Source: a virus. From it: DNA of 64,000 nucleotides. Made by a program: the position numbers and the translations under genes. Positions 1 to 64,000 of the stretch are shown here, one piece after another (within the stretch, counting starts at the first letter, position 1; each line of letters begins with the position of its first letter). The notes beneath the pieces are model-generated. The model did not search any database and was not told where the DNA came from. It saw only the letters and a list, made by a program, of their open reading frames with translations. The stretch lies in the IMG/VR virus record IMGVR_UViG_3300043449_001497, positions 1 through 64,000 of that record; one strand, written 5' to 3'.

Positions 1-2
1 TC

Positions 3-1148
3 GGCAGCCAGGCGATCAACGTGGCGCAGGCCGAGGGCCGCCCTGTCATCACCGTTGGCGAGGAGGCAGTCGCTGAGCAGAAGGCTAAGGCCGACGCCGC
101 TCAGGGCAAGGCCGTGTACAACAAGTTGCTGGATCGGTTCGAGGCCGTGAACGCGCAAGTTGTGGAGCCGGAAGCCAAGGCCGAGACCAAGCCTGCCCCA
201 TCTGCGCTGCCGAAGGCTGGGGCCAAGACGCAGATCACTGCGCCGCCCGAGACCGAGCCCGAGATTGGGGCTCGCGGGGCTGCCGCGGTCGTCGTGCCTC
301 GGAAGGTGCCGAAGACGGAGCTCGACCTGGAAGAGGAGAAGCCCGGATTCAAGAAGGCCGTCGACGCTCGACGCGCGGAGCTGGCCGCGATGGTCGCAAA
401 GGGTGCAGAGGGTACCGAGGGCCCGTTCGTCCGGAAGCCCGTCGAGAAGGGCGAGTTCATGCCCGGCCAGACGACCGAGCCGCTCCCCGGTCTCGCGGCT
501 CCGTCGCGCCTTCCCGCAATGCTCTCCGTCCTGGACTCCGCCGACCTCAAGGAAGGTCGGTCGGGGATGACGGACGAAGAGATTGCCAAGCTCAAGGCGC
601 TCCGCGAGCGCTATGAGAAGGTGAAGGGTCTCGTGTCGCCTGTGGACCAGAAGGCTCCGATGGCACGGCCCGACCAGGTCGATGCCGCACGGTCTGCCAA
701 GCTCAAGGCGCAGCGTCTCGCGCTGGGCGAAATGGAGTCCGAGGCCAACGACATCCTCGAGAGTGCGAAGCAGCGCGGGGTCAGGGCTGCCGGGACAATC
801 AAGACGCCTACACCGGAGCCCGCACGTACCTCGGGGTCGACTAGTGTGCAGGCGCTGCGCGGGCAAGCGGCAGCTGACGCCAGCCGCCGGGTCACGCCTG
901 GCGGGTCGGGCATGGTGCAGACCCCGTACGAGGAAGCCATCAGCGCGGCGGAGTCTCGCCAGTACCCGCGGAAGCCCCTGTTCGACAAGGCGCCGACTCC
1001 AGAGCAGGCTCAGGCGCAAGCAGGTGGCACGCTTGCGAGCAACCGGGAGGCGCGGTTCGCTCCGCCCCCGAAGCCCAACCCGTTCAGCTTCTTCAAGCGG
1101 AAGCCCGGCGTGCGGCCCGTGTCCCCCGAACTCGACAACATGGAGTAG
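3..1148 (+). CDS. Ala/Pro/Lys-rich hypothetical structural protein, 5' end cut by window
   Basis: The reading frame is open to the left edge, so the gene probably begins outside the window; the first internal start codon is a GTG at 21. The visible part has 381 residues and no recognised fold. It is rich in Ala, Pro, Lys and Glu with charged helical stretches (around MTDEEIAKLKALRERYEKVK), a composition typical of disordered phage virion proteins. It ends three bases before the next gene and precedes the giant virion protein, so a particle-associated role is inferred from position only. Confidence 0.7.
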   Translation, partial: GSQAINVAQAEGRPVITVGEEAVAEQKAKADAAQGKAVYNKLLDRFEAVNAQVVEPEAKAETKPAPSALPKAGAKTQITAPPETEPEIGARGAAAVVVPRKVPKTELDLEEEKPGFKKAVDARRAELAAMVAKGAEGTEGPFVRKPVEKGEFMPGQTTEPLPGLAAPSRLPAMLSVLDSADLKEGRSGMTDEEIAKLKALRERYEKVKGLVSPVDQKAPMARPDQVDAARSAKLKAQRLALGEMESEANDILESAKQRGVRAAGTIKTPTPEPARTSGSTSVQALRGQAAADASRRVTPGGSGMVQTPYEEAISAAESRQYPRKPLFDKAPTPEQAQAQAGGTLASNREARFAPPPKPNPFSFFKRKPGVRPVSPELDNME

Positions 1149-1151
1149 CTC

Positions 1152-2099
1152 ATGGCTGGATTCAACCGCGCGATGCTGGGGGCACCCCAGGCAGCAGATA
1201 CCGTCTCCCGAGCCGCTGAGCCGAAGCCCGCTCCGAAGAAGGCCACGGCACCTCCTGCGGGTGGCGGCTCGGCTCCGCGTACCCCGGCCCCTCGTACTCC
1301 GGCTACGGGCAGCGTTGCGCCGCCTCGCCCCGGATCGACGAAGAAGCCCTCGTACGCCGAGCCTCCGCAGTCATTCCCTGAGGATGACGAGTTCGGTACC
1401 TCGGAGCAAGAGCCCTACTCGCCGGAGATGTCGACGTTGCTGGGCGAGCGCGAGTCCCGGTCACCCCTGAGCGACGCACAGCTTGCCGCAACCCAGGAAC
1501 GCATCGCCCGCGTCAAGGAACTGCGGTCCACGATGACACCCGCGGGTGTGCCCACGTGGATGCCCTACGGGTTCAAGCAGGACCAGTCCATGAGCTACGC
1601 CGAGCAGGCGAAGGCGCAGGGGTTCACGCAGGACAAGTCGGGTCGGTGGACCAAGGCGCCTGATCGCATGGAACGGACACTCGGAGCTGTGTTGCCTGGG
1701 AGTTCTCTGGCACGGCAGCCTCGAGTGGGCAGCGTGCCTGGCGCTTACGGCGGAACCACGGACACGGGAGCGGGAGTCACCTACCCGACATCGGCGGAGC
1801 TCGCGAACCCGACCGGGTTCAGAGACGCGGCGGTTCGTTACGCCGCCGCCTACAAGGCGGCCCAGCAGGCGACCGCGGGCGCACTCAGCAACCAGGACGA
1901 ACTGGTGAAGCAGTACATGGGCGGTCGCACCATGAACCCCGCAGACCCGGACTACGACGCGCGTGAAGTGGCGGACGCCCGAAAGCGCGCGGAACGTCGA
2001 CAGGCACTCGAGACCGCGCAGCGCGGCCGAGAGCTGCAAGGCATAAAGGACACGCTTCGGCAGTACGGGTACACCGACGAGGACATCGACAAGCTCTAG
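1152..2099 (+). CDS. Hypothetical protein with disordered Pro/Ala N-terminus
   Basis: This 315-residue protein is not recognised. Residues 1-80 are Pro/Ala/Lys-rich and probably disordered. The C-terminal third is helical and charged, ending in a segment with several Arg and Glu residues. A GGAG sequence inside the end of the preceding gene supports the ATG at 1152. It sits between another low-complexity protein and the giant virion protein, so it may be an internal or tail-associated virion component. That is inference from context, with no diagnostic motif. Confidence 0.7.
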   Translation: MAGFNRAMLGAPQAADTVSRAAEPKPAPKKATAPPAGGGSAPRTPAPRTPATGSVAPPRPGSTKKPSYAEPPQSFPEDDEFGTSEQEPYSPEMSTLLGERESRSPLSDAQLAATQERIARVKELRSTMTPAGVPTWMPYGFKQDQSMSYAEQAKAQGFTQDKSGRWTKAPDRMERTLGAVLPGSSLARQPRVGSVPGAYGGTTDTGAGVTYPTSAELANPTGFRDAAVRYAAAYKAAQQATAGALSNQDELVKQYMGGRTMNPADPDYDAREVADARKRAERRQALETAQRGRELQGIKDTLRQYGYTDEDIDKL

Positions 2100-2178
2100 C
2101 AGCCAGCCAGGACTGAGCCCCAGGTGACGCAGGTCATCGGGGCCGAGTCATGTCTGTACCACCGCGGCCGCGACGAGT

Positions 2179-2184
2179 TATACT
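2179..2184 (+). promoter_or_regulatory. Probable promoter -10 for the giant protein gene
   Basis: TATACT lies inside a perfect 6-base inverted repeat (ACGAGT, TAT, ACTCGT; 2173-2187). The -35 region (near 2156) matches only weakly. Transcription would start near 2191. That makes an ATG at 2150 unusable and favours 2204 as the real start. Confidence 0.4.
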
Positions 2185-2203
2185 CGTGCGACCCGAGGGC
2201 GCG

Positions 2204-5200
2204 ATGGATCCGAAGACCTACGAACAGGTGAAGGCAATCAACGAGAGCCTCAAGATCCAGCAGGAAGCTGAGGCCAAGGCTCTCGAAGCTGCCCGCAAGC
2301 CTGCTCCCCGTGCCGAGGCGCGTCCGTCTGCTCCCCGCGCCCAGGCTCCGGCAAAGCCCGCTGCCCCGAAGGTTGTGGCTCCTGTCCAGGTAGGCGCTCC
2401 AGTCAAGCAGACTAAGGCCAGTGCTGCTTCCGTCGTAACCCCTCCTGTGACGGATGCAACCCGAAAGTCCAAGGTTGATGACGATCTTCGCCAGGATCTG
2501 AAGCTCGAGGACCTCTACCGGAACGTTGGGATGTTGCCGCCCACCCTCGAGGCCAAGGAGCGTGTCAACGCTTCCATCCGCGCGCTCTCCGCGAAGACGG
2601 GACTTGAGCCCCAGCGCTACAAGGAACTCGCGGCCATCCAGGGGGTCGACCTCAACGACCTTGACCAGAAGGCGCGCGAGGGCATGCCTTTCGAGAACTA
2701 CCGCAAGGCGAAGGAAGGAGCCATCGGCTTTGTGCCCGCGGACAAGCGCGTGGCGATGTTCGAGGACCTCGCGAAGGACTACGAGACCGCGGAGCAGGGC
2801 AAGATTCGCACGGACAAGCGCATCGACCTTGCCGCCGCGAAGGAAGCGCGCGGCACTGTCCCTGGGCTCACCACGGGGTACGTCGTCGGCGGTACTACGT
2901 CCGAGGAGACCCCTGAGGTCGCGAAGAGCGGCGAGCACTACTACGCAGTTGCCGAGGCGTACCTCAAGGCGGTCGACAAGGACCCCGAGGTCGTGAGGTT
3001 GGTCAACCTCTACGGCAACTCCCTCGCCAGCGGGGCGACCCAGAAGTACATCAACGACCGAGCCCAGCAGCTCCTCAAGAACAAGGGCATCACGCCCTCG
3101 TCCCCGGATGCGGAGCGTCTCGCGTCGCTCGCCCGGCGCCAGGCCCTGTACGAGGTTCTCGCGCGCAAGACCGTGGGTCAGTGGACGCCCGGCATCTTCG
3201 TGAAGGATGTCCAGGTCACGGACGACGCCGCCGCGCCGGGCCTCTTCGCGGCGATGGCCCCAAACATCGAGCTCATCGGGTTCAACAGCAAGGGCGATGC
3301 GGTCTTCCGCCAGGAGAGCGCTGCGGGCATGGGCCTGCGTCTGCTCGACGTCGTGGGTGTCGTGCCGATCCCCGGCAAGAAGCTGCCCGTGCCCATCCCC
3401 GGCCAGTCCCTTCTCGCGGGCATGCTCACCAAGGGTGAGAACGAGACCTACTACGAGGCCGCGTCGCGCGGCGCGCAGACGGGCGCCAACTGGCTCGAGG
3501 TCGCGCTGGACGCCACGGAGGGGCAGAGCCTCCCGATGCGAGGAGCGGCAGGGCTCGTGGGCCTCGCAGGCTCGATGGTGCACCCCGACGTGACCGCGGC
3601 TGCGGGCGCTCTCGGGAAGGCGGGCAAGGCGTATCGTGTCGCTCGCATCAACAAGGCCATCGCCCGTGAAGCGGAGCCCATCCTCAAGGAACTCGTCACC
3701 GCGTACCAGGCGCGCAACTTCGACAAGGCGGCGGAGCTCGAGAAGAAGCTGGCGACGAGCCCGACGCTCGGACCCCGCGGTGCCAAGGGGCACGGTGTCG
3801 TCAAGGCGTACAACCGCGGCGACATCGCGTTCGCCCAGGCGCTGGCCTCGATCAACCCCGCGCTCAAGCACCTCGACCCTTTCCTGGTCGACAACCTGGT
3901 GGCTATGGTGGGCCGTCGGGGTGACGACGCGTTGACCGAGTTTGTCTACGAGGCTGCGGGCAAGGGTTCTCCGCACATGCACTTCGGCGCGGCAGCGCCC
4001 GAGATCGCAGAGCGCACCAAGGAGGGTGTGGGTACCTCGTTCGAGACCTACCTCAACTCGGGTAACTTCGACCGTCGCATCGAGCGCATCAAGATGGCGC
4101 GCGATGCCTACGCGAAGACCATCCCCAAGACGGCGGACGAAGCGCTTGCGAAGACGTTCAACGACGCCGTTGAGCGCGTCAAGGGCCGCCTGGTCGACGC
4201 TCGCCTCGCGCAGATCCCCGAAAGCGAGCTGCAAAAGGAGATCCGCCTCCTCCAGCTGATGGAAGAGCATCGTGCTGCGCTCATGGCCGACCCGAAGAGC
4301 TGGATGGACAAGGACGGGCTGTTCCACACTGCGCTCCGCAACGACCCCATCACCGGGGGTGACGCCAACTCGACGTGGCGCCAGCGGACGTACCTCATGG
4401 ACGTCGACAACACGGCTCGGCGCGTCAACGACCTGAAGAGCCGCGACTTCGAGGCGCTCAAGGCTCGTGACCTCCAGATGTTCGACGACGCGCTCGAGGC
4501 GGTCGAGACGAACATCCAGAGTCGCATGATGTCGGCCGAGTCGCTGCGACGCAACCTGGCAGACAAGGCCGAGCTCCGCATCACGCCCATCGACATCCTC
4601 GACAAGGAGATGGCGCCTGGGACGGAACGCCTCTCGCCTTACGCGCAGGCGTCGTTCCTCGTGACGGCGCGTCAGTTCTCGCAGCAAGAGATGGACCGCA
4701 AGTCTCTCTTGCAGGCGTACCAGATGCTGGACAAGGCGTTCGAGGGTGTTGCCTCGCGGCACGACATGTCCCTGGAAGACGTCTGGCGCGACTTCTTCGT
4801 CAAGGTTGAGCAGGGCAAGGTCGAGATGCCGGGCGCGGGTGCGGCCAAGGCTGCGGGTAAGCCCCCGCCGAAGCCCCCGGCCAAGCTGCCCGCTGCACCG
4901 TCGGATGTGCCGAAGCTGGCCAACGTGCCCAACACGCCGGAGGTCAAGGCTGCCGTCGAGAAGGCCGCGAAGAAGGGTGGACGGGCGCGGGCTCCCGCGG
5001 CGATGCATCCTCGCACGGCGGATGTCGTCGCTGGGATTCCCGACGAGTTCAAGACGGACAAGCTGACCCCCGAGGCTGCCTCGAAGGTCATGAGCTTCTT
5101 CAGCAAGCTCGGGCTCGACGCCAAGTTCCCCGAGAAGCTTGGTGGTGTCGACCAGGAGGCGTTTGACGCGGTCCGTGCCTACCTCATGGCGACGGGAGAG

Positions 5201-8200
5201 CTAGAGCTCAAGGGCAAGAAGCTGGTCAAGGTCTTCGAGGAAGTCCCGGCCGCTCCGACCACGCTCGCGGGCCAGGCGGCCAAGGTCGCGCCCGAGGCCC
5301 CGCGAGTCACGATGCAGGGCCTCCAGGACGAACTTGACGACATCAGTGACGACCTCGCCCAGGTCGAGGCCGACCTCGCGACGGCCAGGGAAGACGGAGA
5401 TGACGCGGCTCTAGCGGAGTTGGCGCGCGCCGAGGAGAACCTGCTCGACCGCCGTGACGAGCTCGCGGCGCAGCTCGAGCAGGCGAAGGCAGCTCCGGCC
5501 GAGGCACCCGTGCCCGCGACTGCCCCTACCCTGCCCGACACGGAGATCCAGCAGGCGGTGACCGAGGCCAAGGCCGTCGAGGCCGTGGCGGCCAAGGTGG
5601 ACGAAGTCGCCCAGGAGGTCGCGCCCGCCGAAGCAGTTGTCGAAGCTCCGGCTCCGGCGGCTGTCGAGGCTCCGGTGAAGGCTGCCAAGCCGCCGCGAGG
5701 CAAGAAGGCAAAGGCTGCCGCTGTTCCGGCCACCGCAACCCCCGTCGAGACCGCGACGGTCGACGAGCTCCAGGCTGCCATCAACAACGTCGACGAGAGC
5801 CTGGACGAGGTAGCCGAGACCATCCAGCGCGCCGAGGACGACGCCAACGAGGCCCAGGTGACGTGGCTCCGCGGGGTGGTGGAGAAGAACCTGCGCGAGA
5901 GGAAGGCGGGACTTGAGGCACGCCTCACACGGCTCCAAGCGGCGGCCCCGCGCGATCTACGCGAGCTGCCTCCAGAGGTCCAGGCAAAGGTCGAGGACCT
6001 GGCTGGCGGTGTCTATCAGAACGTCGTCCAAGCTCTGAAGCAGCCGGATGCAGTCCGAAAGTCCCCCCAGGCGTACGCAGACTCGTACAAGGACGTTCTC
6101 GCTGAGATGTGGGACAGTCCGTACGACTTCGAGCGAGCATGGCCCGCCATGCGCGACCGCGTCGAGCTTTCGGCCGCCAACGCCCTGGACGCGGTTGAAG
6201 TCCCCGCGACGATGGAGAACCTGGGCAACCGCGCACTCTGGAAGAACGTCAAGGCCAAGGGCCGCATCGGCGCGTCGACTGGGATGCTCGAGGCTCGGGT
6301 AGGGACCGTAGAGTTCCGCATTTCGACTGTCCCCGCCGCGAAGGAAGGCAATCCGCCCGTCTTCCAAGTCATGGCGCGCGTCGGAGATGAGTTCGAGAAT
6401 CTCGGACCGAAGGCGGGCTACGCCACGCTCGAGGATGCGCTGCGCGCACTGACCCCCGCGGGCGGCAAGCCTGCCCCGCTCCGCTCGAAGATTGACTCCG
6501 TTATCAGCAGCGGCGTTCGTAAGGCGAGTATCCCGAAGAAGGGAGCTAAGCAAGCCAAGGTCGTCGAAGAAGTTGCGGAGGAAGCGCTTGACGAGGCCGT
6601 GCCAGAGCAGGTCGCGCGTCTCGAGGAAGCTGCTCCTGGCGCAGAGGAAGCGCCCGCGGTTGTGCCTGCACCGACGATGACAGGCGAGCAGTATCGTGCC
6701 AAGGCCGTGGAAGAGCTGGGCAAGATCACGCACTCTGTCGTGAAGGCCGACGGCACCAAGGTCTACGGTGTGGTCGAGGGCGACAACTTCGTGCCCAAGT
6801 ACACGCTCTCGACGTCCGAGATGCGCGACCCCACGGACGCTCTCTACTTCAAGGCGTCTCGCGGCAGCACGGCGATTGACGAGCCCGTTGCTCTGGCCAA
6901 GTCCGGCGCGCGTCCTGAGTCGCTCCAGGCGACGGTCAAGAAGATTGAGAAGCTCCCGGAAAACGCGCTCTACCAGCGTGGAGAGGTCCTCGTCGAAGCC
7001 GACAAGCTTGTGGGTCGCTTGGTCGAGGTAGAGAAGGGGAAGATCGAGTTCCTGACTCCTGAGCAGATCAAGGACCTCAAGAACCAGAACGACCCGACGG
7101 CCATCGTCACGCTCTTCCGCGGCGTGGCTGACCCCACGACGCTGCTCCACGAGGGCGCGCACTACATCCGTCGCATGGGCCTGGCTGCCGAGGACATGGA
7201 CGCCGTCACGAAGTGGATCCGTTCGCAGGGTGTCGACGTCACGCACAAGTTCGGTAACTTCGACGGTACGGCCGAAGCGGTCGAGCAGGCGGAGGAGCTG
7301 TTTGCCAGGGCATTCGAGCAGTACCTGCTCAAGGGCGAGGCCCCGGAACCCCAGCTCACCTCTCTCTTCCAGAAGGTGAAGGAGGTCTTCGAGAAGGTCT
7401 ACCGCACCATCTCGACCAGCCCGCTGGGCAAGGACATCGACCCTGATGTGAAGGCCGTCTTCGACCGCCTGTTCAAGTCCGTGCCGCAGAAGAAGCCGGA
7501 GTCGACCTTCGACCTCCTCATGCGCCACACCTTCAACAACAAGGGCATGGAGCAAGAGGGCAGCCTCACGGCGCTTGCTCGCGAGGCGAAGCGCCGTGGC
7601 ATTCCAGGTGCCACGGTGGAAGACCTCACCAAGCTCATGGTGGACGCGGGCAACAAGTACGGAGAGGGCTTCCTCGAGCAGAACGTCATCGAGTTCCCCG
7701 TCCCCGTGCTCGGCAAGGAGAAGTGGACAGGAGCCGACGTTCTCGAGCTCGACCGTCGCATCCAGATGCGCCGTAACGACTTGGAGCTGGCTCCTCTGAA
7801 GCAGGCGCTCTTCGGAGAGCCGGAAGAGGAGAAGGCGACCGAGGCAATCTTCGCGGCGCTTGAGAAGCCCAAGGGTGTGGAAGAGGGGGCGTTCTCGGCA
7901 ACGAGCCGCACGCTGGCGCGTGGGCTCACGCACACGGTCATCGGTGGTGATCTTACGGCTGAGCGCGTGATGCGGAACCTGCCTCCGGAGGTGCGCCGCA
8001 GCATCAACACCGCCTCGAACGTCATCGAGAACGGCATCGGTGACGCCATCACCGTGCTCAGCCAGGCGATCCGTGACGGCGACATGGACTTCATGTACCG
8101 CTACCTCTCGGGCGAGACGGGGATGGCCTACAAGACGGGCCGCCGTGTCATCTCCTCGGGTCATGAGTTCATCGGCGGGTTCCTCGACCTGTACAAGAAC

Positions 8201-11107
8201 GCGGGCCTCTCGCTCACAGGGGAGCAGCGAGCGCTGCTTCAGAAGTTCGCTCAGGCGGTCAACACCCGCCCGAACATCAACAATCTGAGGCTGCCCCAGA
8301 CCCGCTCCGAGGCCCTCGCAAGCCTCGTCTTCCCGGACCTGGATGCGATCCGCGAAGCGCAGGCCGCGGAAGACCTGGGGAAGGCGCCGATCCGTGCGGC
8401 GATGCAACAGGAAGCCAAGTCTATGGCCGAGGCACTCGAAAAGTTCCGCGAGCTGAAGGGCAGCGATGACCAGGGCGTTGGCAGCATGCTCGCCAAGGCC
8501 ATGCGTGGTGCGACGGAAGAGGGATCTGAGATCAGCATCAACGAGTTCCGGTTCACGGAGACCCTGCTCTACTTGGCGGGCATCACCCAGCGCGACGGGA
8601 AGTTCTTCGTCGAGGTGGGAGAGGACTACTCCAAGGCCGGACTCAAGAACGCCGCCGAGATCCTGCTTCGGGAGGCCCAGGACATCTACGGCACCGCGGA
8701 AGACCAGCTCTTCGCTCGGCGCGTCGCCATCCTGGTGGGCGCCTACGGTTCCGCGTCTCGCGCCAAGGCTGAGCTCGCGGAGCTGGGCCTGGTGCTCACG
8801 GCGGAAGAGAGGACTGCGTACAATAACTGGGCGCTAGGCTACGGGGTCACTCCTGAGATGCGGCCCCGCATCGAGCAAGTGATGCGGAAGCTCGGTGCGA
8901 ACACCACGTTCGAGCCCGACACCATCCTCGGAGCCGACGTCTACATTCCGAAGCAGGCCCGCGAGCGCATTGCGGACGCACTCAAGAAGGCTCAGTTCAG
9001 CGAGCAGAAGCTCACGAAGATGGGCGACATCTACCAGTCCATCTTCGCCTTCATGAAGAAGCGCATGACCCGCGGCAACTTCCTACTGCGCCAGCGCTAC
9101 TTCATGGTCAACACCATCGACCACTTCTTCCAGATGTCCCTCGTCGTCGGGTACGCGCCCGCGTTCCAGTCGATGTCGCGCATCGCTCTCCAGAACGCGC
9201 TTACGTCTCCGTTCACGGGGCAAGCTCTCGAGATGGGCGTGCGCGCGGTCAATCGTCTCGTTCCAGGCGCAAAGATCCCGCCCGACGTTGTGGAGAAGAT
9301 CCGCGACTTCTTCAGCCGGGGCGGCGACAAGACGGCCGGGTTCCTTCGCGAGATGATGGGAGGCTCGAAGTACCGCGTCGAGGTCAACCATGTCCTGGAG
9401 GGTCGCAACACCCCCATCGTGATCGGCGGACGAGTCACCACGGGCAAGCGGCTCCGCGAGATCTTCGTCGCAGAAGGCATCCTCGAGAGCTACAACACCC
9501 GACGCCTCGGCGCGGTTCTCCGCAAGGAAGGTACGGCGTTCATCAGCGACGGTGACGGCATCATCGAGGCGGGCATCAATGACCGCTCGCTGGGCGGCAA
9601 CGTGACCACTGCCTGGGCGCGGGTGAAGGACGCTGCAATCGACCTCTCGACCGACGTGGTCGACGACATCGGAGACGCCTGGGCCGAGCGCGAGCGCGTG
9701 GGCGCTGCCGTGACCCTCATCGAGAACGGCTACGAGCCGCGCGTGGCGTGCCGCCTCACCATCGACGCCCTCTACGACTACGCCCAGTCGATGACGAAGA
9801 TGGACCGCAACTGGTTCGTCGGCCTGCTGTTCCCCTTCTGGGCCTTCCAGAAGAACGCGAACCAGCAGTTCATCAACGTCATCGCGACCCCCTACGGCGC
9901 GTACCGGATGATGGTCATGAAGCGGTTCCGGGACCGTAGCTCTGAGCTTCTCACGGAGCTCTACTACGACGAGGTCGGCGGCGAGTTGGGCCTCGACGTG
10001 AACTCGATGCCCCAGGACATGCAGGACATGTACTACGCGGTCATGACCAAGGCGCACGAGGTGTACGGGGACGAGATCCCCGAAAACGCCAAGATGGCGC
10101 TCCGCATGGGGCTAACGGGCCGCGCTTCCGAGGTGCTCGACGGCAAGTACTACGAGCTCGATGCTGACCTGATCCGCATGCTGCGGTCGGGTGGTATCGG
10201 CGGTGTCGGCGGTGCAGGCATGAGCGACTACCTGATGCCGACCCCCAGCAAGTCCATCTTGCCTTCGTACATGCGCGAGCGACCCGGTGTGTTCCTGGCA
10301 CCCCGCCGTGACGCCGCGGTTCGTCTCTACTCGGGTCTTCGCGCGAAGAACGACGAGATGTTCTACCTCATGCTGCCCCCGGCGAGCTTCGAGGATGCGT
10401 TCAAGCACACGGCGACGGTCATGTCGACGGCGCTCCTCATGGGGGCCAACCTGACTGCGATGACCCCGGCGGGCCCGCTCCTGGGTCTCGAGGCGCGCGG
10501 TCTCGAGGGCACCAAGATCGCGGCAGCCATCCGGCCTGTTCTCGACCTGGAGCGCTCCCCCATCGCCGGGCCTGTCATCGGCATGTACGCGGAGCGAGGC
10601 TACCCCCAGAAGCTCCACCCGCTCGTGGCGTCGTTCATCATGAACACCACCGATGCTCCCATCTTGCGCGTTCCCGCGGTCAACGACCCGTTTGAAGGTG
10701 ACAACTTCATGCTCGAGATGCAGAAGCTCACCGAGGAAGGGAAGGAGGCTGACATCGCGCAGATCCTTGGCGCCGACTATGTCCGCACGGTACAGGAGCT
10801 CAACAGCAAGGAGCTGGATCCCAACGAGATCTCGACGGTCCGCGACGAGCACTTCTACCTGCCGCCGGGTGGATACTCCATCGCCTTCGAGAACGCGCCG
10901 CTGCTCGGAGAGCTCAACAAGGAGCTCCTGCTCAAGTACGGAAAGACCGCACAGGAGAAGGCCGCTTCCTCGGATACGGCGAGCCTGGGCAACCTGCTCT
11001 ACATTCTCCGCAACGCCACCGGACTCGAGGTTGCATCGGTCTCTGCTTCTCGGACGGCTCAACAGGAAGAGCCTGTCTTCTACACCAAGTCTCGCAAGCC
11101 CTTCTAG
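2204..11107 (+). CDS. Giant polyvalent-type internal virion protein with zincin motif
   Basis: At 2967 residues this is by far the largest gene. The N-terminus and residues near 880-930 and 1050-1200 are Ala/Pro/Glu/Lys-rich linkers. A zinc-metallopeptidase signature HEGAH lies at about residues 1649-1653 (context TTLLHEGAHYIRR). The C-terminal third has aromatic, membrane-active-looking segments, including PFWAFQKNANQQF. Known giant phage proteins ('polyvalent' or large ejection proteins) share this plan: a long helical scaffold with embedded enzyme domains, packaged in the capsid and injected with DNA. The start at 2204 is chosen because a -10 box lies at 2179 and GAGGG lies just upstream; an in-frame ATG at 2150 would add 18 residues. 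Peptidase activity and ejection are inferred. Confidence 0.75.
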   Translation: MDPKTYEQVKAINESLKIQQEAEAKALEAARKPAPRAEARPSAPRAQAPAKPAAPKVVAPVQVGAPVKQTKASAASVVTPPVTDATRKSKVDDDLRQDLKLEDLYRNVGMLPPTLEAKERVNASIRALSAKTGLEPQRYKELAAIQGVDLNDLDQKAREGMPFENYRKAKEGAIGFVPADKRVAMFEDLAKDYETAEQGKIRTDKRIDLAAAKEARGTVPGLTTGYVVGGTTSEETPEVAKSGEHYYAVAEAYLKAVDKDPEVVRLVNLYGNSLASGATQKYINDRAQQLLKNKGITPSSPDAERLASLARRQALYEVLARKTVGQWTPGIFVKDVQVTDDAAAPGLFAAMAPNIELIGFNSKGDAVFRQESAAGMGLRLLDVVGVVPIPGKKLPVPIPGQSLLAGMLTKGENETYYEAASRGAQTGANWLEVALDATEGQSLPMRGAAGLVGLAGSMVHPDVTAAAGALGKAGKAYRVARINKAIAREAEPILKELVTAYQARNFDKAAELEKKLATSPTLGPRGAKGHGVVKAYNRGDIAFAQALASINPALKHLDPFLVDNLVAMVGRRGDDALTEFVYEAAGKGSPHMHFGAAAPEIAERTKEGVGTSFETYLNSGNFDRRIERIKMARDAYAKTIPKTADEALAKTFNDAVERVKGRLVDARLAQIPESELQKEIRLLQLMEEHRAALMADPKSWMDKDGLFHTALRNDPITGGDANSTWRQRTYLMDVDNTARRVNDLKSRDFEALKARDLQMFDDALEAVETNIQSRMMSAESLRRNLADKAELRITPIDILDKEMAPGTERLSPYAQASFLVTARQFSQQEMDRKSLLQAYQMLDKAFEGVASRHDMSLEDVWRDFFVKVEQGKVEMPGAGAAKAAGKPPPKPPAKLPAAPSDVPKLANVPNTPEVKAAVEKAAKKGGRARAPAAMHPRTADVVAGIPDEFKTDKLTPEAASKVMSFFSKLGLDAKFPEKLGGVDQEAFDAVRAYLMATGELELKGKKLVKVFEEVPAAPTTLAGQAAKVAPEAPRVTMQGLQDELDDISDDLAQVEADLATAREDGDDAALAELARAEENLLDRRDELAAQLEQAKAAPAEAPVPATAPTLPDTEIQQAVTEAKAVEAVAAKVDEVAQEVAPAEAVVEAPAPAAVEAPVKAAKPPRGKKAKAAAVPATATPVETATVDELQAAINNVDESLDEVAETIQRAEDDANEAQVTWLRGVVEKNLRERKAGLEARLTRLQAAAPRDLRELPPEVQAKVEDLAGGVYQNVVQALKQPDAVRKSPQAYADSYKDVLAEMWDSPYDFERAWPAMRDRVELSAANALDAVEVPATMENLGNRALWKNVKAKGRIGASTGMLEARVGTVEFRISTVPAAKEGNPPVFQVMARVGDEFENLGPKAGYATLEDALRALTPAGGKPAPLRSKIDSVISSGVRKASIPKKGAKQAKVVEEVAEEALDEAVPEQVARLEEAAPGAEEAPAVVPAPTMTGEQYRAKAVEELGKITHSVVKADGTKVYGVVEGDNFVPKYTLSTSEMRDPTDALYFKASRGSTAIDEPVALAKSGARPESLQATVKKIEKLPENALYQRGEVLVEADKLVGRLVEVEKGKIEFLTPEQIKDLKNQNDPTAIVTLFRGVADPTTLLHEGAHYIRRMGLAAEDMDAVTKWIRSQGVDVTHKFGNFDGTAEAVEQAEELFARAFEQYLLKGEAPEPQLTSLFQKVKEVFEKVYRTISTSPLGKDIDPDVKAVFDRLFKSVPQKKPESTFDLLMRHTFNNKGMEQEGSLTALAREAKRRGIPGATVEDLTKLMVDAGNKYGEGFLEQNVIEFPVPVLGKEKWTGADVLELDRRIQMRRNDLELAPLKQALFGEPEEEKATEAIFAALEKPKGVEEGAFSATSRTLARGLTHTVIGGDLTAERVMRNLPPEVRRSINTASNVIENGIGDAITVLSQAIRDGDMDFMYRYLSGETGMAYKTGRRVISSGHEFIGGFLDLYKNAGLSLTGEQRALLQKFAQAVNTRPNINNLRLPQTRSEALASLVFPDLDAIREAQAAEDLGKAPIRAAMQQEAKSMAEALEKFRELKGSDDQGVGSMLAKAMRGATEEGSEISINEFRFTETLLYLAGITQRDGKFFVEVGEDYSKAGLKNAAEILLREAQDIYGTAEDQLFARRVAILVGAYGSASRAKAELAELGLVLTAEERTAYNNWALGYGVTPEMRPRIEQVMRKLGANTTFEPDTILGADVYIPKQARERIADALKKAQFSEQKLTKMGDIYQSIFAFMKKRMTRGNFLLRQRYFMVNTIDHFFQMSLVVGYAPAFQSMSRIALQNALTSPFTGQALEMGVRAVNRLVPGAKIPPDVVEKIRDFFSRGGDKTAGFLREMMGGSKYRVEVNHVLEGRNTPIVIGGRVTTGKRLREIFVAEGILESYNTRRLGAVLRKEGTAFISDGDGIIEAGINDRSLGGNVTTAWARVKDAAIDLSTDVVDDIGDAWAERERVGAAVTLIENGYEPRVACRLTIDALYDYAQSMTKMDRNWFVGLLFPFWAFQKNANQQFINVIATPYGAYRMMVMKRFRDRSSELLTELYYDEVGGELGLDVNSMPQDMQDMYYAVMTKAHEVYGDEIPENAKMALRMGLTGRASEVLDGKYYELDADLIRMLRSGGIGGVGGAGMSDYLMPTPSKSILPSYMRERPGVFLAPRRDAAVRLYSGLRAKNDEMFYLMLPPASFEDAFKHTATVMSTALLMGANLTAMTPAGPLLGLEARGLEGTKIAAAIRPVLDLERSPIAGPVIGMYAERGYPQKLHPLVASFIMNTTDAPILRVPAVNDPFEGDNFMLEMQKLTEEGKEADIAQILGADYVRTVQELNSKELDPNEISTVRDEHFYLPPGGYSIAFENAPLLGELNKELLLKYGKTAQEKAASSDTASLGNLLYILRNATGLEVASVSASRTAQQEEPVFYTKSRKPF

Positions 11108-11116
11108 GAGGTCATC

Positions 11117-11545
11117 ATGAACGCACGGTACGGCGGGTTCAACCACGCAGGCTTCAGCTACAAGCACCAGGCGGCGCTCACCACGACGCCCCAGGTCTTC
11201 CCCCTCACCCAGGACGCCACGAACAGCCCCTGCTCGTCGGCGATCCCCACGTTCGCAGAGCTCAAGCAGGTCGTTGCCCAGGTCGACACCATCGCCTCGG
11301 GCGCGTCCTCGGTGACGTACTACATCGCGTCCGACGCGGCAGGCGACATCCCGCTCACGACCCAGGGGACGATGAGCATCCTGACCGGGAAGACGACGGC
11401 GACCAAGGGCTCGGCCATCGACTGCGTCGACGTCGACTACCACTACCAGCGGCTCACGGCGGAGACGCTCGGCACGGTGTACATCGTGGCCTGGCTGAAT
11501 GCGGGCACGGCGAACGCCAACATCCGCTTGCAGTGGCGGGCGTAG
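11117..11545 (+). CDS. Small virion-associated protein (unknown)
   Basis: The protein has 142 residues and a strong Shine-Dalgarno (AGGAGG) just upstream. It is rich in Thr, Ala, Ser and Val with alternating hydrophobic beta-type segments, as in small head or tail decoration proteins. No family is recognised. It directly follows the giant protein gene, nine bases after its stop, and is probably co-transcribed with it. A structural role is inferred from composition and neighbours. Confidence 0.7.
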   Translation: MNARYGGFNHAGFSYKHQAALTTTPQVFPLTQDATNSPCSSAIPTFAELKQVVAQVDTIASGASSVTYYIASDAAGDIPLTTQGTMSILTGKTTATKGSAIDCVDVDYHYQRLTAETLGTVYIVAWLNAGTANANIRLQWRA

Positions 11546-11559
11546 TCTTCTAGCGTCAC

Positions 11560-11592
11560 CTCCCGCGTCGTGATACGGTTACGGCGCGGGAG
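11560..11592 (+). promoter_or_regulatory. Hairpin containing the Shine-Dalgarno of the next gene
   Basis: A perfect 8-base stem (CTCCCGCG at 11560-11567 with CGCGGGAG at 11585-11592) closes a 17-base loop. The 3' arm holds the GGGAG ribosome-binding site of the gene starting at 11598. It could block translation or act as a weak terminator; there is no U-tract. Confidence 0.5.
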
Positions 11593-11597
11593 GCCCC

Positions 11598-11996
11598 ATG
11601 TCCTGTTGTGGTTCATCGAGTACGAGCACAGGTGCGTCGTTCGGCAACGTGAGGGTTGCCGCGAGCAGCGTCACCAACTTCGGGACAAGCACCCGGCAGA
11701 ACATCGGTGTGGGCGGCGGCTTCACCTTCGTGAACATCATCCGCATCAAGCTGAAGCGGACGGCGGGCACGGCGGCCTCGTTCACGCCCCGTCTCTACGA
11801 CGCTGTCGCGGCCCTCTCGGGTAGCATCGACCAGCAGTTCGTCGGCTCGGTGACCGCGGTGGCCGATCTGTTCGACGTGGCCTGCGTGGGCTGCGTGTTC
11901 CGCACCGACGCGACTGGCCAGTTCTACCTCGAGCCAGGTCCCAACGCCGGGGCGGACAACGCCTTCGACTACGAGATCTACTACGAGGTGCTGTGA
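11598..11996 (+). CDS. Small structural protein with Cys-rich start (unknown)
   Basis: This 132-residue protein begins MSCCGSSST and then shows beta-rich Gly/Ser/Thr/Val sequence. Two further cysteines occur near residues 95-98 (VACVGC). The ATG is preceded by GGGAG, which is partly sealed in a hairpin. Its stop overlaps the start of the glycine-rich adhesin candidate in a TGATG junction, suggesting coupled translation. No family is recognised; tail or fibre association is inferred from the neighbouring genes. Confidence 0.7.
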   Translation: MSCCGSSSTSTGASFGNVRVAASSVTNFGTSTRQNIGVGGGFTFVNIIRIKLKRTAGTAASFTPRLYDAVAALSGSIDQQFVGSVTAVADLFDVACVGCVFRTDATGQFYLEPGPNAGADNAFDYEIYYEVL

Positions 11997-12880
11997 TGGC
12001 AGGCTCGCAAGTCTTCCCGTCCACTTCTGGGGGGCTGTCCTCGAACTACGGCCTCGGCATGTTCGGCGACGGGGCGGATGGGGACGCGACCATCGTTGGG
12101 TCCGTCACTCCGACCAAGGAGATGTACTACAACAACCTCACGGTCAGCTCGACTGGCGTGCTGAAGCCGTCGGGCTTTCGCATCTACGTGAAGGGGACGT
12201 TGACCGTCGACGCTGGTGGGTCCATCAACGACGACGGTAACGGCGGAACGGGCGGAACGGGCGGCCTCATCATCAGCGCACGCCAGACCCTCGGCTTCGG
12301 TGGCGGCAACGGCGGCAACGGCGGCGTTAACGCCGTCGGCACCGCTGGTGCGGGCCCTGGCGGCAACAGCTCGCTGAACGCAGCGGGCCTCGCACCCACG
12401 GGCGGAGCGGGCGGCACGGGCGGTGTCAACGCGGGTGGTGCGGGCGGCGCTGCGGCTCAACCCACGCAGAACCAGCGCTGGCATGGCGTGGCCTGGATGT
12501 ACCAGGGGCGGCTGAGCTCCGGCACCACGCTGGCCCTCTGGAACGGCGGCTCGGGTGGTGGCGGCGGCGGGTCCGACAACGCGCTCGCAACGGGCGGCGG
12601 CGGCGGTGGCGGAGCTGGCGGCGTGTGGCTCGCGGCGAAGACCGTGGTCAACAACGGCACCATCAGCGCGAACGGCGGCAAGGGCGCCAACGGCACGGGC
12701 ACGGCGGGCAACGCTGGTGGCGGTGGTGGTGGCGGCGGCGGCCTGGTGTGCATCGCCACGCTGAGCTCCACCGTCGGTACGGTCCAGGCACTGGGCGGTT
12801 CCGGCGGCACGGGCTTCGGCACCGGGGCCACGGGGTCTGTTGGCCGTGATGGGTCTACTCTCACTGTGGTGCTCGCATGA
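11996..12880 (+). CDS. Glycine-rich (polyglycine) tail-tip or adhesin protein
   Basis: The protein has 294 residues. From residue 78 onward it is dominated by Gly runs interrupted by Ala, Asn, Thr and Ser (for example GNGGTGGTGG, GGGNGGNGG, SGGGGGGSDN). Such arrays are known in T-even-type gp38 adhesins, where they form stacked polyglycine-II helices presenting receptor-binding loops. The more aromatic loop near residues 160-185 (RWHGVAWMYQGR) could be exposed. ATG 11996 is preferred over the adjacent GTG at 11993. Placement among fibre genes supports a receptor-binding role, which is inferred. Confidence 0.65.
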   Translation: MAGSQVFPSTSGGLSSNYGLGMFGDGADGDATIVGSVTPTKEMYYNNLTVSSTGVLKPSGFRIYVKGTLTVDAGGSINDDGNGGTGGTGGLIISARQTLGFGGGNGGNGGVNAVGTAGAGPGGNSSLNAAGLAPTGGAGGTGGVNAGGAGGAAAQPTQNQRWHGVAWMYQGRLSSGTTLALWNGGSGGGGGGSDNALATGGGGGGGAGGVWLAAKTVVNNGTISANGGKGANGTGTAGNAGGGGGGGGGLVCIATLSSTVGTVQALGGSGGTGFGTGATGSVGRDGSTLTVVLA

Positions 12881-13077
12881 CGCAGACCTGGCTCGTGTTC
12901 CCTGTCCCGGCTCCGGCCGACGCAGTCGCAATCACCGTGGCGAACGGTGCCGTCGGCTTCTACTCTGGGGTTCCCCCGGCGTGGTCCGGCGTCGCGGAAG
13001 AGCAGGGCTGGACCCTGCCCTGCAAGGTCGTCGAGGGTGAAGGCGGTGTCATCGAGTCCTGGACCCCGGTGGTCTAG
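12877..13077 (+). CDS. Small hypothetical protein in the fibre cluster
   Basis: A 66-residue protein translated through an ATGA overlap with the glycine-rich protein. It is hydrophobic and rich in Val, Pro and Trp (starting MTQTWLVFPVPAPADAVAI), with no clear signal peptide or membrane helix. Its TAG stop overlaps the GTG start of the next gene. The tight coupling on both sides argues that it is real. It may be a chaperone or small subunit for the neighbouring fibre proteins; function is unknown. Confidence 0.6.
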   Translation: MTQTWLVFPVPAPADAVAITVANGAVGFYSGVPPAWSGVAEEQGWTLPCKVVEGEGGVIESWTPVV

Positions 13078-13835
13078 TGTCGACGAACTACCGCTACGTC
13101 CTCCACCGCACCGTGCGGACGGCTCGACTCATCGAAGGGTCGAACGTCACGATCACGGAGACGCCGAACGGCGACTTCCTCGACGTGGTCATCGCGTCGA
13201 CGGGCGGTGGAGGTGGCGGCGGTGCGCCGACGAACGCCAAGTACCTGACCCTGGGCACCGACGCGACGTTGACCCAAGAGCGCGTGTTCAGCCCTTCCGC
13301 TCGGTTCTCGTACACCGACGGAGGAGCAGGCGCTTCCTACGCTCTCGACCTCAATGTCTCTGGGGTCAGCGCTGGTTCCTACACGTACGCTAGTATCACG
13401 GTCGACGCGTACGGTCGAGTCACGGCAGCCTCGAGCGGCACAGCCCCGGCGACACCTCCATCCCCGGCCACTACGGTCGTCACGGAGACGAGCTACGGCC
13501 AGACCCAGGCGGTCGGGACTGCGACGACCTACGCACGCGAGGACCACTCGCACGGCACGCCTGCGGTCCCGGCGCACAACACGCTGAGCAACCTCGCATG
13601 GATCAACGCAGGGCACACGGGGGCTGCGAACGCCGTGGCCGCCTGGAACGAGTTCGGCGTGTCGACCGTCTCCCAGGCTACGACCGACGAGACGATGCTG
13701 GTCCGGCGAGGCGGCACGCTCCAGTGGGTGCCCATCGTCGCAAGCGTCGTGTTCCTGCCGAGCAGTGACCTCATCATCGACGGCAAGACCTTCGAGATGA
13801 ACGGTGCCGTCGTCTTCCCTGGGAGTGTCCTGTGA
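13077..13835 (+). CDS. Tail-fibre-like protein
   Basis: A 252-residue protein starting at a GTG that overlaps the previous stop. Residues 100-115 contain SYTYASITVDAYGRVTAAS, a repeat type widespread in phage tail fibres. Around residue 155, TTYAREDHSHGTP matches another common fibre element (a variant of 'ARxDHxHGxP'). A short Gly run near residue 45 probably acts as a hinge. It belongs to the adsorption cluster 11.6-14.8 kb. The protein is short for a complete fibre, so it may be an adaptor or distal fragment, with receptor-binding parts in its neighbours. Confidence 0.7.
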   Translation: MSTNYRYVLHRTVRTARLIEGSNVTITETPNGDFLDVVIASTGGGGGGGAPTNAKYLTLGTDATLTQERVFSPSARFSYTDGGAGASYALDLNVSGVSAGSYTYASITVDAYGRVTAASSGTAPATPPSPATTVVTETSYGQTQAVGTATTYAREDHSHGTPAVPAHNTLSNLAWINAGHTGAANAVAAWNEFGVSTVSQATTDETMLVRRGGTLQWVPIVASVVFLPSSDLIIDGKTFEMNGAVVFPGSVL

Positions 13836-14818
13836 GCCTCGTCGCACTGAAGCATCGTCGCCTTGCCACGGTGAACGCGTCTGCGTCGACCATCGCTGCG
13901 GTGCTCGATGCCTTCTGGGCAGCGGTCGACCCGACGGTCACTACTTACTCGGACGGTTCAACGCGTTCGTTCTCCGGGGCAGGCGCGACCGGGTGGACCT
14001 GGACTCGCTACCAGAACGCGGGTGTGACCGAGGCCCTCTACGCCACGCCTCCCGGCGGGACGATGGACCAGCGGGTCATCATTGCTGGAAGGTCGGCTGC
14101 ACCAACGCCGTCGCCGACGATGATTGCGCCCGACACATTCGCGTCGTCGTTGTCGCAGCTCCTCATCTCCCACCAGTTGCAGGCGGGCGCGTTCACAAGC
14201 TGGAACGCGGCGACTCCGTTCACGAACTCTCGCTTCATGGGCTACACCCGTGTCATCCCGAACGTAACGGGGTTCACCACGCTTGCGTGCTGCGTGTACG
14301 AGACGCAAGAGACGATCATCGTCGAGCTCCTCGTGAACGGAACCGCCGTCCACGTCGCGTTTGCCGGGGCTCTCTACGACCCGGAGACGACGGCCCCCGC
14401 CGCAGCAGAGACGGACGGGCGCCGCTATGGCGTCGTGGTGTGCGGTGGTCAGCTTGTGACCAACTTCCTCGGGTCAGCGGGTAACGGAACCATCTGGGTG
14501 CACGGAACGGGGGCGGGAGCGGGGCATACGTACATCTGGCGCCCTGGGGTGAACACCGTTGACACGGGTGCGCGTAACTGGCTGACCACAGGTGGGCAGA
14601 CCACCGCGCAGATGACGGACCTTGCGGGACAGTACCCCGGCCAACCCCTGTTCATCCCTGCGGCCAACGGATGGGCGGGCCGAGTTCGCGAGATGTTCTG
14701 GTCGCGGTCGATGCTCTACCACACGCGCGTCGAGTCGAGCCCCGGTGTCATCTCAGCCTACGGGTTGGGATGGTCCACGACCAGCGCAACGGGCGACTCC
14801 ATGTTCTTGAAGTACTGA
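13832..14818 (+). CDS. Tail-fibre-associated or distal fibre protein (unknown)
   Basis: A 328-residue protein coupled to the previous gene by a GTGA overlap. It is rich in Ala, Thr, Gly and Trp, with repeated aromatic beta-strand patterns (TGWTWTRYQ, SRFMGYTRVI, MFWSRSMLYHTR). That is common in receptor-binding or baseplate-periphery proteins. No catalytic motif is visible. It is followed by a small gene and holin candidates, so it closes the adsorption cluster. Assignment as a fibre component rests on composition and position. Confidence 0.6.
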   Translation: MSLVALKHRRLATVNASASTIAAVLDAFWAAVDPTVTTYSDGSTRSFSGAGATGWTWTRYQNAGVTEALYATPPGGTMDQRVIIAGRSAAPTPSPTMIAPDTFASSLSQLLISHQLQAGAFTSWNAATPFTNSRFMGYTRVIPNVTGFTTLACCVYETQETIIVELLVNGTAVHVAFAGALYDPETTAPAAAETDGRRYGVVVCGGQLVTNFLGSAGNGTIWVHGTGAGAGHTYIWRPGVNTVDTGARNWLTTGGQTTAQMTDLAGQYPGQPLFIPAANGWAGRVREMFWSRSMLYHTRVESSPGVISAYGLGWSTTSATGDSMFLKY

Positions 14819-14825
14819 GGGAACC

Positions 14826-15020
14826 ATGAGCTACACCGACCAGATCGAGCAGTATGTCGCGGCCTACCCGCTCACGTCCCTGGTGTCCGTCCCCTCCTGG
14901 TGTGGCGTCGCTGCCCTGCCCGCGTTTCCGTCCGTCGTCATCCAACCGTGGGCGGAGGATTACTGCGAGCTCGAGGATAGCGAAGGCATTGAGATCGCAC
15001 GCTTCCGGCTGGTCGGTTAG
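14826..15020 (+). CDS. Small hypothetical protein
   Basis: A 64-residue acidic protein (YCELEDSEGIEIARF near the C-terminus) with a GAGGGA ribosome-binding site. It has no membrane helix and no known motif. It sits between the fibre genes and a single-pass membrane protein, so it belongs either to the virion or to the lysis cassette. Confidence 0.55.
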   Translation: MSYTDQIEQYVAAYPLTSLVSVPSWCGVAALPAFPSVVIQPWAEDYCELEDSEGIEIARFRLVG

Positions 15021-15040
15021 GCCCGGCGAAGGAGAGCGCG

Positions 15041-15319
15041 ATGGAAGCCTTCATCACTGCGGTCACAGGACCCCTGGGTGCACTGGCGCTGTCCGTCGGC
15101 ATCCTCTACTGGCTCGCCTCGAAGATTGTCCCGGTGCTCCAAGCGTATCTCGAGAGCCAGTCGGCTCAGCTCAAGGACATGGTGCACGCGCTCCAGAAGA
15201 CCGTGGACGCCCATGAGATGGACCGGAAGACCTTCGAGGCCGCCCTGTCTCAGCTAGACTCGCGCCTCGACCGTGTGGAGACCGACATCCACGCGATCAA
15301 AAACAAGATCGTCGCATAG
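15041..15319 (+). CDS. Putative holin-like membrane protein with coiled coil
   Basis: The protein has 92 residues and a strong AAGGAGA ribosome-binding site. Residues 8-30 form one hydrophobic helix (PLGALALSVGILYWLASKIV). The rest is a charged coiled coil ending in lysines (VETDIHAIKNKIVA). Small phage proteins with one N-terminal membrane helix and a basic tail near an endolysin are often holins or accessory lysis proteins. Another single-helix candidate lies at 17010, so which one times lysis cannot be decided from sequence. Confidence 0.5.
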   Translation: MEAFITAVTGPLGALALSVGILYWLASKIVPVLQAYLESQSAQLKDMVHALQKTVDAHEMDRKTFEAALSQLDSRLDRVETDIHAIKNKIVA

Positions 15320-15327
15320 GAGGTCCC

Positions 15328-15513
15328 ATGCCCATCAGCCCCCAGGAAGCCATTGCCCTCGGTCTCGAGGCCGCAGAGCTTGCTGAGTTCATCGTGAAGG
15401 CACTCAAGCCTGGTGCCGATGGGCACAAGCGGCTCGACAAGGCTGAGGTCGGCGAGCTCCTCCGCCGCCTGGGCAGCCTGTCCATGCACGTCGCGCGCGA
15501 CATGGTGGACTAG
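15328..15513 (+). CDS. Small helical protein (unknown)
   Basis: A 61-residue, all-helical protein preceded by an AGGAGG ribosome-binding site. The stretch PGADGHKRLDKAEVGELL loosely resembles an EF-hand loop (Asp, Gly, acidic residues), but spacing and acidic ligands are incomplete, so calcium binding is not claimed. It lies in the lysis/adsorption operon between a holin candidate and a large structural protein. Confidence 0.55.
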   Translation: MPISPQEAIALGLEAAELAEFIVKALKPGADGHKRLDKAEVGELLRRLGSLSMHVARDMVD

Positions 15514-15516
15514 CCC

Positions 15517-17010
15517 GTGGGCCAGCTCTACCCTGCGGTCCTGGGGCCCGCGGAGGTCGAAGTCGCCAGTCCGCTCAGCGGGTTTGGGGAACTCGAGGTC
15601 GTCTCTCCTGAGCCGACGTCCCAGGTCGCGTTCATCTACAACCTGAACCCGCTGCTGGTCACGACGCGGACCTACGGCGCGGGGTCGAGCGTCACGCTGG
15701 ACAACGGCGAGGCCGTCCTTGCGAGCGGGACGGCCACCGACAGCTACGCGCGCCTCATCTCGAAGAAGGTGGCGAAGTACAGGCCAGGCCAGGCGACGAT
15801 GTCGCAGTGGACCGACCGCTTCCCTGGCGGCGGGTTCGCAGGCAACCGCCGGATGGGCGGCCTCTACAACATCGAGGCGGGCTACCAGTTCGGGTACGAC
15901 GGGGCGACGTTCGGCATCCTCTACACGGAAGCCGCGACGTGCGAGATCCAGACCCTGACCATCTCGGTGAAGGCATCATCGGCTACGAACGTCACGGTGA
16001 CGCTGGACGGAGGGACGCCCGTCGTGGTGCCCGTGACCAACGGAGCCAACACCAGCGTGACGGCTGCGGAGATCGCGGCGGGCGACTACTCGCAGGCAGC
16101 GGGCGGCTGGGACGCCGCGGCCGTCGGCAATGTCGTCTACTTCGTGCGCCGCGTTGCAGGTCCCGCCGGGGCCTCGACGTTCTCGCCTGGGACGAGCGGC
16201 GCCGTGGGCACGTTCGCTACCCCTACGATGGGCGTGGCCCCCACCGAGACGTTCATCCCGCAGACGGCCTGGAACATCGACCGCATGGACGGTACGGGCC
16301 CGAGCGCGATGACGGCCGACTGGACGAAGGGCAACATCTTCAAGGTGCAGTTCCAGTACCTGGGCTACGGCGATGCGTTCTTCTCCATCGTGAACGCCTT
16401 CGACGGGAAGTCGCAGCTCGTCCACGTCATCCGCAACGCGAACGCTCGCACCAGCACGGTTCTCCGGAACCCCAACCTCTACGTGATGTGGGAGTCGAAG
16501 AACCTGGGCACAGGTACGTCGCGTGAGATGCGAGCCGTCTGCGGCTCAGCGTTCGTCGAGGGCAAGATCACCTTCCTGGGTGCGCAGTTCGGTGTGGTCG
16601 GAACCCGGACGCTAGGCGCTGGTGTAGAGACGGCGGTCCTCACCCTGCGAGGCAGCACGACGGTCAACAACAAGCGGTCCTCGGCGCAGATCCAGATCGA
16701 CCGATTCAGCGTGGCCTGCGACGGAACAAAGACCGTCGACTTCCGCATCTACAAGAACGCCACGCTCACAGCTCCGCAGTTCCAGCGCGTGAACGCCAGC
16801 ACATCGGCAGCAGACTACGACTCGGCGGCTACTGGTGTCACGGGTGGCACGCAGGTCTATGCCTTCTCGGTCGGCAAGACGGGCAACGTGACGGAAAGCG
16901 TCACCGACCTCGCGCTGTTCATGCAGGCAGGCGACACGCTCACCATCACGGCGACCAGCGTGAACGCCTCCGATGTGAGCGCGACCATCGTCTGGATCGA
17001 GGACGTCTAG
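15517..17010 (+). CDS. Beta-rich virion structural protein
   Basis: A 497-residue protein starting at GTG 15517, three bases after the previous stop and without a clear ribosome-binding site, so expression may depend on coupling. The sequence is Thr/Ala/Val/Gly-rich and beta-structured throughout (TISVKASSATNVTVTLDGG; TLTITATSVNASDVSATI), with no enzyme motif. A region near residues 255-330 contains aromatic repeats. It looks like a fibre or baseplate structural protein. The stop overlaps the next start. Confidence 0.6.
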   Translation: MGQLYPAVLGPAEVEVASPLSGFGELEVVSPEPTSQVAFIYNLNPLLVTTRTYGAGSSVTLDNGEAVLASGTATDSYARLISKKVAKYRPGQATMSQWTDRFPGGGFAGNRRMGGLYNIEAGYQFGYDGATFGILYTEAATCEIQTLTISVKASSATNVTVTLDGGTPVVVPVTNGANTSVTAAEIAAGDYSQAAGGWDAAAVGNVVYFVRRVAGPAGASTFSPGTSGAVGTFATPTMGVAPTETFIPQTAWNIDRMDGTGPSAMTADWTKGNIFKVQFQYLGYGDAFFSIVNAFDGKSQLVHVIRNANARTSTVLRNPNLYVMWESKNLGTGTSREMRAVCGSAFVEGKITFLGAQFGVVGTRTLGAGVETAVLTLRGSTTVNNKRSSAQIQIDRFSVACDGTKTVDFRIYKNATLTAPQFQRVNASTSAADYDSAATGVTGGTQVYAFSVGKTGNVTESVTDLALFMQAGDTLTITATSVNASDVSATIVWIEDV

Positions 17011-17756
17011 TGGAGCCGGACGACCCCGAGCCACTACAGCGACCCGACTGCGCGCTAGACCAGGACGGCCGCATCTGGATCACTCTGGGTGCGGCCGAGC
17101 GCCTACGCGACTGCAACATCCCACCAGGAGCCATCCTGTCGCTCAGCTACGAAGCGGAGCGACCTCATCACAAGGCGCGCAAGCGCAAGGAGAAACGAAC
17201 GATGGAACCTCTCAAGTCTTCTGAAACCGCGGCCCCGTCTGCCTCTTCGACTATCCCGGCGGAGACGCCTGTGCAAGCAACCCCCGAGAAAGAGGCGGTT
17301 GTGGCGCAGGTTGTCGACGACGGCGCGGCCACCCCTGTCGAGGTGATCGAAGTCGTCGAGCAGCCCGCTGCCCCCGCTGGGTTCGACCCGATGGCGATGG
17401 CCCAGGAGAACCCGATGCTCGCGTTCGCCCTGGCGGCGCTCGCGGTTGTCGGCGGCGGTGCCGGGTTCAAGCTCTGGACGAAGATGTCCGAGCAGCGTCA
17501 CGAGACGAAGATGAAGGAGCTCGAGCTCGAGGCGCAGAAGGCGGGCCTCAACGGCGCTCAGCCTCCGCCGTGCCAGGTCAAGCAGACCGAGACCGACGCC
17601 AAGCTCGCGTCGCTCGAGGCTCGCGTGAAGAAGGCGGAGAAGGCGGCGTCTGCGGTGCCCGCGGGCTTCGACGGCGAGGAGCTCGAGAAGCGCGTCGTGA
17701 AGCTCGAGGCCGCCATGAAGCGCATGGGCGTCAAGGCTCCTGGGGGTGACAAGTGA
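17010..17756 (+). CDS. Membrane protein upstream of endolysin, holin or spanin-like candidate, possible dual start
   Basis: The frame from GTG 17010 encodes 248 residues. One hydrophobic helix (PMLAFALAALAVVGGGAGFKLW, about residues 134-155) is followed by a charged coiled coil. A second in-frame ATG at 17202 has a better ribosome-binding site (AAGGAG) and would give a 184-residue form lacking a basic 64-residue extension. The stop overlaps the M15 endolysin start by four bases, a typical holin/endolysin layout. One membrane helix with a long soluble tail could equally be a spanin-like or virion membrane-contact protein. Confidence 0.55.
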   Translation: MEPDDPEPLQRPDCALDQDGRIWITLGAAERLRDCNIPPGAILSLSYEAERPHHKARKRKEKRTMEPLKSSETAAPSASSTIPAETPVQATPEKEAVVAQVVDDGAATPVEVIEVVEQPAAPAGFDPMAMAQENPMLAFALAALAVVGGGAGFKLWTKMSEQRHETKMKELELEAQKAGLNGAQPPPCQVKQTETDAKLASLEARVKKAEKAASAVPAGFDGEELEKRVVKLEAAMKRMGVKAPGGDK

Positions 17757-18199
17757 CCCTCACCCCTCACTTCTCCTTCGAGGAGCTGACCCGCACGGGG
17801 CAGAAGGACCTCCAGGACGCCAACCGCAAGGAAGCGATGGCGTACATCAAGTCGCTGACGGCGCTCGCGGAGATGCTCGAGGTCATCCGCGCGAAGTTCG
17901 GGCCGATCTCCGTGACGAGCGCCTTCAGGGGCCCCTCTGTGAACGCTCGGGCAGGGGGCTCAAAAACCAGCCAACACCTCGTCGGTGAAGCCGCGGACAT
18001 CGGCTGCGGCGCTTCCGACGAGGAGCTGCACAAGTGGATCGTGACCGAGTCGGGGCTGAAGTTCGGCCAGTGCATCCTGGAGAAGCCGCCCGGCAAGTCC
18101 TGGGTCCACATCAGCTTGGGCGCTCCGTACCGTGACCCGAAGCGTTGCGGCGAGTCTCTGTACTTCGACGGGAAGTCCTACACGCCGAAGAAGTACTGA
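17753..18199 (+). CDS. M15-family peptidoglycan peptidase (endolysin)
   Basis: A 148-residue protein of typical size for phage M15 L,D- or D,D-peptidases, which cut peptide cross-links of the cell wall. The metal site is visible: H75 and D82 in TSQHLVGEAADIG and H119 in SWVHISLG. The upstream SAFRG element (residues 56-60) is also usual for the family. No signal peptide is present, so export would need a holin, and it overlaps the membrane protein gene upstream. It ends the plus-strand late block before a bidirectional terminator. Confidence in the family is high; the exact bond cut is not determined. Confidence 0.85.
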   Translation: MTLTPHFSFEELTRTGQKDLQDANRKEAMAYIKSLTALAEMLEVIRAKFGPISVTSAFRGPSVNARAGGSKTSQHLVGEAADIGCGASDEELHKWIVTESGLKFGQCILEKPPGKSWVHISLGAPYRDPKRCGESLYFDGKSYTPKKY

Positions 18200-18233
18200 G
18201 ATAGGAAGTCCCTGCGGGGACAACGCAAGGCTC

Positions 18234-18278
18234 GCGGCCCTGGCGACTCCGGCATGGTGTCGGAACCGTCAGGGCCGC
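18234..18278. terminator. Bidirectional terminator hairpin
   Basis: A perfect 9-base GC stem (18234-18242 with 18270-18278) lies between the convergent endolysin and 18285 genes. The loop has additional complementary bases (TCCG/CGGA). Short T-rich stretches are weak on both sides, so termination strength is uncertain. Confidence 0.55.
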
Positions 18279-18284
18279 GCGTCT

Positions 18285-18557
18285 CTACTCCTCGTCGGCA
18301 GGCGACCTGAACTGGTCCTGCACGTAGACGGGCGTCATCGGTCCCAGGTAGGCACAGAACGTGTTGTAGTCGTGCCACTCCTCGGCGTCCTCGTACGTCA
18401 TCTCCTCATGGTCCACGCAGAGCTTGATGACCATGTCGGAGTCATAGACGGCTCGCCCGTCGAAGGTCATGCCGATGACTGCGCCATCGTACGTCTCGCG
18501 CGGCTCCAGCAGCAGAGCGCCGGGGATGAGCGTGTCGAGCTTCGCGTTGAGAGCCAT
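18285..18557 (-). CDS. Hypothetical acidic protein
   Basis: A 90-residue acidic protein, last gene of the three-gene minus-strand cluster headed by the XRE repressor. It contains EEMTYEDAEEWHDYNTF but no recognisable catalytic or DNA-binding motif. The start overlaps the stop of the upstream gene (ATGA-type junction at 18557), suggesting co-translation. Small acidic partners of regulatory genes can act as anti-repressors or DNA mimics. That is only a suggestion from context. Confidence 0.6.
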   Translation of the reverse strand: MALNAKLDTLIPGALLLEPRETYDGAVIGMTFDGRAVYDSDMVIKLCVDHEEMTYEDAEEWHDYNTFCAYLGPMTPVYVQDQFRSPADEE

Positions 18558-19054
18558 CAGAGCACCACGCTCTCGGTGATGGTGCGCGTGACGTGGAGGC
18601 CATCGACGTCGAGCGTGATGCTCGAGATGCCGCGGTCACGCATGAGCTTCTCGACGGGGCGGAGCAGCTCAGCGAGCGTCGGGGCCACGGGACCGTGGAA
18701 CACGTTGATGCGCTCGTTGCCCGTGAAGATCCCCGTGGTCGAAGCTAGCGCGGCGTTCAGGGACCGAGTGGTCTCCGCCTCGATGGCCTTCATCTTTGCT
18801 TCGGCGGCAGCCTTGCGCTCGAGGGTCGCCTTGTTCTTCGAGCCCTTGGGACGGCCCAGCGTGGGCACGATGCCCAGCTCGGAGCGAGCCTTGGTGAACA
18901 CGGAGTTGCTCATGCCCTCGCCGCGGAGAGGCGTGCCGAGGCGGGCCAGCTCCTGCTCAGCGAGACGTGCAAGCTCACCGTTGGGGGTCTTGGGTTCACG
19001 CTCGAGGATCTTCTTCGCGGCGTCGATCTGCTGCTGAAAGGTGGCGTAGCTCAT
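18557..19054 (-). CDS. AT-hook-containing DNA-binding protein (putative)
   Basis: A 165-residue protein with LGRPKGSKNKATLERKAA near residues 66-83. GRPKGSKNK is a classic AT-hook-like minor-groove contact followed by a basic helix. The preceding SNSVFTKARSELGIVPT could be part of a helix-turn-helix (similar segments occur with GRP-K motifs in phage regulators). The start at 19054 overlaps the XRE repressor stop, so both are made from one message. A regulatory or nucleoid role is inferred. Confidence 0.6.
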   Translation of the reverse strand: MSYATFQQQIDAAKKILEREPKTPNGELARLAEQELARLGTPLRGEGMSNSVFTKARSELGIVPTLGRPKGSKNKATLERKAAAEAKMKAIEAETTRSLNAALASTTGIFTGNERINVFHGPVAPTLAELLRPVEKLMRDRGISSITLDVDGLHVTRTITESVVL

Positions 19055-19380
19055 TGGGTCTTGGTCTCCTTGGCGGCGCGTGCGTCGCGCCGGGTACGGT
19101 CCGCCAGGTCGATGAGGGCGGACACCCATTGGGTGTAGTCGGTCGGTTCATCAACAACGCCAGATGCTGCCTCCGAGAAGGCTTGCGCCAGGCCGCGGAC
19201 ATGTCGCATGGTGGGCATGCGGATGCCGTGGATGACGCGGCTGACCTCTGGCTGGGTCAGACCACCTCTGCGAGCCAGCTCCGCGAAGGACCAGTGACGG
19301 GCCTTGCGGTGTTGCTCGACGAGTAGGATGAAGGGATCGGTGGAAGGGTCCACGCTTGCTACTGGACCAGATTCGGTCAT
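19051..19380 (-). CDS. XRE-family transcriptional repressor
   Basis: A 109-residue protein with a Cro/CI-type helix-turn-helix at about residues 22-60: HWSFAELARRGGLTQPEV then SRVIHGIRMPTMRHV. The start at 19380 has a strong AGGAGG, better than the upstream in-frame start at 19404. It is transcribed divergently from the replication operon across a 100-base region with promoters on both strands and inverted TTGAC/GTCAA sequences, as expected for an autoregulated switch. No integrase was found, so it may control an early/late decision or superinfection, not classical lysogeny. Confidence 0.75.
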   Translation of the reverse strand: MTESGPVASVDPSTDPFILLVEQHRKARHWSFAELARRGGLTQPEVSRVIHGIRMPTMRHVRGLAQAFSEAASGVVDEPTDYTQWVSALIDLADRTRRDARAAKETKTQ

Positions 19381-19399
19381 GATGTCCTCCTGCCTGGAG

Positions 19400-19428
19400 A
19401 GCATACCTCGACTCTACCGCGCCGTCAA
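19400..19428 (-). promoter_or_regulatory. Sigma-70-type promoter for the XRE repressor operon
   Basis: On the minus strand, TTGACG (19423-19428) and TATGCT (19400-19405) are separated by exactly 17 bases. Transcription would start near 19393, 13 bases before the repressor start codon. Confidence 0.65.
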
Positions 19429-19439
19429 ATGTTCTTGAC
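19424..19439. promoter_or_regulatory. Candidate operator between divergent promoters
   Basis: GTCAA and TTGAC form an inverted repeat separated by six bases (19424-19439). Both halves are parts of the opposing -35 boxes. A second TTGACGCGG copy follows 12 bases downstream (19447). A repressor bound here would block both promoters. Confidence 0.45.
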
Positions 19440-19463
19440 GCGGTGGTTGACGCGGGGTACTCC
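19435..19463 (+). promoter_or_regulatory. Promoter of the replication operon
   Basis: TTGACG (19435-19440), a 17-base spacer and TACTCC (19458-19463) lie 23 bases before the helicase start. The -35 is good and the -10 poor, which would suit a regulated promoter. Confidence 0.45.
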
Positions 19464-19485
19464 AATGACGCACCAAGGAGACACC

Positions 19486-21399
19486 ATGTGGGACCAGCCA
19501 CACTACCGCTACCTCATCGACCCCTCGCTCGCTCAGCACGCCATCGCCGTGGAGATGCACATCCCCGGCACGCTCGCCTGGGCCGTGCAGGGACGCCGCA
19601 AGTTCCGCCTGACGAAGAACCAGTGGCCCGAGCGCGGTGAGCCCAACGTCATTGAGATCTACGCTCCCGCGCACGCTGCGTTCGTGGTCGAGCACTTCTT
19701 CTCCGGATGGGGCGTCCCGTTCAGCGTCGAGCCTGTGAACGGCGCAGACCTCATCGAGCCGTGGCCCTCGACCCAGGAAGGGCTGGACCACCTCGAACGC
19801 AGCGGCGGCTCCCTGCTGGCCAGCGCCGTGAAGCGCGGCGAGTTGAAGCCCCACGTCGCCGACATGGCCACGCCCTACCAGAAGCGCAGTGCTGCGTGGG
19901 CGCGCAACCGCCCGTGGACGATGAACATCTGGCCGTGCGGCAGCGGGAAGACCGTCGGTGCCCTCATTGATGCGTTGACACGTCAAGGCACGGTGCTCGT
20001 CATCTGCCCCGCCAAGGCGCGGCACGTCTGGTGGACGCAGGTCCAGCAGTACACGAACATCCTACCCTGGCGCCTCACGCCCGTGTCCGAGCGCCGGAAG
20101 GGTGAGATGACCTGGCACCAGTACGTCGAGTACTGCGAGACCAACAACCAGCGCCGCTTCATCGTCGTGGGCGCGGAGAGCCTGAACGACCACCTCGAGT
20201 TCGTGGCGGGCTTGAACCCAGAGGTCCTCATCCTCGACGAGCTCCACATCCACGGGCAGTCCAAGCGTTGGAAGGCAGTGCAGGAGAAGGACGGCTCCGT
20301 GGGCTTCCAGCGCCGCCAGACGGCCTCTGGAGACAAGGACGCATGGGCGGTGGCCATCATGGACCTGAGCCGTCTGCCGAGCCTGTCGCTGCGTGTGGGG
20401 CTCACGGCGACGCCCCTGGACGACGGTCGTCCTCGTCGCCTCTGGGCGCAGCTGGACCTGCTCACTCCAGGCGGCTTCGCCCACAGCTACCGTCGCTTCG
20501 CAGAGCGGTACTGTGACGCCCAGGCCAACCCGTACGGCGGCCTCGACGACAAGGGCAGCAGCAACATCGACGAGCTTCGGATGCGGTGCGCCTACTTCAC
20601 GCACGAGGTGCCCTACAGTGAGAGCCACTCGAGCCTGCCTCCGACACGGGTTCAGGTCGTCTACCTACCCGTCGATGCCCAGGACAAGGCCGAGCGCTAC
20701 GATGACGCACAAACTTTCGATCAAGCCATCAAACAGCTTGCACGCCAAGCTCGAGGTGAGTATGAGGATGTGCCCGCGCGGGAACGTCTCATCGAGGCGC
20801 GTCTCGCGGAGGCTTGCAGTCGAAAGCGTGGCTACGTCGTTACGGAGGCTCTTGAAGGGCTGAAGGGGGGCGGCAAGGTCATCGTGTTCACTGCTCGCCG
20901 ACGGGAAGCTGAGCGCTGGGGTGAGGCTATCCGCAAGGCGGTCTCGACTGGTGACGAGGCGAAGGACGCGACGATCTGGGTTGGGCACGGCGGCGTAAGC
21001 GAGACCGAGCGCAACGACATGATCGACGGGTTCCGAAACAGTCCTGGCCCGTGCTGCCTGATCGGCACGGGCCAGGCGTTCGGGATCGCGGTGGACGGCA
21101 TGCAAACTGCCGACCTCGCCATCTTCGCCATGCTTCCCTGGAAGCCGGGCGACTTCCTTCAGTGGCGTGGTCGGTTCGACCGTCATGGCGGACGGGCCAC
21201 GCTGCTGAAGGTTGTCGTCGCCTCCGCGACCTACGATGAACGGGTCGTCGAGATCCTGACCGACAAGTTCGGACCCATCGAGCAGTTCCTCGCGGCAGAC
21301 GAGCTGACTGGCATGGGCGAGAAGCTGCTCGGCATGGAAGACCGTGGCGCTATCGTTGACGACGTGGTATCGAAGCTCGTCATCCTGGACGACGAATGA
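19486..21399 (+). CDS. SF2 (SNF2/UvsW-like) DNA helicase
   Basis: A 637-residue ATP-dependent helicase or translocase. Motif I is CGSGKT (151-156), motif II DELH (251-254, context LILDELHIHG), motif III GLTATP, and motif VI QWRGRFDRHG near residue 560. The first 125 residues form an N-terminal region as in phage SNF2-like proteins. The start at 19486 follows AAGGAG and replaces the longer open frame from 19429, which overlaps promoter bases. It heads the replication/recombination operon and overlaps the nuclease gene by four bases. Likely roles are fork remodelling, branch migration or origin opening. Confidence 0.85.
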   Translation: MWDQPHYRYLIDPSLAQHAIAVEMHIPGTLAWAVQGRRKFRLTKNQWPERGEPNVIEIYAPAHAAFVVEHFFSGWGVPFSVEPVNGADLIEPWPSTQEGLDHLERSGGSLLASAVKRGELKPHVADMATPYQKRSAAWARNRPWTMNIWPCGSGKTVGALIDALTRQGTVLVICPAKARHVWWTQVQQYTNILPWRLTPVSERRKGEMTWHQYVEYCETNNQRRFIVVGAESLNDHLEFVAGLNPEVLILDELHIHGQSKRWKAVQEKDGSVGFQRRQTASGDKDAWAVAIMDLSRLPSLSLRVGLTATPLDDGRPRRLWAQLDLLTPGGFAHSYRRFAERYCDAQANPYGGLDDKGSSNIDELRMRCAYFTHEVPYSESHSSLPPTRVQVVYLPVDAQDKAERYDDAQTFDQAIKQLARQARGEYEDVPARERLIEARLAEACSRKRGYVVTEALEGLKGGGKVIVFTARRREAERWGEAIRKAVSTGDEAKDATIWVGHGGVSETERNDMIDGFRNSPGPCCLIGTGQAFGIAVDGMQTADLAIFAMLPWKPGDFLQWRGRFDRHGGRATLLKVVVASATYDERVVEILTDKFGPIEQFLAADELTGMGEKLLGMEDRGAIVDDVVSKLVILDDE

Positions 21400-22382
21400 A
21401 CAAGATCCTGATCGATGCAGGCAAGAGCTCTCGAGGCTGGAGCCGCATCGGCAACTACTTCCACTGCCCGCAGCTCTTCGCCTACCTCTGCCGCACCGAG
21501 CAGATGGCGGACGAGAGCGGGTACTTCCCCAACCTCGGACCGTCCATCGAGGCGCTCGCCAAGGGCAGCATCGGTCACACGATGCAGGCCCACCTCCACG
21601 CCATCTGGGGCGCAGCTCAGCCCCAGGGCGTCGTCGCTGACGAGACGCTCTACACCGACCCGTCGGTGTTCATGGACCCGGAAGACGCGGCGGATGCCTG
21701 GTGCGCCAAGTACGGCAGCGAGCATCTGCTCGACCAGATGAAGACGGTCTTCCGCGCCTACCGGGCGAGGTTCCCGGAGTCGCCTGGGGATGTCATCGCC
21801 GTCGAGGCTCCGGTCACCGCGGTGCTCGGGAACCTGAACGGGAACTGGGGTCTGTGGGTTGCCGAAGAGAGGGGCGGCGAGTGGCGCAGTCTCGATGGGA
21901 CCAGCATCGAAGTGACGCCCTTGAACATGCCCGACCACAAAGAGCACGGACGTCCGATCACGCTCACTCGCCGCATCGACCTGGTAACCCGCGATCAGTC
22001 AGGCCGCTACTACATCTGGGACCACAAGCACCAGGCGAATGTGAACGCCAAACACAGCGCCACTGCGTACGCCATCGACGGTGGCTTCGCGGCGTTCCGC
22101 ATCATGGGCAAGCAGCTCTACGGCGACGCCTTCGGCGGGGTGACCATCAACCTCATCTCGAGCACCGAGCCGGGGAAGGTGGCGCGCGCCCAGGTCCCGG
22201 CGACCCCTCATCGGGATGCCCAGTTCGCCCAGCAACTCTGGCAGGCCGAGCATGCCATCGCTCAGCTCGACATGACCACCGACCCGTGGGAATGGCCGAA
22301 GGCTCAGAACGAGCTCTCGTGTTACGGGCGGTACGGTCCCTGCGCCGGGATCAACTTGTGCTCCCTCGGCCGCGCAGGCTGA
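21396..22382 (+). CDS. PD-(D/E)XK nuclease, Cas4/RecB-like with Fe-S cysteines
   Basis: A 328-residue protein. GHTMQAHLHA supplies the conserved His after an N-terminal helix, RRIDLV the metal-binding Asp, and YYIWDHKHQA the D-x-K core near residues 206-215. One Cys near the start (HCPQLF) and a C-terminal cluster (CYGRYGPCAGINLC) resemble the four cysteines holding an iron-sulphur cluster in Cas4/AddB-type nucleases. It overlaps the helicase gene and precedes a RecA-like ATPase, consistent with exonucleolytic end processing in recombination-dependent replication. The family call is firm; polarity of digestion is unknown. Confidence 0.8.
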   Translation: MNKILIDAGKSSRGWSRIGNYFHCPQLFAYLCRTEQMADESGYFPNLGPSIEALAKGSIGHTMQAHLHAIWGAAQPQGVVADETLYTDPSVFMDPEDAADAWCAKYGSEHLLDQMKTVFRAYRARFPESPGDVIAVEAPVTAVLGNLNGNWGLWVAEERGGEWRSLDGTSIEVTPLNMPDHKEHGRPITLTRRIDLVTRDQSGRYYIWDHKHQANVNAKHSATAYAIDGGFAAFRIMGKQLYGDAFGGVTINLISSTEPGKVARAQVPATPHRDAQFAQQLWQAEHAIAQLDMTTDPWEWPKAQNELSCYGRYGPCAGINLCSLGRAG

Positions 22383-22449
22383 GCGGGGGTGCGTTTCGTC
22401 GTCTTCGGCCCTACGACGAGATGGTTTCACATGGGCCACCAGGACCAGC

Positions 22450-23439
22450 ATGACCACAGAGAACCCGACCGTCATGGTCGCCGTGTACGGCAAGCCGAAG
22501 AAGAAGAAGACCAGCGACGTGCTGGCCGCCTTCCCGACGGCCCTGTGCATCGGCGTCCCCAGCGCCATCACGCTCGTTGCCCAGAACGAGCTGGGCTTCA
22601 CCCCTGCCATCTACCCGACGCCGCCCCAGACGCTCCCTGAGCTCGTCGGGCTGCTCGAGTACCTGGGCCAGTCCGGCATGGCCGCGCAGTACGGCGCGGT
22701 CTTCATCGACGACGCCAGCCACATCTGCGACCGCAGCATCACGATGTGGCACGACGAGGCGCCCGTCGGCAAGAGCGGGAAGAAGGACAAGTTCTACGCC
22801 TACCAGCAGCTGAACAAGTACCTGCTCGCGCTCTCGGGCATGGCCCGCCACATGGGCATCCACCTCATCTTCACCTTCCACGAGCGCGCTCCCGGCACCG
22901 ACCAGGACGGGTTCTTCCAGCCGGGCGGTCCGTCGCTCGGCTCGAGGAAGCAGACCGAGTCCTTCCCCTCCTGGTGCGACATCAACGTCCGCGCCATGAT
23001 CGACTCGAGCTACCCCGACCCGTGGTTCCCCGGCGTCTACTTCTGCGACCCCACGTCGCCGGAGTGGGTCACGGGTGACCGCACGGGCGTGTGCTGGACG
23101 AAGACCCCCGGCAACCTGCGCGAGATCCTCCGTGCCTCCGCCGGGGGCTACAAGCTCGCGCGCGTCGCGGGGCTCGAGTGGCAGGACGACATCGCGGACG
23201 AGCTGGCGAAGATGATCGTGGAGACCGGGGACATCAACGGCTCCATCAAAAATCTTTCCCAGTCAAATCCGCGGTTTACGGACGGGACGGAACAAATCCA
23301 TCTCCGTTGGGCTTGCCAGGATGGTATTGCCCGCGCTACCTTCATGAAGCGCAAGGCGAGGAACCTCTTCGACCTCGCGCCCAAGGAAGAGCCCAAGAAG
23401 GGTGGCGGCGTTCCGCTTCCTCCCCCTCCCACGGCCTGA
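22450..23439 (+). CDS. RecA-fold ATPase, Sak4-like recombinase (putative)
   Basis: A 329-residue protein beginning with a P-loop-like VYGKPKKKKTSD (residues 12-23) in place of a canonical GxxGxGKT. A Walker B strand AVFIDDASHI lies near residue 93, and a later TFHER sequence follows. This pattern fits the phage AAA/RecA-like group called Sak4, single-strand annealing or recombination ATPases often encoded beside a nuclease and ssDNA-binding protein, as here. The C-terminus is Lys/Pro-rich (KKGGGVPLPPPP). A 67-base gap separates it from the nuclease. The unusual P-loop makes ATP binding less certain. Confidence 0.65.
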   Translation: MTTENPTVMVAVYGKPKKKKTSDVLAAFPTALCIGVPSAITLVAQNELGFTPAIYPTPPQTLPELVGLLEYLGQSGMAAQYGAVFIDDASHICDRSITMWHDEAPVGKSGKKDKFYAYQQLNKYLLALSGMARHMGIHLIFTFHERAPGTDQDGFFQPGGPSLGSRKQTESFPSWCDINVRAMIDSSYPDPWFPGVYFCDPTSPEWVTGDRTGVCWTKTPGNLREILRASAGGYKLARVAGLEWQDDIADELAKMIVETGDINGSIKNLSQSNPRFTDGTEQIHLRWACQDGIARATFMKRKARNLFDLAPKEEPKKGGGVPLPPPPTA

Positions 23440-23491
23440 CCCTGGTCTCTCAGGACCGACCACCCACCAACAGCAGTAGAGGTACATCAGC

Positions 23492-24115
23492 ATGTCTTTC
23501 TCCATCAACGGCGCTTCCTTCAAGGGCATCGGCACTCTCGGCGCGGGTCAGCCTGACGCTGGCTACTACGAGGTCGAGGGCCTCCAGGTCGAGTACAAGC
23601 AGGGCGACAAGGCCGACGCTCGCCGCCTGCACGTTCAGTTCGCGAACGGGTTCAAGATGTTCACGTTCATCCACCTCCCGGTCGAGGGCCTCCCCGAGAA
23701 GTCCTTCAAGGGTCGTCTCGCCGCGCTCAAGACCATCCTCGTGAGCTTCGGCTTCAGCGACGAGCAGATCGAGACGGGCGACATCAGCGACGCCTGGTTC
23801 GTCACGGGCAGCAACGGCGGTCGCAAGGCGTACGTCGAGTTCGTCCCCGGCCAGCAGGGCGTGCAGGGCAGCTACGCCGAGATCACCAAGTTCATGGACA
23901 AGGCGGGCTTCGAGAAGGCCGTGGCGTCCGGCGTGAAGCCCGCGGCTCGCCAGAACAACGGTGGCGGCGTTCCCAAGACGGGCGCTCCGGTTGTCCCCGG
24001 CGCGGTCCCCGCGGCTCCGTCCTCGACGGTCGGCGGTGTGGTTGGCACTGTGGCTCCGGCCCCGGCTGGCGGTCTCCGTCTCCCGCCCCCGCCCGCTGTC
24101 GGCGTCGCTCGCTGA
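23492..24115 (+). CDS. Probable single-stranded DNA-binding protein
   Basis: A 207-residue protein with a beta-rich N-terminal domain to about residue 130 (RRLHVQFANGFKMFTFIHLP). A flexible Gly/Pro/Val/Ala tail follows (VGGVVGTVAPAPAGG). This layout, an OB-like core with a disordered tail, and the position after a Sak4-like ATPase suggest an ssDNA-binding partner. The usual acidic C-terminal tip of bacterial SSB is absent; the tail ends GVAR. A GAGG ribosome-binding site precedes ATG 23492 and a terminator follows. The fold is inferred and no diagnostic motif is available. Confidence 0.45.
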   Translation: MSFSINGASFKGIGTLGAGQPDAGYYEVEGLQVEYKQGDKADARRLHVQFANGFKMFTFIHLPVEGLPEKSFKGRLAALKTILVSFGFSDEQIETGDISDAWFVTGSNGGRKAYVEFVPGQQGVQGSYAEITKFMDKAGFEKAVASGVKPAARQNNGGGVPKTGAPVVPGAVPAAPSSTVGGVVGTVAPAPAGGLRLPPPPAVGVAR

Positions 24116-24131
24116 TCTAGCGTAGCGGTCG

Positions 24132-24169
24132 GGCACCCGTCCTGGTTCACGCCGGGGCGGGTGCCTTTC
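24132..24169 (+). terminator. Rho-independent terminator after the SSB-like gene
   Basis: An 8-base stem (GGCACCCG at 24132-24139, CGGGTGCC at 24158-24165) is followed by TTTCTGCGTT. It separates the recombination genes from the Dps-like gene. Confidence 0.7.
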
Positions 24170-24210
24170 TGCGTTGAATGTGATATCGTCGGAGCGTCAC
24201 GAGGCTCACG

Positions 24211-24645
24211 ATGAACCCTCAACTCTCTGCCATGCTCCACCTCTGGGCGAAGCTCCGCATGGCACATCACCTGTACTGGACGCTGCACTGGCAGGCCAAG
24301 GGTCCGTCGTTCCAGGGCGACCACACGTTGTTCGGCGACCTGTACGAGGCCCGCATCCACGAGATTGACGGCCTGGCTGAGCTCATCGCGGGCCACTTCG
24401 GCTCGGCGCAGCTCGACCCGGTTCGCGCCTGGGCGATGGCCCAGGAGTGCATCACGTCTGCGGTCTCGGCTCCGACCCCGGTGGCCATTGCGGAAATGGT
24501 CCTCGAGGCGGTCGAGGAGGCGAACGAGGCGTGCATGGAGGGCAAGTTCCCCGCAGGCACGACCAACTTCATCTCTGACGTGGGGACGCACCACCTCAAG
24601 GACCTGTACAAGCTCCAGCAGCGCTTCGGCGCTCTTTCCAAGTAG
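24211..24645 (+). CDS. Dps-like ferritin-fold protein
   Basis: The protein has 144 residues. The segment LHWQAKGPSFQGDHTLFG followed by the EIDGLAELI helix matches the Dps ferroxidase region. H26, H38, D53 and E57 have exactly the spacing (12, 15, 4) of the iron ligands H51, H63, D78 and E82 of Escherichia coli Dps. Known Dps proteins form 12-subunit cages that oxidise and store iron and protect DNA. The basic N-terminal tail used for DNA binding in E. coli is missing here. It lies between a terminator and the DNA polymerase. Iron storage is a strong inference; a DNA-protection or virion role is open. Confidence 0.7.
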   Translation: MNPQLSAMLHLWAKLRMAHHLYWTLHWQAKGPSFQGDHTLFGDLYEARIHEIDGLAELIAGHFGSAQLDPVRAWAMAQECITSAVSAPTPVAIAEMVLEAVEEANEACMEGKFPAGTTNFISDVGTHHLKDLYKLQQRFGALSK

Positions 24646-24657
24646 GAGGAACGCCAC

Positions 24658-25299
24658 ATGGCCAGCTACGACGAGATGAAGGAAGCCGCCCGCCGCGAGG
24701 CGCTGGGCGAGCAGGCGAGCAAGTTCTACGAGATGGCCCGGCCCGCTCGTCTTCGCATGTCCGGCATGGACTCGGGCCCCGTCGAGACGCCCCCGTCGCG
24801 CGACCCGCTCGCGGGGCTGCCGACTGACCCGAGGTCCGCCGCCGAGCTCGACGCTCGGTACGCCCAGGTCGACCGTCACCTGGCTGCGGCGGAAGCTGCC
24901 CGTGCGCGTATCCCCGGTGGTGCGAAGCAGCACTACGGCATGAACAGCACCCCCGACTACGGCGACAAGTACGGCGTCGGCACCGCCAGTGCCTACACAC
25001 CGGGTGGGCTGACCAGCGACAGCCCGTACTCGCTTGATGACTCCTACAGTCAGCTGGAAGACCTGGAGCGGCGCGGTCTCATCTCGATCCAGCCCGGCAT
25101 GCGCTCCGAGATCTCTCGCGTCCGCGGACTCGCGAAGGGCGAGGTCAAGGCCCGGAACGAAGCCGCGCGTGAGGTCAGCGCCGCCCGCAAGGTGAGTCCG
25201 ATGCAAAGGTCTTATGGCCGAGACGGGCACTTTGATGAAGCGACGCTTCGTCGTCCGCCCGGCGTTGGTCCGTACTCCGAGCCGAAGAAGAAGAAGTAG
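24658..25299 (+). CDS. Hypothetical Arg/Glu-rich helical protein
   Basis: A 213-residue protein with a very strong AGGAGG ribosome-binding site twelve bases after the Dps-like gene. It is charged and helical at both ends, with a Tyr/Ser/Asp/Gly-rich middle (residues 95-130), and ends in PYSEPKKKK. Similar small, Gly/Tyr-rich proteins occur among capsid-internal proteins, but here the neighbours are Dps-like and polymerase genes. No family is recognised. Confidence 0.6.
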   Translation: MASYDEMKEAARREALGEQASKFYEMARPARLRMSGMDSGPVETPPSRDPLAGLPTDPRSAAELDARYAQVDRHLAAAEAARARIPGGAKQHYGMNSTPDYGDKYGVGTASAYTPGGLTSDSPYSLDDSYSQLEDLERRGLISIQPGMRSEISRVRGLAKGEVKARNEAAREVSAARKVSPMQRSYGRDGHFDEATLRRPPGVGPYSEPKKKK

Positions 25300-25311
25300 C
25301 GTCTGTCGCGG

Positions 25312-25320
25312 TGGTATGAT
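25312..25320 (+). promoter_or_regulatory. Extended -10 promoter before the DNA polymerase
   Basis: TGGTATGAT is a good extended -10 element without an evident -35. The predicted start site (about 25327) lies only about five bases upstream of the ATG at 25332, and no ribosome-binding site is visible. The message may be leaderless. Confidence 0.45.
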
Positions 25321-25331
25321 ATGCCCCGTGC

Positions 25332-28166
25332 ATGACCTACGACCCTCGCAAGTGTGGCGCTCGCTGCGACGAGTGCCCCATCGGCCCGCACGGCAAGTTC
25401 CGTGACGGGCCGTGGATGCCTGTCCCGCCCGAGACGCACGACGGCGCGAAGATGCTGGCCGTGGCCGAGATCCCCCACATGGAGGATGCGAGCCACGGTC
25501 GTCCGATGTCGGGTCGTTCCGGCCAGGAGTGGAACAACGCGCTCATGGCGCTGGGCAAGAAGCGCACGGACATCGACCTGACGCACGTCGTCGCCTGCTC
25601 TGCCGGGACGCAGCAGAACGCCTGGGAGAAGCTGACCAAGTCCATCGACAAGGAGAACCGTCGAAGGATTGCTCTAGCGCAGCCCGTGATGCCCGATCCT
25701 ATCTCGTGCTGCCGTCCGAGGCTACTCAAGGAAGCAGATCGTTACGAGAACATCTTCGCTCTCGGACGGTCCGCGGCCAACGCCCTGACGGCGAAGACGC
25801 AGTCCATCTTCGCCCTGCGTGGCGGTCCGGTGTGGGTCGACGAGAACTACAACGCCCTGATGCAGACGCCCCTGGCGGGCGAGGAGCTGCCCCCTGGTGC
25901 GGTCCGCAAGGTGTTCCCCACCTTCCATCCGGGCTTCGTGCAGAAGAGCCCAGGCTGGCGCAGCTACTGGCACTCCGACATCTCGAAGGCGTTGCGCTGG
26001 TTCAACGGTGCCCTGCGCTGGACGGAGCCTGCCCGCACGTTCAACCCGACGCCGGATGAGCTCGAGGCGTTCCTCTCCCAGGCTGCTCCGTTCTACGCCT
26101 ACGACTTGGAGACGGACGGCATCATCGCCCTGACCTGCCAGGTGCGGTCCATCGCCATCGCCATCCCCGACCTCAACGAGAACGGTCGTGCGCTGCGTGA
26201 GGGACAGGTCGAGGCGAAGCGCTGCGAGGTCATGGGTCTGAACCTATTGAGCGGCGACGGTCATAGCAGGTTCTATAGCGCCGAGGACGAGGCTCGGATT
26301 CTCGAGGTTCTACGGACCTTCTTCCTCGACGAGTCTAAGACCAAGGTCGGTCATAACGCCGGGTACTATGACCGCCTTGTCGTTGAGCAGTGGCTCGGGG
26401 TCACACCGAAGCCGCTCATCGACACGCTCTTCGGTGCCCGGTTCCGCGCGCCGGACCTGCCCAAGGGGCTGAAGACGGTCGGCTCGGTCCTCACCGACGT
26501 GGACCGCTGGGAGACGACCGAGAAGGGCGAGAGCCTGGCGCACGGCAACGTCGATGACTGGGACCGCCTCGCGTACAACTGCACCGACTCGTCCGTGAAC
26601 GCGCGCATCGTCGTGCCGCTCATGGACTCGGCGGAGCAGGCGGGTGCGTTCCGCGACCTGCCCGAGGCGCTGCGTCCGAAGAGCTGGGCGAACCGTCGCT
26701 GGGACCTCCACGAGGTCGATCACGCCACGCAGGACATGTGCGTGAACATGCACAAGATGGGCGTCTACATCGACCAGGAAGCGCGCTGGAAGATGGAGAT
26801 CGACACCAAGGCCAGCGTGCTGAAGCGGGAGAAGAACCTCTCCGTGCTGGCCGCGGAGGTCGGCATCGCTCGTCTCGACCTCAAGTCGGCAGGCGCCAAC
26901 GACGAGAGCGATGAGACTGAGGGCATCAAGCCCGGCAGCGCCGACCAGATCCGAGACCTCTTCTACGAGAACTGGAAGCTGGGCATCCCGCCCAACATGG
27001 AGCCCCGTGACTTCTACACGATGTCGGGGATGCCCGGCACCGGGGACAAGGTTCTCCGCGGTCACCTCGCAGGCGGGCGTCTCACGGCCGAGCAGGCAGC
27101 GTTCATCAAGGAGCTGCGCCTGTATCGCCGGGAGAAGAACAAGATCCTGGGCACCGTGCTGCTGCCGTTGAACCTCACGGTGAACGACCCGAAGAAGGGC
27201 ATCGTCTGGGCGCCGGACGGGCGCGTGCGCTCGACCTGGAACGCTCACGTCACGGCTCCTGGGCGGCTCTCGAGCTCAGGCCCCAACCTCCAGAACATCG
27301 GCAGCCGCAAGGGACAGGGCAAGCTGAAGACCCTGTTTGCCGCGCAGCCCGGCAACCTGCTCGTCGGAGCGGACCTGGACCAGGCGCACCTCCGCATCAC
27401 GGCCTGCTACTGGCAGATCCCGCTGCTGCTCGAGTGCTTCAGCGAGGGCAAGGACCCGCACAACACGCTGGCCCTCCAGGTCTTCGGGGACAAGTTCCGG
27501 AACTCCGACGGCTGGGGACCGGACGGGTTCAGCCTCTACAAGAAGCCGCCGGGTGGAATGGCCAAGGCGATGCGTGACGTCATGAAGACGTTCCGCTACG
27601 CCTCCATCTACTGGGCCGACCCGATGACGGTCTGGCAGGTCCTCACCTCCACCGAGGCGGACAACGGCGAGATGCCCTACCTGCACATGACCTCGAAGGA
27701 GGTCCGTCACTTCCACGAGACGTGGCTGAAGACGGAGCCGGAGTGGATGACGGCATGGGAGACGATGCAGGCTCTCTTCCGCCACCAGGGGTACATGGAG
27801 GAGCCCGTGCTGGGCCGACGCTCCGGGAACCTGAGTGACGGGAAGAAGAACGAGGTCGTGAACTTCCCCATCCTCGCAGCCGAGACGAGCATCATGCGGA
27901 TCGCCGAGCAGGCGCTCATCGAGGCGTTCCCCTGGGACTTCGAGCGCAAGCACGGTCTCATCCACCAGTGCCACGACTCCATCGCCATCGAGTTCCCGGC
28001 ACCCCCAGGGCTCGAGAAGTGGGGGCCGAAGAAGGGCGAGCCGTTGCCCGCGGAGCTCGAGGCCATCCGCAAGCGGGTCGAGGAGCTCATGACCGTGCGC
28101 GTCCCTGGCTGGGAGGTCACGATGACGACCGAGGCATCCGTCGGAAGAAACCTCAAGGAAGCTTGA
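25332..28166 (+). CDS. Family A DNA polymerase with UDG-like N-terminal domain and 3'-5' exonuclease
   Basis: The 944-residue replicative polymerase has three parts. Residues 1-225 resemble uracil-DNA glycosylase families 4/5: cysteines C8, C12 and C15, GRPMSGRSGQEWNNAL, an N-V-C-like strand and TFHPGFV. The active-site GEAPG element is replaced by AEIPH, so glycosylase activity is doubtful. Residues about 255-450 carry the DEDD exonuclease start YDLETDG. The polymerase domain has motif A GADLDQAHLRI (near 680), motif B MKTFRYASIYWADP (near 750) and motif C HQCHDSIAIEF (near 877). SPO1-type phage polymerases have a comparable UDG-like extension. The stop codon lies inside the next promoter. 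Confidence 0.9.
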   Translation: MTYDPRKCGARCDECPIGPHGKFRDGPWMPVPPETHDGAKMLAVAEIPHMEDASHGRPMSGRSGQEWNNALMALGKKRTDIDLTHVVACSAGTQQNAWEKLTKSIDKENRRRIALAQPVMPDPISCCRPRLLKEADRYENIFALGRSAANALTAKTQSIFALRGGPVWVDENYNALMQTPLAGEELPPGAVRKVFPTFHPGFVQKSPGWRSYWHSDISKALRWFNGALRWTEPARTFNPTPDELEAFLSQAAPFYAYDLETDGIIALTCQVRSIAIAIPDLNENGRALREGQVEAKRCEVMGLNLLSGDGHSRFYSAEDEARILEVLRTFFLDESKTKVGHNAGYYDRLVVEQWLGVTPKPLIDTLFGARFRAPDLPKGLKTVGSVLTDVDRWETTEKGESLAHGNVDDWDRLAYNCTDSSVNARIVVPLMDSAEQAGAFRDLPEALRPKSWANRRWDLHEVDHATQDMCVNMHKMGVYIDQEARWKMEIDTKASVLKREKNLSVLAAEVGIARLDLKSAGANDESDETEGIKPGSADQIRDLFYENWKLGIPPNMEPRDFYTMSGMPGTGDKVLRGHLAGGRLTAEQAAFIKELRLYRREKNKILGTVLLPLNLTVNDPKKGIVWAPDGRVRSTWNAHVTAPGRLSSSGPNLQNIGSRKGQGKLKTLFAAQPGNLLVGADLDQAHLRITACYWQIPLLLECFSEGKDPHNTLALQVFGDKFRNSDGWGPDGFSLYKKPPGGMAKAMRDVMKTFRYASIYWADPMTVWQVLTSTEADNGEMPYLHMTSKEVRHFHETWLKTEPEWMTAWETMQALFRHQGYMEEPVLGRRSGNLSDGKKNEVVNFPILAAETSIMRIAEQALIEAFPWDFERKHGLIHQCHDSIAIEFPAPPGLEKWGPKKGEPLPAELEAIRKRVEELMTVRVPGWEVTMTTEASVGRNLKEA

Positions 28167-28191
28167 CGTGGTGGTAAGGTAGTGGTATGGT
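28163..28191 (+). promoter_or_regulatory. Promoter of the small-gene/thyX operon
   Basis: TTGACG (28163-28168), a 17-base spacer and TATGGT (28186-28191). The TGA stop of the polymerase gene is the second to fourth base of this -35 box. Transcription would start near 28198. Confidence 0.65.
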
Positions 28192-28214
28192 TCTCTCGAC
28201 CAAGGAGAGACCAC

Positions 28215-28295
28215 ATGACCGAGATGATCGACCTGACGATGTGGCTGCTGGACCGCTTCGCCGACCTGGCGCGGTGGGTCGGGAGGTGGCCGTGA
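28215..28295 (+). CDS. 26-residue leader peptide gene (possible)
   Basis: The frame runs from ATG 28215 to TGA 28295 and encodes a short amphipathic peptide beginning MTEMIDLTMWLLDRF and ending in GRWP. AAGGAGA precedes the start. Its stop overlaps the GTG start of the next gene (GTGA), the same coupling used down the whole operon, which supports translation. It may act only as a leader that loads ribosomes, or as a small membrane-active peptide. Confidence 0.45.
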   Translation: MTEMIDLTMWLLDRFADLARWVGRWP

Positions 28296-28591
28296 GCACG
28301 AACCCAGACGCGGCGCAGGCGTACCTGAACATGCACCTCGCCTTGGCCATCGGGAAGGGCGTGCAACTCGACGCGACGCAGACCGCCGCCATCTTCGCGC
28401 TCATCACAGACCACCGCCACGAGATTGAGGAGCTTCGCGACCGTCTCCGCGACGCACAGAAGGAGCGCGCCGCCGTGGTGGCGTGGCTGCGCGAGCAAGC
28501 CGAGACAGGTGACCCGATGCGGGCCACGGGTCGTCGGCGCATGGCAGACCACATCGAGCGCGGCGAGCATCGCCGCGAGGAGGGGGCATGA
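28292..28591 (+). CDS. Small phage protein with GEHRREE tail, family member 1
   Basis: A 99-residue protein beginning at GTG 28292 after GGAGGTGG. A coiled coil (TDHRHEIEELRDRLRDAQ) leads into the shared C-terminal module: ERAAVVAWLREQAE, a variable loop with Arg/Met, then IERGEHRREEGA. The same module occurs in the genes at 28800, 29039 and 29329, and degenerately at 32274. The codons of the tail carry a hairpin and the ribosome-binding site of the next gene. Function is unknown; the constant module with variable N-termini suggests a common docking partner. Confidence 0.65.
   Translation: MSTNPDAAQAYLNMHLALAIGKGVQLDATQTAAIFALITDHRHEIEELRDRLRDAQKERAAVVAWLREQAETGDPMRATGRRRMADHIERGEHRREEGA
28554..28591 (+). 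repeat. Hairpin/Shine-Dalgarno junction repeat, copy 1
   Basis: An 8-base stem CGCGGCGA/TCGCCGCG with a GCA loop is followed at once by GAGGAGG and the overlapping ATGA. Related copies end near 28803, 29042, 29332, 29658 and 29891. Confidence 0.6.
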
Positions 28592-28803
28592 AGGAAGTCG
28601 GAGACCGCCCGGAAGGCGTGCTGCGGACGGTACGCGATGTGTCGCGATGCATGACAAGCGTGTACCTGAACGACGAACTCATCGGCGTCGTTTCAGATCT
28701 TCAGTTGATGCTCATGCCGCGCGACGGCGTGTCTATCGACTGGAGCGCGTGGCGTGCTGCGAAACTGACTGATGGCGAGCACCGCCGCGAGGAGGAGAAG
28801 TGA
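28588..28803 (+). CDS. Small protein with HRREE tail but different body
   Basis: A 71-residue protein whose main part (MTSVYLNDELIGVVSDLQLM) is a beta-type domain unrelated to its neighbours. It still ends DGEHRREEEK. That combination shows the tail follows the DNA-level junction element and not the protein family. It overlaps its neighbours by four bases on both sides. The function is not recognised. Confidence 0.6.
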   Translation: MKEVGDRPEGVLRTVRDVSRCMTSVYLNDELIGVVSDLQLMLMPRDGVSIDWSAWRAAKLTDGEHRREEEK

Positions 28804-29042
28804 GCCAGATTTCTGAAGATGCCGTCCGTCTCGCCCTCGCGACCGTAAGGGAGCAGTTGGCAGCAGAGGTCACCGAGGCCATCGAGAAGGCCGTCCGCGA
28901 GGAGCGCAAAGCGACGGTGGCGTACTTGAGTGAGTGCGCGCAGGGCGGCGACACGTTCGGGCCGCGCGGTAGCGGCGACCACTTGCGGCTGCTCGCGACC
29001 AACATTCAGCGCGGCCAGCACCGCCGCGAGGAGGAAGAATGA
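28800..29042 (+). CDS. Small phage protein with HRREE tail, family member 2
   Basis: An 80-residue protein starting at GTG 28800. An N-terminal helix (DAVRLALATVREQLAAEV) is followed by the shared module ERKATVAYLSECAQ and a tail reading QRGQHRREEEE. Relative to member 1, the glycine-rich loop GPRGSGDH replaces the arginine loop. It is coupled to both neighbours by four-base overlaps. Function unknown. Confidence 0.6.
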   Translation: MSQISEDAVRLALATVREQLAAEVTEAIEKAVREERKATVAYLSECAQGGDTFGPRGSGDHLRLLATNIQRGQHRREEEE

Positions 29043-29332
29043 CCGTGAACGAAGGTTGTCCCATCTGCCAAGGCCGATGCTGCGAGTACGGCCTTGACGA
29101 CTACCGGGGCGCACACCGGAGCGAAGCCTTCCACACCTGCCCCTACTGCACGAACGGGACGAAGCCGACCGTGTGGACTGCCGAACAAGAGCGCGCCGCC
29201 GTCGTGGCGTACCTGCGTGACTGTGCTCACAGGGATGCGTACCGAAACCACAACCGCAACCGCGCCGAAGCGTTGTGGGACGCTGCGAACATCGTAGAGA
29301 GCGGCGAGCACCGCCGCGAGGAGGAGAAGTGA
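29039..29332 (+). CDS. Small zinc-finger-like protein with HRREE tail, family member 3
   Basis: A 97-residue protein. Residues 1-40 carry two CxxC knuckles (CPICQGRCC and CPYC), a likely zinc site. The shared module follows (ERAAVVAYLRDCAHRD, then VESGEHRREEEK). The fusion of a zinc knuckle to the module, next to members with coiled-coil or helical N-termini, indicates domain shuffling within the operon. Zinc binding is inferred from cysteine spacing. Confidence 0.6.
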   Translation: MTVNEGCPICQGRCCEYGLDDYRGAHRSEAFHTCPYCTNGTKPTVWTAEQERAAVVAYLRDCAHRDAYRNHNRNRAEALWDAANIVESGEHRREEEK

Positions 29333-29658
29333 GTGCGTATGGATACTGCCCCCGTTGCGGGGGTCTTGGAATGAGCCGCGAACGTCGGCAAAACGGCAAC
29401 GACCGTTGCGAGAACGGGCATGGCTACCCGTCCGTGTCTGCCGTCGCTAACCCCCTGCTGCCCGTGTCTGCCGACATCACCGCGCTCGTCGCGGAGGAGG
29501 AGCGTCTGCGCGAGGAAGGGGGCAGGGAGGAGCGCAAGGCGACGGTGGCGTGGTTGCGCGACGCCGCAGATACGCCCGACAATCACGCACGGAGCCTCCT
29601 GCTTCGTATCGTTGATGGTCTTGAACGCGGCGAGCACCGCCGCGAGGAGGAGCGATGA
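29329..29658 (+). CDS. Small zinc-ribbon protein with HRREE tail, family member 4
   Basis: A 109-residue protein from GTG 29329. The N-terminus has CPRCGGLG and a later CENGHG, a probable zinc ribbon. A helix with LVAEEERLREEGGREERK leads into TVAWLRDAADTPD and the tail LERGEHRREEER. It resembles member 3 in having a metal-binding front, but the ribbon sequence differs. Four-base overlaps join it to neighbouring genes. Confidence 0.6.
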   Translation: MSAYGYCPRCGGLGMSRERRQNGNDRCENGHGYPSVSAVANPLLPVSADITALVAEEERLREEGGREERKATVAWLRDAADTPDNHARSLLLRIVDGLERGEHRREEER

Positions 29659-29891
29659 ACGTGTGGGCGGCAACCTTCGCGCTGTTGGCGTGCGGGCTTG
29701 TGGCGTGGGTCTGGTGGACGGTCAAGCTCGACACGCAGCGCATGATCGAGGACTTCCAGCGCATGTTTCCGGGACGCTGCGCGGTATGCGCGTTCCACCG
29801 CTGTGGCGTGATGGAGGGGCACGCGCGCGGCCCCGTTGAACCGCACAACTGCATCGAACGCGGAGACCACCACCGCGAGGAGGAGCCATGA
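29655..29891 (+). CDS. Small membrane-anchored Cys-rich protein with HREE tail
   Basis: A 78-residue protein. Residues 3-24 form one membrane helix (WAATFALLACGLVAWVWWTV). A soluble part follows with C43, C46 and C51 (GRCAVCAFHRCGV) and a tail ERGDHHREEEP. The junction element is the most diverged of the set (a 5-base stem). It probably sits in the inner membrane with its cysteines inside the cell. Confidence 0.6.
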   Translation: MNVWAATFALLACGLVAWVWWTVKLDTQRMIEDFQRMFPGRCAVCAFHRCGVMEGHARGPVEPHNCIERGDHHREEEP

Positions 29892-30223
29892 CCGAGGAAC
29901 AGATCGAGCTCGGGCGGCGCGCCGTGGCGTGCAAGGGCTGGAGGTGGATGGACGGTATGCTGACGGATGAGGGATGGCGTGTGCGTCCGTCGGATCTCCC
30001 GCTCGGATGCGTTGCGCTCCCCGACCTCACCGACCCCGCCACGCTGGGGTGCCTGCTCGCGCTGGTGCGTGAGGCGCACGGGCAGACGACGCTGTCTCCC
30101 GTGTCTCGCGGGCGGCGTCTATGGTGCCTCGCGGACTTCGGTACGACGGCGTTGCAAGGGGAAACAGAAGCCGAACTGCTCGTCGCCGCGCTGGAGGCTG
30201 CGCCATGCACGACAACACCGTAA
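29888..30223 (+). CDS. Hypothetical protein at the end of the overlapping gene chain
   Basis: A 111-residue protein (MTEEQIELGRRAVACKGWRW...). It keeps the four-base overlap with its predecessor but lacks the HRREE tail. A Trp/Gly-rich first half and an ALVREAHGQ helix are visible. Proteins with a similar WRWMDGML start are common among phage hypothetical proteins, without an assigned role. It overlaps the next gene by 19 bases. Confidence 0.6.
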   Translation: MTEEQIELGRRAVACKGWRWMDGMLTDEGWRVRPSDLPLGCVALPDLTDPATLGCLLALVREAHGQTTLSPVSRGRRLWCLADFGTTALQGETEAELLVAALEAAPCTTTP

Positions 30224-30396
30224 GCGCGATCTTCTTCGGGTTCGTTGTCCTCTTCCTCATCGGCCTCGGCATCTGGGCGGGGTCGAGTTCGTACCACAAG
30301 GACACCTTCAAGTGTACGAACGCTTGCGCCGGGGCGCACAGCATCGAGTTCAACAACGACTGCTACTGCCAGTTGGAGCCTCGTCATGAACCGTGA
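30205..30396 (+). CDS. Small single-pass membrane protein
   Basis: A 63-residue protein starting inside the previous gene. Residues 6-28 form a membrane helix (VSAIFFGFVVLFLIGLGIW). The outer part has four cysteines (CTNACAGAH and CYCQ), which could form disulphides if exported. It overlaps the thyX start by 11 bases. Possible roles include superinfection exclusion or membrane modification, without direct evidence. Confidence 0.55.
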   Translation: MHDNTVSAIFFGFVVLFLIGLGIWAGSSSYHKDTFKCTNACAGAHSIEFNNDCYCQLEPRHEP

Positions 30397-31231
30397 AGAA
30401 CTGCTGGCCAAGCACGGCCAGCCTGTCCAGGTGCTCGACCACGGTCACGTTCGCCTCGTCGACGTGATGGGCGACGACGAGCGCGTGGAACAGGTCGCTC
30501 GACTTTCCTACCAGCAGGGAACCCGCAAGGTGTCCGAAACCCGGAGCTTGCTGCGTTACCTCATCAGGCACCGCCACACGTCTCCGCTGGAACAGGCCGT
30601 CATCACGCTCGACATGAAGATGCCGATCTTCGTGGCGAGGCAGCTGGTGCGCCACAGGACGCAGAGCATCAACGAGCTGAGCGGTCGGTACTCCGAGATG
30701 CCGGAGGAGTTCTACGTCCCGGACGAGTTCTACTCGCAGTCGACGACGAACAAGCAGGGCCGGGGCGAAGAGCTGGACCCACGCGTCTCGGTGTACTCGC
30801 GCCAGGACGCGCGCCAGTGTGCGGAGAACGCCTTCGACGCCTACCGAGAGATGCGCGCACGCAACGTCGCCAGGGAGACGGCTCGCATGGTCCTGCCTCT
30901 CTCGACGTACACGCAGTGGTGCACGACGATGAACCTGCACAACCTGCTCCACATGCTGGAGCTGCGCCTCGACCACCACGCCCAGTGGGAGTGCCGCATG
31001 TACGCGAATGCCATCGCGCTCATCGTGGCGGACTGGTGCCCCCTCATCTGGGAAGCGTTCATCGACTACCGCCTGGACGCGTGCACCTTCTCCCGTGAGG
31101 AGGTGAAGTACATCCGCGAGCGCATCGCGATGGACGGGCTGGACCTGCCCAACGACGACGATCTGACCGCGAAGACGAACCTCTCCTACCGCGAACGCGG
31201 GGAGTTCCTACTCAAGCTGGGGGTAATATGA
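30386..31231 (+). CDS. thyX: Flavin-dependent thymidylate synthase
   Basis: A 281-residue enzyme that makes dTMP from dUMP with FAD, NADPH and methylene-tetrahydrofolate. The ThyX signature RHRTQSINELSGRY occupies residues 89-102. The C-terminal LELRLDHHAQWECRMYA contains the substrate-binding Arg/His/Gln cluster. Size is typical for phage ThyX. The start at 30386 lies inside the preceding gene. Together with the dCMP deaminase 140 bases downstream it forms a dTMP supply module (dCMP to dUMP to dTMP). Confidence 0.92.
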   Translation: MNREELLAKHGQPVQVLDHGHVRLVDVMGDDERVEQVARLSYQQGTRKVSETRSLLRYLIRHRHTSPLEQAVITLDMKMPIFVARQLVRHRTQSINELSGRYSEMPEEFYVPDEFYSQSTTNKQGRGEELDPRVSVYSRQDARQCAENAFDAYREMRARNVARETARMVLPLSTYTQWCTTMNLHNLLHMLELRLDHHAQWECRMYANAIALIVADWCPLIWEAFIDYRLDACTFSREEVKYIRERIAMDGLDLPNDDDLTAKTNLSYRERGEFLLKLGVI

Positions 31232-31374
31232 CGCCGAAGCCGTGGACGACGAAGGAGCTCGCCAAGCTCCATGAGATGAAGGCAGCTGGTGCCTCGCACG
31301 CCGAGGTCGCTGCCGCGCTGAACCGCACGCTGAAGTCGGTGAAGCACATGTACCTCAAGACGAAACCGGAATGA
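31228..31374 (+). CDS. 48-residue SANT/Myb-like or GcrA-type DNA-binding protein (putative)
   Basis: The protein reads MTPKPWTTKELAKLHEMKAA then GASHAEVAAALNRT, ending with a helix that includes VKHMYLKTK. The pattern W-T-x-E-L, a helix, A-G-x-S, A-x-L-N-R-T and V-K matches small helix-turn-helix modules such as the N-terminus of GcrA. It is too short for most gene finders, but four-base overlaps join it to thyX and to the dCMP deaminase. It may regulate this operon. Confidence 0.6.
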   Translation: MTPKPWTTKELAKLHEMKAAGASHAEVAAALNRTLKSVKHMYLKTKPE

Positions 31375-31844
31375 AGACCAAGCACATCGAGGTCCGCATC
31401 GAGCAATGCATCGCCCTGGCCAAGCTGTCGCCGTGTCCGCGGCGGCAGTTCGGCGCCATGCTCATCGACCCGAAGACCAACTCCATCCTGGCAGACGGCT
31501 ACAACGGCACGTCCAGGGGCAGCCCGCATCCCCTGTGCGGCGGGCAGACCTGCGAGCGGGAGGGCATCGTCTCGGGCACCCGGCTCGAGCTTGGCTGCCA
31601 CCATGCCGAGAGCAACGCCCTGGCGAACGCCGCACGCCGCGGTGCCTCGACCGAGGGTGCGTGGCTCATCGTGTCGGGAGAGCCTTGTCTGATGTGCGCC
31701 AAGCAGCTATACCACGCTGGCATCGTCCGGGTATACTGCGTGAGAAACGGGTATGCCGGGGGCGGTGCAGGGCCAGACTTCTTGCTCTCGCAGAACGTCA
31801 GCCTCGTCTACATCAATGGACCCACAGACCCGAGACTCACATGA
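31371..31844 (+). CDS. Deoxycytidylate (dCMP) deaminase
   Basis: A 157-residue zinc enzyme that converts dCMP to dUMP for ThyX. The zinc and catalytic residues are in HHAESNA (H78, E80) and GEPCLMCAK (C106, C109). NGTSRGSPHP is the usual substrate loop of dCMP deaminases. Length fits phage homologues. It overlaps the neighbouring genes by four bases on each side, inside the thyX operon. Confidence 0.9.
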   Translation: MKTKHIEVRIEQCIALAKLSPCPRRQFGAMLIDPKTNSILADGYNGTSRGSPHPLCGGQTCEREGIVSGTRLELGCHHAESNALANAARRGASTEGAWLIVSGEPCLMCAKQLYHAGIVRVYCVRNGYAGGGAGPDFLLSQNVSLVYINGPTDPRLT

Positions 31845-32284
31845 CCAGCCGCTGGTTCTTGGCGCACGCCAAGACGACTGAAGACGCCGACATCGATGCG
31901 TGGAAGGCGCAGCTCGAGGCCCGCATGGGCTACGACAGTGTCCCTGCCGAGGTGACCCCTGGGCGTGACGACTACAAGAAGCGCAGCCGTGCGCTCGGTG
32001 GTTGGCATGCCTGGTCCCGTGACGTGCCCGTCGCCGAGAACTGGGAGAGCGAGCCGCTCTTCCACGGCATCGTCGTGCCCGTCGGACACCTCGACGAGCC
32101 CAGCGTGGGCAGGGCAACCTCTGACCTCGTGACGGGGTTCCTGCGCCGGGGCAAGTACGCCTACGCCTGGGATGTTACGACGAGTGAGCTGGCCCGCATC
32201 GCTGACGTCCGCACCCTGGATAGCGACTCGTGGACCATGACGGCCACCCTTCTCCTGGAGCGCCAGCCTGTCCATGCCGCTTGA
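31841..32284 (+). CDS. Hypothetical protein of the nucleotide-metabolism operon
   Basis: A 147-residue protein with an aromatic/basic core (ALGGWHAWSRDVPVAENW) and a later YAYAWDVTTSEL strand region. No active-site motif could be matched. Coupled translation with dCMP deaminase (ATGA) and an 11-base overlap with the next gene show it is in the same message. Possible relation to nucleotide modification is context only. Confidence 0.6.
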   Translation: MTSRWFLAHAKTTEDADIDAWKAQLEARMGYDSVPAEVTPGRDDYKKRSRALGGWHAWSRDVPVAENWESEPLFHGIVVPVGHLDEPSVGRATSDLVTGFLRRGKYAYAWDVTTSELARIADVRTLDSDSWTMTATLLLERQPVHAA

Positions 32285-32555
32285 TATCGACGACCTTGAA
32301 CGCTGCGCCGAGAAGGCTGGCGTGTGGCGTGCTGCCATCCTCTCCCTGGTGGCGGAGGTCCGTGACCTGCGGATGGTGAAGGACGAGCATCAGATGGACA
32401 ACACGCACGCCTACGACGAAGGTGTGTGCGACGGCATCCTGATGGAGCGGCGCGGGGTCGTGGCGTACCTTCGCCGGATGGAGGAGGGCTACTACGACAT
32501 CCACATGACGGCAGGGTTCATCGAGAAGGGCGACCATCACGAGAGCTTGACGTGA
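32274..32555 (+). CDS. Small protein with degenerate HRREE-family module, member 5
   Basis: A 93-residue protein. The C-terminal half repeats the module found at 28.3-29.7 kb: MERRGVVAYLRRMEE, a variable loop, then IEKGDHHESLT. The GAGGAG ribosome-binding site that follows the tail in the upstream copies is absent, and the protein ending has drifted (HHES for HRREE). This supports the idea that the RREE part is selected at RNA level while ERxxVAxLR is a protein feature. The N-terminal half is a helix with a likely metal-poor Asp/Glu cluster. Confidence 0.6.
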   Translation: MPLDIDDLERCAEKAGVWRAAILSLVAEVRDLRMVKDEHQMDNTHAYDEGVCDGILMERRGVVAYLRRMEEGYYDIHMTAGFIEKGDHHESLT

Positions 32556-32833
32556 GCCTCGAGGGCTACGACATCCTCGAGGTAGACCGCCACCGCTGGA
32601 CCGTGGCGGGCTGGTGCACCTATGTCCGCATCCACCGGATGGACATGGCGACGATGGGCTACCGCGAGCTCTGGACCGTGGTGCAGCAGCTCTACCCAGG
32701 CAAGTGGGCCATCCAGTCCTTCCCGCCTGCGGACGCGCTCATCGACCAGGCGAACAAGTACCACATGCTCGTCTTCGACCAGGAGCCTGACGGCTTCGAC
32801 CTGTGGCCACCGAAGAAGCGACGCCACACTTGA
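32552..32833 (+). CDS. Hypothetical protein
   Basis: A 93-residue protein from GTG 32552, overlapping the previous stop. It is aromatic and mixed alpha/beta (RHRWTVAGWCTYVRIHRMD) with a basic end (WPPKKRRHT). No family is recognised. The TGA stop lies inside the -35 box of the next promoter, the same arrangement seen after the DNA polymerase gene. Confidence 0.6.
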   Translation: MSLEGYDILEVDRHRWTVAGWCTYVRIHRMDMATMGYRELWTVVQQLYPGKWAIQSFPPADALIDQANKYHMLVFDQEPDGFDLWPPKKRRHT

Positions 32834-32858
32834 CACCGTGGTCATGGTACACTACATG
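32830..32858 (+). promoter_or_regulatory. Promoter of the Rad50-like operon
   Basis: A perfect -35 TTGACA (32830-32835) and TACATG (32853-32858) are separated by 17 bases. A TACACT sequence lies five bases earlier but would leave a 12-base spacer. Transcription would start near 32865. Confidence 0.5.
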
Positions 32859-32885
32859 TGGAGGGCAACCCCACAGGAGTGCATC

Positions 32886-34667
32886 ATGGCAAAGAAGACC
32901 ACGGCTCGTCCCTACGTCGAGCAGCTGACCACCAACCTCAAGTCCCCCGACGGCAAGTCCCGCACCGTCACCCTCGGCCCGAAGACGATCATCGTCGGCC
33001 CCAACGGCAGCGGCAAGAGCTCCGTCCAGCAGAGCCTCCAGCTCGCGCTGGTGGGTTCTGCCGACGACCTCTTCGGCCGCATGGGCGTGCGCGACAGTGG
33101 CCTGCTCATGAGCATGGTGAGCGACGACCGCCTCGCGGTGAACGCCAAGCTCAACACGGGCAGCGACTACACCTTCCTCGCGAAGGAAGGTGGCCGCCCC
33201 GTGCACGACAGTGGTACGACCGCCAGCCTCCCCCTGCACCAGGTCCGTGAGGTCCTCGAGGGCAGCCCCGCCACCGCTCGCAAGGCGTTCCTTGGCTGGG
33301 CCGCATCCGACGTCACCGCGAACGACGTGGCTGACCAGGTGCCCGCCATCTACCGCGCCAAGTACCGCGACATCGCGGATGCGATGGGCCGTGGGAAGAA
33401 CCCGGTCGACGCCCTGCTCACCGTCATCGAGTACGTCAGCAAGCGCCAGCGTGACGCGGCCAAGGAGGCCACGGGTGCCGAGACGCTGCTCACCAGCATG
33501 ACCGATGACCTCGAGCCCTGCCCCACCGAGGAGCAGATGAAGGAAGCCGCGGCCCATGCGCTGAGGGCGGCAGCCGCCGCACAGTCCGCGAAGCGCCTCT
33601 CCGATGATCGGCAGTCCATGCTCGCGCAGGTCATGCACATCCAGGCGCTGCTCGCGAAGCCCGAGGTCTCCCCGGTCGACCCGACCGAGGTGGACTTCTA
33701 CAAGGGCATGTCGTTCGCTGCGACGGTTGCCGTGGACCGCGGTCTCGAGTCGTGCCCCCTCTGCTCCAGCAACGTCGGAGCAGGGCACCTCGTCGCCTGC
33801 CGCAACTTCTACACCCAGGCGGCCAAGGAGCTCTCGACCCAGAGCGGCCCGGCCATCAACCGTCCGCTCCTGAAGCAGCAGCTCCAGGACATCAACACCC
33901 GGCTGGACCTCATCGGCCCCGTCGACCCTGACATGGTCGAGTGGACTGCGAAGAAGGCCGAGTCCGCGCAGGAGGAGAGCCTCCGGCTGCGCGTGCTGGC
34001 CGAGCGCTGGGGCAACCTCACCCGTGCGCGCGACACTGCGGCTGAGATGAGCCGCGAGAGCGAGACCTACAAGGGCATGAAGAAGGAACTCGAGATGGTC
34101 GTCGGCGGCCTGCTCAAGCGCGTGGCTGGCGGGTTCTGCGAGCGCGTCCAGGCGTACCTGCCCAAGGATTGGACCTTCAAGATGCAGCTCGAGGAGAACG
34201 GCAAGGAGGTCTTCCGCCTGGGTCTCATGCGCGACGGCAAGCTGCGCGCTGCTCTGTCCGGTGCCGAGTGGGCGACGGTGACCTGCGCCATCGCGATGGT
34301 CATCACCTCGACGCTCAAGCCCGAGCAGCCCGTGCTCGTCATGCCCGAGGACCGCGGCTGGGATGCCGTGACGCTGGGCAAGATCCTCAACTCCTGGTCG
34401 AGCTTCGACGGGCAGGTCGTCATCGGCACGACGACGAAGCCGAAGAAGGTCCCCGCTGGTTGGACGCTCATCGAGCTCTCGGTCAAGGCGGAGGTCGAGG
34501 TCGAAGCTGCACCTGTGGTCGAGGAGGCCGCGCCGTCTCCGCTCTCGACGACGCTGGTCACCATGCTGAAGACCCTCGGCTACCCGGAGGCGATGGTCCA
34601 GAACCTCACGGCTGAACAGGCCATTGACATCGTGCAGAACAACCGCGTCTTCCTGGGGGGTGAGTGA
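32886..34667 (+). CDS. Rad50/SbcC-like SMC ATPase
   Basis: A 593-residue protein. The Walker A GPNGSGKSS is at 38-46. A coiled-coil region is interrupted by a zinc-hook-like CPLC (C291, C294, context ESCPLCSSN), then by a second coiled coil. The ABC signature ALSGAEWATV lies near 456 and a Walker B VLVMPEDRG near 482. Such proteins pair with an SbcD/Mre11-type nuclease to process DNA ends; no Mre11 homologue is seen here. The start at 32886 follows AGGAG. The C-terminal 90 residues are an acidic/helical extension. It may act in replication-linked recombination or blocking host nucleases. Confidence 0.8.
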   Translation: MAKKTTARPYVEQLTTNLKSPDGKSRTVTLGPKTIIVGPNGSGKSSVQQSLQLALVGSADDLFGRMGVRDSGLLMSMVSDDRLAVNAKLNTGSDYTFLAKEGGRPVHDSGTTASLPLHQVREVLEGSPATARKAFLGWAASDVTANDVADQVPAIYRAKYRDIADAMGRGKNPVDALLTVIEYVSKRQRDAAKEATGAETLLTSMTDDLEPCPTEEQMKEAAAHALRAAAAAQSAKRLSDDRQSMLAQVMHIQALLAKPEVSPVDPTEVDFYKGMSFAATVAVDRGLESCPLCSSNVGAGHLVACRNFYTQAAKELSTQSGPAINRPLLKQQLQDINTRLDLIGPVDPDMVEWTAKKAESAQEESLRLRVLAERWGNLTRARDTAAEMSRESETYKGMKKELEMVVGGLLKRVAGGFCERVQAYLPKDWTFKMQLEENGKEVFRLGLMRDGKLRAALSGAEWATVTCAIAMVITSTLKPEQPVLVMPEDRGWDAVTLGKILNSWSSFDGQVVIGTTTKPKKVPAGWTLIELSVKAEVEVEAAPVVEEAAPSPLSTTLVTMLKTLGYPEAMVQNLTAEQAIDIVQNNRVFLGGE

Positions 34668-34951
34668 TGGAGCCGTTCGTCTGGACGGAGGAGGACTACC
34701 TCCGCAACGAAGCTGAGACTGAGAACTGCATCGACCTCATCGAGGCCGTGCTCAAGGACCGCACGTTGAGCGACTGGGTGAAGAGCAACGAGGCGGCTCG
34801 CTACTCCCCTGACATCGCGGCGGGTATCCAGGCAGTCATCATCGCGGGCGTCGAGGCCAACCTCCAGCAGGCGCTCCTTGCGCTCCGCAACCTCGCGGCT
34901 CTGGCCGAGGAGGCGCGGGTCGCAGCCAGCAATGGCATGGTGGACAAGTGA
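34667..34951 (+). CDS. Small acidic helical protein
   Basis: A 94-residue protein coupled to the SMC-type gene by a TGATG junction (the adjacent GTG at 34664 is less likely). It is acidic and mostly helical (YLRNEAETENCIDLIEAVL; LQQALLALRNLAALAEEAR). It may be a partner of the SMC ATPase given its position; no motif is visible. Confidence 0.55.
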   Translation: MEPFVWTEEDYLRNEAETENCIDLIEAVLKDRTLSDWVKSNEAARYSPDIAAGIQAVIIAGVEANLQQALLALRNLAALAEEARVAASNGMVDK

Positions 34952-35763
34952 GGAAGCCAGGTGAGCATGGTCCTGCCTGGACCAGGAAGCGGTTCGATGC
35001 CGTGTGGAAGCGCGTGCGGTCCGGCGTACCTGTGAAGGTCGTCGCGGGCGAGAACGGCTGCACGACGTCGAACATCTACAAGCGCCTGCGGAAGGTCGGC
35101 TACGACCTCGAGAAGGAGGCGAAGAAGGACAGTCGGCTCGAGCTCCAGGCGTCGCGCATCTACACCCTGCGGAAGCAGGGCAAGGAGTTCGGCGCCATCG
35201 CCAAGGCGCTGGGCATGGAGCCGTCGGACGCCACGACGCGCAAGCTCTACATGCGCCTGGTGAACTACTGCAAGCGGGCAGGCGTGCCGTACCCCTACGC
35301 TCCGAAGAAGCGGAAGGGTCCGTCGCGCCGCATCACCGCGGGCTGGCGTCCGTCAGACGCAGATGTGCTGAGAGCCATCTCGGTTCTCAAATCACACGCA
35401 GCCCTGGGACGCCCGACCAGTAACACGGACTTGGCGAGCGCGCTAGGTGTTTCTCTTCGAGTGGCGATGGGTATCGCGTCGGTGCTTCGCAAGCGTCGCA
35501 TCGTTGGAGACGGACTCGTTCCATCCGTCGATGGAATAACTGCTGCACAAAACATGCAGTCGAGTTACTGTGCTGACCAGGTGCTCGCCCTCGTGGTGGA
35601 TGCTTGGCTCACGGGCAGGTCGTGCGAGACGTTAGGTTCGCTCGACGGCTCAATGGCGCTGGACTTCTGCCGCTCTTCCATCAACGTCGCCATCATCGCC
35701 TTGCGTGAGAAGGGTCTCATCCTTCCTCGAGGCCACCTCTACCTTCGACCGGAGTTCGCATGA
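34948..35763 (+). CDS. Helix-turn-helix DNA-binding protein (putative replication or regulatory)
   Basis: A 271-residue basic protein. Two helix-turn-helix-like segments are visible: residues 25-50 (VKVVAGENGCTTSNIYKRL) and residues 150-185 (NTDLASALGVSLRVAMGIAS), followed by a probable wing with VLRKRRIVGDG. It starts at a GTG overlapping the upstream stop and overlaps the DUF927 gene by four bases. Position before a primase/helicase-type protein suggests an origin-binding or loader function, which is inferred. Confidence 0.6.
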   Translation: MRKPGEHGPAWTRKRFDAVWKRVRSGVPVKVVAGENGCTTSNIYKRLRKVGYDLEKEAKKDSRLELQASRIYTLRKQGKEFGAIAKALGMEPSDATTRKLYMRLVNYCKRAGVPYPYAPKKRKGPSRRITAGWRPSDADVLRAISVLKSHAALGRPTSNTDLASALGVSLRVAMGIASVLRKRRIVGDGLVPSVDGITAAQNMQSSYCADQVLALVVDAWLTGRSCETLGSLDGSMALDFCRSSINVAIIALREKGLILPRGHLYLRPEFA

Positions 35764-37934
35764 CCGACCCCAACGACGACGGCGTCGACAGCTACAGTGA
35801 GGAGTTTCAGGCTGAGGACACCGTATCCACGGGCCTCGACCATCTCCGCACGCTGGTGAACCAGCTGGCGTCTGCCGAGAAGACCAACCACCTTGCAGCC
35901 TGGGCAGCCATCCAGCGGCCTGAAGCCCTCTCCGCCATCGCGGATGCGTGGGTGAAGGACGAGGCCCAGGTCTCTGCGCTGCTCGCTTCGGCGGAGACGA
36001 TGCCGGGCCAGGTCGTGCGTACCCGTGCGCTCCGCTCTGCGCTCAAGCGTCTCGTCGCAGAGCGTCGTCGTGCTGCGCTGGACCGGGTCATCGGTGTGGC
36101 CCAGGACCCGTCGCTGCCCTCGCTGGGCATGTGCCTGGGTGTCGGTGCCCCTCCGGCTGAGCTCATCGACCCCAACCTGCTGGACCAGCTGCGGGTCCCC
36201 CGCGGCTACGCCATCGACCCGACCGGGGTGTTCAAGCTCTCGGTTACCCAGGATGGCAGCGCCAGCAGCACGCGCATCGCCACGGCTCCCATCTTCATCG
36301 TGGGCCGGACGCACGACGTGCTCACCGGGACGGCGAAGCGACAGGTCATGTGGCGCACGCCCGCCGGGTGGACGACGCGAGCCATCGACCGTGGCATCGT
36401 GATGAACAGTCAGAAGCTGGTCGGGCTCTCCGACCTCGAGGTCCCGGTCACCAGCAACACGGCGAGCACCCTCGTCGAGTGGCTCTCTGAGTTCGAGGCG
36501 GAGAACATGCACCGCTTCCGTGCGTCCCAGGCAGCCAGCCGGATGGGCTGGATCAAGCAGGGCGCAGTGAAGGGGTTCCTCCTGCCTGACGGGTTCTACA
36601 CTCTCTCCCAGGAGATGTCCGAGGAGAGCAGCGTGGAGCTCATCCCGCCGACCGGGATGGAGAACGTGCTCGAGGGCTGGCGTCCTGGTGGGGAGTGGGA
36701 AGAGTGGTTGCGGGCGATGGAGATCATGCGCCCCTTCACCCCGATGTGGATTGCCCTGTACGCCAGCGCGGCTGCCCCGCTGCTGGACATCCTGGGTACG
36801 CCCAGCTTCATCGTGGACTTCAACGGTGAGACGAGCAGCGGGAAGACGACTGCGCTGCGCGCCGGGGCTTCGGTGTGGGGTCGTCCCGGCGACAACCACC
36901 CGACGGCGATGTACTCCTGGGACACAACCAAGGTCTATGTCGAGCGCATCTGCGGGTTCCTCTGCAACCTCCCGGTCATCCTCGACGAGACGAAGCGGGC
37001 GAAGGACCAGAAGACCGTGCGCGATGTCATCTACGACTTCGCCAACGGACAGGGCAAGGGTCGCGGCTCTCCGGACGGGACGCGCGTCACGGCCAGCTGG
37101 CGCAGCGTCATGCTCACCTCAGGTGAGGCAGCAGCGACCAGCTTCAGCCAGGACGGAGGCACCCGTGCGCGTGTGCTCTCCATCACGGGCAAGCCGATGG
37201 GCAACGACCCGAAGGCTGGAGGTCCGACGGCCGAAGAGCTCATCGCCCTGCTGACGGCGAACTACGGGCACCTCGGGCGCAAGATCATCCACTACCTTGC
37301 GAGCGTGGCGGACCAGCACGACCAGCTGCGGGACATCTGGAAGCAGACGAGGGAGCACTACGCGACCATCGCCCGCACCCCGGTGACCCGTCGTCACGCT
37401 GCCAACCTGGCAGCCTTGCACATCGCCGCGTCCATCATCCACGACCTGGGCGTCCCTCTCCCGGAAGAGGACCCGATGGGCTACTGCATCGAAGCCATCG
37501 GCCGTCTCGAGGAAGAGCACGACCGTCCGCTCGCTGCGCTCATCGAGACTGTGTCCTGGTGCAGCGCGAACCAGAACCGCTTCTGGGGTCGACACGAGGT
37601 CCGCACGGACATGAACTCGTCGAGGCCCGTCATCCCCGGCAAGGGTTGGGCTGGAGCGTGGGACCAGGACGAGGACTGGAAATACCTGGCCATCCTCCCC
37701 AACGTGCTCCGCGAGATCCTGGACCCCCAGGGCTTCCACGCTGACGAGATCATCGACCGCTGGGCGGAGCGCGGCTGGCTCATCGTGAGCGAGCGGCGCA
37801 GCCACAACAAGACCGTGAAGAGCAAGACCACGTCGGCACGCATCTACGGTGCACCGATGCGCGTGTACCTCATCAGTCGCTCCGCCGTCGACATCAACGT
37901 GGAGGCAGACGACCTCGAGGAAGACATCGAATGA
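35760..37934 (+). CDS. DUF927-type ATPase, primase/helicase-like replication protein
   Basis: A 724-residue protein. From about residue 345 it carries DUF927 hallmarks: the P-loop NGETSSGKTTALRAGASVWG, the Walker B VILDET near 407, FANGQGKGRG and SVMLTSGEAAATS. DUF927 proteins of phages and mobile elements are thought to act as replication ATPases or helicases with primase modules. The N-terminal 300 residues lack recognisable primase motifs. It overlaps its neighbours by four bases. This is the best candidate for the replicative helicase of the phage. Confidence 0.75.
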   Translation: MTDPNDDGVDSYSEEFQAEDTVSTGLDHLRTLVNQLASAEKTNHLAAWAAIQRPEALSAIADAWVKDEAQVSALLASAETMPGQVVRTRALRSALKRLVAERRRAALDRVIGVAQDPSLPSLGMCLGVGAPPAELIDPNLLDQLRVPRGYAIDPTGVFKLSVTQDGSASSTRIATAPIFIVGRTHDVLTGTAKRQVMWRTPAGWTTRAIDRGIVMNSQKLVGLSDLEVPVTSNTASTLVEWLSEFEAENMHRFRASQAASRMGWIKQGAVKGFLLPDGFYTLSQEMSEESSVELIPPTGMENVLEGWRPGGEWEEWLRAMEIMRPFTPMWIALYASAAAPLLDILGTPSFIVDFNGETSSGKTTALRAGASVWGRPGDNHPTAMYSWDTTKVYVERICGFLCNLPVILDETKRAKDQKTVRDVIYDFANGQGKGRGSPDGTRVTASWRSVMLTSGEAAATSFSQDGGTRARVLSITGKPMGNDPKAGGPTAEELIALLTANYGHLGRKIIHYLASVADQHDQLRDIWKQTREHYATIARTPVTRRHAANLAALHIAASIIHDLGVPLPEEDPMGYCIEAIGRLEEEHDRPLAALIETVSWCSANQNRFWGRHEVRTDMNSSRPVIPGKGWAGAWDQDEDWKYLAILPNVLREILDPQGFHADEIIDRWAERGWLIVSERRSHNKTVKSKTTSARIYGAPMRVYLISRSAVDINVEADDLEEDIE

Positions 37935-38461
37935 GCTCGACGCCTCCGAAGAAGGGGGATATGACAGCTAGCACAAGTGGGGAACTATGCCCTGCTGATG
38001 TCGCTTTGAAGAGGTTCCGCCTCTCACTGCGGCTCGGCCAGCTCTGCGGGTTCTGGAGTCGAGACGTCGAGGACGCCTTGACCCGGACTGCGGAGCTGGT
38101 CGCAGCGGGCTTCGATGTCCCTGGTCGCCTGGTCTACGAGTCGGTCGCCCTCCTCCGTGCGAACGGGGAGATGGGCGCGCTCCGCCTGGGCGGTCACCTG
38201 ATGAAGGCAGTGCGCGAGCAGCTCGAGGTCCCTGTCGTCCTCCGCGAGTTCCCGGAGGAGATGACCCCGCGCCTGGGGAAGAACGTCCACCTCTGCGCCT
38301 ACATCATCGAGCCGTTCGGCAAGCTCCGGTGCCGCAACCGCGGCACGTACAATGTGGCTGGCCGCCAGGGATGCTACTGCGACCTGCACGCTCGTCGCGT
38401 CATCAAGGCAGACTCCTGGAAGGCTGAGCTCAAGTCGAGGCGCGCGGCGAAGCGCAAGTAG
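37931..38461 (+). CDS. Hypothetical basic protein with Cys cluster
   Basis: A 176-residue protein coupled to the DUF927 gene. The C-terminal third holds KLRCRNRGTYNVAGRQGCYC followed by H and R residues, a possible zinc site of C-x(13)-C-x-C type, and a basic tail (SRRAAKRK). The N-terminal part is helical. It may be a DNA-binding partner of the helicase; no family was recognised. Confidence 0.6.
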   Translation: MSSTPPKKGDMTASTSGELCPADVALKRFRLSLRLGQLCGFWSRDVEDALTRTAELVAAGFDVPGRLVYESVALLRANGEMGALRLGGHLMKAVREQLEVPVVLREFPEEMTPRLGKNVHLCAYIIEPFGKLRCRNRGTYNVAGRQGCYCDLHARRVIKADSWKAELKSRRAAKRK

Positions 38462-38493
38462 CGGAAGCGAGGGGCTGAGGTTACCGTCCTGGC

Positions 38494-39081
38494 ATGCCTC
38501 ACGAAGACAAGCCTGTACAACCCGGCCCCTCGTTCAACGCAGTCCAGCTTCCCGGCATGGCGAAGACCGACCATGCCGTCGCCCCCTCGACACCGACGAC
38601 GACCGTTGCTCCCGTCATCCGGGTGGAGGCGTCGACGGAGGCGGAGGTTGTGGCCATGCTGGCCGACTCGACCCGCTTCTCCAGCGACCCGGAGCTACGC
38701 ATGGTCGCCGGACAGTTGCTGGCAGCGGGCTACACCGTGCGCGAGGTGTGCCGGAAGCTGAAGCTCCGGCCGCACGTCGTGTGGTCTTGGGCGGAAGACC
38801 CGAACGTGAAGACCGCCATCGAGAAGGGCAAGGACCTGCGCCGGAAGAGCCTGGGCCAGGAGCTCGAGCACGCGGCGGAGAACGCCCTGGCCACGCTGGT
38901 GGACCTCATGGGCGACGAGGCCACGACCCCGAAGGACAGGCTGAAGGCGGCGGAGTTGATCCTCGACCGCTGCGGCCTGGTCGACATCAAGCAGGTCGCC
39001 CCGGTCGAGACGGCCATCAAGGTCGACGTGGACTTTGACGAGCGGCTCGCGCGCATCGTCGCGGGCAGTCGGACGGGCTGA
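38494..39081 (+). CDS. Probable terminase small subunit
   Basis: A 195-residue protein. After a disordered N-terminus (about 50 residues) it has a helix-turn-helix-like region (QLLAAGYTVREVCRKLKLR; VWSWAEDP) and a helical multimerisation region (KSLGQELEHAAENALATL; KDRLKAAELILDRCGLVDI). It ends in an acidic/basic tail. This matches small terminase subunits of the phBC6A51 type, which bind packaging sites and regulate the large subunit. The large terminase gene is 20 kb away on the other strand, which is unusual, so a different DNA-binding regulator remains possible. Confidence 0.6.
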   Translation: MPHEDKPVQPGPSFNAVQLPGMAKTDHAVAPSTPTTTVAPVIRVEASTEAEVVAMLADSTRFSSDPELRMVAGQLLAAGYTVREVCRKLKLRPHVVWSWAEDPNVKTAIEKGKDLRRKSLGQELEHAAENALATLVDLMGDEATTPKDRLKAAELILDRCGLVDIKQVAPVETAIKVDVDFDERLARIVAGSRTG

Positions 39082-39091
39082 ACGCACGAAA

Positions 39092-39118
39092 GCCCCGGAG
39101 GGGGTTAGCCTCCGGGGC
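39092..39118 (+). terminator. Terminator of the replication block
   Basis: A perfect 10-base stem GCCCCGGAGG/CCTCCGGGGC with a 7-base loop, followed by GGGGTGTTT, lies 11 bases after the small-terminase stop and closes the plus-strand block. Confidence 0.75.
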
Positions 39119-39128
39119 GGGGTGTTTC

Positions 39129-39200
39129 GTGGAAGAGCGACCGACGCTGCTTCACTTTGTGGCGGTCCTGTTGACCATCCTGGTGCTGCTCTACCTCTAG
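39129..39200 (+). CDS. Possible 23-residue membrane peptide
   Basis: A GTG-start frame encodes MEERPTLLHFVAVLLTILVL followed by LYL, a short charged head with one membrane helix. A GGGGCGGGG sequence upstream could bind ribosomes, but it is part of the terminator. The stop (CTCTAGAG palindrome) is shared with the convergent gene at 39197. It could be a lysis-type or regulatory micro-peptide, or chance. Confidence 0.25.
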   Translation: MEERPTLLHFVAVLLTILVLLYL

Positions 39201-39538
39201 AGCTTGCGCTCGGCGTAGTAGCGGATGTCGCGGATGACCTGCTCGAGCTCGAGAACACGCCGCTCCAGGGTGCGGATGCGGTTCTGGTACTCGGTCTCCC
39301 GGCTGAACCGCTCGTTGTTCTCGGCGTCGAGCCTGTCAGCGCGAGCATGGGCCTCGGCCAGCAGCTTCGGCACGGACGGGTCACACTTGATCCAGCCCCG
39401 TGGGTTGGACGGCGGCGGCTCGCAGGTGGTCCGGCACTCGCAGATGTAGCCCGCCTCGTGGTGGAGGCAGCCATCGGAGCCGTGCAGCATCCAGTTGTGT
39501 CCGCAGCGCTGGCATTCGGAGAAGGGGTCAGGGGTCAT
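39197..39538 (-). CDS. Zinc-ribbon/coiled-coil protein (unknown)
   Basis: A 113-residue protein. N-terminal CQRCGHNWMLHGSDGCLHH and CECRTTC provide six cysteines and several histidines for metal binding. The C-terminal half is a coiled coil (ENNERFSRETEYQNRIRTLE). The start at 39538 follows GGAGG. It is the last gene of the minus-strand run that begins near 41861. Its combination of metal knuckle and coiled coil suggests an interaction adaptor. Confidence 0.6.
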   Translation of the reverse strand: MTPDPFSECQRCGHNWMLHGSDGCLHHEAGYICECRTTCEPPPSNPRGWIKCDPSVPKLLAEAHARADRLDAENNERFSRETEYQNRIRTLERRVLELEQVIRDIRYYAERKL

Positions 39539-39786
39539 TGTTCCTCCAGGGTCCAGCCGCAGCGGTGGATGCCGCTCATGGCGAAGTCGCGCATGAACGT
39601 GTCTTCCCGGTCCAAGTCGAACGCGCGGATGAACCACTGCTCCCCGTCATGGAACTCGGAGACGCCGTACCAGATGGACAACGGCTGGATGCGACGCACG
39701 CGGCGTTCCCCGCGCCAGTTGGTGTAGTCGACCAGGAGCGGGACAACCACCTCGGTCTTCTCGACCTTGTCTTCCTCAGGCTTCAT
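39535..39786 (-). CDS. Small WYL-like protein
   Basis: An 83-residue protein with VDYTNWRGERRVRRIQPLSI, WYGVSEFHDGEQWFIRAFDL and an ending like RDFAMSGIHRCG. The order resembles the WYL domain, a ligand- or nucleic-acid-binding regulatory fold, reduced to its strands. Such stand-alone forms are frequent in phage genomes. It overlaps both neighbouring genes (four bases and eleven bases). A sensing or regulatory role is inferred. Confidence 0.55.
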   Translation of the reverse strand: MKPEEDKVEKTEVVVPLLVDYTNWRGERRVRRIQPLSIWYGVSEFHDGEQWFIRAFDLDREDTFMRDFAMSGIHRCGWTLEEQ

Positions 39787-40204
39787 CGAAGTCCTCGCAG
39801 TCGTCCCGGAGGGACCAGCTGAAGGACTGGAACTCGCGACTGTCGTTGTCGTCCAGCGCGGCGCGCAGCCAGTCAGTCGAGAGGTCGAGGAGCTCCACGC
39901 CAGCGGCGCGGTTGCCTTCCATGACCTTCTCCTCGAGGGCGACGGCGCGGTCGGCTTCAGCCTGGGGGACCTTGACGTCCACGTCCATCGAGACGCGGAC
40001 CCAGGTCGTCTCGACGTTCTTCCTGGTCGTGTCCCGCCGACGACTGTCGATGAGGTCAGCGAGGGCACGGAGGGTGGAGGCGAGTGCCTCCCGGTCGTCC
40101 TTCCCGTGGCGGGTGACGAGTGCCCCGGAGATGCCAGGGACCGTGAGCGCGGCGACGGCGCGGTTATCGGTGAGGGTCAGGTCGATCTTGGCGTTTGCCT
40201 TCAT
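39776..40204 (-). CDS. Hypothetical protein
   Basis: A 142-residue mixed protein starting MKANAKIDLTLTDNRAVAAL, with a possible beta hairpin followed by a helix (REALASTLRALADLIDSRRRD). The acidic C-terminus (LDDNDSREFQSFSWSLRDDC) is distinctive. A GGAG ribosome-binding site precedes 40204. It does not match any family known to me. Confidence 0.55.
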   Translation of the reverse strand: MKANAKIDLTLTDNRAVAALTVPGISGALVTRHGKDDREALASTLRALADLIDSRRRDTTRKNVETTWVRVSMDVDVKVPQAEADRAVALEEKVMEGNRAAGVELLDLSTDWLRAALDDNDSREFQSFSWSLRDDCEDFDEA

Positions 40205-40206
40205 GG

Positions 40207-40308
40207 CTACTCCGGTGGAGAGAGGTGAGCCCACAGGCCAAGGAGGCCGGGGATGACGATGCACTTGACTGCCATCGCGCAGAGAAACATGGCGAAGCCT
40301 TCTTCCAT
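40207..40308 (-). CDS. 33-residue membrane protein
   Basis: The frame encodes MEEGFAMFLCAMAVKCIVIP, then GLLGLWAHLSPPE, nearly all one hydrophobic helix. It starts two bases after the stop of the upstream gene and ends two bases before the next start, so translation by reinitiation is plausible. Small membrane proteins of this type are frequent in early phage regions and often target host envelope proteins. Confidence 0.45.
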   Translation of the reverse strand: MEEGFAMFLCAMAVKCIVIPGLLGLWAHLSPPE

Positions 40309-40309
40309 G

Positions 40310-40762
40310 TCAGTCCCCGCTATCGTGGGAGTCGAGGCGTCCGCAGTCAGGGCACTGCGCGGTGCGGTAGGTCGAGGAGTGCTCGGTCCACTGCATGTTG
40401 CGGTGCTCGCAGCGAGACACGTCGACGCGCCGGAACAGTGCGTGGCAGGGGCCGGGAGGGTCCATGACACCGGGGCGCGGCGTGCGCGCCGCCCAGCCGC
40501 CAAGGTCGCTGGTCCAGTACAGGGTCCAGAAACCCATGTCCCCGTTACCCCGGTGCTCGATGAGCATGGGCAGCTTGCCCTGGACGTACGCCAGGTCGGC
40601 GAGCTTGCCCGGCTTCGAGTCAGGACCGACCAACTCCCACTGCTGCGGGAAGATGCCCTGGCGGTTGCGGGGCTTGTCCAGTCCAGGAGGGCGGGTGCGG
40701 TCGACGAGCGCGGCGTCCACGTTGTCGGCGGCGGACGCGACGTGAGGGATGTAGATGGCCAT
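40310..40762 (-). CDS. Hypothetical protein with C-terminal Cys/His cluster
   Basis: A 150-residue protein starting MAIYIPHVASAADNVDAALV. The last 50 residues hold CHALFRRVDVSRCEHRN and CPDCGRLDSHDSGD, enough cysteines and histidines for one zinc site. The middle part has Trp-rich strands (GFWTLYWTSDLGGWAA). It lies in a tightly packed minus-strand operon. Function unknown. Confidence 0.55.
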   Translation of the reverse strand: MAIYIPHVASAADNVDAALVDRTRPPGLDKPRNRQGIFPQQWELVGPDSKPGKLADLAYVQGKLPMLIEHRGNGDMGFWTLYWTSDLGGWAARTPRPGVMDPPGPCHALFRRVDVSRCEHRNMQWTEHSSTYRTAQCPDCGRLDSHDSGD

Positions 40763-40763
40763 C

Positions 40764-41159
40764 TCAGGACTCCTTGATGTTGCGGGCGTCGTGACGGTCG
40801 AAGGCGGCGACGAACTCGGGCCAACGCTGGCTGCTGGGGTGGTAGCCCGTGTCGCAGCTATCGAGCTCCGACCACAGGTCCTGGGGGATGTCGGCGACCG
40901 CCAGCTCGATGCGACGGGCGAGGTCGCGAGCCTGGGCGGGCTTGCCGGAGTCGACACGCCACGCCTTGCCGCCGACCACGACGGCGACCACGACCTCACG
41001 GGCGTTGCCCGTGCCGCGGTGGAGCACGATGCGCCCCGACAGGTGAACCCAGCCGTTGAAGCTGGGCAGAGAGGTGAACGTCCACGCGGGGTAGACGAGC
41101 CGCCCACTGTACGCGAGCGAGGGGCGCGCGGACATGGGCGGGAGCTTGGTGTTGTACAT
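40764..41159 (-). CDS. Hypothetical protein
   Basis: A 131-residue protein with beta-rich first half (YSGRLVYPAWTFTSLPSFN; GRIVLHRGTGNAREVVVAVV) and a helical second half containing QDLWSELDSCDTGYHPSS. Its start overlaps the stop of the upstream gene by one base (TGATG). No family is recognised. Confidence 0.55.
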   Translation of the reverse strand: MYNTKLPPMSARPSLAYSGRLVYPAWTFTSLPSFNGWVHLSGRIVLHRGTGNAREVVVAVVVGGKAWRVDSGKPAQARDLARRIELAVADIPQDLWSELDSCDTGYHPSSQRWPEFVAAFDRHDARNIKES

Positions 41160-41554
41160 CAGGACTCCAGGTTGAGGCGCGCTTCGTCGAGGGCTTCGTC
41201 GCCGTCGTCGAACCAGCCAAGGTGGACGTGAGGGAAGCGGGGCTTGCCGCGCTTGAACATCTCCGCCCGTGGGATGAAGTTGTTGGAGCCGACCAGGGTC
41301 AGGCCGCGCAGCTTGGCGGCCCAACGCTGGCGCGTCTCGAGGTCGACCCCTTCCTCGAACTCGAGGACGGTGTCGAGCTTGTCGACGTAGGTGAGGACCG
41401 GAGGGGTCTCGAACAGACCTCCCGTGTTCGTCAGGACGAGCTTCACGTCGGGCGTCACGATGACGCGCTCGACGATGCGCGAAGGACGCACCGTCTCGTC
41501 CAGGAGGCGCGCGTGTTCGGTGACGTCGCACGTCACCATGTAGTAGCTGTTCAT
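41159..41554 (-). CDS. Hypothetical protein
   Basis: A 131-residue protein, MNSYYMVTCDVTEHARLLDE at the start, with alternating strands and helices and a conserved-looking LRGLTLVGSNNFIPRAEMFK. It is linked to its neighbours with a one-base spacing on each side. The alpha/beta pattern suggests a compact globular enzyme-like or binding fold, but no motif can be named. Confidence 0.55.
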   Translation of the reverse strand: MNSYYMVTCDVTEHARLLDETVRPSRIVERVIVTPDVKLVLTNTGGLFETPPVLTYVDKLDTVLEFEEGVDLETRQRWAAKLRGLTLVGSNNFIPRAEMFKRGKPRFPHVHLGWFDDGDEALDEARLNLES

Positions 41555-41555
41555 G

Positions 41556-41861
41556 TCAGGACTCCCACGGCCAGCCGTCGCGGTCGACGGGCTCGAGGCC
41601 AGCGGCGCGGGCCTGCTCGCGCGCCTCGAACTCGTCCTCGGTGTGCGACGGACTGTCTTCCACGTCGGCGTCACCGACGGCTGCGAGGGCGATGCGCTCG
41701 GCCACGATGTCGGCCGCCTTGTCGAACGCAGCAGCGTGGCCGCGGACGAAGTCGACGCCGACGCCAGCGCCGGGGCCTGACGACCATTCGGTGGCGAGGC
41801 GGCGTTGGTCCTCGGCGATCTTGCGGAACAGGGTTTCGAGGAAGGTGAGGTCGTCGTTCAT
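41556..41861 (-). CDS. Hypothetical acidic helical protein, first gene of its operon
   Basis: A 101-residue acidic protein. A helix with FLETLFRKIAEDQRRLATEW is followed by VDFVRGHAAAFDKAADIVAERI and an acidic C-terminus (EDSPSHTEDEFEAREQA). The RGHxxAF..A pattern is common in short phage helical proteins. It begins 28 bases after a predicted promoter -10 and leads the run of genes down to 39197. Confidence 0.55.
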   Translation of the reverse strand: MNDDLTFLETLFRKIAEDQRRLATEWSSGPGAGVGVDFVRGHAAAFDKAADIVAERIALAAVGDADVEDSPSHTEDEFEAREQARAAGLEPVDRDGWPWES

Positions 41862-41888
41862 GTTGTTGGTCCTCGGGGTGACGTGGCA

Positions 41889-41916
41889 GTCTTACCACGG
41901 TGGTTGACGGAGTCAA
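41889..41916 (-). promoter_or_regulatory. Promoter of the 41.9-39.2 kb minus-strand operon
   Basis: TTGACT (41911-41916), a 16-base spacer and TGGTAAGAC, an extended -10 with TAAGAC at 41889-41894. It precedes the gene starting at 41861. Confidence 0.45.
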
Positions 41917-41953
41917 GGGCAGCCCGACGGATTGTCGGCAGCCTGCGAAGAGA

Positions 41954-42019
41954 GCGGTCCCGCTGCAACCCGGAGTGGGGAGAAGCATGAAGAAGAGCCA
42001 CGCCAAGGAGCGGGACCGC
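41954..42019. repeat. 11-base perfect inverted repeat with 44-base spacer
   Basis: GCGGTCCCGCT (41954-41964) and AGCGGGACCGC (42009-42019) are perfect complements in the intergenic region between 41.9 and 42.07 kb. A small plus-strand frame (41988-42077) crosses it but has no convincing support. Confidence 0.5.
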
Positions 42020-42032
42020 CAAGGGAAAGGGG

Positions 42033-42056
42033 GCCAGCCCATTATCCGGGGCTGGC
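42033..42056 (-). terminator. Terminator after the 42073 gene
   Basis: On the minus strand an 8-base stem GCCAGCCC/GGGCTGGC with an 8-base loop is followed by CCCCCTTTCCC. It lies 16 bases past the stop of the 477-residue protein gene. Confidence 0.6.
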
Positions 42057-42072
42057 GGCGGAGCGCGACCGT

Positions 42073-43506
42073 CTAGTTGACGGCGCGGCTGGCGAGGACC
42101 GGGAGCAGCGCACCAGCGGCACGCTCGACGCGCCAACGCTGGATGTCGTCGAGCATGCCTTCGTGGGCAGCCCGCGTCACGGCGTTGAACACGTCGGCGA
42201 GCGTCTCGCCCTGCTCCGCATCGAAGCCGCGGAGGAGCGACTCGACCATGACGTCGCGAGCGATGTCGGCGTCAAGGTCACCCGACGAGACGAGCGCACG
42301 GAGCATGGCACGCGGGTCGGTGTACCGCTTGCCGCCGACCGTGACCTTGTTGATGGGCGTCTCACGGAGCACGCTCCAGGAGTCCAGGAAGAACTTGGCC
42401 GCGTCGCCGGACTGCACGACGAGGGTCTGCACATCCTGGCGGATGCGCTCGAGCCCCTGGGCGGTCAGGTCTTCCTTGCGGCTGCCCTTGTGGACACGCC
42501 GCATCGAGTCGCCGCCGAACGTGCCCGTCGTGCAGTTGATGCAGATGACACGGGTGAAGGACTGTCCGCCCATGTGCGAACCCAGCCCTGCGTCGTTCGT
42601 CTTTCCGGTGATACCTGACTCGAAGACGTCGCCAACCGACGGCCGGAAGGTTACAGGCGCATGCCACGACGCCCGAATGGTGACGTCGGTGGTCTCGCCG
42701 TTGTAGGCAATCGCTCCGCGGGGGTCCGGCAGACCCAAGCGGTCGAACGCCTCGACGTAGGTGCTCAACACCTTGTCGGCGTCCATCGGCATGTAGCTGG
42801 GGGACACGGCTGCGAACGCCTGCCACGTGCCGTTCAGCTGGCGGCACCGCAGCCGCAGGTTGCGCTCGTCGTCCCCGTAGAACTCATGCAGCCGGGAGAG
42901 CTGGGCGTTGACCACCTCAGCACGGTCGTCGGCGTGGAGCAGCGACAGGAACTGCCAAGCTCCGGGGAACGCCTTGGGGAAGCGGGAGACGAGGCCCTTG
43001 AGGGCGTTCGGCTCCAGCCACAGTGCGCCACTGCCACGGCTCAGGGTGCCGTCAGGCAGAAGGCGGAGAGCCTTCGCGTCGCCGACCTGCGCGTCGGTGC
43101 GCTGCTCTGCGCGGATGGTACGGACCACCTCGCGCGCGGCCTCGCGGAAGGAGGGGAGCTCGTCGTGCCGCTTGGCGAGCGAGCCGAACTTGGCCCGCCC
43201 TTCAGGCAGCATCTCCGTGCCCGCCGCGAACCAGGGAGGGGGAGCGGCGAAACCACGGGCAGCCAGGAATGCCTCGGCCGCCTTGATGCGACGCTCGGCT
43301 TCCGGGTCCATGTCCACCCCAGGACGAAGCTCGGGCTTCGCCACGGGAGCGGGAGCGGTGTCGACGGGAACGAGCGAACCCGTGAACCCAGCGGCAGCGT
43401 ACTGCCGCATGATGGACTCACGGTCGCCCTCGACAGGGTCCCCGTCGGTGCGCCGCCACAGAAGGCGAGCGGGGAGAGCGGGGGTGTTGTCGTTGTCGGT
43501 ATTCAT
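42073..43506 (-). CDS. DUF932-like phage protein
   Basis: A 477-residue protein with VSPSYMPMDADKVLSTYVEA and a central RVICINCTTGTFGGDSMRRV-type segment, which resemble DUF932 proteins of phages and plasmids. Similar proteins share an 'R-S-x-Y-x-P-M-x-N/D' start of a domain, a V-C-x-N motif and an R-x-H-x-G element (RRVHKGSR here). DUF932 genes often lie in early phage regions; the molecular role is unknown. A GAGGAAG ribosome-binding site precedes 43506. The N-terminal 150 residues (Pro/Ala-rich) are specific to this phage. Confidence 0.5.
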   Translation of the reverse strand: MNTDNDNTPALPARLLWRRTDGDPVEGDRESIMRQYAAAGFTGSLVPVDTAPAPVAKPELRPGVDMDPEAERRIKAAEAFLAARGFAAPPPWFAAGTEMLPEGRAKFGSLAKRHDELPSFREAAREVVRTIRAEQRTDAQVGDAKALRLLPDGTLSRGSGALWLEPNALKGLVSRFPKAFPGAWQFLSLLHADDRAEVVNAQLSRLHEFYGDDERNLRLRCRQLNGTWQAFAAVSPSYMPMDADKVLSTYVEAFDRLGLPDPRGAIAYNGETTDVTIRASWHAPVTFRPSVGDVFESGITGKTNDAGLGSHMGGQSFTRVICINCTTGTFGGDSMRRVHKGSRKEDLTAQGLERIRQDVQTLVVQSGDAAKFFLDSWSVLRETPINKVTVGGKRYTDPRAMLRALVSSGDLDADIARDVMVESLLRGFDAEQGETLADVFNAVTRAAHEGMLDDIQRWRVERAAGALLPVLASRAVN

Positions 43507-43539
43507 GTCTTCCTCTCGATGTTGACGGGTGACTCGGTA

Positions 43540-43554
43540 CTAGACCGACTCAGA
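43540..43554 (-). repeat. Intergenic CTAG-GACTCAGA motif, copy 1
   Basis: Plus-strand CTAGACCGACTCAGA, next to an imperfect stem-loop (about 43555-43580). Similar copies are at 44674-44688 and 45465-45479, always between a 3' hairpin of one gene and the ribosome-binding site of the next. Confidence 0.5.
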
Positions 43555-43587
43555 CGCACCGTCGTTGAACGATGCGCCTGCGGCGAG

Positions 43588-43848
43588 CTAGCGTTGGTTG
43601 AGGTTGGCCTCGTCGAGCTCGAAGGCTCGAACGAGGGCGGCGGCTACAAGGTCCGCCTGCAAGTTGCGGAGGTCTGCTGCCTGCGTGTCGCGGGAGCTGA
43701 AGTAGACAGCCTGCCCGTCCATGACGACGGTGTGGAAGTCCACGTCGAGGGCTTCCAGCGCACGCCACACGGCAGTCCGCTGGATGTGCGTGAGGTTGTC
43801 GAACACGATCACGGTGTCGCCCGTGGGACCAGGAATGACTGCGGACAT
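43588..43848 (-). CDS. Hypothetical small protein
   Basis: An 86-residue protein reading MSAVIPGPTGDTVIVFDNLT. The rest is alpha/beta (VWRALEALDVDFHTVVMDGQ), ending in an acidic helix. The start lies ten bases after the stop of the upstream gene. No family is recognised; the fold could resemble small ferredoxin-like RNA- or protein-binding units. Confidence 0.55.
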   Translation of the reverse strand: MSAVIPGPTGDTVIVFDNLTHIQRTAVWRALEALDVDFHTVVMDGQAVYFSSRDTQAADLRNLQADLVAAALVRAFELDEANLNQR

Positions 43849-43858
43849 GGTGTGCCTC

Positions 43859-44161
43859 TCAGTAGATGGTGATGCGGGCGTCCCGCAGCTTGAACCGGAC
43901 GGGCTCACCCTTGAAGTCGGTGACCCAGCTTTCCTCTTCGTAGCGGTGGCCCGTGACGTAGACCGGGAAGTCGTTGTACGGGTCGTCGGGGCACTCGAAG
44001 CCAGCGATGATGGCGTCCCCGGTGAAGTCGACGCTCTCGACGTGGACGGTCCACCCGACGAGCCGGGAGAGCGTCGCACGCACGGTGTCGAGGTCGGGCC
44101 CGTCGACGGCGAACCCAAGGTTGAACCCGAACCAGCGGGCGGGCGCGGTGTTGTCGGTCAT
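43859..44161 (-). CDS. Hypothetical protein
   Basis: A 100-residue protein with an aromatic start (PARWFGFNLGFAVDGPDLD) and alternating strands and helices. The C-terminus has WVTDFKGEPVRFKLRDARI. A strong AGGAGG ribosome-binding site lies inside the upstream gene end. A promoter-like sequence (44197-44225) lies inside the end of that gene and could drive this gene and the next independently. Confidence 0.55.
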   Translation of the reverse strand: MTDNTAPARWFGFNLGFAVDGPDLDTVRATLSRLVGWTVHVESVDFTGDAIIAGFECPDDPYNDFPVYVTGHRYEEESWVTDFKGEPVRFKLRDARITIY

Positions 44162-44376
44162 GCTTGCCTCCTAGCTGGCTGGCTGCCAGCCATGTTGATG
44201 TAGTCTGAGGTTGACACGGTGTCAAGACCCTGCGCGTCGAGGTTCCGGGCAGCCTGGTACATGATGGCTGCGTGCGGGTTCCCCAACAGGTCGACGACGA
44301 GGACGAAGTCCACGTCGCGGATGGTCATGCCCCGGCACTGCTCGAAGATGCGTTCCAGCGCGTCCTCGTAGGTCAT
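44158..44376 (-). CDS. Small hypothetical protein
   Basis: A 72-residue protein: MTYEDALERIFEQCRGMTIR then a strand VDFVLVVDLLGNPHAAIM and an amphipathic end. It overlaps both neighbours by four bases. The Ser/Ala-rich tail codons overlap the internal promoter candidate. No function known. Confidence 0.55.
   Translation of the reverse strand: MTYEDALERIFEQCRGMTIRDVDFVLVVDLLGNPHAAIMYQAARNLDAQGLDTVSTSDYINMAGSQPARRQA
44197..44225 (-). promoter_or_regulatory. Internal promoter with palindromic -35
   Basis: TTGACA (44220-44225), a 17-base spacer and TACATC (44197-44202) on the minus strand. The -35 lies within the palindrome TTGACACGGTGTCAA (44211-44225). It is inside the coding region of the 44158 gene, which lowers confidence. 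Confidence 0.4.
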
Positions 44377-44657
44377 GCCACACCCCCACGCATCACTGCG
44401 ACGAGGTCGAGGGTCGCGGGGTCCGCTGCCAGCGCGGCGAGCCGCTTGGCGTTGAACCGGGTCGCCTTCTCGAGGCTCTTCCACTCTGCTGCCCCCAAGG
44501 GGTAGCCTCGCACGCCGCCGCCAAGGTCGCGGTACGGGGCCACGAACACCGCGTACACACCGTGACGGTAGGTCAGGTAGGCGTGGACGTGAGTCGTGTC
44601 GTGCTGGTCGTTGACCTGCTCTTCGTCGAGCAGGTTGATGGATCGATTGTCGTTCAT
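44373..44657 (-). CDS. Hypothetical small protein
   Basis: A 94-residue protein: MNDNRSINLLDEEQVNDQHD, then a beta-like HVHAYLTYRHGVYAVFVAPY and a helical basic C-terminus (EWKSLEKATRFNAKRLAAL). A GGAGG ribosome-binding site follows the CTAG motif. A His-rich strand could bind a metal, but this is weak evidence. Confidence 0.55.
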   Translation of the reverse strand: MNDNRSINLLDEEQVNDQHDTTHVHAYLTYRHGVYAVFVAPYRDLGGGVRGYPLGAAEWKSLEKATRFNAKRLAALAADPATLDLVAVMRGGVA

Positions 44658-44673
44658 ACTTGCCTCCTTCGGT

Positions 44674-44688
44674 CTAGACCGACTCTGA
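44674..44688 (-). repeat. Intergenic CTAG-GACTCTGA motif, copy 2
   Basis: Plus-strand CTAGACCGACTCTGA, directly beside the hairpin at 44689-44717. Confidence 0.5.
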
Positions 44689-44717
44689 TGCCGCGAGAGA
44701 GGCTGTCCCTCGCGGCA
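44689..44717 (-). terminator. Terminator or attenuator hairpin after the 44729 gene
   Basis: A perfect 9-base stem (44689-44697 with 44709-44717) and an 11-base loop lie just after the stop of the 44729 gene. There is no U-tract, so processing or attenuation is as likely as termination. Confidence 0.55.
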
Positions 44718-44728
44718 CCAGCGGCGAA

Positions 44729-44932
44729 CTAGCCCAGCACGTCGCGGAGGATGGGGTCTTCCTCCGCGCGGCGGTTGCTCTCAGTGTCGAGGTCGCGGGC
44801 TGCCTGAAGCAACCGCGCGAGGTTCCCATCCATGCCCGCCTCGTCGGCGAGGTCGGGGTCCACCTTGTGGAAGGTGGAGTAGCTGGCGGCGCGCTCCACG
44901 ATGCGCCCCAGCGTCTTCAGGTGTCGGCTCAT
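44729..44932 (-). CDS. Small hypothetical protein
   Basis: A 67-residue helical protein (MSRHLKTLGRIVERAASYST...). It contains a Leu-rich helix NLARLLQAARDLDTESNRR and an acidic end. It overlaps the preceding gene by four bases, so it is probably translated with it. No similarity is recognised. Confidence 0.5.
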   Translation of the reverse strand: MSRHLKTLGRIVERAASYSTFHKVDPDLADEAGMDGNLARLLQAARDLDTESNRRAEEDPILRDVLG

Positions 44933-45300
44933 GCTGCACCTCCCGGAAGGGCGGCGACAATCGCACGAACCGCGGCGACGACTACGGGGACGTCGTCGTG
45001 AACGTCGGCACGAAGCTCGCCTAGGCTCACGGCGTGGAGCGGGTCGAACCACAGTCGGCGCTCCCCGTTGTAGGGGTCCAGCTCCAGCTTGCGGTCGAGG
45101 ACGAGGTCCACGACTACGGGACTCTCGTCGAGCTCTGCGCCGGACCCACGGGGCCACACGCGAAGCTCCCAGCCCTCGTCCCCGTAGACGGAGACGACGC
45201 CGTCGGAGTCGTCGCTTGCGTCGATGCCCGCTGCGTTGAGGGCGTGGGCGATGACCTCACCCGCTGCCAAGATGGCGGCGTCCAAGTCTTCCGCGCTCAC
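44929..45300 (-). CDS. Hypothetical protein
   Basis: A 123-residue protein from GTG 45300 that overlaps the stop of the small membrane protein upstream. The N-terminal helix DLDAAILAAGEVIAHALNA is followed by acidic beta strands (DDSDGVVSVYGDEGWELRV; SPVVVDLVLDRKLELDPY) and a hydrophobic helix near the end (VPVVVAAVRAIVAALPG). A longer open frame to 45393 exists but the GTG overlap is better supported. Unknown function. Confidence 0.55.
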   Translation of the reverse strand: MSAEDLDAAILAAGEVIAHALNAAGIDASDDSDGVVSVYGDEGWELRVWPRGSGAELDESPVVVDLVLDRKLELDPYNGERRLWFDPLHAVSLGELRADVHDDVPVVVAAVRAIVAALPGGAA

Positions 45301-45440
45301 GGGGTCACCCCCACCAGCGTCCAATCGAGAGCCAGGAGGAAGAGACCCCCCGCCACGATGAACACCCAGGCTACCACCTCGACGAGAGGCCAATCGATGG
45401 GGGACGGCCGCCCCATCCGGGTTACTCTGTACTTTGCCAT
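45297..45440 (-). CDS. 47-residue membrane protein
   Basis: The frame encodes MAKYRVTRMGRPSPIDWPLV, then the membrane helix EVVAWVFIVAGGLFLLALDW and a short polar end. The ATG at 45440 has a strong GGAGG ribosome-binding site, and the stop overlaps the next start in a GTGA junction. It is real by these two criteria although short. The basic N-terminus should stay in the cytoplasm. Confidence 0.6.
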   Translation of the reverse strand: MAKYRVTRMGRPSPIDWPLVEVVAWVFIVAGGLFLLALDWTLVGVTP

Positions 45441-45464
45441 GTTGTCCTCCGGGTTGTTGATGTT

Positions 45465-45479
45465 CTAGGTCGACTCAGA
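45465..45479 (-). repeat. Intergenic CTAG-GACTCAGA motif, copy 3
   Basis: Plus-strand CTAGGTCGACTCAGA, directly beside the hairpin at 45481-45507. Confidence 0.5.
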
Positions 45480-45480
45480 T

Positions 45481-45507
45481 GCAGCGAGAGGTGTTGCCCC
45501 TCGCTGC
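45481..45507 (-). terminator. Terminator or attenuator hairpin after the 45520 gene
   Basis: Perfect 8-base arms GCAGCGAG and CTCGCTGC with an 11-base loop follow the stop of the 45520 gene. No U-tract is present. Confidence 0.55.
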
Positions 45508-45519
45508 ACCTGCGGCGGT

Positions 45520-45825
45520 CTAGTACAGTCCAGCCTCTGCCAGCTTGGCAGCCAGCTTCTCGAGCCGCTCCATGGTGCGGACCGGGATGGGCCGCTCCCA
45601 AGGGTCGCTAAACGTGCCCTCGTTCAGGGCGAGCGTGAGGCTCGCGCTGAAGCAGTGCACCTCGCTTCCGTCGCGCAGGTCTGCGCTCACGAACCAATCC
45701 TGTCGCCAGCCGGGCTGGCCCTCAGGACCCACGTCTCGACCGTCGGGCAGGGGCCCGTCGGGCTCGACGTTGTACACCCCGATGCGATGCACCTTGACCA
45801 GCGGGTGCGGATGCTCGCCCGTCAT
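45520..45825 (-). CDS. Hypothetical protein
   Basis: A 101-residue protein with a Pro/Gly-rich middle (NVEPDGPLPDGRDVGPEGQP) flanked by strands, and a helical C-terminus (TMERLEKLAAKLAEAGLY). The start overlaps the stop of the upstream gene. No function can be proposed. Confidence 0.5.
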   Translation of the reverse strand: MTGEHPHPLVKVHRIGVYNVEPDGPLPDGRDVGPEGQPGWRQDWFVSADLRDGSEVHCFSASLTLALNEGTFSDPWERPIPVRTMERLEKLAAKLAEAGLY

Positions 45826-46058
45826 GCGACCACCACGACGGACTCGCCGTCCACGGTGTAGTCGCCCGCCGCCAGCTTCCTCACTGCCTTCTCAGGCAGC
45901 GAGGGAAACATGGCGAGGATGAAGTGCCGCTTCGCTCCAAGGTCGGAGCGCGCGCCCTTCACGTCACTGCGGCGCAGATGCCGGACCCAACTGACCACAC
46001 CCGGAGTGTAAACCATCGGGTTGCTGGCCAGCGTGTAGGTCGTCTTCTCGCTCTTCAT
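45822..46058 (-). CDS. Small basic hypothetical protein
   Basis: A 78-residue basic protein starting MKSEKTTYTLASNPMVYTPG, followed by VVSWVRHLRRSDVKGARSDL and a C-terminal beta pair (DYTVDGESVVVVA). The basic central helix could bind nucleic acid; no known motif. It begins seven bases after the previous stop. Confidence 0.55.
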   Translation of the reverse strand: MKSEKTTYTLASNPMVYTPGVVSWVRHLRRSDVKGARSDLGAKRHFILAMFPSLPEKAVRKLAAGDYTVDGESVVVVA

Positions 46059-46065
46059 GTGAACC

Positions 46066-46287
46066 TCAGTCGTTGAAGGTGGTGAGCTTGGCGGCGCGCT
46101 CTTCAGCTTCCGCCACCTGTGCGGACGTGAGCGTCTCCCGGATGTCGCATGCGAGCATCCCGAAGCAGCACCACTCCTCGATGCTCTCGAACTGCTTCTC
46201 CGCGCAGATGTTCGCGGTGAGCACCTCCTGAGCGATGCGGACGAGCCGCTCGTACAGGTCACGGTTCACGGTGATTGTGTCTTCCAT
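46066..46287 (-). CDS. Small hypothetical protein with Cys-rich helix
   Basis: A 73-residue protein: MEDTITVNRDLYERLVRIAQ then NICAEKQFESIEEWCCFGML. The N-terminal 'T-V-x-R-x-L-Y-E-R-L' resembles short ribbon-helix-helix or helical phage proteins. The WCCFGML segment with three cysteines is unusual. A strong GGAGG precedes 46287. Confidence 0.55.
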   Translation of the reverse strand: MEDTITVNRDLYERLVRIAQEVLTANICAEKQFESIEEWCCFGMLACDIRETLTSAQVAEAEERAAKLTTFND

Positions 46288-46405
46288 GCTTGTCCTCCAG
46301 CGGGGCAGCGTTCCGTTCGCCCCTGTGCCCATCCATGCAGGACACGACGTCCCAAGCGCGCTGCGCGCCGGGATGGGGGCCACTCAGGGCTGGCCGCTTC
46401 ACCCA

Positions 46406-46423
46406 GGGGGAGACGGCTCCCCC
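46406..46423 (-). terminator. Terminator after the 46426 gene
   Basis: The stem GGGGGA/TCCCCC with a 6-base loop begins just after the stop codon. The U-tract is missing, so strength is uncertain. Confidence 0.45.
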
Positions 46424-46425
46424 GT

Positions 46426-47028
46426 TCACTCGTCGTGCGCCGCCTTGAGAATGCCGCGCACCCTGTCCACGACCTCGCTCAGGGGGAGGTCGAGGGCCAA
46501 CTCGTCGACGTACTCGTACGCTCCGCCATCGTACCGCAGGGTCACGATGTCAGCGGTGAGCGCGTTGCGCTCGTCGAGGTCGATGCTCACCCGCAGTTCG
46601 CAGGTCTCGAACCCCCACAGGACGCGCACCCGACCGTCACCGTAGTGCGTGCAGGGGATGCCCGCACGCTGCATCTCCACGGCCAGCGTGGCACCCGCAC
46701 TGTGACAGAGCACGTCGTGCTTCTCCGCCTCGCTGATGGCCTCACGGAGGGCCGCGGCGGGCTCGAGTTCCGGGATGGGGAACTCACGCAGGTAGCGGGC
46801 GAGGAACACCTCGACCTCTTCCATCCAATCGTGCGTCTCGCCCCACTCGACGTCGGCGTACACCCGCTGGAAGGCGAGCGTGCACCCGACCACGTAGTCG
46901 GCGAACTCCACGACCGGGAGGTCGACGCCCGATGCGCTCAGCATCCCCCACAGTTCGCGGGAGAACGCCGCCGCCGTCGCGCCATCCACGGGACGCACCC
47001 ACGCCGGGGTGATGTCGTTCGTCTTCAT
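46426..47028 (-). CDS. Hypothetical acidic protein
   Basis: A 200-residue protein starting MKTNDITPAWVRPVDGATAA. Residues 50-110 are an acidic helix-rich region (VEWGETHDWMEEVEVFLARY). The C-terminal half is beta-rich with an acidic pattern (CELRVSIDLDERNALTADIV). Two cysteines are near GIPCTHYGDGRV. An AGGAGG-type ribosome-binding site and a promoter about 110 bases upstream support it. No family recognised. Confidence 0.6.
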   Translation of the reverse strand: MKTNDITPAWVRPVDGATAAAFSRELWGMLSASGVDLPVVEFADYVVGCTLAFQRVYADVEWGETHDWMEEVEVFLARYLREFPIPELEPAAALREAISEAEKHDVLCHSAGATLAVEMQRAGIPCTHYGDGRVRVLWGFETCELRVSIDLDERNALTADIVTLRYDGGAYEYVDELALDLPLSEVVDRVRGILKAAHDE

Positions 47029-47107
47029 GCTTGCCTCCGTGGCAGACTCTGAGCGCTCGCCGCCGGGCCTGCCAGCCGGACGGCACGCCGCACCACCGGG
47101 GTACAGG

Positions 47108-47137
47108 ATTGTACCACCGTGGCACGCAATGAAGCAA
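47108..47137 (-). promoter_or_regulatory. Promoter of the 46426 gene
   Basis: TTGCTT (47132-47137), an 18-base spacer and TACAAT (47108-47113) on the minus strand. Transcription would start near 47100. Confidence 0.5.
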
Positions 47138-47492
47138 ACATACCATGCACTCACGACGTTTCGCTTAGTCCCACCGAACCGGGCTTTCGCAGTCACGGCA
47201 CGGGTTTACGCGGCAACTAGGCGTATCGCACTGTCGCACATGGTAGACCCCCTTTACATGTAGATGCACTTACATGTAGGGGCTACACGAGGGAGATGCA
47301 GGTAGGGTATATGCACTAGGTGGATACAACCGTATGTCTCTCTATGCTCTCGTCATCGTTCAGCTTTCGCCGAACGGTGGGTCTAGCGATAGCTGGAGGC
47401 TATCGCAGAGGCGGGACCCATAGGCCCAGCCTATCGAACGGTCGACCCATACCGACCCACCGCGTGAACGGTGAGCCGGGATTGAACGGCCG
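47138..47492. other. 355-base non-coding region with repeats, candidate origin or control region
   Basis: No supported gene. It holds two direct copies of TTACATGTAG (47254-47263, 47270-47279, 16 bases apart) and a perfect 8-base hairpin GCGATAGC/GCTATCGC (47386-47406). A 6-base hairpin ATAGGC/GCCTAT lies at 47420-47434, and four GAACGG elements at 47372, 47436, 47466 and 47484. It is visibly more AT-rich than flanking genes. It could be a replication origin, a regulator-binding array or a structured RNA. Confidence 0.5.
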
Positions 47493-48314
47493 TCACACGA
47501 CGGGCGCACCCGTCTGAGCGTCGCGGACGAACCCGCTACGGTCCGTGCGCGCCTTGCCCTTGGCACGGAGCAACACCACGTGACCGGGAGGGTCAAGGTG
47601 GCGCAGGTCCGTCTCGTCGCCATCCACAGTCGGATAGCCCATGAACGTCGACGGCACAGGCTTGCCCGCCTTCACGTTCACGACGACGGCGACGTTGCCG
47701 CCAGCCGCCAGCACGCTGCGAGCGATGGCCTCGCGACCCGTGCCGCGGTCGAGGCTGTACGTGTACCGCACGCCGTCGACCGTGCCCGCACGCCCACGTG
47801 CCGGGTCTTTCGTGTAGTCGTACCGCACGGCCTGAGACGGCACGCGCAAGCCGGGGAACACGGACTCCCAATGAACGTCGCTCGTACCGTTGAGCCGGAA
47901 CGAGACCGATAGCTCGAGGCTATCGGCCCACGCTGCGACGTGCGCCATGTCCCGTTCGAGGTGAGCGCGGAAGGCTTCCGGCTCGCGGTCGAACATGCGC
48001 GTCCGCTTGTAGCGGCCGTGCTGCACGTTGTTGGCGAACGCGCGGCCTGCGTAGCTGGACATCGGGATGCCCCCACGGCCAGCCGTGTTGAGACACGACG
48101 CAGCGCACGCACCAGCCCACGGGCACAGGTTGCCCAGCCCAGGCACCTCGCCGTTCAACACGGCGAGCCGGGCGTACTCACGCGCCGGGAGCAGATGCAG
48201 GACCGCCGTCACCTCGCCGCGCTTCCCACCCTTGGCAACCTTGGGGTTGTCCAGCGTGAGCAGCTTGAGCTTGGACTTACAGGCGTTGAACCCTGCGAAC
48301 TCGTACGTCTTCAT
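47493..48314 (-). CDS. Conserved phage protein with CxxxxxCxxxC signature (Gp88/DUF7227-like)
   Basis: A 273-residue protein containing LCPWAGACAASCLNTAGRGG, then RYKRTRMFDREPEAF, FRLNGTSDVHWES, RYDYTKDP and a late 'TVDGDETDLRHLDP' stretch. This order (Cys signature, R-T-x-x-F, RLNGTSD, YDYTK, DGDxxDxRxLDP) recurs in a family of phage proteins of unknown biochemistry. The three closely spaced cysteines could hold a metal or Fe-S cluster. A strong GGAGGA precedes 48314. A long structured leader lies upstream. Confidence 0.6.
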   Translation of the reverse strand: MKTYEFAGFNACKSKLKLLTLDNPKVAKGGKRGEVTAVLHLLPAREYARLAVLNGEVPGLGNLCPWAGACAASCLNTAGRGGIPMSSYAGRAFANNVQHGRYKRTRMFDREPEAFRAHLERDMAHVAAWADSLELSVSFRLNGTSDVHWESVFPGLRVPSQAVRYDYTKDPARGRAGTVDGVRYTYSLDRGTGREAIARSVLAAGGNVAVVVNVKAGKPVPSTFMGYPTVDGDETDLRHLDPPGHVVLLRAKGKARTDRSGFVRDAQTGAPVV

Positions 48315-48790
48315 GCTTTCCTCCTGAGATGCTGGCAGCCCAGCGTATTGCTGGCTGCCCCGGATATCCGGGCTCAACCCAACGACGCGGTAGCCCCGCT
48401 GGGTTGAACGCGAATATCCGCGCGTACACGGACCGTGGCTGTGCTCACACGGGCGGGCACCACATGCCCGCGGGGGCAACGGTGCGGCTTTCGCTAAGCG
48501 GCTGCGAGGATGCCACGCATACAGGCGTACGCGCTGATATTCGGGGAGGTGTGGAGCCTATCGGCACGGGGTCCGCATTGCCATGTCCGGGCAACCGGGC
48601 GGCCTTCTTCCCGACGGTTTCAGTCGGGGGCTAGGTGTCCACTGCCTAGCTGCGAGGGATGCGCGCGTCTCACGACGTGACGCGCTCGCAGCTAGTGCTA
48701 CCATCTGTATGCGAATGTGAAAGACACGGGCGACACGCTGCCTTGAAACCGACCTTGCAGCCGGGGCACCGTGCCGGGTTTCCCCGTCAC
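48315..48790 (-). promoter_or_regulatory. Structured 5' leader of the 47493 gene (about 475 nt)
   Basis: No supported gene is seen. Listed 3' to 5' for the minus-strand message, the region holds these dyads: a bulged hairpin at 48334-48359, the palindrome CCGGATATCCGG (48360-48371), TCAACCCA/TGGGTTGA (48374-48407), and a perfect 11-base stem CTAGCTGCGAG/CTCGCAGCTAG (48646-48695) with an inner 6-base stem CGCGTC/GACGCG. A competing GCTAGG/CCTAGC hairpin (about 48630-48650) shares bases with the 11-base stem. Transcripts from the promoter at 48797 would contain all of them. Confidence 0.5.
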
Positions 48791-48796
48791 ACTGCT

Positions 48797-48825
48797 AGCA
48801 TACCATGACGGTATGAACCCGTCAA
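48797..48825 (-). promoter_or_regulatory. Sigma-70-type promoter for the structured leader
   Basis: TTGACG (48820-48825), a 17-base spacer and TATGCT (48797-48802) on the minus strand. Confidence 0.65.
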
Positions 48826-48917
48826 GGGACGCTAGCGGTCTAAGCTCTGAAAGAGCGGGGCCGGGGCCCCTGAGGGCCTGAGCCCCCGTGGTCGGCGTTT
48901 CCGCTTCCCACGCTTTC

Positions 48918-48946
48918 AATATGCCCCGTTCCTACCACGGCGTCAA
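48918..48946 (-). promoter_or_regulatory. Second upstream promoter (module copy A)
   Basis: TTGACG (48941-48946), a 17-base spacer ending GGGG and CATATT (48918-48923). It belongs to the repeated promoter-leader family also seen at 50188 and 51379. Confidence 0.6.
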
Positions 48947-49258
48947 GGTCTCACGGGCTGCCCGTCACACGGGCGCGCGACGCACGCCTGACCCGGCCGC
49001 GGGCCCGCTGGCGGCCGCTGCCCCTCAGGCGGCGGGCCGCCCTCTGGAGCCGCCGCACTCCACCCCTCCCTCCTCCACCCTCTCCGGCTGTTCCACCCTC
49101 TCCGGCTATACAGGGTCCCCTGACGGGGACCATTGAAGAGACGCACTGAGAAGCCCCAGGAGCTCGACGCCAGGGGGAGGGGCTACCTGGGTAGCACCCT
49201 GTCCTAGATCGTTGCTCCTGGGGCTTCCCAGTGCGGTTCCTGCGGGGTCCAATGGAAA
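48947..49258. other. Gene-free region upstream of module copy A
   Basis: No gene is supported. It contains two copies of CCACCCTCTCCGG (49075-49087 and 49093-49105, 18 bases apart) and a TGAC-loop hairpin GGTCCCC/GGGGACC (49114-49131). It also holds a 19-base inverted repeat with one mismatch (49144-49162 with 49215-49233). The first two elements recur with the same spacing at 50326-50381. Confidence 0.55.
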
Positions 49259-49287
49259 GGCCCCCGAGGAGAGGTTCCTCGGGGGCC
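49259..49287 (-). terminator. Rho-independent terminator after the 49296 gene
   Basis: A perfect 12-base stem GGCCCCCGAGGA/TCCTCGGGGGCC with a 5-base loop is followed on the minus strand by TTTCC. Confidence 0.8.
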
Positions 49288-49295
49288 GGGATGAG

Positions 49296-49493
49296 TCAGA
49301 GACTGTGGAACTTGGCTTCGGATTCGACCAGCTGGTTGAACCGAGCCCGGTCGGGCTCGGCTGCGCCCTCGAGGAAGAGTTCCCCGGTGACGACACCGCG
49401 GTCGCGGGTCAGGGTGGCGGCGATGATGAAGTAGCCCTTGCTCTTGTAGTTGTAGACGAGGTAAGCCCCGTCGTCGAACCGATGAATGAACAT
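49296..49493 (-). CDS. Small hypothetical protein, end of early operon
   Basis: A 65-residue protein: MFIHRFDDGAYLVYNYKSKG then GYFIIAATLTRDRGVVTGEL-type strands. GGAG precedes 49493. It is the last of three genes transcribed from the promoter at 50188 and directly precedes a strong terminator. The beta-rich pattern is similar in style to the next gene up (49555), suggesting related small folds. Confidence 0.6.
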   Translation of the reverse strand: MFIHRFDDGAYLVYNYKSKGYFIIAATLTRDRGVVTGELFLEGAAEPDRARFNQLVESEAKFHSL

Positions 49494-49554
49494 GCTTGTC
49501 TCCAGAGAGTGGGAGACGGGCCAGGCCGAGGGCACCTGACCCGTCTCGAGTGGG

Positions 49555-49779
49555 CTAGCTGATGTAGCGGATGACCACGATGCGGGTACCATCTGCGCGG
49601 CGAATCACGAGGCGCTTCTTGTAGCCGCGACCGATGTTGATCGCGCTGTAGTAGAACCCTGCCTGTTGCGGCGTGTCGAGCGTGAAGCGGGGCTTGTATG
49701 CACCGCGGTAGCGTCCGACCTCGACGTGATAGGTGTCGCCGTCTTCCCACTTGGTGATCTTGCCATCGATGTTGAACAT
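49555..49779 (-). CDS. Small basic beta-rich protein
   Basis: A 74-residue protein, MFNIDGKITKWEDGDTYHVE, followed by RYRGAYKPRFTLDTPQQAGF and a basic strand region (GRGYKKRLVIRRADGTRIVV). The composition suits an RNA- or polymerase-binding mini-protein. It is the middle gene of the 50.0-49.3 kb operon with a GGAG ribosome-binding site. Confidence 0.6.
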   Translation of the reverse strand: MFNIDGKITKWEDGDTYHVEVGRYRGAYKPRFTLDTPQQAGFYYSAINIGRGYKKRLVIRRADGTRIVVIRYIS

Positions 49780-49828
49780 GCCTGTCTCCGATTGAAAGCG
49801 GGGGCCACGGGCACCCCCATTGATTGAA

Positions 49829-50044
49829 CTAGACCGAACCGTAGGTGCTGTGAATCAGCGTGCCGCAGTCGCATTCGATGGGATCGCCTTCCGCGAACTC
49901 ACCGCACCGCACGGTCTCGCCGTTGCGGAAAGCGTCCTTAGCGCAGGCCACGCAGACCGGGGCGTGCCGCACGATATGCAGGACGTTGACGATACCGTAG
50001 TGGACATTCTTAATGTGCTGAATGTCCGTGATAACTTCGAGCAT
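49829..50044 (-). CDS. Small zinc-knuckle protein, first gene of early operon
   Basis: A 71-residue protein starting at ATG 50044 after GGAG (an in-frame ATG at 50056 is less likely). C-terminal APVCVACAKDAF, VRCGEF and IECDCGTL give five cysteines in CxxC and CxC pairs, a probable zinc-binding fold. Small zinc proteins made early by phages commonly bind host RNA polymerase or other enzymes; here that is inference. Confidence 0.6.
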   Translation of the reverse strand: MLEVITDIQHIKNVHYGIVNVLHIVRHAPVCVACAKDAFRNGETVRCGEFAEGDPIECDCGTLIHSTYGSV

Positions 50045-50187
50045 GCTTGACTCCACTAGAGTGAGGGGGAGACACGCTAGGCGACGCTTGCCGCACGCGG
50101 GGCGTCGTCACTACCATGCTATGGGGTTGTGAAAGAGCGGCGGGACCGAGGCCCCCCGTCAGGTCCGCTTCCGTTCCTGACATCTAC
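50045..50187 (-). promoter_or_regulatory. Leader of the 50044 gene (module copy B)
   Basis: No other gene is supported. The minus-strand leader carries a GGAACGGAAGCGGA element and CCGCTCTTTCACAACCCCATA, close copies of which occur in the leaders at 51244-51378 and, diverged, 48700-48910. A probable shared regulatory or RNA element. Confidence 0.5.
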
Positions 50188-50216
50188 AGTATGCCCCGTC
50201 TAGTGCATGGTGTCAA
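50188..50216 (-). promoter_or_regulatory. Early promoter (module copy B)
   Basis: TTGACA (50211-50216), a 17-base spacer ending GACGGGG and CATACT (50188-50193) on the minus strand. Almost identical in spacer layout to 51379-51407. Confidence 0.7.
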
Positions 50217-50425
50217 GGTGGGAACGCTACAGGCCCGGATAGGGCGCGTGACGGCCCGGCGCACGGGTCCGGCCCCGCTTGCGCGCGGGCTCGCTCATGC
50301 GACGCCCCGCCCTCCAGCCGTGTCGCCACCCTCTCCGGTACTACCACCCTCTCCGGCATACAGAGCCCCCTGACGGGGGCTGCTAGAAGAAGAGCTCGAG
50401 ACCAGGACCGAGCGGACATGAGAAA
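50217..50425. other. Gene-free upstream region of module copy B
   Basis: Two CCACCCTCTCCGG copies (50326-50338 and 50344-50356, 18 bases apart) and a TGAC-loop hairpin AGCCCCC/GGGGGCT (50364-50381) repeat the arrangement found upstream of 48918. GCGACGCCCCGCCCT at 50299-50313 recurs at 51501-51515. No gene is seen. Confidence 0.55.
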
Positions 50426-50456
50426 GCCCCCGAGATCCTGGGGGGACCTCGGGGGC
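50426..50456 (-). terminator. Rho-independent terminator after the 50465 gene
   Basis: A 9-base stem GCCCCCGAG/CTCGGGGGC is followed on the minus strand by TTTCTC. Confidence 0.75.
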
Positions 50457-50464
50457 GGGATGAT

Positions 50465-50668
50465 CTAGCCGACGATGAACTCGTCGCGGCCACGGTAGAC
50501 GAAGCCGGAGAGGAACTCAGGGCTGACGAGCTTGTAGAGCGGGGTCGTCTCGTCGGGGACAGCCCCGACCGTGCAGACCATGTCGAACTCGTTCTTCTTG
50601 AACGCCGTGCTGTAGGTGCGGACCTTGCGACCGACCGTGACGCGGCAGAGAGGCGGGTAGAACCGCAT
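50465..50668 (-). CDS. Small hypothetical protein
   Basis: A 67-residue protein, MRFYPPLCRVTVGRKVRTYS, with a central FDMVCTVGAVPDETTPLYKL and a beta-strand ending. A GGAG ribosome-binding site lies upstream in the gap to the next gene. It is the last gene of the operon from the 51379 promoter and precedes a terminator. Confidence 0.55.
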   Translation of the reverse strand: MRFYPPLCRVTVGRKVRTYSTAFKKNEFDMVCTVGAVPDETTPLYKLVSPEFLSGFVYRGRDEFIVG

Positions 50669-50730
50669 GTGAACTCCGAAGAGAAGAGAGACGGGCCGGG
50701 CCAGAGGGCGCCCGACCCGTCTCGTGTTGG

Positions 50731-51009
50731 TCAGCTGAAGTCGAGGATGTACGTGAGGAACGCGAGCAGGATCATGGCGCCGATGTTGAGCATCACGATG
50801 CACTGCGTGATGGCGGTGCGAAGTTCACGGCGGCGGCGACCGGGGCGACGAGCCGTGTAGGTCTGAGGGCCGACGATGGGGGCGAACACGAGGGCTTCCA
50901 GTTCCGCGTCGTACTTGCGAACGTAGCGGTAACCTTCGACCATGATGCCGGGCTCAGTGGGACGGTCGGCGTTGAGGCAGATTCCGTCGCGGCAGTTGTT
51001 GCAGTCCAT
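50731..51009 (-). CDS. Small Cys-rich protein with C-terminal membrane anchor
   Basis: A 92-residue protein. The N-terminus has CNNCRDGIC, a likely metal or disulphide cluster. A basic stretch (RRPGRRRRELR) precedes one membrane helix (ITQCIVMLNIGAMILLAFLT). Basic residues before the helix place the N-terminal domain in the cytoplasm. It may tether a host target to the membrane; inference. Confidence 0.6.
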   Translation of the reverse strand: MDCNNCRDGICLNADRPTEPGIMVEGYRYVRKYDAELEALVFAPIVGPQTYTARRPGRRRRELRTAITQCIVMLNIGAMILLAFLTYILDFS

Positions 51010-51057
51010 GCTTCTACTCCGAGTGAAAGTGGGGCCACGGGCGCCCCTTGAGGTTGA

Positions 51058-51243
51058 CTAGTTACCAGCCTTGACGCTGAGCTTGTGAAGCTTCCGGGCG
51101 AGCCGGAAAGCGTGCCGGGTTGCGGCCTTGAGCGCCACGCGCTTAGCGTTAGCGCGGTTGCCCCACGCCTCGTCGAGGGTCGGGCCCACGGTGAGCCCGA
51201 CGACGAGAGCGACGAGGTACAGGTACATCAGAGTATCGAACAT
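51058..51243 (-). CDS. Small membrane protein, first gene of early operon
   Basis: A 61-residue protein: a short N-terminal membrane helix (TLMYLYLVALVVGLTVGP) followed by a strongly basic amphipathic tail (KRVALKAATRHAFRLARKLH). A GGAG-like ribosome-binding site precedes 51243. Promoter 51379 drives it. The design, a membrane anchor and basic tail, resembles early phage membrane effectors and antimicrobial-type peptides. Confidence 0.6.
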   Translation of the reverse strand: MFDTLMYLYLVALVVGLTVGPTLDEAWGNRANAKRVALKAATRHAFRLARKLHKLSVKAGN

Positions 51244-51378
51244 GCTTCATCTCCGAGAGTAGGGTGAGGGTCGCACGGCGTACCTGCTAGGGCAGGGGCC
51301 GGGTGACCGAACCAGCGTATGGGGTTGTCAGAGAGCGGGGCGGGGAGGGCGTTTCCGTCGTTCCCTTTCCGTGCATAC

Positions 51379-51407
51379 AGTATGCCCTGTCTAGTGACAG
51401 GTGTCAA
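51379..51407 (-). promoter_or_regulatory. Early promoter (module copy C)
   Basis: TTGACA (51402-51407), a 17-base spacer ending GACAGGG and CATACT (51379-51384). The sequence TGACA-CC-TGTCA around the -35 is a short palindrome. Confidence 0.7.
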
Positions 51408-51693
51408 GCGTCAATGCGATAGCCCCCGAATAGACATGGCTCGCGGGCGCGACGCCCTTCCGACGACGCCGACGCCCCCGTGCGACCGCGCTTCTCGCTG
51501 GCGACGCCCCGCCCTATAGTAGTGGCGCCACCAACATCATCAACAACCCCCTACACCCCAACAACAACCATCATGGGACCCAACTCCCCCTGTCCTCTTC
51601 CTGGCGAGTAAAAAATCCCAAATCCCCATACCACCGGGGTACGCCCACTACGTGGCCGCACCATGCGTGGATGACGCGAGGTCCGCGATGGCG
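51408..51693. other. Divergent gene-free region with C/A-rich stretch
   Basis: No gene is supported. 51501-51515 repeats the upstream element of module copy B. The palindrome GTGGCGCCAC at about 51522-51531 is followed to about 51576 by plus-strand DNA made almost only of C, A and T. It then turns AT-richer (GTAAAAAATCCCAAATCCCC). It separates the early minus-strand block from the plus-strand regulator gene. Confidence 0.45.
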
Positions 51694-51722
51694 TGGCCAC
51701 TCACAGGGACCGACGTTATACC
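51694..51722 (+). promoter_or_regulatory. Promoter of the alpha-CTD-like gene
   Basis: TGGCCA (51694-51699), a 17-base spacer and TATACC (51717-51722); weaker than the early promoters. It starts transcription near 51729. Confidence 0.45.
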
Positions 51723-51745
51723 CCCTTGGTCTACCAGGAGCCCCC

Positions 51746-52804
51746 ATGAACAACGACACGAAGACCCAGGACCTCCCACTTGCCCTCCGAACCCGCAACG
51801 CCCTCCTCAAGGCGGGCCTCACGACCTGGGGACAGGTCAAGAGCATCGAGCTCACGAACGTGGAGGGCCTCGGTGCCCGAAGCATCGACGCCATCCAGGC
51901 CCTCTGGAGCGAGGAAGAAGGCCTTCCGCGACTGGTGCCGATGCCGGAGGAGGCGGAAACGCCCGAGGAGACCATCGCTCGAGGCCAGAAGCGGCACGAA
52001 GTCACGTCGATGATCGACCACGCGATGCGCGGCGGGCTCGACCGGATGACCGGAGACGTCGAGAGCCTCGAGGAACGGCGTCACCTGGACGAGGTGAAGG
52101 CCATCCACAAGCGCCAGTTCGACGCCGCGGCCGAGAAGGAGCTCAGTCGGAGCTTCGCGATGGCCGGAACGGGCAGTTTTGGGGACCCGGACGCCGAAAT
52201 CCGTCGTCGCGGCGAGGCGTTTCGCGCCCAGGGCGGCTCGGTTGTGGCCGGAGACGGTCGCGGACTGCTTGCTCTTCGGCTCGAAGCCGATGTACAGGCA
52301 CGAGTCTCGGCTCTTATACCCCTTATCAAGGCCCTCCCGCATGTCAAGGAGTTGGGCGTAGATGTTTCAGCGGAGATCGTGGGTCGAATGGCGCTGATTC
52401 GGGGCCTGGATGCCCTCGAGAGGGCCCACGGAGGGTCGAAATCGACCTCCAAGACCTCGGAAAACGGCGAAAACCGCGCAACCGCACCCGAAAACGCCGA
52501 CGCGCCGCTCCCGACGGGCGATGAAGAGGTCTACGACACCCCTGAAGGGTGGACGAAGGTCGGTTTGGGCGAGACGATCCCGGTTCCGGAGGCCGTTTTG
52601 CACGATTACTACACCCAGAACGGCTGGGTGCGGTACTGGGGCAAGGCCAACGACCAGGTGATCTACTTCTACTGGTCTCCGGAGCGCCGTTTGCAGGACC
52701 TCAAGCCCTTCCCAGGCACCGACAAGAGCGGTCGGTCGGTCGCAGTGCAGGAAACGCCCTGGGGACCGGGCCATGTGGTCCCCTCGAGGTGGGCGAACAG
52801 CTGA
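51746..52804 (+). CDS. Phage protein with RNA-polymerase alpha-CTD-like N-terminus
   Basis: A 352-residue protein. Residues 10-53 (LPLALRTRNALLKAGLTTWG, then the segment ending VEGLGARSIDAIQAL) align with the C-terminal domain of bacterial RNA polymerase alpha. R15, N18, G43, R45 and S46 correspond to E. coli R265, N268, G296, K298 and S299, the UP-element DNA contacts. The middle is helical and charged; the last 90 residues hold a Trp/Tyr-rich domain (WVRYWGKANDQVIYFYWS). AGGAG precedes 51746. A lone gene between its own promoter and a terminator, next to the head cluster: a likely transcription regulator. Confidence 0.6.
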   Translation: MNNDTKTQDLPLALRTRNALLKAGLTTWGQVKSIELTNVEGLGARSIDAIQALWSEEEGLPRLVPMPEEAETPEETIARGQKRHEVTSMIDHAMRGGLDRMTGDVESLEERRHLDEVKAIHKRQFDAAAEKELSRSFAMAGTGSFGDPDAEIRRRGEAFRAQGGSVVAGDGRGLLALRLEADVQARVSALIPLIKALPHVKELGVDVSAEIVGRMALIRGLDALERAHGGSKSTSKTSENGENRATAPENADAPLPTGDEEVYDTPEGWTKVGLGETIPVPEAVLHDYYTQNGWVRYWGKANDQVIYFYWSPERRLQDLKPFPGTDKSGRSVAVQETPWGPGHVVPSRWANS

Positions 52805-52811
52805 ACGACGA

Positions 52812-52845
52812 GGGCCAGGAGTGAGGCGAACCCCGCTCCTGGCCC
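52812..52845. terminator. Bidirectional terminator
   Basis: A perfect 10-base stem GGGCCAGGAG/CTCCTGGCCC with a 14-base loop lies between the convergent 51746 and 52867 genes. Confidence 0.7.
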
Positions 52846-52866
52846 TGTCCGGCCTGTCAGTCTAGA

Positions 52867-53370
52867 TCAGTCGGCCTTCGCGAGCTGAAGGTAGAGGCGG
52901 AACGGAGCCACGTTCGCCGCCGTCGCCTTCAGGACCGTGATGGTCAGACTCTCGACGTCCGCCGCGAGCGGGTTGATGGTCTCCGCCTCGGGGACGTGCG
53001 TCGCGAAGACGCGCGGGGTGTTGTCCGTGTTCACCGCAGCCGAGGTCGCCTGGATGGCGGTCGCGCCAGCGATGGGAGCCGACTTGCCGATGGTCACGGT
53101 GACGTTGCCAGCGGTCGTCTCGGTCGGCACGATGCGCGTGTCGGGGAGAACGCGCATCTTGTACGGCAGCTTGATCGTGTAGACGGTGCTCGCCACGTTC
53201 AGGTTGTCGGGGACGCTGAACACAGCGCTGACGTACGCCGTGGAGTCAGCCGTGGCGAGCGTGGGCGAGACCCCGACCACGAGCGGCTGCACCGCCTGGC
53301 CAGAGAAGTGCTCCGGGATGACTTCCCCGTAGCGAATGAACTTCCGAACGATGTATCCGTACGCAGCCAT
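52867..53370 (-). CDS. Head decoration or fibre-like structural protein (putative)
   Basis: A 167-residue protein with a strong AGGAGG ribosome-binding site. Short charged N-terminus (MAAYGYIVRKFIRYGEVIPE), then a Thr/Val/Ala-rich beta protein (AYVSAVFSVPDNLNVASTVY; TAGNVTVTIGKSAPIAGATA). Such composition is typical of capsid decoration proteins. It lies next to the scaffold/portal/capsid genes but on its own promoter. Confidence 0.6.
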   Translation of the reverse strand: MAAYGYIVRKFIRYGEVIPEHFSGQAVQPLVVGVSPTLATADSTAYVSAVFSVPDNLNVASTVYTIKLPYKMRVLPDTRIVPTETTAGNVTVTIGKSAPIAGATAIQATSAAVNTDNTPRVFATHVPEAETINPLAADVESLTITVLKATAANVAPFRLYLQLAKAD

Positions 53371-53399
53371 GCCTACCTCCTATCTCAGGCCAGGCGAGA

Positions 53400-53428
53400 T
53401 TGCCTGGACCTCATGGCGGTGCTATCAT
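53400..53428 (+). promoter_or_regulatory. Plus-strand promoter with palindromic extended -10
   Basis: TTGCCT (53400-53405), a 17-base spacer and TATCAT (53423-53428). The -10 lies in the palindrome GTGCTATCATAGCAC, which reads as an extended -10 (TGC-TATGAT) on the minus strand too, facing the 52867 gene. Confidence 0.6.
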
Positions 53429-53450
53429 AGCACAACCTCTGGGGTTCCTC

Positions 53451-53843
53451 ATGCACGGAAGCATCCTCGTCATCGCGAAGAAGAAGGCCGCCGGGCCTGG
53501 TGGCTACTTCGACCCCATGATGGGTCACCCTGGCATGGCCCAGGGTCCCATGATGTTCGAGATGGCGAACGAGGAGGAGTGCTGCGAGGAGCCTCCGATG
53601 CACGAGCCGATGATGCACGGCGACATGGGCAACCGTGACGTGCGCGACATCATCGCCGACCTCCGTGCAGCGGCTCAGCGCCTCGAGGACCTCCACGGCA
53701 TGGGCGCCGAGGACGAGGACACCGAAGAGGAAGAGCCCGAGGAAGAGGAGGCCCCCGAAGAGGAGCCCGCCGAGGAAGAGCCCAAGGCCAAGACCAAGAA
53801 GCCCTTCCCAGGCTTCGGCCCCAAGAAGGAGATGAAGTACTGA
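53451..53843 (+). CDS. Met/His-rich acidic protein of head region
   Basis: A 130-residue protein. Residues 15-60 are rich in Met, Pro, Gly, His and Cys (FDPMMGHPGMAQGPMMFEMA; EECCEEPPMHEPMMHGDM). A helix (DVRDIIADLRAAAQRLEDL) precedes a very acidic Glu/Pro tail and a basic end. The Met/His/Cys content could bind metal. The acidic tail resembles assembly or DNA-mimic regions. The start at 53451 fits the predicted transcription start near 53435, though the ribosome-binding site is weak. Confidence 0.55.
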   Translation: MHGSILVIAKKKAAGPGGYFDPMMGHPGMAQGPMMFEMANEEECCEEPPMHEPMMHGDMGNRDVRDIIADLRAAAQRLEDLHGMGAEDEDTEEEEPEEEEAPEEEPAEEEPKAKTKKPFPGFGPKKEMKY

Positions 53844-54019
53844 TGGCCACCTACCGCAGCGGCTACTACAGCCACCTCGATGCGATGAAGAAGAAGGCCG
53901 AGATGGAAGACGCGGAAGCCCGCGGCGAGAAGCTCAAGAAGGAGGGCAAGGTCGCGGACGTGTCCGCCCTCATCAAGAAGCCCGTCGTGAAGGTCGCCGT
54001 CAAGATCGGCAAGCACTAG
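53843..54019 (+). CDS. Small Lys-rich protein
   Basis: A 58-residue protein: MATYRSGYYSHLDAMKKKAE, then a charged helix and the basic end KKPVVKVAVKIGKH. It is coupled to the previous gene by TGATG. Small basic proteins in this area (also 59798, 60024, 60193, 60564) may be virion-internal. Confidence 0.55.
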   Translation: MATYRSGYYSHLDAMKKKAEMEDAEARGEKLKKEGKVADVSALIKKPVVKVAVKIGKH

Positions 54020-54066
54020 AGCATCTACGCATCACGACGCGGCCGTGAACGCCTGCCCCGTCGTGT

Positions 54067-54097
54067 GAGCCCCGGCGGCATGGTGTCGTCGGGGCTC
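54067..54097 (+). terminator. Terminator after the 53843 gene
   Basis: The stem GAGCCCCG/CGGGGCTC (54067-54074 with 54090-54097) is followed by TTCTATG. Confidence 0.65.
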
Positions 54098-54125
54098 TTC
54101 TATGCCTGGCCGGATAGCCGCGCAT

Positions 54126-54209
54126 AGAAAACGCCGGGGCAGATTGCTCCACCCCGGCGCCGACCAAGCACACACGCACCCGTAACAGCAGGCAGCACCG
54201 ACCCTGCTA
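54126..54209 (-). ncRNA. Candidate small RNA (about 84 nt) bounded by promoter and terminator
   Basis: A minus-strand sigma-70 promoter (TTGACT 54239-54244, 17-base spacer, TACACT 54216-54221) predicts a start near 54209. A strong terminator follows: CGCCGGGG (54152-54159) pairs with CCCCGGCG (54132-54139) and is followed by TTTTCT. No frame with a ribosome-binding site is seen between them. The terminator also serves the scaffold gene upstream. Confidence 0.4.
54132..54159 (-). terminator. Rho-independent terminator downstream of the scaffold gene
   Basis: An 8-base GC stem, 12-base loop and TTTTCT tract on the minus strand. Confidence 0.75.
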
Positions 54210-54215
54210 CACGGG

Positions 54216-54244
54216 AGTGTACACCACCCCCGTGGCAGAGTCAA
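54216..54244 (-). promoter_or_regulatory. Promoter for the candidate small RNA
   Basis: TTGACT (54239-54244), exactly 17 bases, TACACT (54216-54221), immediately after the stop of the scaffold-like gene. Confidence 0.55.
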
Positions 54245-54247
54245 CAG

Positions 54248-55120
54248 CTATCGACGCGGGTTGTAGAACTGCGCCTCGTCCGACTGCGCCAGGCGGCGCA
54301 TCGAGTCCATGATCTCCTTGTAGGAGCGGTTGTCCGTCGCGTTGGTCGTCGCCGTGCGTCCAGGGCCCATGTTCATGAGCTCCATCGCGTCGGGGACGGG
54401 CTCCGCCTGGGGAGGCGTAGGCGGAGCGAACTTCGCGCGCACCATCGAGACGGCGTCTTCAGGGTCGATGCCACCCGTGAGGAGCACCGAGAAGGCGTAG
54501 AAGGCGTCGTCGTTGCTGTAGATGTCGTTCGCCTCCGACTTCATCCAGTTCTCGACCTCGTCCACGGCAGCCTCGAGCTGACGCGCCTCGGCCTGCTGGG
54601 ACTCGTACTCGAACGCCTCGAGGCGCTGACGAAGCTCGTCACGCTCGCGCTCGGCCGTTCCGTACTTGCCCGTCCACTCGTCAGCCGCCCGGCGCTGGGC
54701 CTGCTCGAACTCGTCACGAAGAGCCGAGAGGGCTGCGTCGTGCATCGTCTTCAGGCGGTCGATCTCCGCCTGCTTCTCGGCCATCGGGTCCGCGTCACCC
54801 GTGAGCCACTTCTGGATCTTGAGCTCCTGCTCTCGAAGCGCGGCTTCCTTCCGGTCCAGGTCGCGCTTGCGGCCAGCGGTGTCCTGGAAAGCCTTCGTGA
54901 AGCCGCGCTCGAAGTTCTTGTACTTGTTCTCCACACCACGGACGAGCGTGTTGCGGGTCGGCTCGTCGATGCGGCTGAACCAGTCAGCCTTCGACAGGGC
55001 GTCCAGCTCTCCGTTCCAGTCGAAGACTTGCGGTGGCGCGTCTTCCGCGGGAGCAGCCTCTTCAGAGGCCACTTCCTCGTTGGTCTGGGGGTTCTCTTCT
55101 TCCGTGGTGGGGTCGAACAT
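54248..55120 (-). CDS. Scaffold-like head assembly protein
   Basis: A 290-residue protein with an acidic N-terminus (PTTEEENPQTNEEVASEEAA), a long central coiled coil (AGRKRDLDRKEAALREQELK; AERERDELRQRLEAFEYESQ) and a helical C-terminus with basic residues. These are the general features of phage scaffolding proteins, which guide capsid assembly and are then removed. It lies in the minus-strand operon with portal and terminase. No protease was seen in the window. Confidence 0.65.
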   Translation of the reverse strand: MFDPTTEEENPQTNEEVASEEAAPAEDAPPQVFDWNGELDALSKADWFSRIDEPTRNTLVRGVENKYKNFERGFTKAFQDTAGRKRDLDRKEAALREQELKIQKWLTGDADPMAEKQAEIDRLKTMHDAALSALRDEFEQAQRRAADEWTGKYGTAERERDELRQRLEAFEYESQQAEARQLEAAVDEVENWMKSEANDIYSNDDAFYAFSVLLTGGIDPEDAVSMVRAKFAPPTPPQAEPVPDAMELMNMGPGRTATTNATDNRSYKEIMDSMRRLAQSDEAQFYNPRR

Positions 55121-55138
55121 GTTGGCTCCTGGGGTTGA

Positions 55139-55573
55139 CTAGGGCATCGGAGGAGGAACGGGCTTGGCCATCTCCTCCTTCATCTTCATGTCCTCGCCTG
55201 CGCCCATGTTCTTCTCGAGCTGCATGCGGAGGTTCATGTCTTTGCTGAGCATGTCGGCGATCTCGGCGGCCGACTTGTCGGCGAACCGGGGCATCGCCTT
55301 GGCCGCGTCGAGAAGCTGCTGGGCCTTCTCGACGGAGACGCCGAGGACGTCAGCGACCATCTGCGCGTCGCCTTCACCACCCGCCGTGCCCTCGGCACCG
55401 ACGGAGGCGCCAGCCTCGTTGGGCTTGGGGCCCACGCCGGGACCACCCTCGCCGCCACCAGCCATCATGGCCTGGATCTCTTCGACCAGGGGCTTGATGT
55501 CCTGATCGACGGAGATGGGCTGTCCAGGCTGCTTGGGGGCGGGCATGCCACCCGGCTTCATCATTTCGGCCAT
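55139..55573 (-). CDS. Acidic Gly/Met-rich head-region protein
   Basis: A 144-residue protein with an AGGAGG ribosome-binding site. Pro/Met/Gly-rich ends and a central helix (MVADVLGVSVEKAQQLLDAA; PRFADKSAAEIADMLSKD). It lies between the scaffold-like and portal-side genes. The Met-rich, acidic make-up resembles the protein at 53451. It may be a head assembly chaperone or an internal head protein. Not recognised. Confidence 0.55.
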   Translation of the reverse strand: MAEMMKPGGMPAPKQPGQPISVDQDIKPLVEEIQAMMAGGGEGGPGVGPKPNEAGASVGAEGTAGGEGDAQMVADVLGVSVEKAQQLLDAAKAMPRFADKSAAEIADMLSKDMNLRMQLEKNMGAGEDMKMKEEMAKPVPPPMP

Positions 55574-55636
55574 GTTGACCTCCTAACGTGGTTGAACAGA
55601 ACCGGGAGGGTAGAAGAAGAGTGACGGCCCGGCCCG

Positions 55637-55876
55637 CTACTCTTCATCGAGATCAGGTTGCTCATCCGCGAAGGTAGGGTCCGCGGGTGCGAGCTCGAAC
55701 GCGACTGCGGGGTCACTGTTCGCGAACAGCATGAACTTGTTGGGCACTCGTCGGCGCTCGCCCGTGTTCCGGTTCTCGAGAACCGTGATGTCGTAGGACG
55801 GGAGCGTGCCGACGACGCGGATGCTCGCTGCCCGCTTCCGCGCCATGCGCTTGGCCTGGGCGATGTCGACGCTCAT
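55637..55876 (-). CDS. Small hypothetical protein, head region
   Basis: A 79-residue protein, MSVDIAQAKRMARKRAASIR, with a central beta section (VVGTLPSYDITVLENRNTGE; RRVPNKFMLFANSD) and an acidic tail. It overlaps the FmdB-like zinc gene by four bases. Function is unknown; position suggests assembly. Confidence 0.55.
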   Translation of the reverse strand: MSVDIAQAKRMARKRAASIRVVGTLPSYDITVLENRNTGERRRVPNKFMLFANSDPAVAFELAPADPTFADEQPDLDEE

Positions 55877-56364
55877 ACGTCCACCGACTGCCCTGGAGTC
55901 TTCATCTTCGGCGGCGTCGGGTCGAGGTTCTTCTTCTCCCGGAACGCCGCGACCTCGGCCTTCTTCACCTTGTCCTCGGTGCGAAGCTCGCCGACGATCT
56001 TCTCGTCGACGCCGTGTGCCCGCTTGGTGAGGTAGTTCTTGTGCTTCAACTCCTCGACTCGCTGGGTCTTCTTCTCCTTCGTCTCGCTCTCCAGCTCGAT
56101 GTGGTGGCCGGGGAAGCGCTGCTCGATGATGCCCTTCATGCGGTCGAAGTCTTCCTTCGTCTCCGCCTTGCCGAGCACACCCATGTCGATGGGCACGAAG
56201 GAGCCATAGCCCTGTCCGCGAACGGACGGGGCCTGGCCGCTGCTCCAGTCAGCGACACGGGCACCGCCGCACACGGCACACGGGGGCTTCTCCCCGTTCA
56301 TGCTGATGAACACGTTCGCTTCGGTCACGGCGCACGACGGGCACCGCAGGTCAAGGATCGCCAT
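55873..56364 (-). CDS. FmdB-like zinc-ribbon protein
   Basis: A 163-residue protein with LRCPSCAVTEANVFISM and CAVCGGARV, two CxxC pairs as in FmdB-type zinc ribbons frequently encoded near phage terminases or portals. The remainder is a charged helical region (ESETKEKKTQRVEELKHKNY; REKKNLDPTPPK). The role of FmdB-like proteins in phages is unknown; a packaging accessory is possible. The gene ends inside the start of 55637. Confidence 0.65.
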   Translation of the reverse strand: MAILDLRCPSCAVTEANVFISMNGEKPPCAVCGGARVADWSSGQAPSVRGQGYGSFVPIDMGVLGKAETKEDFDRMKGIIEQRFPGHHIELESETKEKKTQRVEELKHKNYLTKRAHGVDEKIVGELRTEDKVKKAEVAAFREKKNLDPTPPKMKTPGQSVDV

Positions 56365-56378
56365 GTGGTCTACTCCAG

Positions 56379-58094
56379 TCAGACTCGAACGGGGGAAGGT
56401 CCACCAGCCGCCAGGCTGGCCTCAGCGGGCTGCTGTTCGCCAGCAGTCGTGGTCTCGGTGCCAGGGACGCCGCCCTGGGCCAAAGCCGCAAGCTCAGGAG
56501 GCAGACCACCAGGAGCCGCGGGGGCTGCCCCCTGAGCCGCGGCCATCTGCTCCATCATCGCCTGCTTCTGAGCGTCGACTTCCTCCTGCGGGATGACGAG
56601 CTTCGCCGGGAGACCCGCACCGTTGACGAGCTCCTCGTCGAGGAGGCGCTTGTTGATGTTCTCGCTCTGCGCGAACACCGGGTACAGCTTGAGCAGCGTC
56701 TCGGCCATGACCGAGGGGTTCTGACGGATGGGGTTGTAGGAGACCATCGAGAAGTTGACGTCCACCCCGTGGATGTCGGGGAGGCTCACTTCCTCCCAGC
56801 CCTCGTGCCCAGAGACCTGGACGAGCTTGGGCTGCTGCATGTACTTCTTCGAGAGGTAGAAGCACTTCTCGGCGACGGACTCGAGAGCGGTGTTGATGTG
56901 CCCTTCGCGGGTGGCGAGACGGGTCCGCATCTGGGCGTCGATGATGGCCATCTCGGTGGCGGTGCGGGCGCCAGCGACCTGACCACGGGCAGCCTCTGCG
57001 AGAGCGCTGATGAACGCCGCGTCGGCCTCCTGGCGGGCGATGAAGTTCTCCACGCCGACCGGGACCTGGGGCATCGGCATCTCGTAGAAGAGGGCCGCCA
57101 GGGTGCGGAGACCCTCGGCGTTGGTCGGGCTGATACCGACGAACGCGCCCGTCGCAGCCTCAACTGCCTTGTTGAGGTCTTCTTCGGTGATGAGCTCGCT
57201 GTTGTACAGGATGCGCGGGATCATCAGGTAGACGATCTGCTTCATGTGCGTGAGCAGGTCGTTCATCGTCTCCTGCTGGTTCAGGACCAGCTGGACCTCG
57301 GAGAGACCGAGGCAGTCGACGGCGCTCTGGTTGAGCGAGAACATCGAGTAGGGGATGAAGTCCAGGGGACCCTGGAACACCACGGCGTCAGCCTGCCGGA
57401 CGTAGTGCGTGACCGTCCCGGAGTCGACGTCGTAGTACTCCCACACCGTCACCCACTCGAACGCATCGCGGAGGGGGCCCGCATCGTTGGTCTTGTAGGT
57501 GTCCGAGATCCACTTCGGGTAGCGGTCGGGGGTGACGTCGGCGATCTTGTCGCTCTTGTAGCGACCCGACTTCACTCGGCGCTGAAACTCACCCCAGGGG
57601 ATGACGGAAGCCTCGAGCCAGTAGCGGATGTCGTCCGGGTCACGGACGGTCTGGTCGAAGAACACGGCACCCGGCTCGAGGACACGCACCATCGGGCGGT
57701 CCTCCTTCGCGTTCCAGCCGACCTTGAACACGCCACGCTTGCAGAGGACCGCATCGATGAGAGCGGTCGCCGCACGACGGCGCATGTTGTTGGAGTCGAA
57801 GACGTACTCCATCAGGCCGTTGACCAGGGGGACAGCAGCCTGGCTTTCCTTGTTGCGCGGGTTGGCCGCGACCTGCGGGTTGGGGCCCAGGAGCGCGCTG
57901 ACCGCCGTGTCGGCGATGGCGTAGATCATGTTCTTCGAGCAGAGGAAGCTGGGGATGGCTCCGTCCGCCAGGTTCACGTCGTTGCGGCTCGTGTAGAACT
58001 CGCCACGGTAGTACCGCCGCGCCTTGTCGAAGTTCTTCTTCTCGACCCGCTCGTAGTAGCGACGATGGCGGTCGATGAGGTTGGCGAGGTTCAT
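56379..58094 (-). CDS. Portal protein
   Basis: A 571-residue protein starting at ATG 58094, overlapping the large-terminase stop by four bases. Position directly after the terminase, size, and a mixed alpha/beta head fit phage portals. Visible features are the DxRYWLEASVIPWGEFQRRV-type stem region, the helical QNENxxxLLTH-like area (LVLNQQETMNDLLTHMKQIV) and a Pro/Ala/Gly/Gln-rich C-terminus. It would form the dodecameric ring at the capsid vertex for DNA packaging and tail attachment. A GGGAG ribosome-binding site supports the start. Length is typical of podovirus-type portals. Confidence 0.8.
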   Translation of the reverse strand: MNLANLIDRHRRYYERVEKKNFDKARRYYRGEFYTSRNDVNLADGAIPSFLCSKNMIYAIADTAVSALLGPNPQVAANPRNKESQAAVPLVNGLMEYVFDSNNMRRRAATALIDAVLCKRGVFKVGWNAKEDRPMVRVLEPGAVFFDQTVRDPDDIRYWLEASVIPWGEFQRRVKSGRYKSDKIADVTPDRYPKWISDTYKTNDAGPLRDAFEWVTVWEYYDVDSGTVTHYVRQADAVVFQGPLDFIPYSMFSLNQSAVDCLGLSEVQLVLNQQETMNDLLTHMKQIVYLMIPRILYNSELITEEDLNKAVEAATGAFVGISPTNAEGLRTLAALFYEMPMPQVPVGVENFIARQEADAAFISALAEAARGQVAGARTATEMAIIDAQMRTRLATREGHINTALESVAEKCFYLSKKYMQQPKLVQVSGHEGWEEVSLPDIHGVDVNFSMVSYNPIRQNPSVMAETLLKLYPVFAQSENINKRLLDEELVNGAGLPAKLVIPQEEVDAQKQAMMEQMAAAQGAAPAAPGGLPPELAALAQGGVPGTETTTAGEQQPAEASLAAGGPSPVRV

Positions 58095-59746
58095 GTCCAC
58101 TCCCTGGCAACGGGCTTGAAGGGGTTCCGCGACGAGGCGCGCTCTTGATTCTTGAAGCGGTCGAGGTCCGCTATGGTAACCCGCGGACCGTCTCCCTGCG
58201 TGTAGTCGGACGCCTGCACCTGTACTTGCGGTTCATCGGAAGTGAAGCGCCGTCGACTCAGGATGTCGGCGGCCATGACCGCAGTGCGGGCAAGGTCGAA
58301 GTGGTGCGTCGTTCCGTCGCTGTTCGACGCGCGCTTGGTGCGGCTGCCGTCGTAGTTCTTCAGCTGGTGGAGCAGCGTCTTCGACTTGATGGTGATGTCC
58401 CGGTCGCGAAGCATGCGAACGAGTCGAGCTTCGCCCTCCTGGACACGCTTCTCCGTCGCGTACCAACCAGGGTGGTTGCGGTCCGTCCACAGGAGGTTCT
58501 TCGCACCCTTGTCCTTCAGCATGGCGATGCACGCTGCGGCGTTGGACTCGACTGCCAGGAGGGCGTTGTTGAAGAAGCGCTGGAGCTTCAGCAGGCGCTC
58601 GGCGAACTTGCCTGGGTCCTCTCGACCTTCCCAGACTGCGACCTCTCGGCGCTCGACAGCGTCCCACACCGTCACGGCGCTGTTGTCACCGACAGAGCCA
58701 AAGCCAGCGGGGTCACCGCAGATGAGGTAGCTCCGGCCTTGGACCGGACGCTCGAGCAGTGACGCGCCGCCAGGGACAGGTTCGGGCGGTGCGACGGACG
58801 AGAGCAGGCAACGCTCCAACGCCTCAAGCGGCATGACCGGACTGCCGCCACCAAGCCAGCCGTCGAGCTCATGGGACGGGTACTTCGAGGTGAAGAGACG
58901 CTCGTCCTCGCCCATTTCCGTCTGGAGAGACAGGCGGCGGAACGCCAGGTTGTGGAGGTCCATCCCAGGATGGCGGCTCATGTACTCGAGCTCGACCTCC
59001 GTCGGCTTCACCCCAGCCGGGTCAGCTCGACAGCTCGGGTCCAGCCACCACTCGAGGAACACAGGATGGAAGCGGCCCTTTCCCTCGAGAGCGTTCTGCC
59101 ACATCGTCTCGTGGTGGCTACCCGCCGAACCAGGCGTCGACTCGAGGATGACACGAGCGTTCACACGCTTGTTGACCGCGGGGAAGATGTTCGCGGCAGC
59201 CTTGCGCTGCCACTGTGCTTCACCGAACTCGGTGATGAGCAGGCGGTCGATGGAACGACCGACGGCCGGAGACTTGCCGCCCGCGGTGAGGACCTTGATG
59301 CCCCCGCCGTGGATGAAGTGGATCTGGGTCGTGCCCGGCTTGCGGCCCACCTCGGTCGGAACCTTCACGTCATCGGGCAGGTTCTTGTAGGCGAACAGGA
59401 TGCGCTCGAAGATGTCTTCGGCCGTGTCCTGGCGCTCGGCGATGAGCACGCCCTTCACGCCCTCCAGGTACATGCAGTCCCGCAGGAGCAGCATGACCGA
59501 CGGCGTGGTGATCTTCGCCTGGCGGAACTTGTCGCACAGGACCCAGCGGTGGTCGGCACACGCCTGGAGGAACTTCATCTGGATGTTGGTCGGTTCGAGG
59601 TAGCCGATGGACTCGTCCTCGCGGACGATCTGGCACATCGACACGAAGGCCCAGGGCGTGCTGAACATCGCCTCGACCTTCCGCATGTTCATGCCTGGGA
59701 AGACTGCGAGCTTCGCACCTCCCGGTAGACTTGCAGGCGCACTCAC
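58091..59746 (-). CDS. terL: Terminase large subunit
   Basis: A 551-residue packaging motor. The ATPase part shows a degenerate Walker A (KFRQAKITT, residues 73-81) and a Walker B/coupling region LLITEFGEAQW (169-179). The nuclease part has the metal-binding D345 (ICGDPAGFG) and E400 (LAVESN), plus a later FDLARTAVMAA helix. Length is typical. The GTG at 59746 is taken as start. It overlaps the portal by four bases and faces away from the plus-strand head genes across a 51-base gap. Confidence 0.85.
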   Translation of the reverse strand: MSAPASLPGGAKLAVFPGMNMRKVEAMFSTPWAFVSMCQIVREDESIGYLEPTNIQMKFLQACADHRWVLCDKFRQAKITTPSVMLLLRDCMYLEGVKGVLIAERQDTAEDIFERILFAYKNLPDDVKVPTEVGRKPGTTQIHFIHGGGIKVLTAGGKSPAVGRSIDRLLITEFGEAQWQRKAAANIFPAVNKRVNARVILESTPGSAGSHHETMWQNALEGKGRFHPVFLEWWLDPSCRADPAGVKPTEVELEYMSRHPGMDLHNLAFRRLSLQTEMGEDERLFTSKYPSHELDGWLGGGSPVMPLEALERCLLSSVAPPEPVPGGASLLERPVQGRSYLICGDPAGFGSVGDNSAVTVWDAVERREVAVWEGREDPGKFAERLLKLQRFFNNALLAVESNAAACIAMLKDKGAKNLLWTDRNHPGWYATEKRVQEGEARLVRMLRDRDITIKSKTLLHQLKNYDGSRTKRASNSDGTTHHFDLARTAVMAADILSRRRFTSDEPQVQVQASDYTQGDGPRVTIADLDRFKNQERASSRNPFKPVAREWT

Positions 59747-59768
59747 GATAGGATGGTCCTCGAGCCTA

Positions 59769-59777
59769 TGCTATCAC
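59769..59777 (+). promoter_or_regulatory. Weak extended -10 promoter candidate
   Basis: TGC-TATCAC resembles an extended -10 in the 51-base divergent gap before the 59798 gene; no -35 is visible. Confidence 0.3.
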
Positions 59778-59797
59778 GGTATGGGTCGGGAGGACAC

Positions 59798-60022
59798 ATG
59801 GCCGAGAAGTGGATCCAGGGCGCGATCAAGAACCCAGGCGCGCTTCACGAGAAGCTGGGCGTGAAGAAGGGCGAGAAGATCCCCGAAGGTCAGATCGCCT
59901 CGAAGATCTCGCAGCTCCAGGGCGAGGCCGAAGGGGACAAGAAGCTCTCCGCGGCCAAGCGCACGCTCCTGAAGGAGCTCGTCCTCGCTCGTACTCTCGG
60001 CAAGATGAACAAGGGGAAGTGA
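59798..60022 (+). CDS. Small basic helical protein
   Basis: A 74-residue protein: MAEKWIQGAIKNPGALHEKL then VKKGEKIPEGQIASKISQL, ending in a Lys-rich helix. GGGAGG precedes 59798. The pattern 'W-I-Q-x-A-I-K-N-P-G-A-L' is frequent in short proteins next to capsid genes of several phages. It may condense DNA inside the capsid or assist assembly; this is inference. Confidence 0.6.
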   Translation: MAEKWIQGAIKNPGALHEKLGVKKGEKIPEGQIASKISQLQGEAEGDKKLSAAKRTLLKELVLARTLGKMNKGK

Positions 60023-60023
60023 C

Positions 60024-60191
60024 ATGATCGGCAACGACGTGAAGAACACCACCCGCTCCGACCTCCGCGGCGGCAACGCCGGGATGAAGCAGACGGCGAA
60101 GCAGGCTCCGACGGGCGAGAACTTCAGCCGCGACATGCGCCGCGAGATGCTGAAGCAGCTCATCGTCGACCGCATGTCGAAGAAGGGCTGA
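60024..60191 (+). CDS. 55-residue hypothetical protein
   Basis: The frame encodes MIGNDVKNTTRSDLRGGNAG followed by a helix-rich basic C-terminus (RDMRREMLKQLIVDRMSKKG). It starts one base after the stop of the previous gene and ends one base before the next start. It is short but conserved in style with its basic neighbours, so I consider it real. Confidence 0.5.
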   Translation: MIGNDVKNTTRSDLRGGNAGMKQTAKQAPTGENFSRDMRREMLKQLIVDRMSKKG

Positions 60192-60192
60192 C

Positions 60193-60564
60193 ATGGCCGA
60201 CACCAGCTTCAAGCCACCTCCGTCCGTCGCGTCGGCCGCAGCTCGTGGCCTGGAGCTGCGTCAGCAGCAGGCGCCGAGCCAGAAGGCAGGACTCGACACC
60301 AAGCAGGCCGCGGCCCAGGGCATCGGCTCGGGTGTCCAACGCGCGTCGAACCTGAAGTCGGGCGCCGCGTTGAGTGAGTCCACGGTGCGTCGCATGAAGA
60401 ACTACTTCACGCGGCATGCCAGCAACTACAAGCTCGACCCCGGCAAGTCCCCCAAGGAAGACAAGGGGTACGTAGCGGGCCTCTTGTGGGGCGGAGAAGC
60501 CGGGAAGTCCTGGGCTACGAGCCTCGTTGCACGCCTCGATGCGAGGCGAAAGGCAGGCAAGTGA
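60193..60564 (+). CDS. Basic hypothetical protein with WGG motif
   Basis: A 123-residue protein. The C-terminal half has RRMKNYFTRHASNYKLDPGK and GYVAGLLWGGEAGKSWATSL, a pattern (YFxRH, then AxLLWGGxxGxxWA) shared by many small phage proteins located near head genes. The first half is Gln/Ala-rich and flexible. It overlaps or touches both neighbours. Possibly an internal head protein. Confidence 0.6.
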   Translation: MADTSFKPPPSVASAAARGLELRQQQAPSQKAGLDTKQAAAQGIGSGVQRASNLKSGAALSESTVRRMKNYFTRHASNYKLDPGKSPKEDKGYVAGLLWGGEAGKSWATSLVARLDARRKAGK

Positions 60565-60986
60565 TGGACAAGCGCGAGACCCTCAAGCAGGTCTACTCGG
60601 ACCCTGAGCTCCGGGAGAGCATCAAGGACCGCATCATGGCGGGGAGCAAGGGCGGTGCGCCTGGACAGTGGTCCGCGCGCAAGGCCCAGATGGTCGCCCA
60701 GGAGTACAAGGCCAAGGGCGGCGGCTATGAGGGCGGTCCGTCGAAGCAGCAGACGAGCCTCAAGCGCTGGACCAAGCAGGACTGGACCACGCCCTCGGGA
60801 AAGCCCAGCACCCAGGGACCGAAGGCCACGGGCGAGGTCTACGCGCCGCGTCGTGCCATCGAGAAGCTCCGCTCGAGCCCTGGCGGGATGGCGAAGTTGG
60901 CCGCCGCTACCCAGAAGAAGCGCGAGGCTAGCCGCCAGGGCAAGCAGTTCGCTCGTCACGGTCTGCACGAGGGCAAGGATCGCTAG
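60564..60986 (+). CDS. DUF5872-like basic protein
   Basis: A 140-residue protein. The GQWSARKAQMVAQEYKAKGG and SLKRWTKQDWTTPSGKPST segments resemble DUF5872 proteins, found in several phages and viruses, which carry a Trp-Thr-basic motif and Lys-rich ends. TGATG coupling with the preceding gene fixes the start at 60564. The tail is basic (QKKREASRQGKQFARHG). A DNA- or capsid-binding role is plausible. Confidence 0.55.
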   Translation: MDKRETLKQVYSDPELRESIKDRIMAGSKGGAPGQWSARKAQMVAQEYKAKGGGYEGGPSKQQTSLKRWTKQDWTTPSGKPSTQGPKATGEVYAPRRAIEKLRSSPGGMAKLAAATQKKREASRQGKQFARHGLHEGKDR

Positions 60987-61119
60987 ACCGCGCATCGAGC
61001 TGACGCAGCCGCCGCCGAGCGAGGCGGCGTGTCTTCTGCTTGTCCGAGAGGACGGCGCAGCATGGGCAGGTCTGGCCGCCCTTGTGCCATCCTGTGATGC
61101 CACGCTTGAAGTCATCCAT
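60928..61119 (-). CDS. Possible small zinc-knuckle protein, antisense to end of preceding gene
   Basis: A 63-residue frame beginning MDDFKRGITGWHKGGQTCPC, with CPCC and a basic helix (KQKTRRLARRRLRQL). GAGGG lies upstream of 61119. It overlaps 59 bases of the plus-strand gene and lies in a plus-strand block, which argues against it. The N-terminal 45 residues look protein-like. Confidence 0.35.
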   Translation of the reverse strand: MDDFKRGITGWHKGGQTCPCCAVLSDKQKTRRLARRRLRQLDARSSDPCPRADRDERTACPGG

Positions 61120-61152
61120 ACGTGGACCCTCTCACACCCGTTCCCTAACCTG

Positions 61153-61179
61153 AAAAAATCTTCGTGCAACCCCTTGCAC
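61153..61179 (-). terminator. Antisense terminator upstream of the capsid gene
   Basis: On the minus strand the hairpin GTGCAA-GGGG-TTGCAC is followed by GAAGATTTTTT (61153-61158). It would stop leftward transcription here. The 5' arm is also the -35 of the capsid promoter on the other strand. Confidence 0.5.
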
Positions 61180-61202
61180 CGAGATAACCACAGCGGTATC
61201 TA
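61174..61202 (+). promoter_or_regulatory. Promoter of the major capsid gene
   Basis: TTGCAC (61174-61179), a 17-base spacer and TATCTA (61197-61202). Transcription would begin near 61209. Confidence 0.6.
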
Positions 61203-61208
61203 GACCGT

Positions 61209-61352
61209 GCACCCCTCCAAGTGCATCGGGTAGCCCGCAAGGGTCCGTAGCTACGAAGAGCGGGCAGGCGCAGCCCCAGAACCTCAACCGTTCCTTCGAC
61301 CCCGCCGGGTTGGAGTCGCTAGCGCGTCTGCCCCCCGGCTACGGAGTGCCCA
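61209..61352 (+). promoter_or_regulatory. Structured leader of the capsid message
   Basis: Hairpins TGCAC/GTGCA (61208-61225) and GCCCGC/GCGGGC (61233-61265) with the nested palindrome CGTAGCTACG (61246-61255). GGAG lies before ATG 61353. No gene seen in this stretch. Confidence 0.5.
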
Positions 61353-62408
61353 ATGGCTATCTCTACCGAAATCCTGAACACCACGTTCGCGGACCTCCGC
61401 GGCCCCCTGATCAACTCGTTCATCCGCTCGAACGAGCTCCTCGACGCGCTCATGAGCAAGGCCCGCATGCCCTCCGAGGGCGGCAGCCTCATCGAGCGTT
61501 CCTTCGCTGGTGGCGCCCCCGCCCGCGGCGTTGGCGTGTTCGTTGGCGATGAGCTCCTCAACATGACGCGCCGTCAGCAGACCAAGCGCTTCCAGGTTGA
61601 GCCGCACCGCATCGTCGCGGCGATCAACATCCCGAAGAAGGAACTCCTCTTCAACAGCGGCAAGCTCGCTGTCATCCGCCTCATCGAGGAGTACCCCCAG
61701 ACCACGCTCGAGGGCGCGAAGGCCGACCTCAACGCCTTCCTCCTCACCGGGCAGAGCCGCGGTCTCGTCTTCCAGACGGCCGACCTCGCGGGCTTCCTGA
61801 GCCTCAACGGCGACTTCGCCGCGGGCTCCGGCACGGGCGTCACCAACGGTCTTCTCGACTTCCAGGCGATTGGTTCCCAGAACCAGGTCGTCCAGAACGT
61901 CCAGAAGAGCTCGGCGTACTACCACTTCAACCAGTACAACAACATCACCAGCTGGGCCACGGACGGTCTCCCCACCCTCCGCAAGACCTACCGCCAGTGC
62001 GCCCACTACGCGGGCGGCATGGGCAAGGGTCCGGACCTGGTGATCATGGACGACGACACCTACACGAACTTCGAGGACAGCCGTCTCTCGCTCGTTCGCG
62101 TGACGCTCGTCGAGGACAAGACCGAGAAGAGCAACACCCTCGGCCTCGACCTCGGCGTCGCCAAGGTGTACAGCTCCATCGACCTCAACCGCGCTGGCGG
62201 CGGGTTCGGTGTGGCGGCTCAGCAGGGCGTCACCTACATCCTCAACACGGACTTCCTCGAGATGCCCCTCATGGAGGCCCCGAGCATCACCCCGTTCACC
62301 GAGCGCGTCGGCGACCAGGACGTGGTCACGGCCATCTTCTCGATGCAGGGCAACCTCATCTGCACGAAGACCCCGGCCCAGGGCTGCGTCTCCGGCGGCG
62401 CGTCCTGA
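61353..62408 (+). CDS. Major capsid protein
   Basis: A 351-residue protein following its own promoter and structured leader. The N-terminal helix region (AISTEILNTTFADLRGPLIN), a central ATTNGLLD-like and YYHFNQYNNITSWATDG region, and 'GGMGKGPDLVIMDDDTYTNF' followed by beta segments suggest an HK97-type capsid core. The size, strong leader and neighbours (portal, scaffold-like, decoration) support it. No N-terminal scaffold or protease site was identified. I rely on context plus general pattern; no universal motif exists. Confidence 0.75.
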   Translation: MAISTEILNTTFADLRGPLINSFIRSNELLDALMSKARMPSEGGSLIERSFAGGAPARGVGVFVGDELLNMTRRQQTKRFQVEPHRIVAAINIPKKELLFNSGKLAVIRLIEEYPQTTLEGAKADLNAFLLTGQSRGLVFQTADLAGFLSLNGDFAAGSGTGVTNGLLDFQAIGSQNQVVQNVQKSSAYYHFNQYNNITSWATDGLPTLRKTYRQCAHYAGGMGKGPDLVIMDDDTYTNFEDSRLSLVRVTLVEDKTEKSNTLGLDLGVAKVYSSIDLNRAGGGFGVAAQQGVTYILNTDFLEMPLMEAPSITPFTERVGDQDVVTAIFSMQGNLICTKTPAQGCVSGGAS

Positions 62409-62449
62409 TCCAGGTCGCTCGGTAACCTCAACCTCTAGGAGATTCTCAC

Positions 62450-62992
62450 ATGTCTTCCGCAAACAACATGGTCTTCGGCAACGACGTCACCGTTGTCGAC
62501 GCCACTCAGGTCTACCCCCTCGGCACCGAGCGCCTCGTCCTCGCGTCGCAGTCCGGCACGGGCAGCGACCAGGTCTGGCGCTACGTCCTCAACAACACCG
62601 GGTCCGCGTTCACGCAGGGCCAGGTGGTGATGGCGACCGTGGCGACGCAGTCCGCGGGCAGCGGCGTCCTCGCGACGCAGGACGTCCCCAAGCTCCGCGT
62701 TCTCGGTGTGGCGCAGACCTACACCACGGCGGGCAGCGCCCTCACCACGTTCGGCGCTGGCGCCTACGGCTGGGTTCTCGCCCACGGCTACGGCTCGGTG
62801 CTCACCGCGGCTGCTGGTGTGGCTGCTGACTCCACCATCGCGGTCAGCGCGACGGCGGGTTCGGTCTACGCCAGCCCGGCTCCCGGCTCGGCCGCTGCGG
62901 CGCAGGCGAACGCCCTCGCGGTCATCGGCTACAACCACGTCGCGACTGCGGCGGCGGCTGTCGTCACGACCGCCTGGATCGACTGCCGCTGA
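62450..62992 (+). CDS. Capsid cement or decoration protein (putative)
   Basis: A 180-residue protein with AGGAGA ribosome-binding site. Ala/Thr/Val/Ser-rich beta protein (WRYVLNNTGSAFTQGQVVMA; VLGVAQTYTTAGSALTTFGA) with a C-terminal Ala/Val-rich region. It directly follows the capsid gene, the usual position of cement proteins. The family is not identified. Confidence 0.6.
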   Translation: MSSANNMVFGNDVTVVDATQVYPLGTERLVLASQSGTGSDQVWRYVLNNTGSAFTQGQVVMATVATQSAGSGVLATQDVPKLRVLGVAQTYTTAGSALTTFGAGAYGWVLAHGYGSVLTAAAGVAADSTIAVSATAGSVYASPAPGSAAAAQANALAVIGYNHVATAAAAVVTTAWIDCR

Positions 62993-63028
62993 TGTAGCGA
63001 GTCCGGCGTAACCGGATAGGAGGCGGGC

Positions 63029-64000
63029 ATGGACACTTCTCGTGGGGCGCTCCGTGCCCGCCTCTTCAGCTTCCGCTCGTGGGACTCGACTGGGTCCACG
63101 CTGAACGCCAGGGTCGACCAGGCGATCAACTCAGCGCTCGAGCGCATCTCCGGTGATGTGCCGGAGGCCGTCGTCCCCGACGACGAGCACATCGTCCTCC
63201 AGAAGGACGCTATCGGGTCGGATGCCAGTGTCGCGGCGCGCATCAGCACGACCTCCGACGACCGGGTGCTGGAGTTCACGGACGAGAGCAACAACCCGCT
63301 CACGTCGTCCAGCCCCTGGGTGCCCGAGACGGACGGGACCTACGACGGCATCATGCACCTCGAGCTGACCGACTCCAAGGGTGAGCGCCATCGGCGCCAG
63401 TGCCTGGAGTTCTGGATCGCCAAGGCCAGCGGCTCGCCTGATCGCTACTACGTCTCCATCGACCGCCCCTGGGAATGGGGCACGGACGTGGGGATGACCT
63501 TCCGGCTCTACCAGCCGGAGTTCTTCGTTACCGACGACGTGACGAAGGTGCTCGAGCCTGCGCGCATCTACGACGAGACGCGCCAGCAGGTCTGGGCCAT
63601 CGACACGGGCGGTGCCTACCGCCAGGACATGATCGACTGGAACGGCGAGAACGTCGCGCGCCCCTACCGCTTCTGGCGTGGACGTCACTTCCAGATTCCG
63701 GCTCCGTCGACCGCACCGACTGTGGCTGCTGCTGAGCAGGCGGCCTGGGCGGGTCCTGAGCAGGAAGGCACGTTCACCTTCGTCTACACCTACGTCTGGG
63801 GTCGCAAGGACCTGGAGTGGCAGTCCGCTCCAGGCGGCATCCGCGACCCGCAGTGGGAGAGTGCCCCGTCCCCGGTCAGCGCGACCTTCTCCCACACGAC
63901 GAACCCCGGTGATGCCATCGTTCTCACGGGCACCAACATCGATGCGATGATGGGCTTCGGCGAGTCGGCGACGCTCCGCTACAGCCGCAGCGGCATGCGT
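63029..64000 (+). CDS. Connector/adaptor or tail-tube-type protein, 3' end cut by window
   Basis: The frame starts at ATG 63029 after AGGAGG and is open through the window end (324 codons visible). The start reads MDTSRGALRARLFSFRSWDS, followed by TLNARVDQAINSALERISGD, a helix resembling adaptor or head-to-tail connector proteins. Later parts are beta-rich with repeated Tyr/Trp patterns (YVSIDRPWEWGTDVGMTF; FVYTYVWGRKDLEWQ). It follows the decoration gene and probably links head and tail. The missing C-terminus prevents a firm family call. Confidence 0.65.
   Translation, partial: MDTSRGALRARLFSFRSWDSTGSTLNARVDQAINSALERISGDVPEAVVPDDEHIVLQKDAIGSDASVAARISTTSDDRVLEFTDESNNPLTSSSPWVPETDGTYDGIMHLELTDSKGERHRRQCLEFWIAKASGSPDRYYVSIDRPWEWGTDVGMTFRLYQPEFFVTDDVTKVLEPARIYDETRQQVWAIDTGGAYRQDMIDWNGENVARPYRFWRGRHFQIPAPSTAPTVAAAEQAAWAGPEQEGTFTFVYTYVWGRKDLEWQSAPGGIRDPQWESAPSPVSATFSHTTNPGDAIVLTGTNIDAMMGFGESATLRYSRSGMR

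What the first reader, a model, noticed from the sequence alone, without database searches (positions are those of the whole stretch)
28215..30223. Chain of overlapping small genes whose shared protein tail is really a hairpin plus Shine-Dalgarno cassette
Six consecutive genes end in variants of GEHRREE/GDHHREE, including two (28588, 29655) whose bodies are unrelated. At DNA level each tail is a GC stem-loop (5-8 bp, partly compensated between copies) followed immediately by GAGGAGG and an ATGA or GTGA overlap. So the 'conserved' RREE residues look like a by-product of a duplicated RNA element that couples translation of each gene to the next. The diverged copy at 32274, with no coupled gene needing that site, has lost RREE (HHES). 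Four genes also share a real protein module ERxAxVAxLR. This may be a cassette system that lets the phage swap N-terminal effector domains while keeping expression.
Basis: partly seen in the sequence, partly recalled or inferred. Interest (0 to 1): 0.7.

Follow-up and report, generated by a model that had tools for sequence, protein, structure and literature searches.

The report
Shuffled phage gene array, two joints
A phage carries a run of small overlapping genes built from interchangeable pieces that have been swapped, within and between different phages, at two short conserved DNA words, one of which also holds the ribosome-binding site that starts the next gene.

Summary
Six consecutive genes (28292-29891) end in G[EQD]H[RH]REE plus two residues, and each overlaps the next by 4 nt. 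About 90 such coupled tails turned up in metagenome viruses.

The reading needs correcting. The Shine-Dalgarno (SD) part holds: the two Glu codons over the SD are GAG 178 times and GAA twice, against 420:146 in the gene bodies. Across AIERGEH-ending genes, an SD tracks overlap with a next gene (p = 3e-6), while RREE itself does not. The hairpin part fails: the stem shows no covariation, coupled variants such as RKEE and LKEN lose it, and IERGEH is a protein motif also found without HRR or a coupled gene. The gene at 32274 is in fact overlapped by an ORF (GTGA).

The larger finding is a two-joint shuffling system. Genes are N | ERAAVVAWL word | M | IERGEHRREE-SD-RTGA word | next gene. DNA identity steps from about 0.3-0.4 to about 0.9 exactly at these words, and pieces recur with different partners in independent datasets. 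The first word has no SD and is not at a gene junction, yet its synonymous sites are equally frozen. I infer exchange by short homology; what the proteins do remains unknown.

The parts
28163..28191 (+). Promoter-like site TTGACG-17-TATGGT at the head of the array; its first hexamer overlaps the polA stop
   Evidence: Only sigma-70-like site in 28000-30500 (0.1 expected); aligned in most relatives that carry the leader next to polA
28215..28295 (+). 26-codon leader ORF (MTEMIDLTMWLLDRFADLARWVGRWP), overlaps the first array gene by GTGA
   Evidence: Homologues in a dozen other contigs
28292..28591 (+). Array gene 1: N-part, ERAAVVAWL word, M-part, IERGEHRREE tail
   Evidence: AlphaFold2 model mean pLDDT 89.5
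28463..28489 (+). First joint word (ERAAVVAWL) of gene 1
28553..28591 (+). Second joint word of gene 1: IERGEHRREE, SD GAGGAGG, ATGA
28588..28803 (+). Array gene 2: unrelated body ending LTDGEHRREEEK; tail 28765-28803
   Evidence: Body homologues, 52-92% identical, in six other loci
28800..29042 (+). Array gene 3 (module gene; first word 28902-28928, tail 29004-29042)
29039..29332 (+). Array gene 4 (Cys-rich N-part; first word 29189-29215; tail 29294-29332); its M-part is identical in L006 but joined there to a different N-part and next gene
29329..29658 (+). Array gene 5 (Cys-rich N-part; first word 29530-29556; tail 29620-29658)
29655..29891 (+). Array gene 6: hydrophobic N-terminus and Cys/His body, only the tail related (29853-29891)
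   Evidence: profile hit confined to 29826-29888; body homologue in L047, 82%
29888..30223 (+). Recurrent end-of-array gene (MTEEQIELGRRAVACKGWRW..), no tail
   Evidence: 48 homologous starts in the loci; 24 lie directly after a GxH-tail gene
32274..32555 (+). Diverged outlying module gene (first word 32445-32471) ending GDHHESLT
   Evidence: profile E 7.7e-7; GTGA overlap with the next ORF
32552..32833 (+). 93-codon ORF that overlaps 32274 by GTGA
   Evidence: no homologue among fetched loci
22450..23439 (+). Sak4-like (RecA-fold) ssDNA-annealing protein, candidate agent of short-homology exchange
   Evidence: phrog_124 E 2.4e-10; relatives in 7 of 25 array-bearing records
21396..22382 (+). 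Exonuclease-like gene beside it
   Evidence: phrog_1218 E 2.8e-4

Best explanation
This is an array of small phage genes, in the replication region, assembled from interchangeable parts. Each module gene has a variable N-part, the word ERAAVVAWL (27 nt), a variable M-part of about 20-35 residues, and the word IERGEHRREE-SD-RTGA (about 33-39 nt), whose last bases start the next gene. The words encode the facing ends of two helices of a C-terminal helical hairpin plus its cap (GEH); the residues after GEH are poorly ordered and largely set by the SD of the overlapping next gene. Because the words are nearly the same DNA in every gene, recombination by short homology (most simply a phage annealing recombinase such as the Sak4-like protein) can swap N-parts, M-parts or whole downstream genes between array genes and between phages. 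Each joint keeps the reading frame, the fold and the ribosome-binding site. SHOWN: the words, the overlaps, the SD codon constraint, the exchange of parts with breakpoints at the words, and recurrence in independent datasets. INFERRED: the recombination enzyme, translational coupling in vivo, and any benefit. UNKNOWN: what the proteins do.
For: Sampling without reference to the tail end also finds the system. Identity steps: same M / different N pairs rise from 0.40 before ERAAVVAWL to 0.96 in it and 0.88-0.90 after (54 pairs); same N / different M pairs fall from 0.95 to 0.39 (23 pairs); same next gene / different M pairs rise from 0.27 to 0.82-0.96 in the tail and 0.81-0.89 after the ATGA (41 pairs); flanks of unrelated pairs are about 0.3. 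Gene 4 and L006 share more than 100 identical nt bounded by the words. With 99 module genes on 61 contigs from 48 datasets, 15 M-clusters have more than one N and 14 N-clusters more than one M; 16 combinations recur in more than one dataset, and some alternative combinations each recur. Synonymous sites are frozen in BOTH words (R .81 vs .26 expected, V .97 vs .32 in the first; R .93 vs .26, G .93 vs .29 in the tail). SD codon test p = 2.7e-17. SD tracks overlap p = 3.5e-6. Unrelated genes share at least 23 identical nt in 18-19% of pairs at each word; the minimal pairing length is 23-27 bp for Red-beta and 31-34 for RecA (PMC3945230). Model of gene 1: helices 28-72 and 75-90, tail less certain. 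A 143-nt piece with GC 0.67, bounded by the two words, lies in an AT-rich (0.38) stretch of a 132-kb phage.
Against: All sequences are metagenome contigs, with no isolate and no read-level check of the joints. Frozen synonymous sites could be recent common descent rather than exchange or selection. The Sak4-like gene is found in only 7 of 25 array-bearing records (many are fragments), and its family model also rings in 13 of 14 cellular control genomes, so the annotation is loose. RecT was not found in seven records lacking it; RecA-like genes were found in two of them. No expression data.
Confidence: 0.72

Rival explanations
1. One reading: a duplicated RNA hairpin plus SD element, selected for its structure, couples the genes; the peptide is a by-product.
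For: Stem wobble bases are C/T far above codon usage; tails fold more stably than synonymous resamples (-14.8 vs -10.2 kcal/mol); the EE codons are clearly constrained by the SD.
Against: No covariation: 1 both-sided change against 2.3 in shuffles; score 0.084 vs 0.089. RKEE, LKEN and similar tails lose the stem but keep SD and overlap. The ERAAVVAWL word is equally frozen without SD or junction. IERGEH exists without HRR in many phages.
Confidence: 0.08
2. Ordinary duplication and divergence of a conserved two-helix protein with no special exchange: the words are simply the conserved protein core and the rest evolves fast.
For: The motif is protein-conserved across distant phages and the model gives the words a structural role.
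Against: Variable parts recur at 75-100% identity with different partners; divergence alone cannot give identical M-parts beside unrelated N-parts.
Confidence: 0.06
3. Site-specific recombination of gene cassettes, integron-like, at the words: fixed leader, variable cassettes, recurrent last gene.
For: Leader, array and last-gene layout; both words can fold into GC-rich hairpins.
Against: No tyrosine recombinase in the window's record or in 8 of 9 other array-bearing records, and no serine resolvase in any of the ten. Words are coding and variable; no covariation in either fold; exchange also occurs inside genes.
Confidence: 0.06
4. Assembly chimeras: short repeats made assemblers join unrelated contigs.
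For: All data are metagenomic and the words are repeats of 27-39 nt.
Against: The same combinations recur in independent datasets, including alternative combinations each seen twice or more. L025 has AT-rich sequence on both sides of the piece. Reading frames and overlaps stay intact, and contigs of two bacterial-bin assemblies (L106, L107) carry array genes with the same layout.
Confidence: 0.04
5. The C-terminal tail peptide is itself a functional tag (binding or turnover signal) spread onto unrelated proteins.
For: The tail is on a methyltransferase, a polymerase fragment and the 28588 family.
Against: Residues after GEH are free to change as long as an SD remains (RKEE, LKEN, RREG, HEEL), and the recurrent last gene lacks the tail.
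Confidence: 0.12

Closest known systems
SAS/ESAS of cluster K mycobacteriophages (2011, PMC3203893)
   Same: Short conserved repeats carrying AGGAG at the starts of otherwise unrelated non-structural genes; about half have inverted repeats just upstream.
   Different: SAS lie mostly where genes are more than 50 bp apart; here the repeat encodes the upstream protein's C-terminus, the genes overlap by 4 nt, and there is a second, intragenic word.
Promoter early stem-loops (PeSLs) of T4-type phages (Arbiol 2010, Comeau 2014; as cited in PMC4503421)
   Same: Repeated regulatory sequence that is also a recombination joint, giving modular shuffling of genes.
   Different: PeSLs are promoter/terminator elements; here the joints are coding, carry an SD, and lie both inside and at the end of genes.
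Termination-reinitiation / translational coupling at ATGA overlaps (PMC6728339)
   Same: ATGA/TGATG overlaps with an SD inside the upstream gene.
   Different: Usually gene-specific; here one DNA word supplies it to many unrelated gene pairs.
HsdS target-recognition-domain shuffling in type I restriction systems (PMC3077401)
   Same: Variable segments exchanged at conserved coding segments.
   Different: One gene per system, with known function; here a multi-gene phage array, function unknown.

Membership tests
SAS/ESAS (cluster K phages) | 13-bp GGGATAGGAGCCC 3-7 bp before start codons | tested here: not met
   Consensus here is CGCGGCGAGCACCGCCGCGAGGAG; SAS text read
SAS/ESAS (cluster K phages) | Predominantly in front of genes separated by more than 50 bp from their upstream neighbour | tested here: not met
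   90 of 91 G[EDQWG]H[RH]REE endings overlap the next start
T4 PeSL mobile regulatory cassettes | Early promoter plus stem-loop terminator in the repeat | tested here: not met
   No promoter- or terminator-like site at the tails; the only promoter-like site is at the array head
T4 PeSL mobile regulatory cassettes | Repeat acts as joint for shuffling of genes | tested here: met
   Identity steps and recombinant combinations
Termination-reinitiation coupled gene pairs | ATGA/GTGA/TGATG overlap with an internal SD | tested here: met
Termination-reinitiation coupled gene pairs | Downstream translation depends on upstream translation | not testable with these tools
   Needs reporters
Integron-type gene cassette array | Tyrosine integrase acting at structured attC sites | tested here: not met
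   No PF00589 in the window's record (which may be incomplete) or most relatives; no covariation in the folds
Structured RNA element | Covarying stem | tested here: not met
   no Rfam family either
Type I HsdS domain shuffling | Specificity subunit of a restriction-modification enzyme | tested here: not met
   No Pfam or NCBIfam match of the array proteins; resemblance is only in the mode of exchange

The most novel reading that the evidence does not exclude
A phage 'exon-shuffling' system without introns: two frozen coding words in each small gene keep frame, fold and ribosome-binding site at every crossover, so array genes recombine within and between phage lineages to generate new small proteins, with selection maintaining the words' DNA identity for this purpose.
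Probability: 0.35. Interest if true: 0.85.

Novelty: new variant of a known kind. Interest (0 to 1): 0.66.

Why it matters
Phage genomes are full of fast-changing small genes of unknown origin. Here the joints are visible: two short coding words at which pieces have been exchanged, one of which also carries the start signal of the next gene. It gives a concrete, testable route by which new small phage proteins can arise already in frame, foldable and translated, and an example in which 'conserved residues' (RREE) reflect a ribosome-binding site.

Tried and rejected
Near DNA search and tblastn of single array proteins against 50,697 named phages: no match, even at E 10 for one short module gene. 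Pfam, NCBIfam and PHROGs: no family for the module; only some N-parts or fusions match. PDB fold search of the model: nothing significant. Rfam: none. Hairpin selection: rejected; a hairpin in the first word also shows no covariation. Site-specific recombinase: not found in most records. Idea that the AT-rich phage L025 gained an insert into an empty site: its nearest relative (L232, 55%) carries what looks like a diverged form of the module, so replacement is as likely as insertion. RREE versus coupling as a direct correlation: not significant (p = 0.34). An early comparison of records with and without the window's polA wrongly placed one contig (L080) in the second group; its hits were disregarded. 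First attempts at PHROG scans failed on frame errors.

Full report
OBSERVATION. Six consecutive ORFs (28292-29891) end in G[EQD]H[RH]REE plus two residues and overlap the next ORF by ATGA or GTGA. The shared core occurs 9 times in the window at up to 3 mismatches (0.52 expected); six are these tails. Stem lengths are about 5-8 bp. The window is part of a 72,743-base virus record. One detail is wrong: the outlying gene 32274-32555 does overlap, by GTGA, a 93-codon ORF (32552-32833), though its SD is weak.

RELATIVES. Named phages gave nothing. Scanning viral contigs for DNA encoding GEHRREE gave 99 stretches; apart from chance matches in other frames, the cases are at ORF ends, nearly always with an overlapping start. 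Two further scans did not use the tail's end: DNA for ERAAVVAWL and for AIERGEH. Of 91 non-redundant ORFs with a G[EDQWG]H[RH]REE ending, 90 overlap the next start (63 loci, a few of which share a contig); the odd one out, L093, looks like a chance frame.

SHINE-DALGARNO. The two Glu codons over the SD are GAG 178, GAA 2, against 420:146 in the bodies of the same genes (p = 2.7e-17); the Glu of IER, a few codons earlier, is mostly GAA (41:25). Among 67 AIERGEH-ending ORFs, an SD-like stretch near the stop is present in 46 of 54 overlapping and 2 of 13 non-overlapping genes (p = 3.5e-6), whereas RREE itself does not track overlap (p = 0.34). The three RREE genes scored as non-overlapping were inspected: one precedes a short ORF, one overlaps by more, and one lineage (L041/L073) truly lacks a next gene. 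Two module genes with no next gene stop directly after GEHRR/GEHCR, without EE.

HAIRPIN. On 61 distinct sequences the 7-bp stem has 1 both-sided change (2.3 in shuffles) and a covariation score of 0.084 (0.089). RKEE, LKEN and similar tails lose the stem but remain overlapped with an SD. Synonymous resampling does make weaker stems (-10.2 vs -14.8 kcal/mol), and stem wobble bases are frozen; but the word ERAAVVAWL, which has no SD and is not at a gene junction, is frozen to a similar extent. Freezing therefore belongs to both words and does not argue for the hairpin. Loop wobble sites are also depleted. Rfam finds nothing.

TWO JOINTS. Array genes divide into N | ERAAVVAWL | M | IERGEHRREE-SD-RTGA | next gene. 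Pairs with the same M but unrelated N have identity 0.40 just before the first word, 0.96 in it and about 0.9 after; pairs with the same N but unrelated M do the reverse; pairs with the same next gene but unrelated M switch at the tail. Gene 29039 and L006 share over 100 identical nt bounded by the words, with unrelated flanks. Clustering gives 15 M-clusters with more than one N and 14 N-clusters with more than one M, among 99 genes, 61 contigs and 48 datasets; 16 combinations recur across datasets, which speaks against chimeric assembly. The tail also sits on a polymerase-A fragment (L005 3347-3520, Pfam 2.5e-8), a DNA methyltransferase (L008, phrog_56 1.4e-15) and the 28588 family.

SPREAD. 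Only 7 of 25 array-bearing records have relatives of the window's polA and Sak4-like genes; the others, where compared, share diverged (65-70%) DNA with the window's structural half. Two M-parts are shared at 93-95% DNA identity between records with and without that polA. In an AT-rich stretch of a 132-kb phage the piece from the first word to the SD has GC 0.67 against 0.38 around it; a relative of its N-part in a 151-kb phage ends in what looks like a diverged module, so the piece may be a replacement rather than an insertion.

ANATOMY. A promoter-like TTGACG-17-TATGGT, a 26-codon leader ORF with homologues in a dozen other contigs, the tail genes, and a recurrent last gene whose homologues lie directly behind a tail gene in 24 of 48 cases.

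PROTEIN. AlphaFold2 on 25 members models gene 1 as a long helix (28-72, containing the first word) and a return helix (75-90, ending in IER); mean pLDDT 89.5, last ten residues about 72. No PDB, Pfam or NCBIfam match for the module. The function is unknown; position between polA, thyX and dCMP deaminase suggests expression with replication genes (inference).

MECHANISM. Homologous annealing at words near the minimal pairing length (23-27 bp for Red-beta; PMC3945230) fits: unrelated genes share at least 23 identical nt in 18-19% of pairs at each word. The window encodes a Sak4-like protein, but that family model also rings in most cellular controls and relatives of the gene are absent from many records; two of those have RecA-like genes. 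No integrase or resolvase in the window's record. This step is inference.

VERDICT. The SD half and the cassette idea are supported, the hairpin half is not. The most interesting part is the two-joint shuffling, a new variant of phage mosaicism at conserved boundaries. Comparison with SAS/ESAS repeats (PMC3203893), T4 PeSLs, ATGA coupling (PMC6728339) and HsdS shuffling (PMC3077401) shows shared features with each but membership only in the broad class of SD-bearing overlapping gene pairs.

Noticed in passing
28163-28295: Promoter-like site overlapping the polA stop and a conserved 26-codon leader ORF ahead of the array; leader homologues occur in a dozen other contigs.
   Followed up: partly
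L005 3347-3520: A fragment around a DNA polymerase A motif (NPNLQNLPIRTEEGRRIRELF) fused in frame to the array tail, unlike the phage's own polA.
   Followed up: partly
L025 12587-12729: GC-rich 143-nt piece bounded by the two words inside a gene of an AT-rich stretch of a 132-kb phage; looks like recent transfer between very different phages.
   Followed up: partly
L008 (250-aa array protein): DNA methyltransferase that ends in the array tail (DEEDPGEHRREGEP) and is followed by the recurrent last gene.
   Followed up: no
L106, L107: Array genes in contigs binned as Chloroflexi and proteobacterium MAGs; probably phage contigs, possible host hints.
   Followed up: no
window 2150-11107: A single 2985-codon ORF, a very large protein in the structural half of the phage.
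   Followed up: no
L017, L023, L062 (array genes): Array genes whose bodies are long Ala/Trp-rich repeats (AAARAAAWDAAW..) ending LLDRMLxCGEHRREE.
   Followed up: no

Follow-up and report, generated by a model that had tools for sequence, protein, structure and literature searches.

What does a phage do with a protein that begins like the C-terminal domain of the bacterial RNA polymerase alpha subunit (alpha-CTD)? The gene that raises this question (bp 51746-52804, plus strand) encodes 352 aa and lies in a 64,000-nucleotide stretch of DNA, the whole of which is referred to here as the window and which was taken from a virus record of 72,743 bases (a 72.7-kb contig). The gene was identified as an open reading frame with its translation and is syntenic in 13/13 close relatives. 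It starts with the ATG at 51746 and its stop codon occupies bp 52802-52804. This start was accepted because of an AGGAG sequence upstream (51736-51740, 5 nt before the ATG) and because of the family alignment. The protein is laid out as an alpha-CTD-like domain, a linker, a putative ribbon-helix-helix (RHH)-like segment and a conserved C-terminal domain.

In the initial annotation, the gene was placed between its own promoter and a bidirectional terminator. A terminator-like element is seen by sequence and folding: a 10 bp GC hairpin (52812-52845) with the appearance of a two-way terminator, lacking a long T run, lies between the gene and its convergent neighbor, which encodes 167 aa, and a comparable hairpin is found in all 10 relatives folded (11 members in all). 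The putative promoter read from the sequence (TGGCCA-17-TATACC, 51694-51722, plus strand) is plausible, but it is weak by consensus (8/12) and scored under the threshold of the promoter scan. The portal/terminase block adjoins, at the same place in close relatives.

Other genes of the contig encode a DNA polymerase, a primase/helicase, a Sak4-like annealing protein, a thymidylate synthase, a portal, a large terminase and a head protein. No sigma-factor region 4 was found in the contig, nor was a T7-type polymerase, the search for the latter being silent on all of its controls as well. Because neither was found, it is likely that the phage uses the host polymerase. A 2967-aa protein (window 2204-11107) was considered as a virion polymerase and rejected, its relatives in isolated phages being only lysis/lysin-like or hypothetical patches; these matches are confined to residues ~1600-1785 and are annotated as lysis protein, lysin or hypothetical. 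Searches of cultured phages, plasmids and cellular genomes identified no homologue of the 352-aa protein, apart from a weak and uninformative Variovorax plasmid match to its middle segment. As isolated phages have no homologue of either this protein or the head protein of the contig, the lineage is known from environmental sequence only.

The alpha-CTD-like N-terminal domain

Judged by profile searches and a predicted structure, the N-terminus is homologous to the RNA polymerase alpha-CTD. The domain (residues 4-57, bp 51755-51916, plus strand) was delimited using Pfam, a PDB profile search, AlphaFold2 with Foldseek, and hhalign. RNA_pol_A_CTD (PF03118) is the sole Pfam family matched (residues 4-52), with an E-value of 0.0096 (16.1 bits) for the whole protein and 4.4e-4 (20.4 bits) for the first 71 residues. 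The domain is therefore treated as a relative of PF03118 and not as a curated member, because its score is below the gathering score (the curated cut-off) of 23.8 bits even though no other family was matched. When all six frames of the 72.7-kb contig were compared with PF03118, the single match was at this gene (E-value: 5e-5). The model is matched by 5/7 family members, while HHH_5 is matched weakly by one. The N-terminal profile of the family ranked alpha-CTDs first in the PDB (1doq, E-value: 0.0055).

AlphaFold2 predicts residues 1-50 with a pLDDT of ~90 and helices at residues 14-22, 28-33 and 44-57, the confident part of the model spanning residues 1-56. The top 29 Foldseek matches in the PDB are all alpha-CTDs, the best being 7vpd_S (55 columns, 1.2 A, TM 0.82 of target); because alpha-CTDs are over-represented in the PDB, this ranking weighs less than the rmsd and the agreement in sequence. 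Generic helix-hairpin-helix (HhH) domains (RuvA, RadA, ligase, HHH_5) fit worse than alpha-CTD in Pfam, in the PDB and with hhalign, which gave a probability of 95.5% over 52 columns against an alpha-CTD set drawn from the search outputs, compared with 66.6% over 37 columns for a small, hand-entered set of generic HhH domains. The alpha-CTD-like N-terminus proposed in the initial annotation is thus the best or only match in Pfam (sub-threshold), PDB profile and fold searches, and profile and structure comparison alike prefer it to a generic HhH domain.

Five DNA-contact positions of E. coli alpha had been equated with residues of the protein, and all five equivalences are correct in this copy. 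R265, N268 and G296 correspond to R15, N18 and G43 throughout the family, in which R15, N18, G41 and G43 are invariant. The equivalents of K298 and S299 are R45 and S46 in this copy alone, with T/G in most relatives and K/G in the relative L046. In alpha, contact with DNA depends critically on R265 (PMC2988021). Also invariant are D9 (alpha D259) and the D-L-x-L-x-x-R-x-x-N-x-L pattern as a whole, which is the part that distinguishes alpha-CTD from other HhH domains; the equivalent of alpha E261 is an invariant Pro. The loop before the hairpin, at the activator-contact (287) determinant of E. coli alpha, differs by up to ~20 residues among members. Because R15, N18 and G43 are kept while R45/S46 and the activator-contact loop vary, the retained surface is the DNA-facing one, and that in part only. 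The remainder of the protein had been described as unlike RNA polymerase, and this holds: outside the CTD, neither Pfam nor NCBIfam gave a match, the alpha N-terminal assembly domain of RpoA included, and the RpoA equivalog models reach 10-14 bits where their cut-offs are >200.

The shared core in long and short forms

The domain had been viewed as a detached alpha-CTD. It is better described as an addition to a two-part core, which is found without it in ~40 distant members retrieved by using first the large terminase and afterwards the family alignment as query. These proteins lack both the alpha-CTD and the linker, begin just before residue 175 and keep the core alone; the stretches retrieved around them showed no alpha-CTD encoded by a gene of its own. 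In a tree of the shared core, the presence of alpha-CTD changes once (support 100/99); the tree is unrooted, so this change may be either a gain or a loss of the domain. The best match in a viral structure library, the unnamed 188-aa viral protein A0A516MA85 (BFVD/UniProt; E-value: 2e-13, 34% identity over 185 columns), is probably a short-form member, as it is too small to hold alpha-CTD plus core.

The part common to all members starts with a strand-helix-helix segment (residues 173-229, bp 52262-52432, plus strand), delimited by alignment, that resembles an RHH by eye and has the pattern xLxLxLE, helix, T/SxxxVAR-AL-RGL helix. From this pattern, it is a putative RHH. An RHH was not recognized there by Pfam or the PDB profile search, and the AlphaFold2 model of the segment, which is of low confidence, shows none; hhalign gave 18.6% against an RHH set (small and partly entered by hand) and 0.2-0.5% against mismatched sets. 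Among the strand positions that an RHH would turn toward DNA are Glu (E180, which does not vary within the alpha-CTD clade) and Asp, which is unusual for an RHH reading head, and the outward strand residues vary among members while the palindrome described below stays constant.

Alignments show that the most conserved domain is the ~90-residue C-terminal one (residues 262-352, bp 52529-52801, plus strand), with the pattern GW..RYWG..IYFYW..WGPGH.VP. It has no match in Pfam, PHROGs or the PDB, including the PDB by fold, and PHROGs, NCBIfam and Pfam gave nothing usable for any part outside the alpha-CTD. Fold-search matches for the C-terminal half were discarded as meaningless, the model there being poor.

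A palindrome before the gene and at other promoters

A 13-bp palindrome, TACC-N5-GGTA, is found before this gene family in most long and many short members. In the window, the copy TACC-ACCGG-GGTA (51629-51641) was located by upstream comparison and by a matrix scan, and is kept in most relatives. Upstream comparison also located a second copy with one mismatch, TACC-CCCTT-GGTC (51719-51731), that overlaps the putative -10; the long clade often has a second copy near the -10 region. A conserved A/T tract adjoins the upstream palindrome, also in members without alpha-CTD. The upstream layout of the short forms L117-L149 is GGGACCC, A/T tract, TACC-N5-GGTA and a TTGCCA-17-promoter, and the divergent members L136, L137 and L157 have a TTGACA-N3-TGTCAA-like palindrome instead, as if the operator had changed.

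For the scan, the relatives' own upstream sites were turned into a symmetric weight matrix, to which this genome contributed nothing. Its top 7 matches in the contig are all intergenic (48801, 61186, 51629 before the gene itself, 41893, 64527 beyond the window, 47112 and 28175), the intergenic share of the contig being 12.7% according to a simple in-house gene caller, not a published one. The promoter of the major head gene, TTGCAC-N6-site-TATCTA, contains AACC-ACAGC-GGTA (61186-61198, plus strand), and the palindrome is at the same place in relatives G002 and G003. Another site (48801-48813, minus strand) lies in the promoter TTGACG-N6-site-TATGCT of a leftward gene group. This group includes the gene (47493-48314) for a GP88 family protein (Gene product 88, PF17338, function not known), downstream of the palindrome-bearing promoter. 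On the same strand, the matrix identified a site 38 nt before gene 41556-41861 (41893-41905, with TTGACT 11 nt upstream) and one before gene 46426-47028 (47112-47124), which is accompanied by a second, one-mismatch site (47091-47103). A degenerate copy (28175-28187, plus strand) is situated in the promoter TTGACG-N6-site-TATGGT. The geometry common to several of these sites is TTGACN - 6 nt - TACCNNNNNGG - TATNNT, in which the palindrome occupies the spacer and extends into the -10.

The palindrome likewise occurs at promoters between genes in five alpha-CTD-form relatives. Over six alpha-CTD-bearing genomes, with the regions upstream of the gene itself removed, 41/60 top-10 matches are intergenic; 200 palindrome-preserving permutations of the matrix gave a mean of 8.4 of 60 (sd 5.1), and the largest of them also gave 41, which may represent a near-identical column swap. 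TTG triplets of the -35 type cluster 10-12 nt before the palindrome. The same matrix shows no enrichment in the short-form genomes G007 and G008, while 5/10 top matches are intergenic in the short-form genome G010, so the link between palindrome and alpha-CTD is not strict.

Other repeats are present at leftward promoters in the window. A 33-nt leftward promoter unit occurs three times (48915-48947, 50185-50217 and 51376-51408), with TTGACA-17-CATACT in 2/3 copies; these units belong to a larger, ~1.2-kb duplicated arrangement of paired repeats 1170-1200 nt apart, before small leftward genes. A perfect palindrome, CTGTC-TAGT-GACAG (51387-51400), lies inside the leftward promoter at 51407-51379. 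CTGTC-N4-GACAG was rejected as an operator, since its frequency in the window does not exceed chance expectation.

Self-regulators and their regulons are usually recognized by a site that is conserved before a regulator-like gene and recurs in further promoters. We tentatively propose, with doubt slightly outweighing belief, that the gene product is a phage DNA-binding regulator that controls its own gene and a set of phage promoters through TACC-N5-GGTA. Self-regulation is suggested because the conserved palindrome precedes this very gene, also in the distant short forms. The core, with its putative dimeric RHH-like segment and conserved C-terminal domain, is common to the whole uncultured-phage lineage, and in one clade, which includes the phage of the window, the alpha-CTD-homologous helix-hairpin-helix domain is joined to its N-terminus. 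The protein would regulate its own gene and, in the alpha-CTD clade, also the promoters of the head gene, the GP88 group and others, presumably by binding the palindrome itself. Bound between -35 and -10, or over the -10, it would most simply block the host polymerase, so we infer that it acts as a repressor. P22 Arc represses in this way, excluding polymerase from an operator between -35 and -10. The alpha-CTD-like module would serve as added DNA grip, most likely by touching the minor groove or the backbone alongside the operator, R15 and N18 acting like R265 and N268.

One argument against this regulator is that another phage regulator could be the binder of the palindrome. The alpha-CTD-like domain would then be a generic, non-specific DNA clamp on a protein with a role in replication, packaging or the virion. 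We consider this somewhat unlikely: the gene adjoins portal, terminase and head genes, the C-terminal domain is without a known regulatory relative, a PHROG "DNA binding protein" is encoded elsewhere in the window (24211-24645), and other phages join alpha-CTD modules to unrelated parts, such as the HNH-like part of Marley1013 gp51. However, a clamp leaves aside two observations. Even the distant short forms retain the palindrome upstream of precisely this gene, as self-regulation predicts, and the gene is separate from the head operon, flanked by an upstream region of its own and the terminator-like hairpin. A further possibility, which we regard as rather unlikely, is that the phage lineage captured an alpha-CTD and fused it to a site-specific promoter-binding protein. 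The resulting regulator would be positioned within phage promoters, its module engaging either the DNA bound there or, through sigma region 4 or alpha, the holoenzyme of the host. If this were true, a part of the polymerase would have become a component of a phage transcription switch.

The initial annotation had suggested that the alpha-CTD recruits or redirects host polymerase to phage promoters via AT-rich upstream DNA, in which case it might touch sigma or alpha. The invariance of the DNA-facing R15, N18 and G43 and of D9, the finding of no polymerase or sigma gene in the contig and the conserved A/T tract beside the palindrome of the gene would all fit such recruitment. However, recruitment to UP elements is without support because the palindrome promoters have no marked AT-rich element (AT 24-41% over the 70 nt upstream of the -35, compared with ~35% for the genome). 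Many of the palindromes are also located within the core promoter, so that a protein bound to them would get in the way of polymerase. In addition, the A/T tract is shared with members that have no alpha-CTD, the equivalent of E261 has become Pro and a loop that differs in length among members takes up the region of the 287 determinant. We think recruitment quite improbable; the sequence points instead to a palindromic operator that is often inside the core promoter. It is highly improbable that the module is a decoy that lowers host transcription by competing with host alpha-CTDs for UP elements or host activators: R15 is conserved and alpha-CTD is a known phage target, its R265 being acted upon by T4 through Alt/ModA (PMC2988021), but the activator-contact region is not conserved and a decoy would have no need of the conserved core and promoter palindromes.

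If the proposed regulator is real, the palindrome predicts which promoters it targets, that of the main head gene among them, in phages without a cultured relative, which makes the reading testable. With its long and its short forms, the family offers a natural comparison with and without the alpha-CTD.

Comparison with known systems

The N-terminal domain shares with bacterial alpha-CTD (PF03118) the order of its helices, the residues D9-L10-x-L12-x-x-R15-x-x-N18-x-L20 and a GxG hairpin, which reads IPGIGERS in 1doq (RNA polymerase alpha) and IPGVGATG in relatives of the 352-aa protein. Unlike bacterial alpha, the phage protein carries this domain N-terminally, has no alpha N-terminal assembly domain and scores below the curated cut-off; the K298/S299 positions are not conserved, and the phage family has a variable insertion between helix 2 and the hairpin.

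Detached phage alpha-CTDs are already known at the level of annotation, because such modules are carried by Bacillus phage Goe8 (c00050, "RNA polymerase subunit alpha"; L016, 1959-2591; module 55.6% identical to the B. subtilis domain), Microbacterium phage Mazun (gp26; L017, 2785-3210), Mycobacterium phage Marley1013 (gp51; L018, 2983-3465) and the uncultured-phage protein A0A6J5QDR9 (UniProt), which is named "RNA polymerase, alpha subunit, C-terminal". Many other matches (H1-H13 and H17-H21) are to public "phage" records that seem to be bacterial chromosome contigs with rpoA, through contamination or mislabelling. Like the domain described here, the Goe8, Mazun, Marley1013 and A0A6J5QDR9 modules are phage-encoded and detached from polymerase. 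In contrast, the module is C-terminal in Goe8 and Mazun and has an HNH-like partner in Marley1013, and none of these proteins has the core of the 352-aa protein. Alpha-CTD modules thus recur in unrelated phage proteins, and current annotation mostly leaves them unnamed. No description of a phage-encoded alpha-CTD regulator was found in the open-access literature; the joining of alpha-CTD to this core, its clade-wide presence or absence and the promoter palindrome appear to be new.

The proposed likeness to P22 Arc-type RHH repressors lies in the small strand-helix-helix unit and in a palindromic operator between -35 and -10. The 352-aa protein differs from them in that its RHH is putative, its strand residues are atypical and it has two extra domains. 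Phages usually control transcription with sigma factors, anti-sigma proteins, polymerases of their own, polymerase-modifying enzymes or small repressors. If a protein resembling a repressor has indeed captured an alpha-CTD, its design would differ from these routes.
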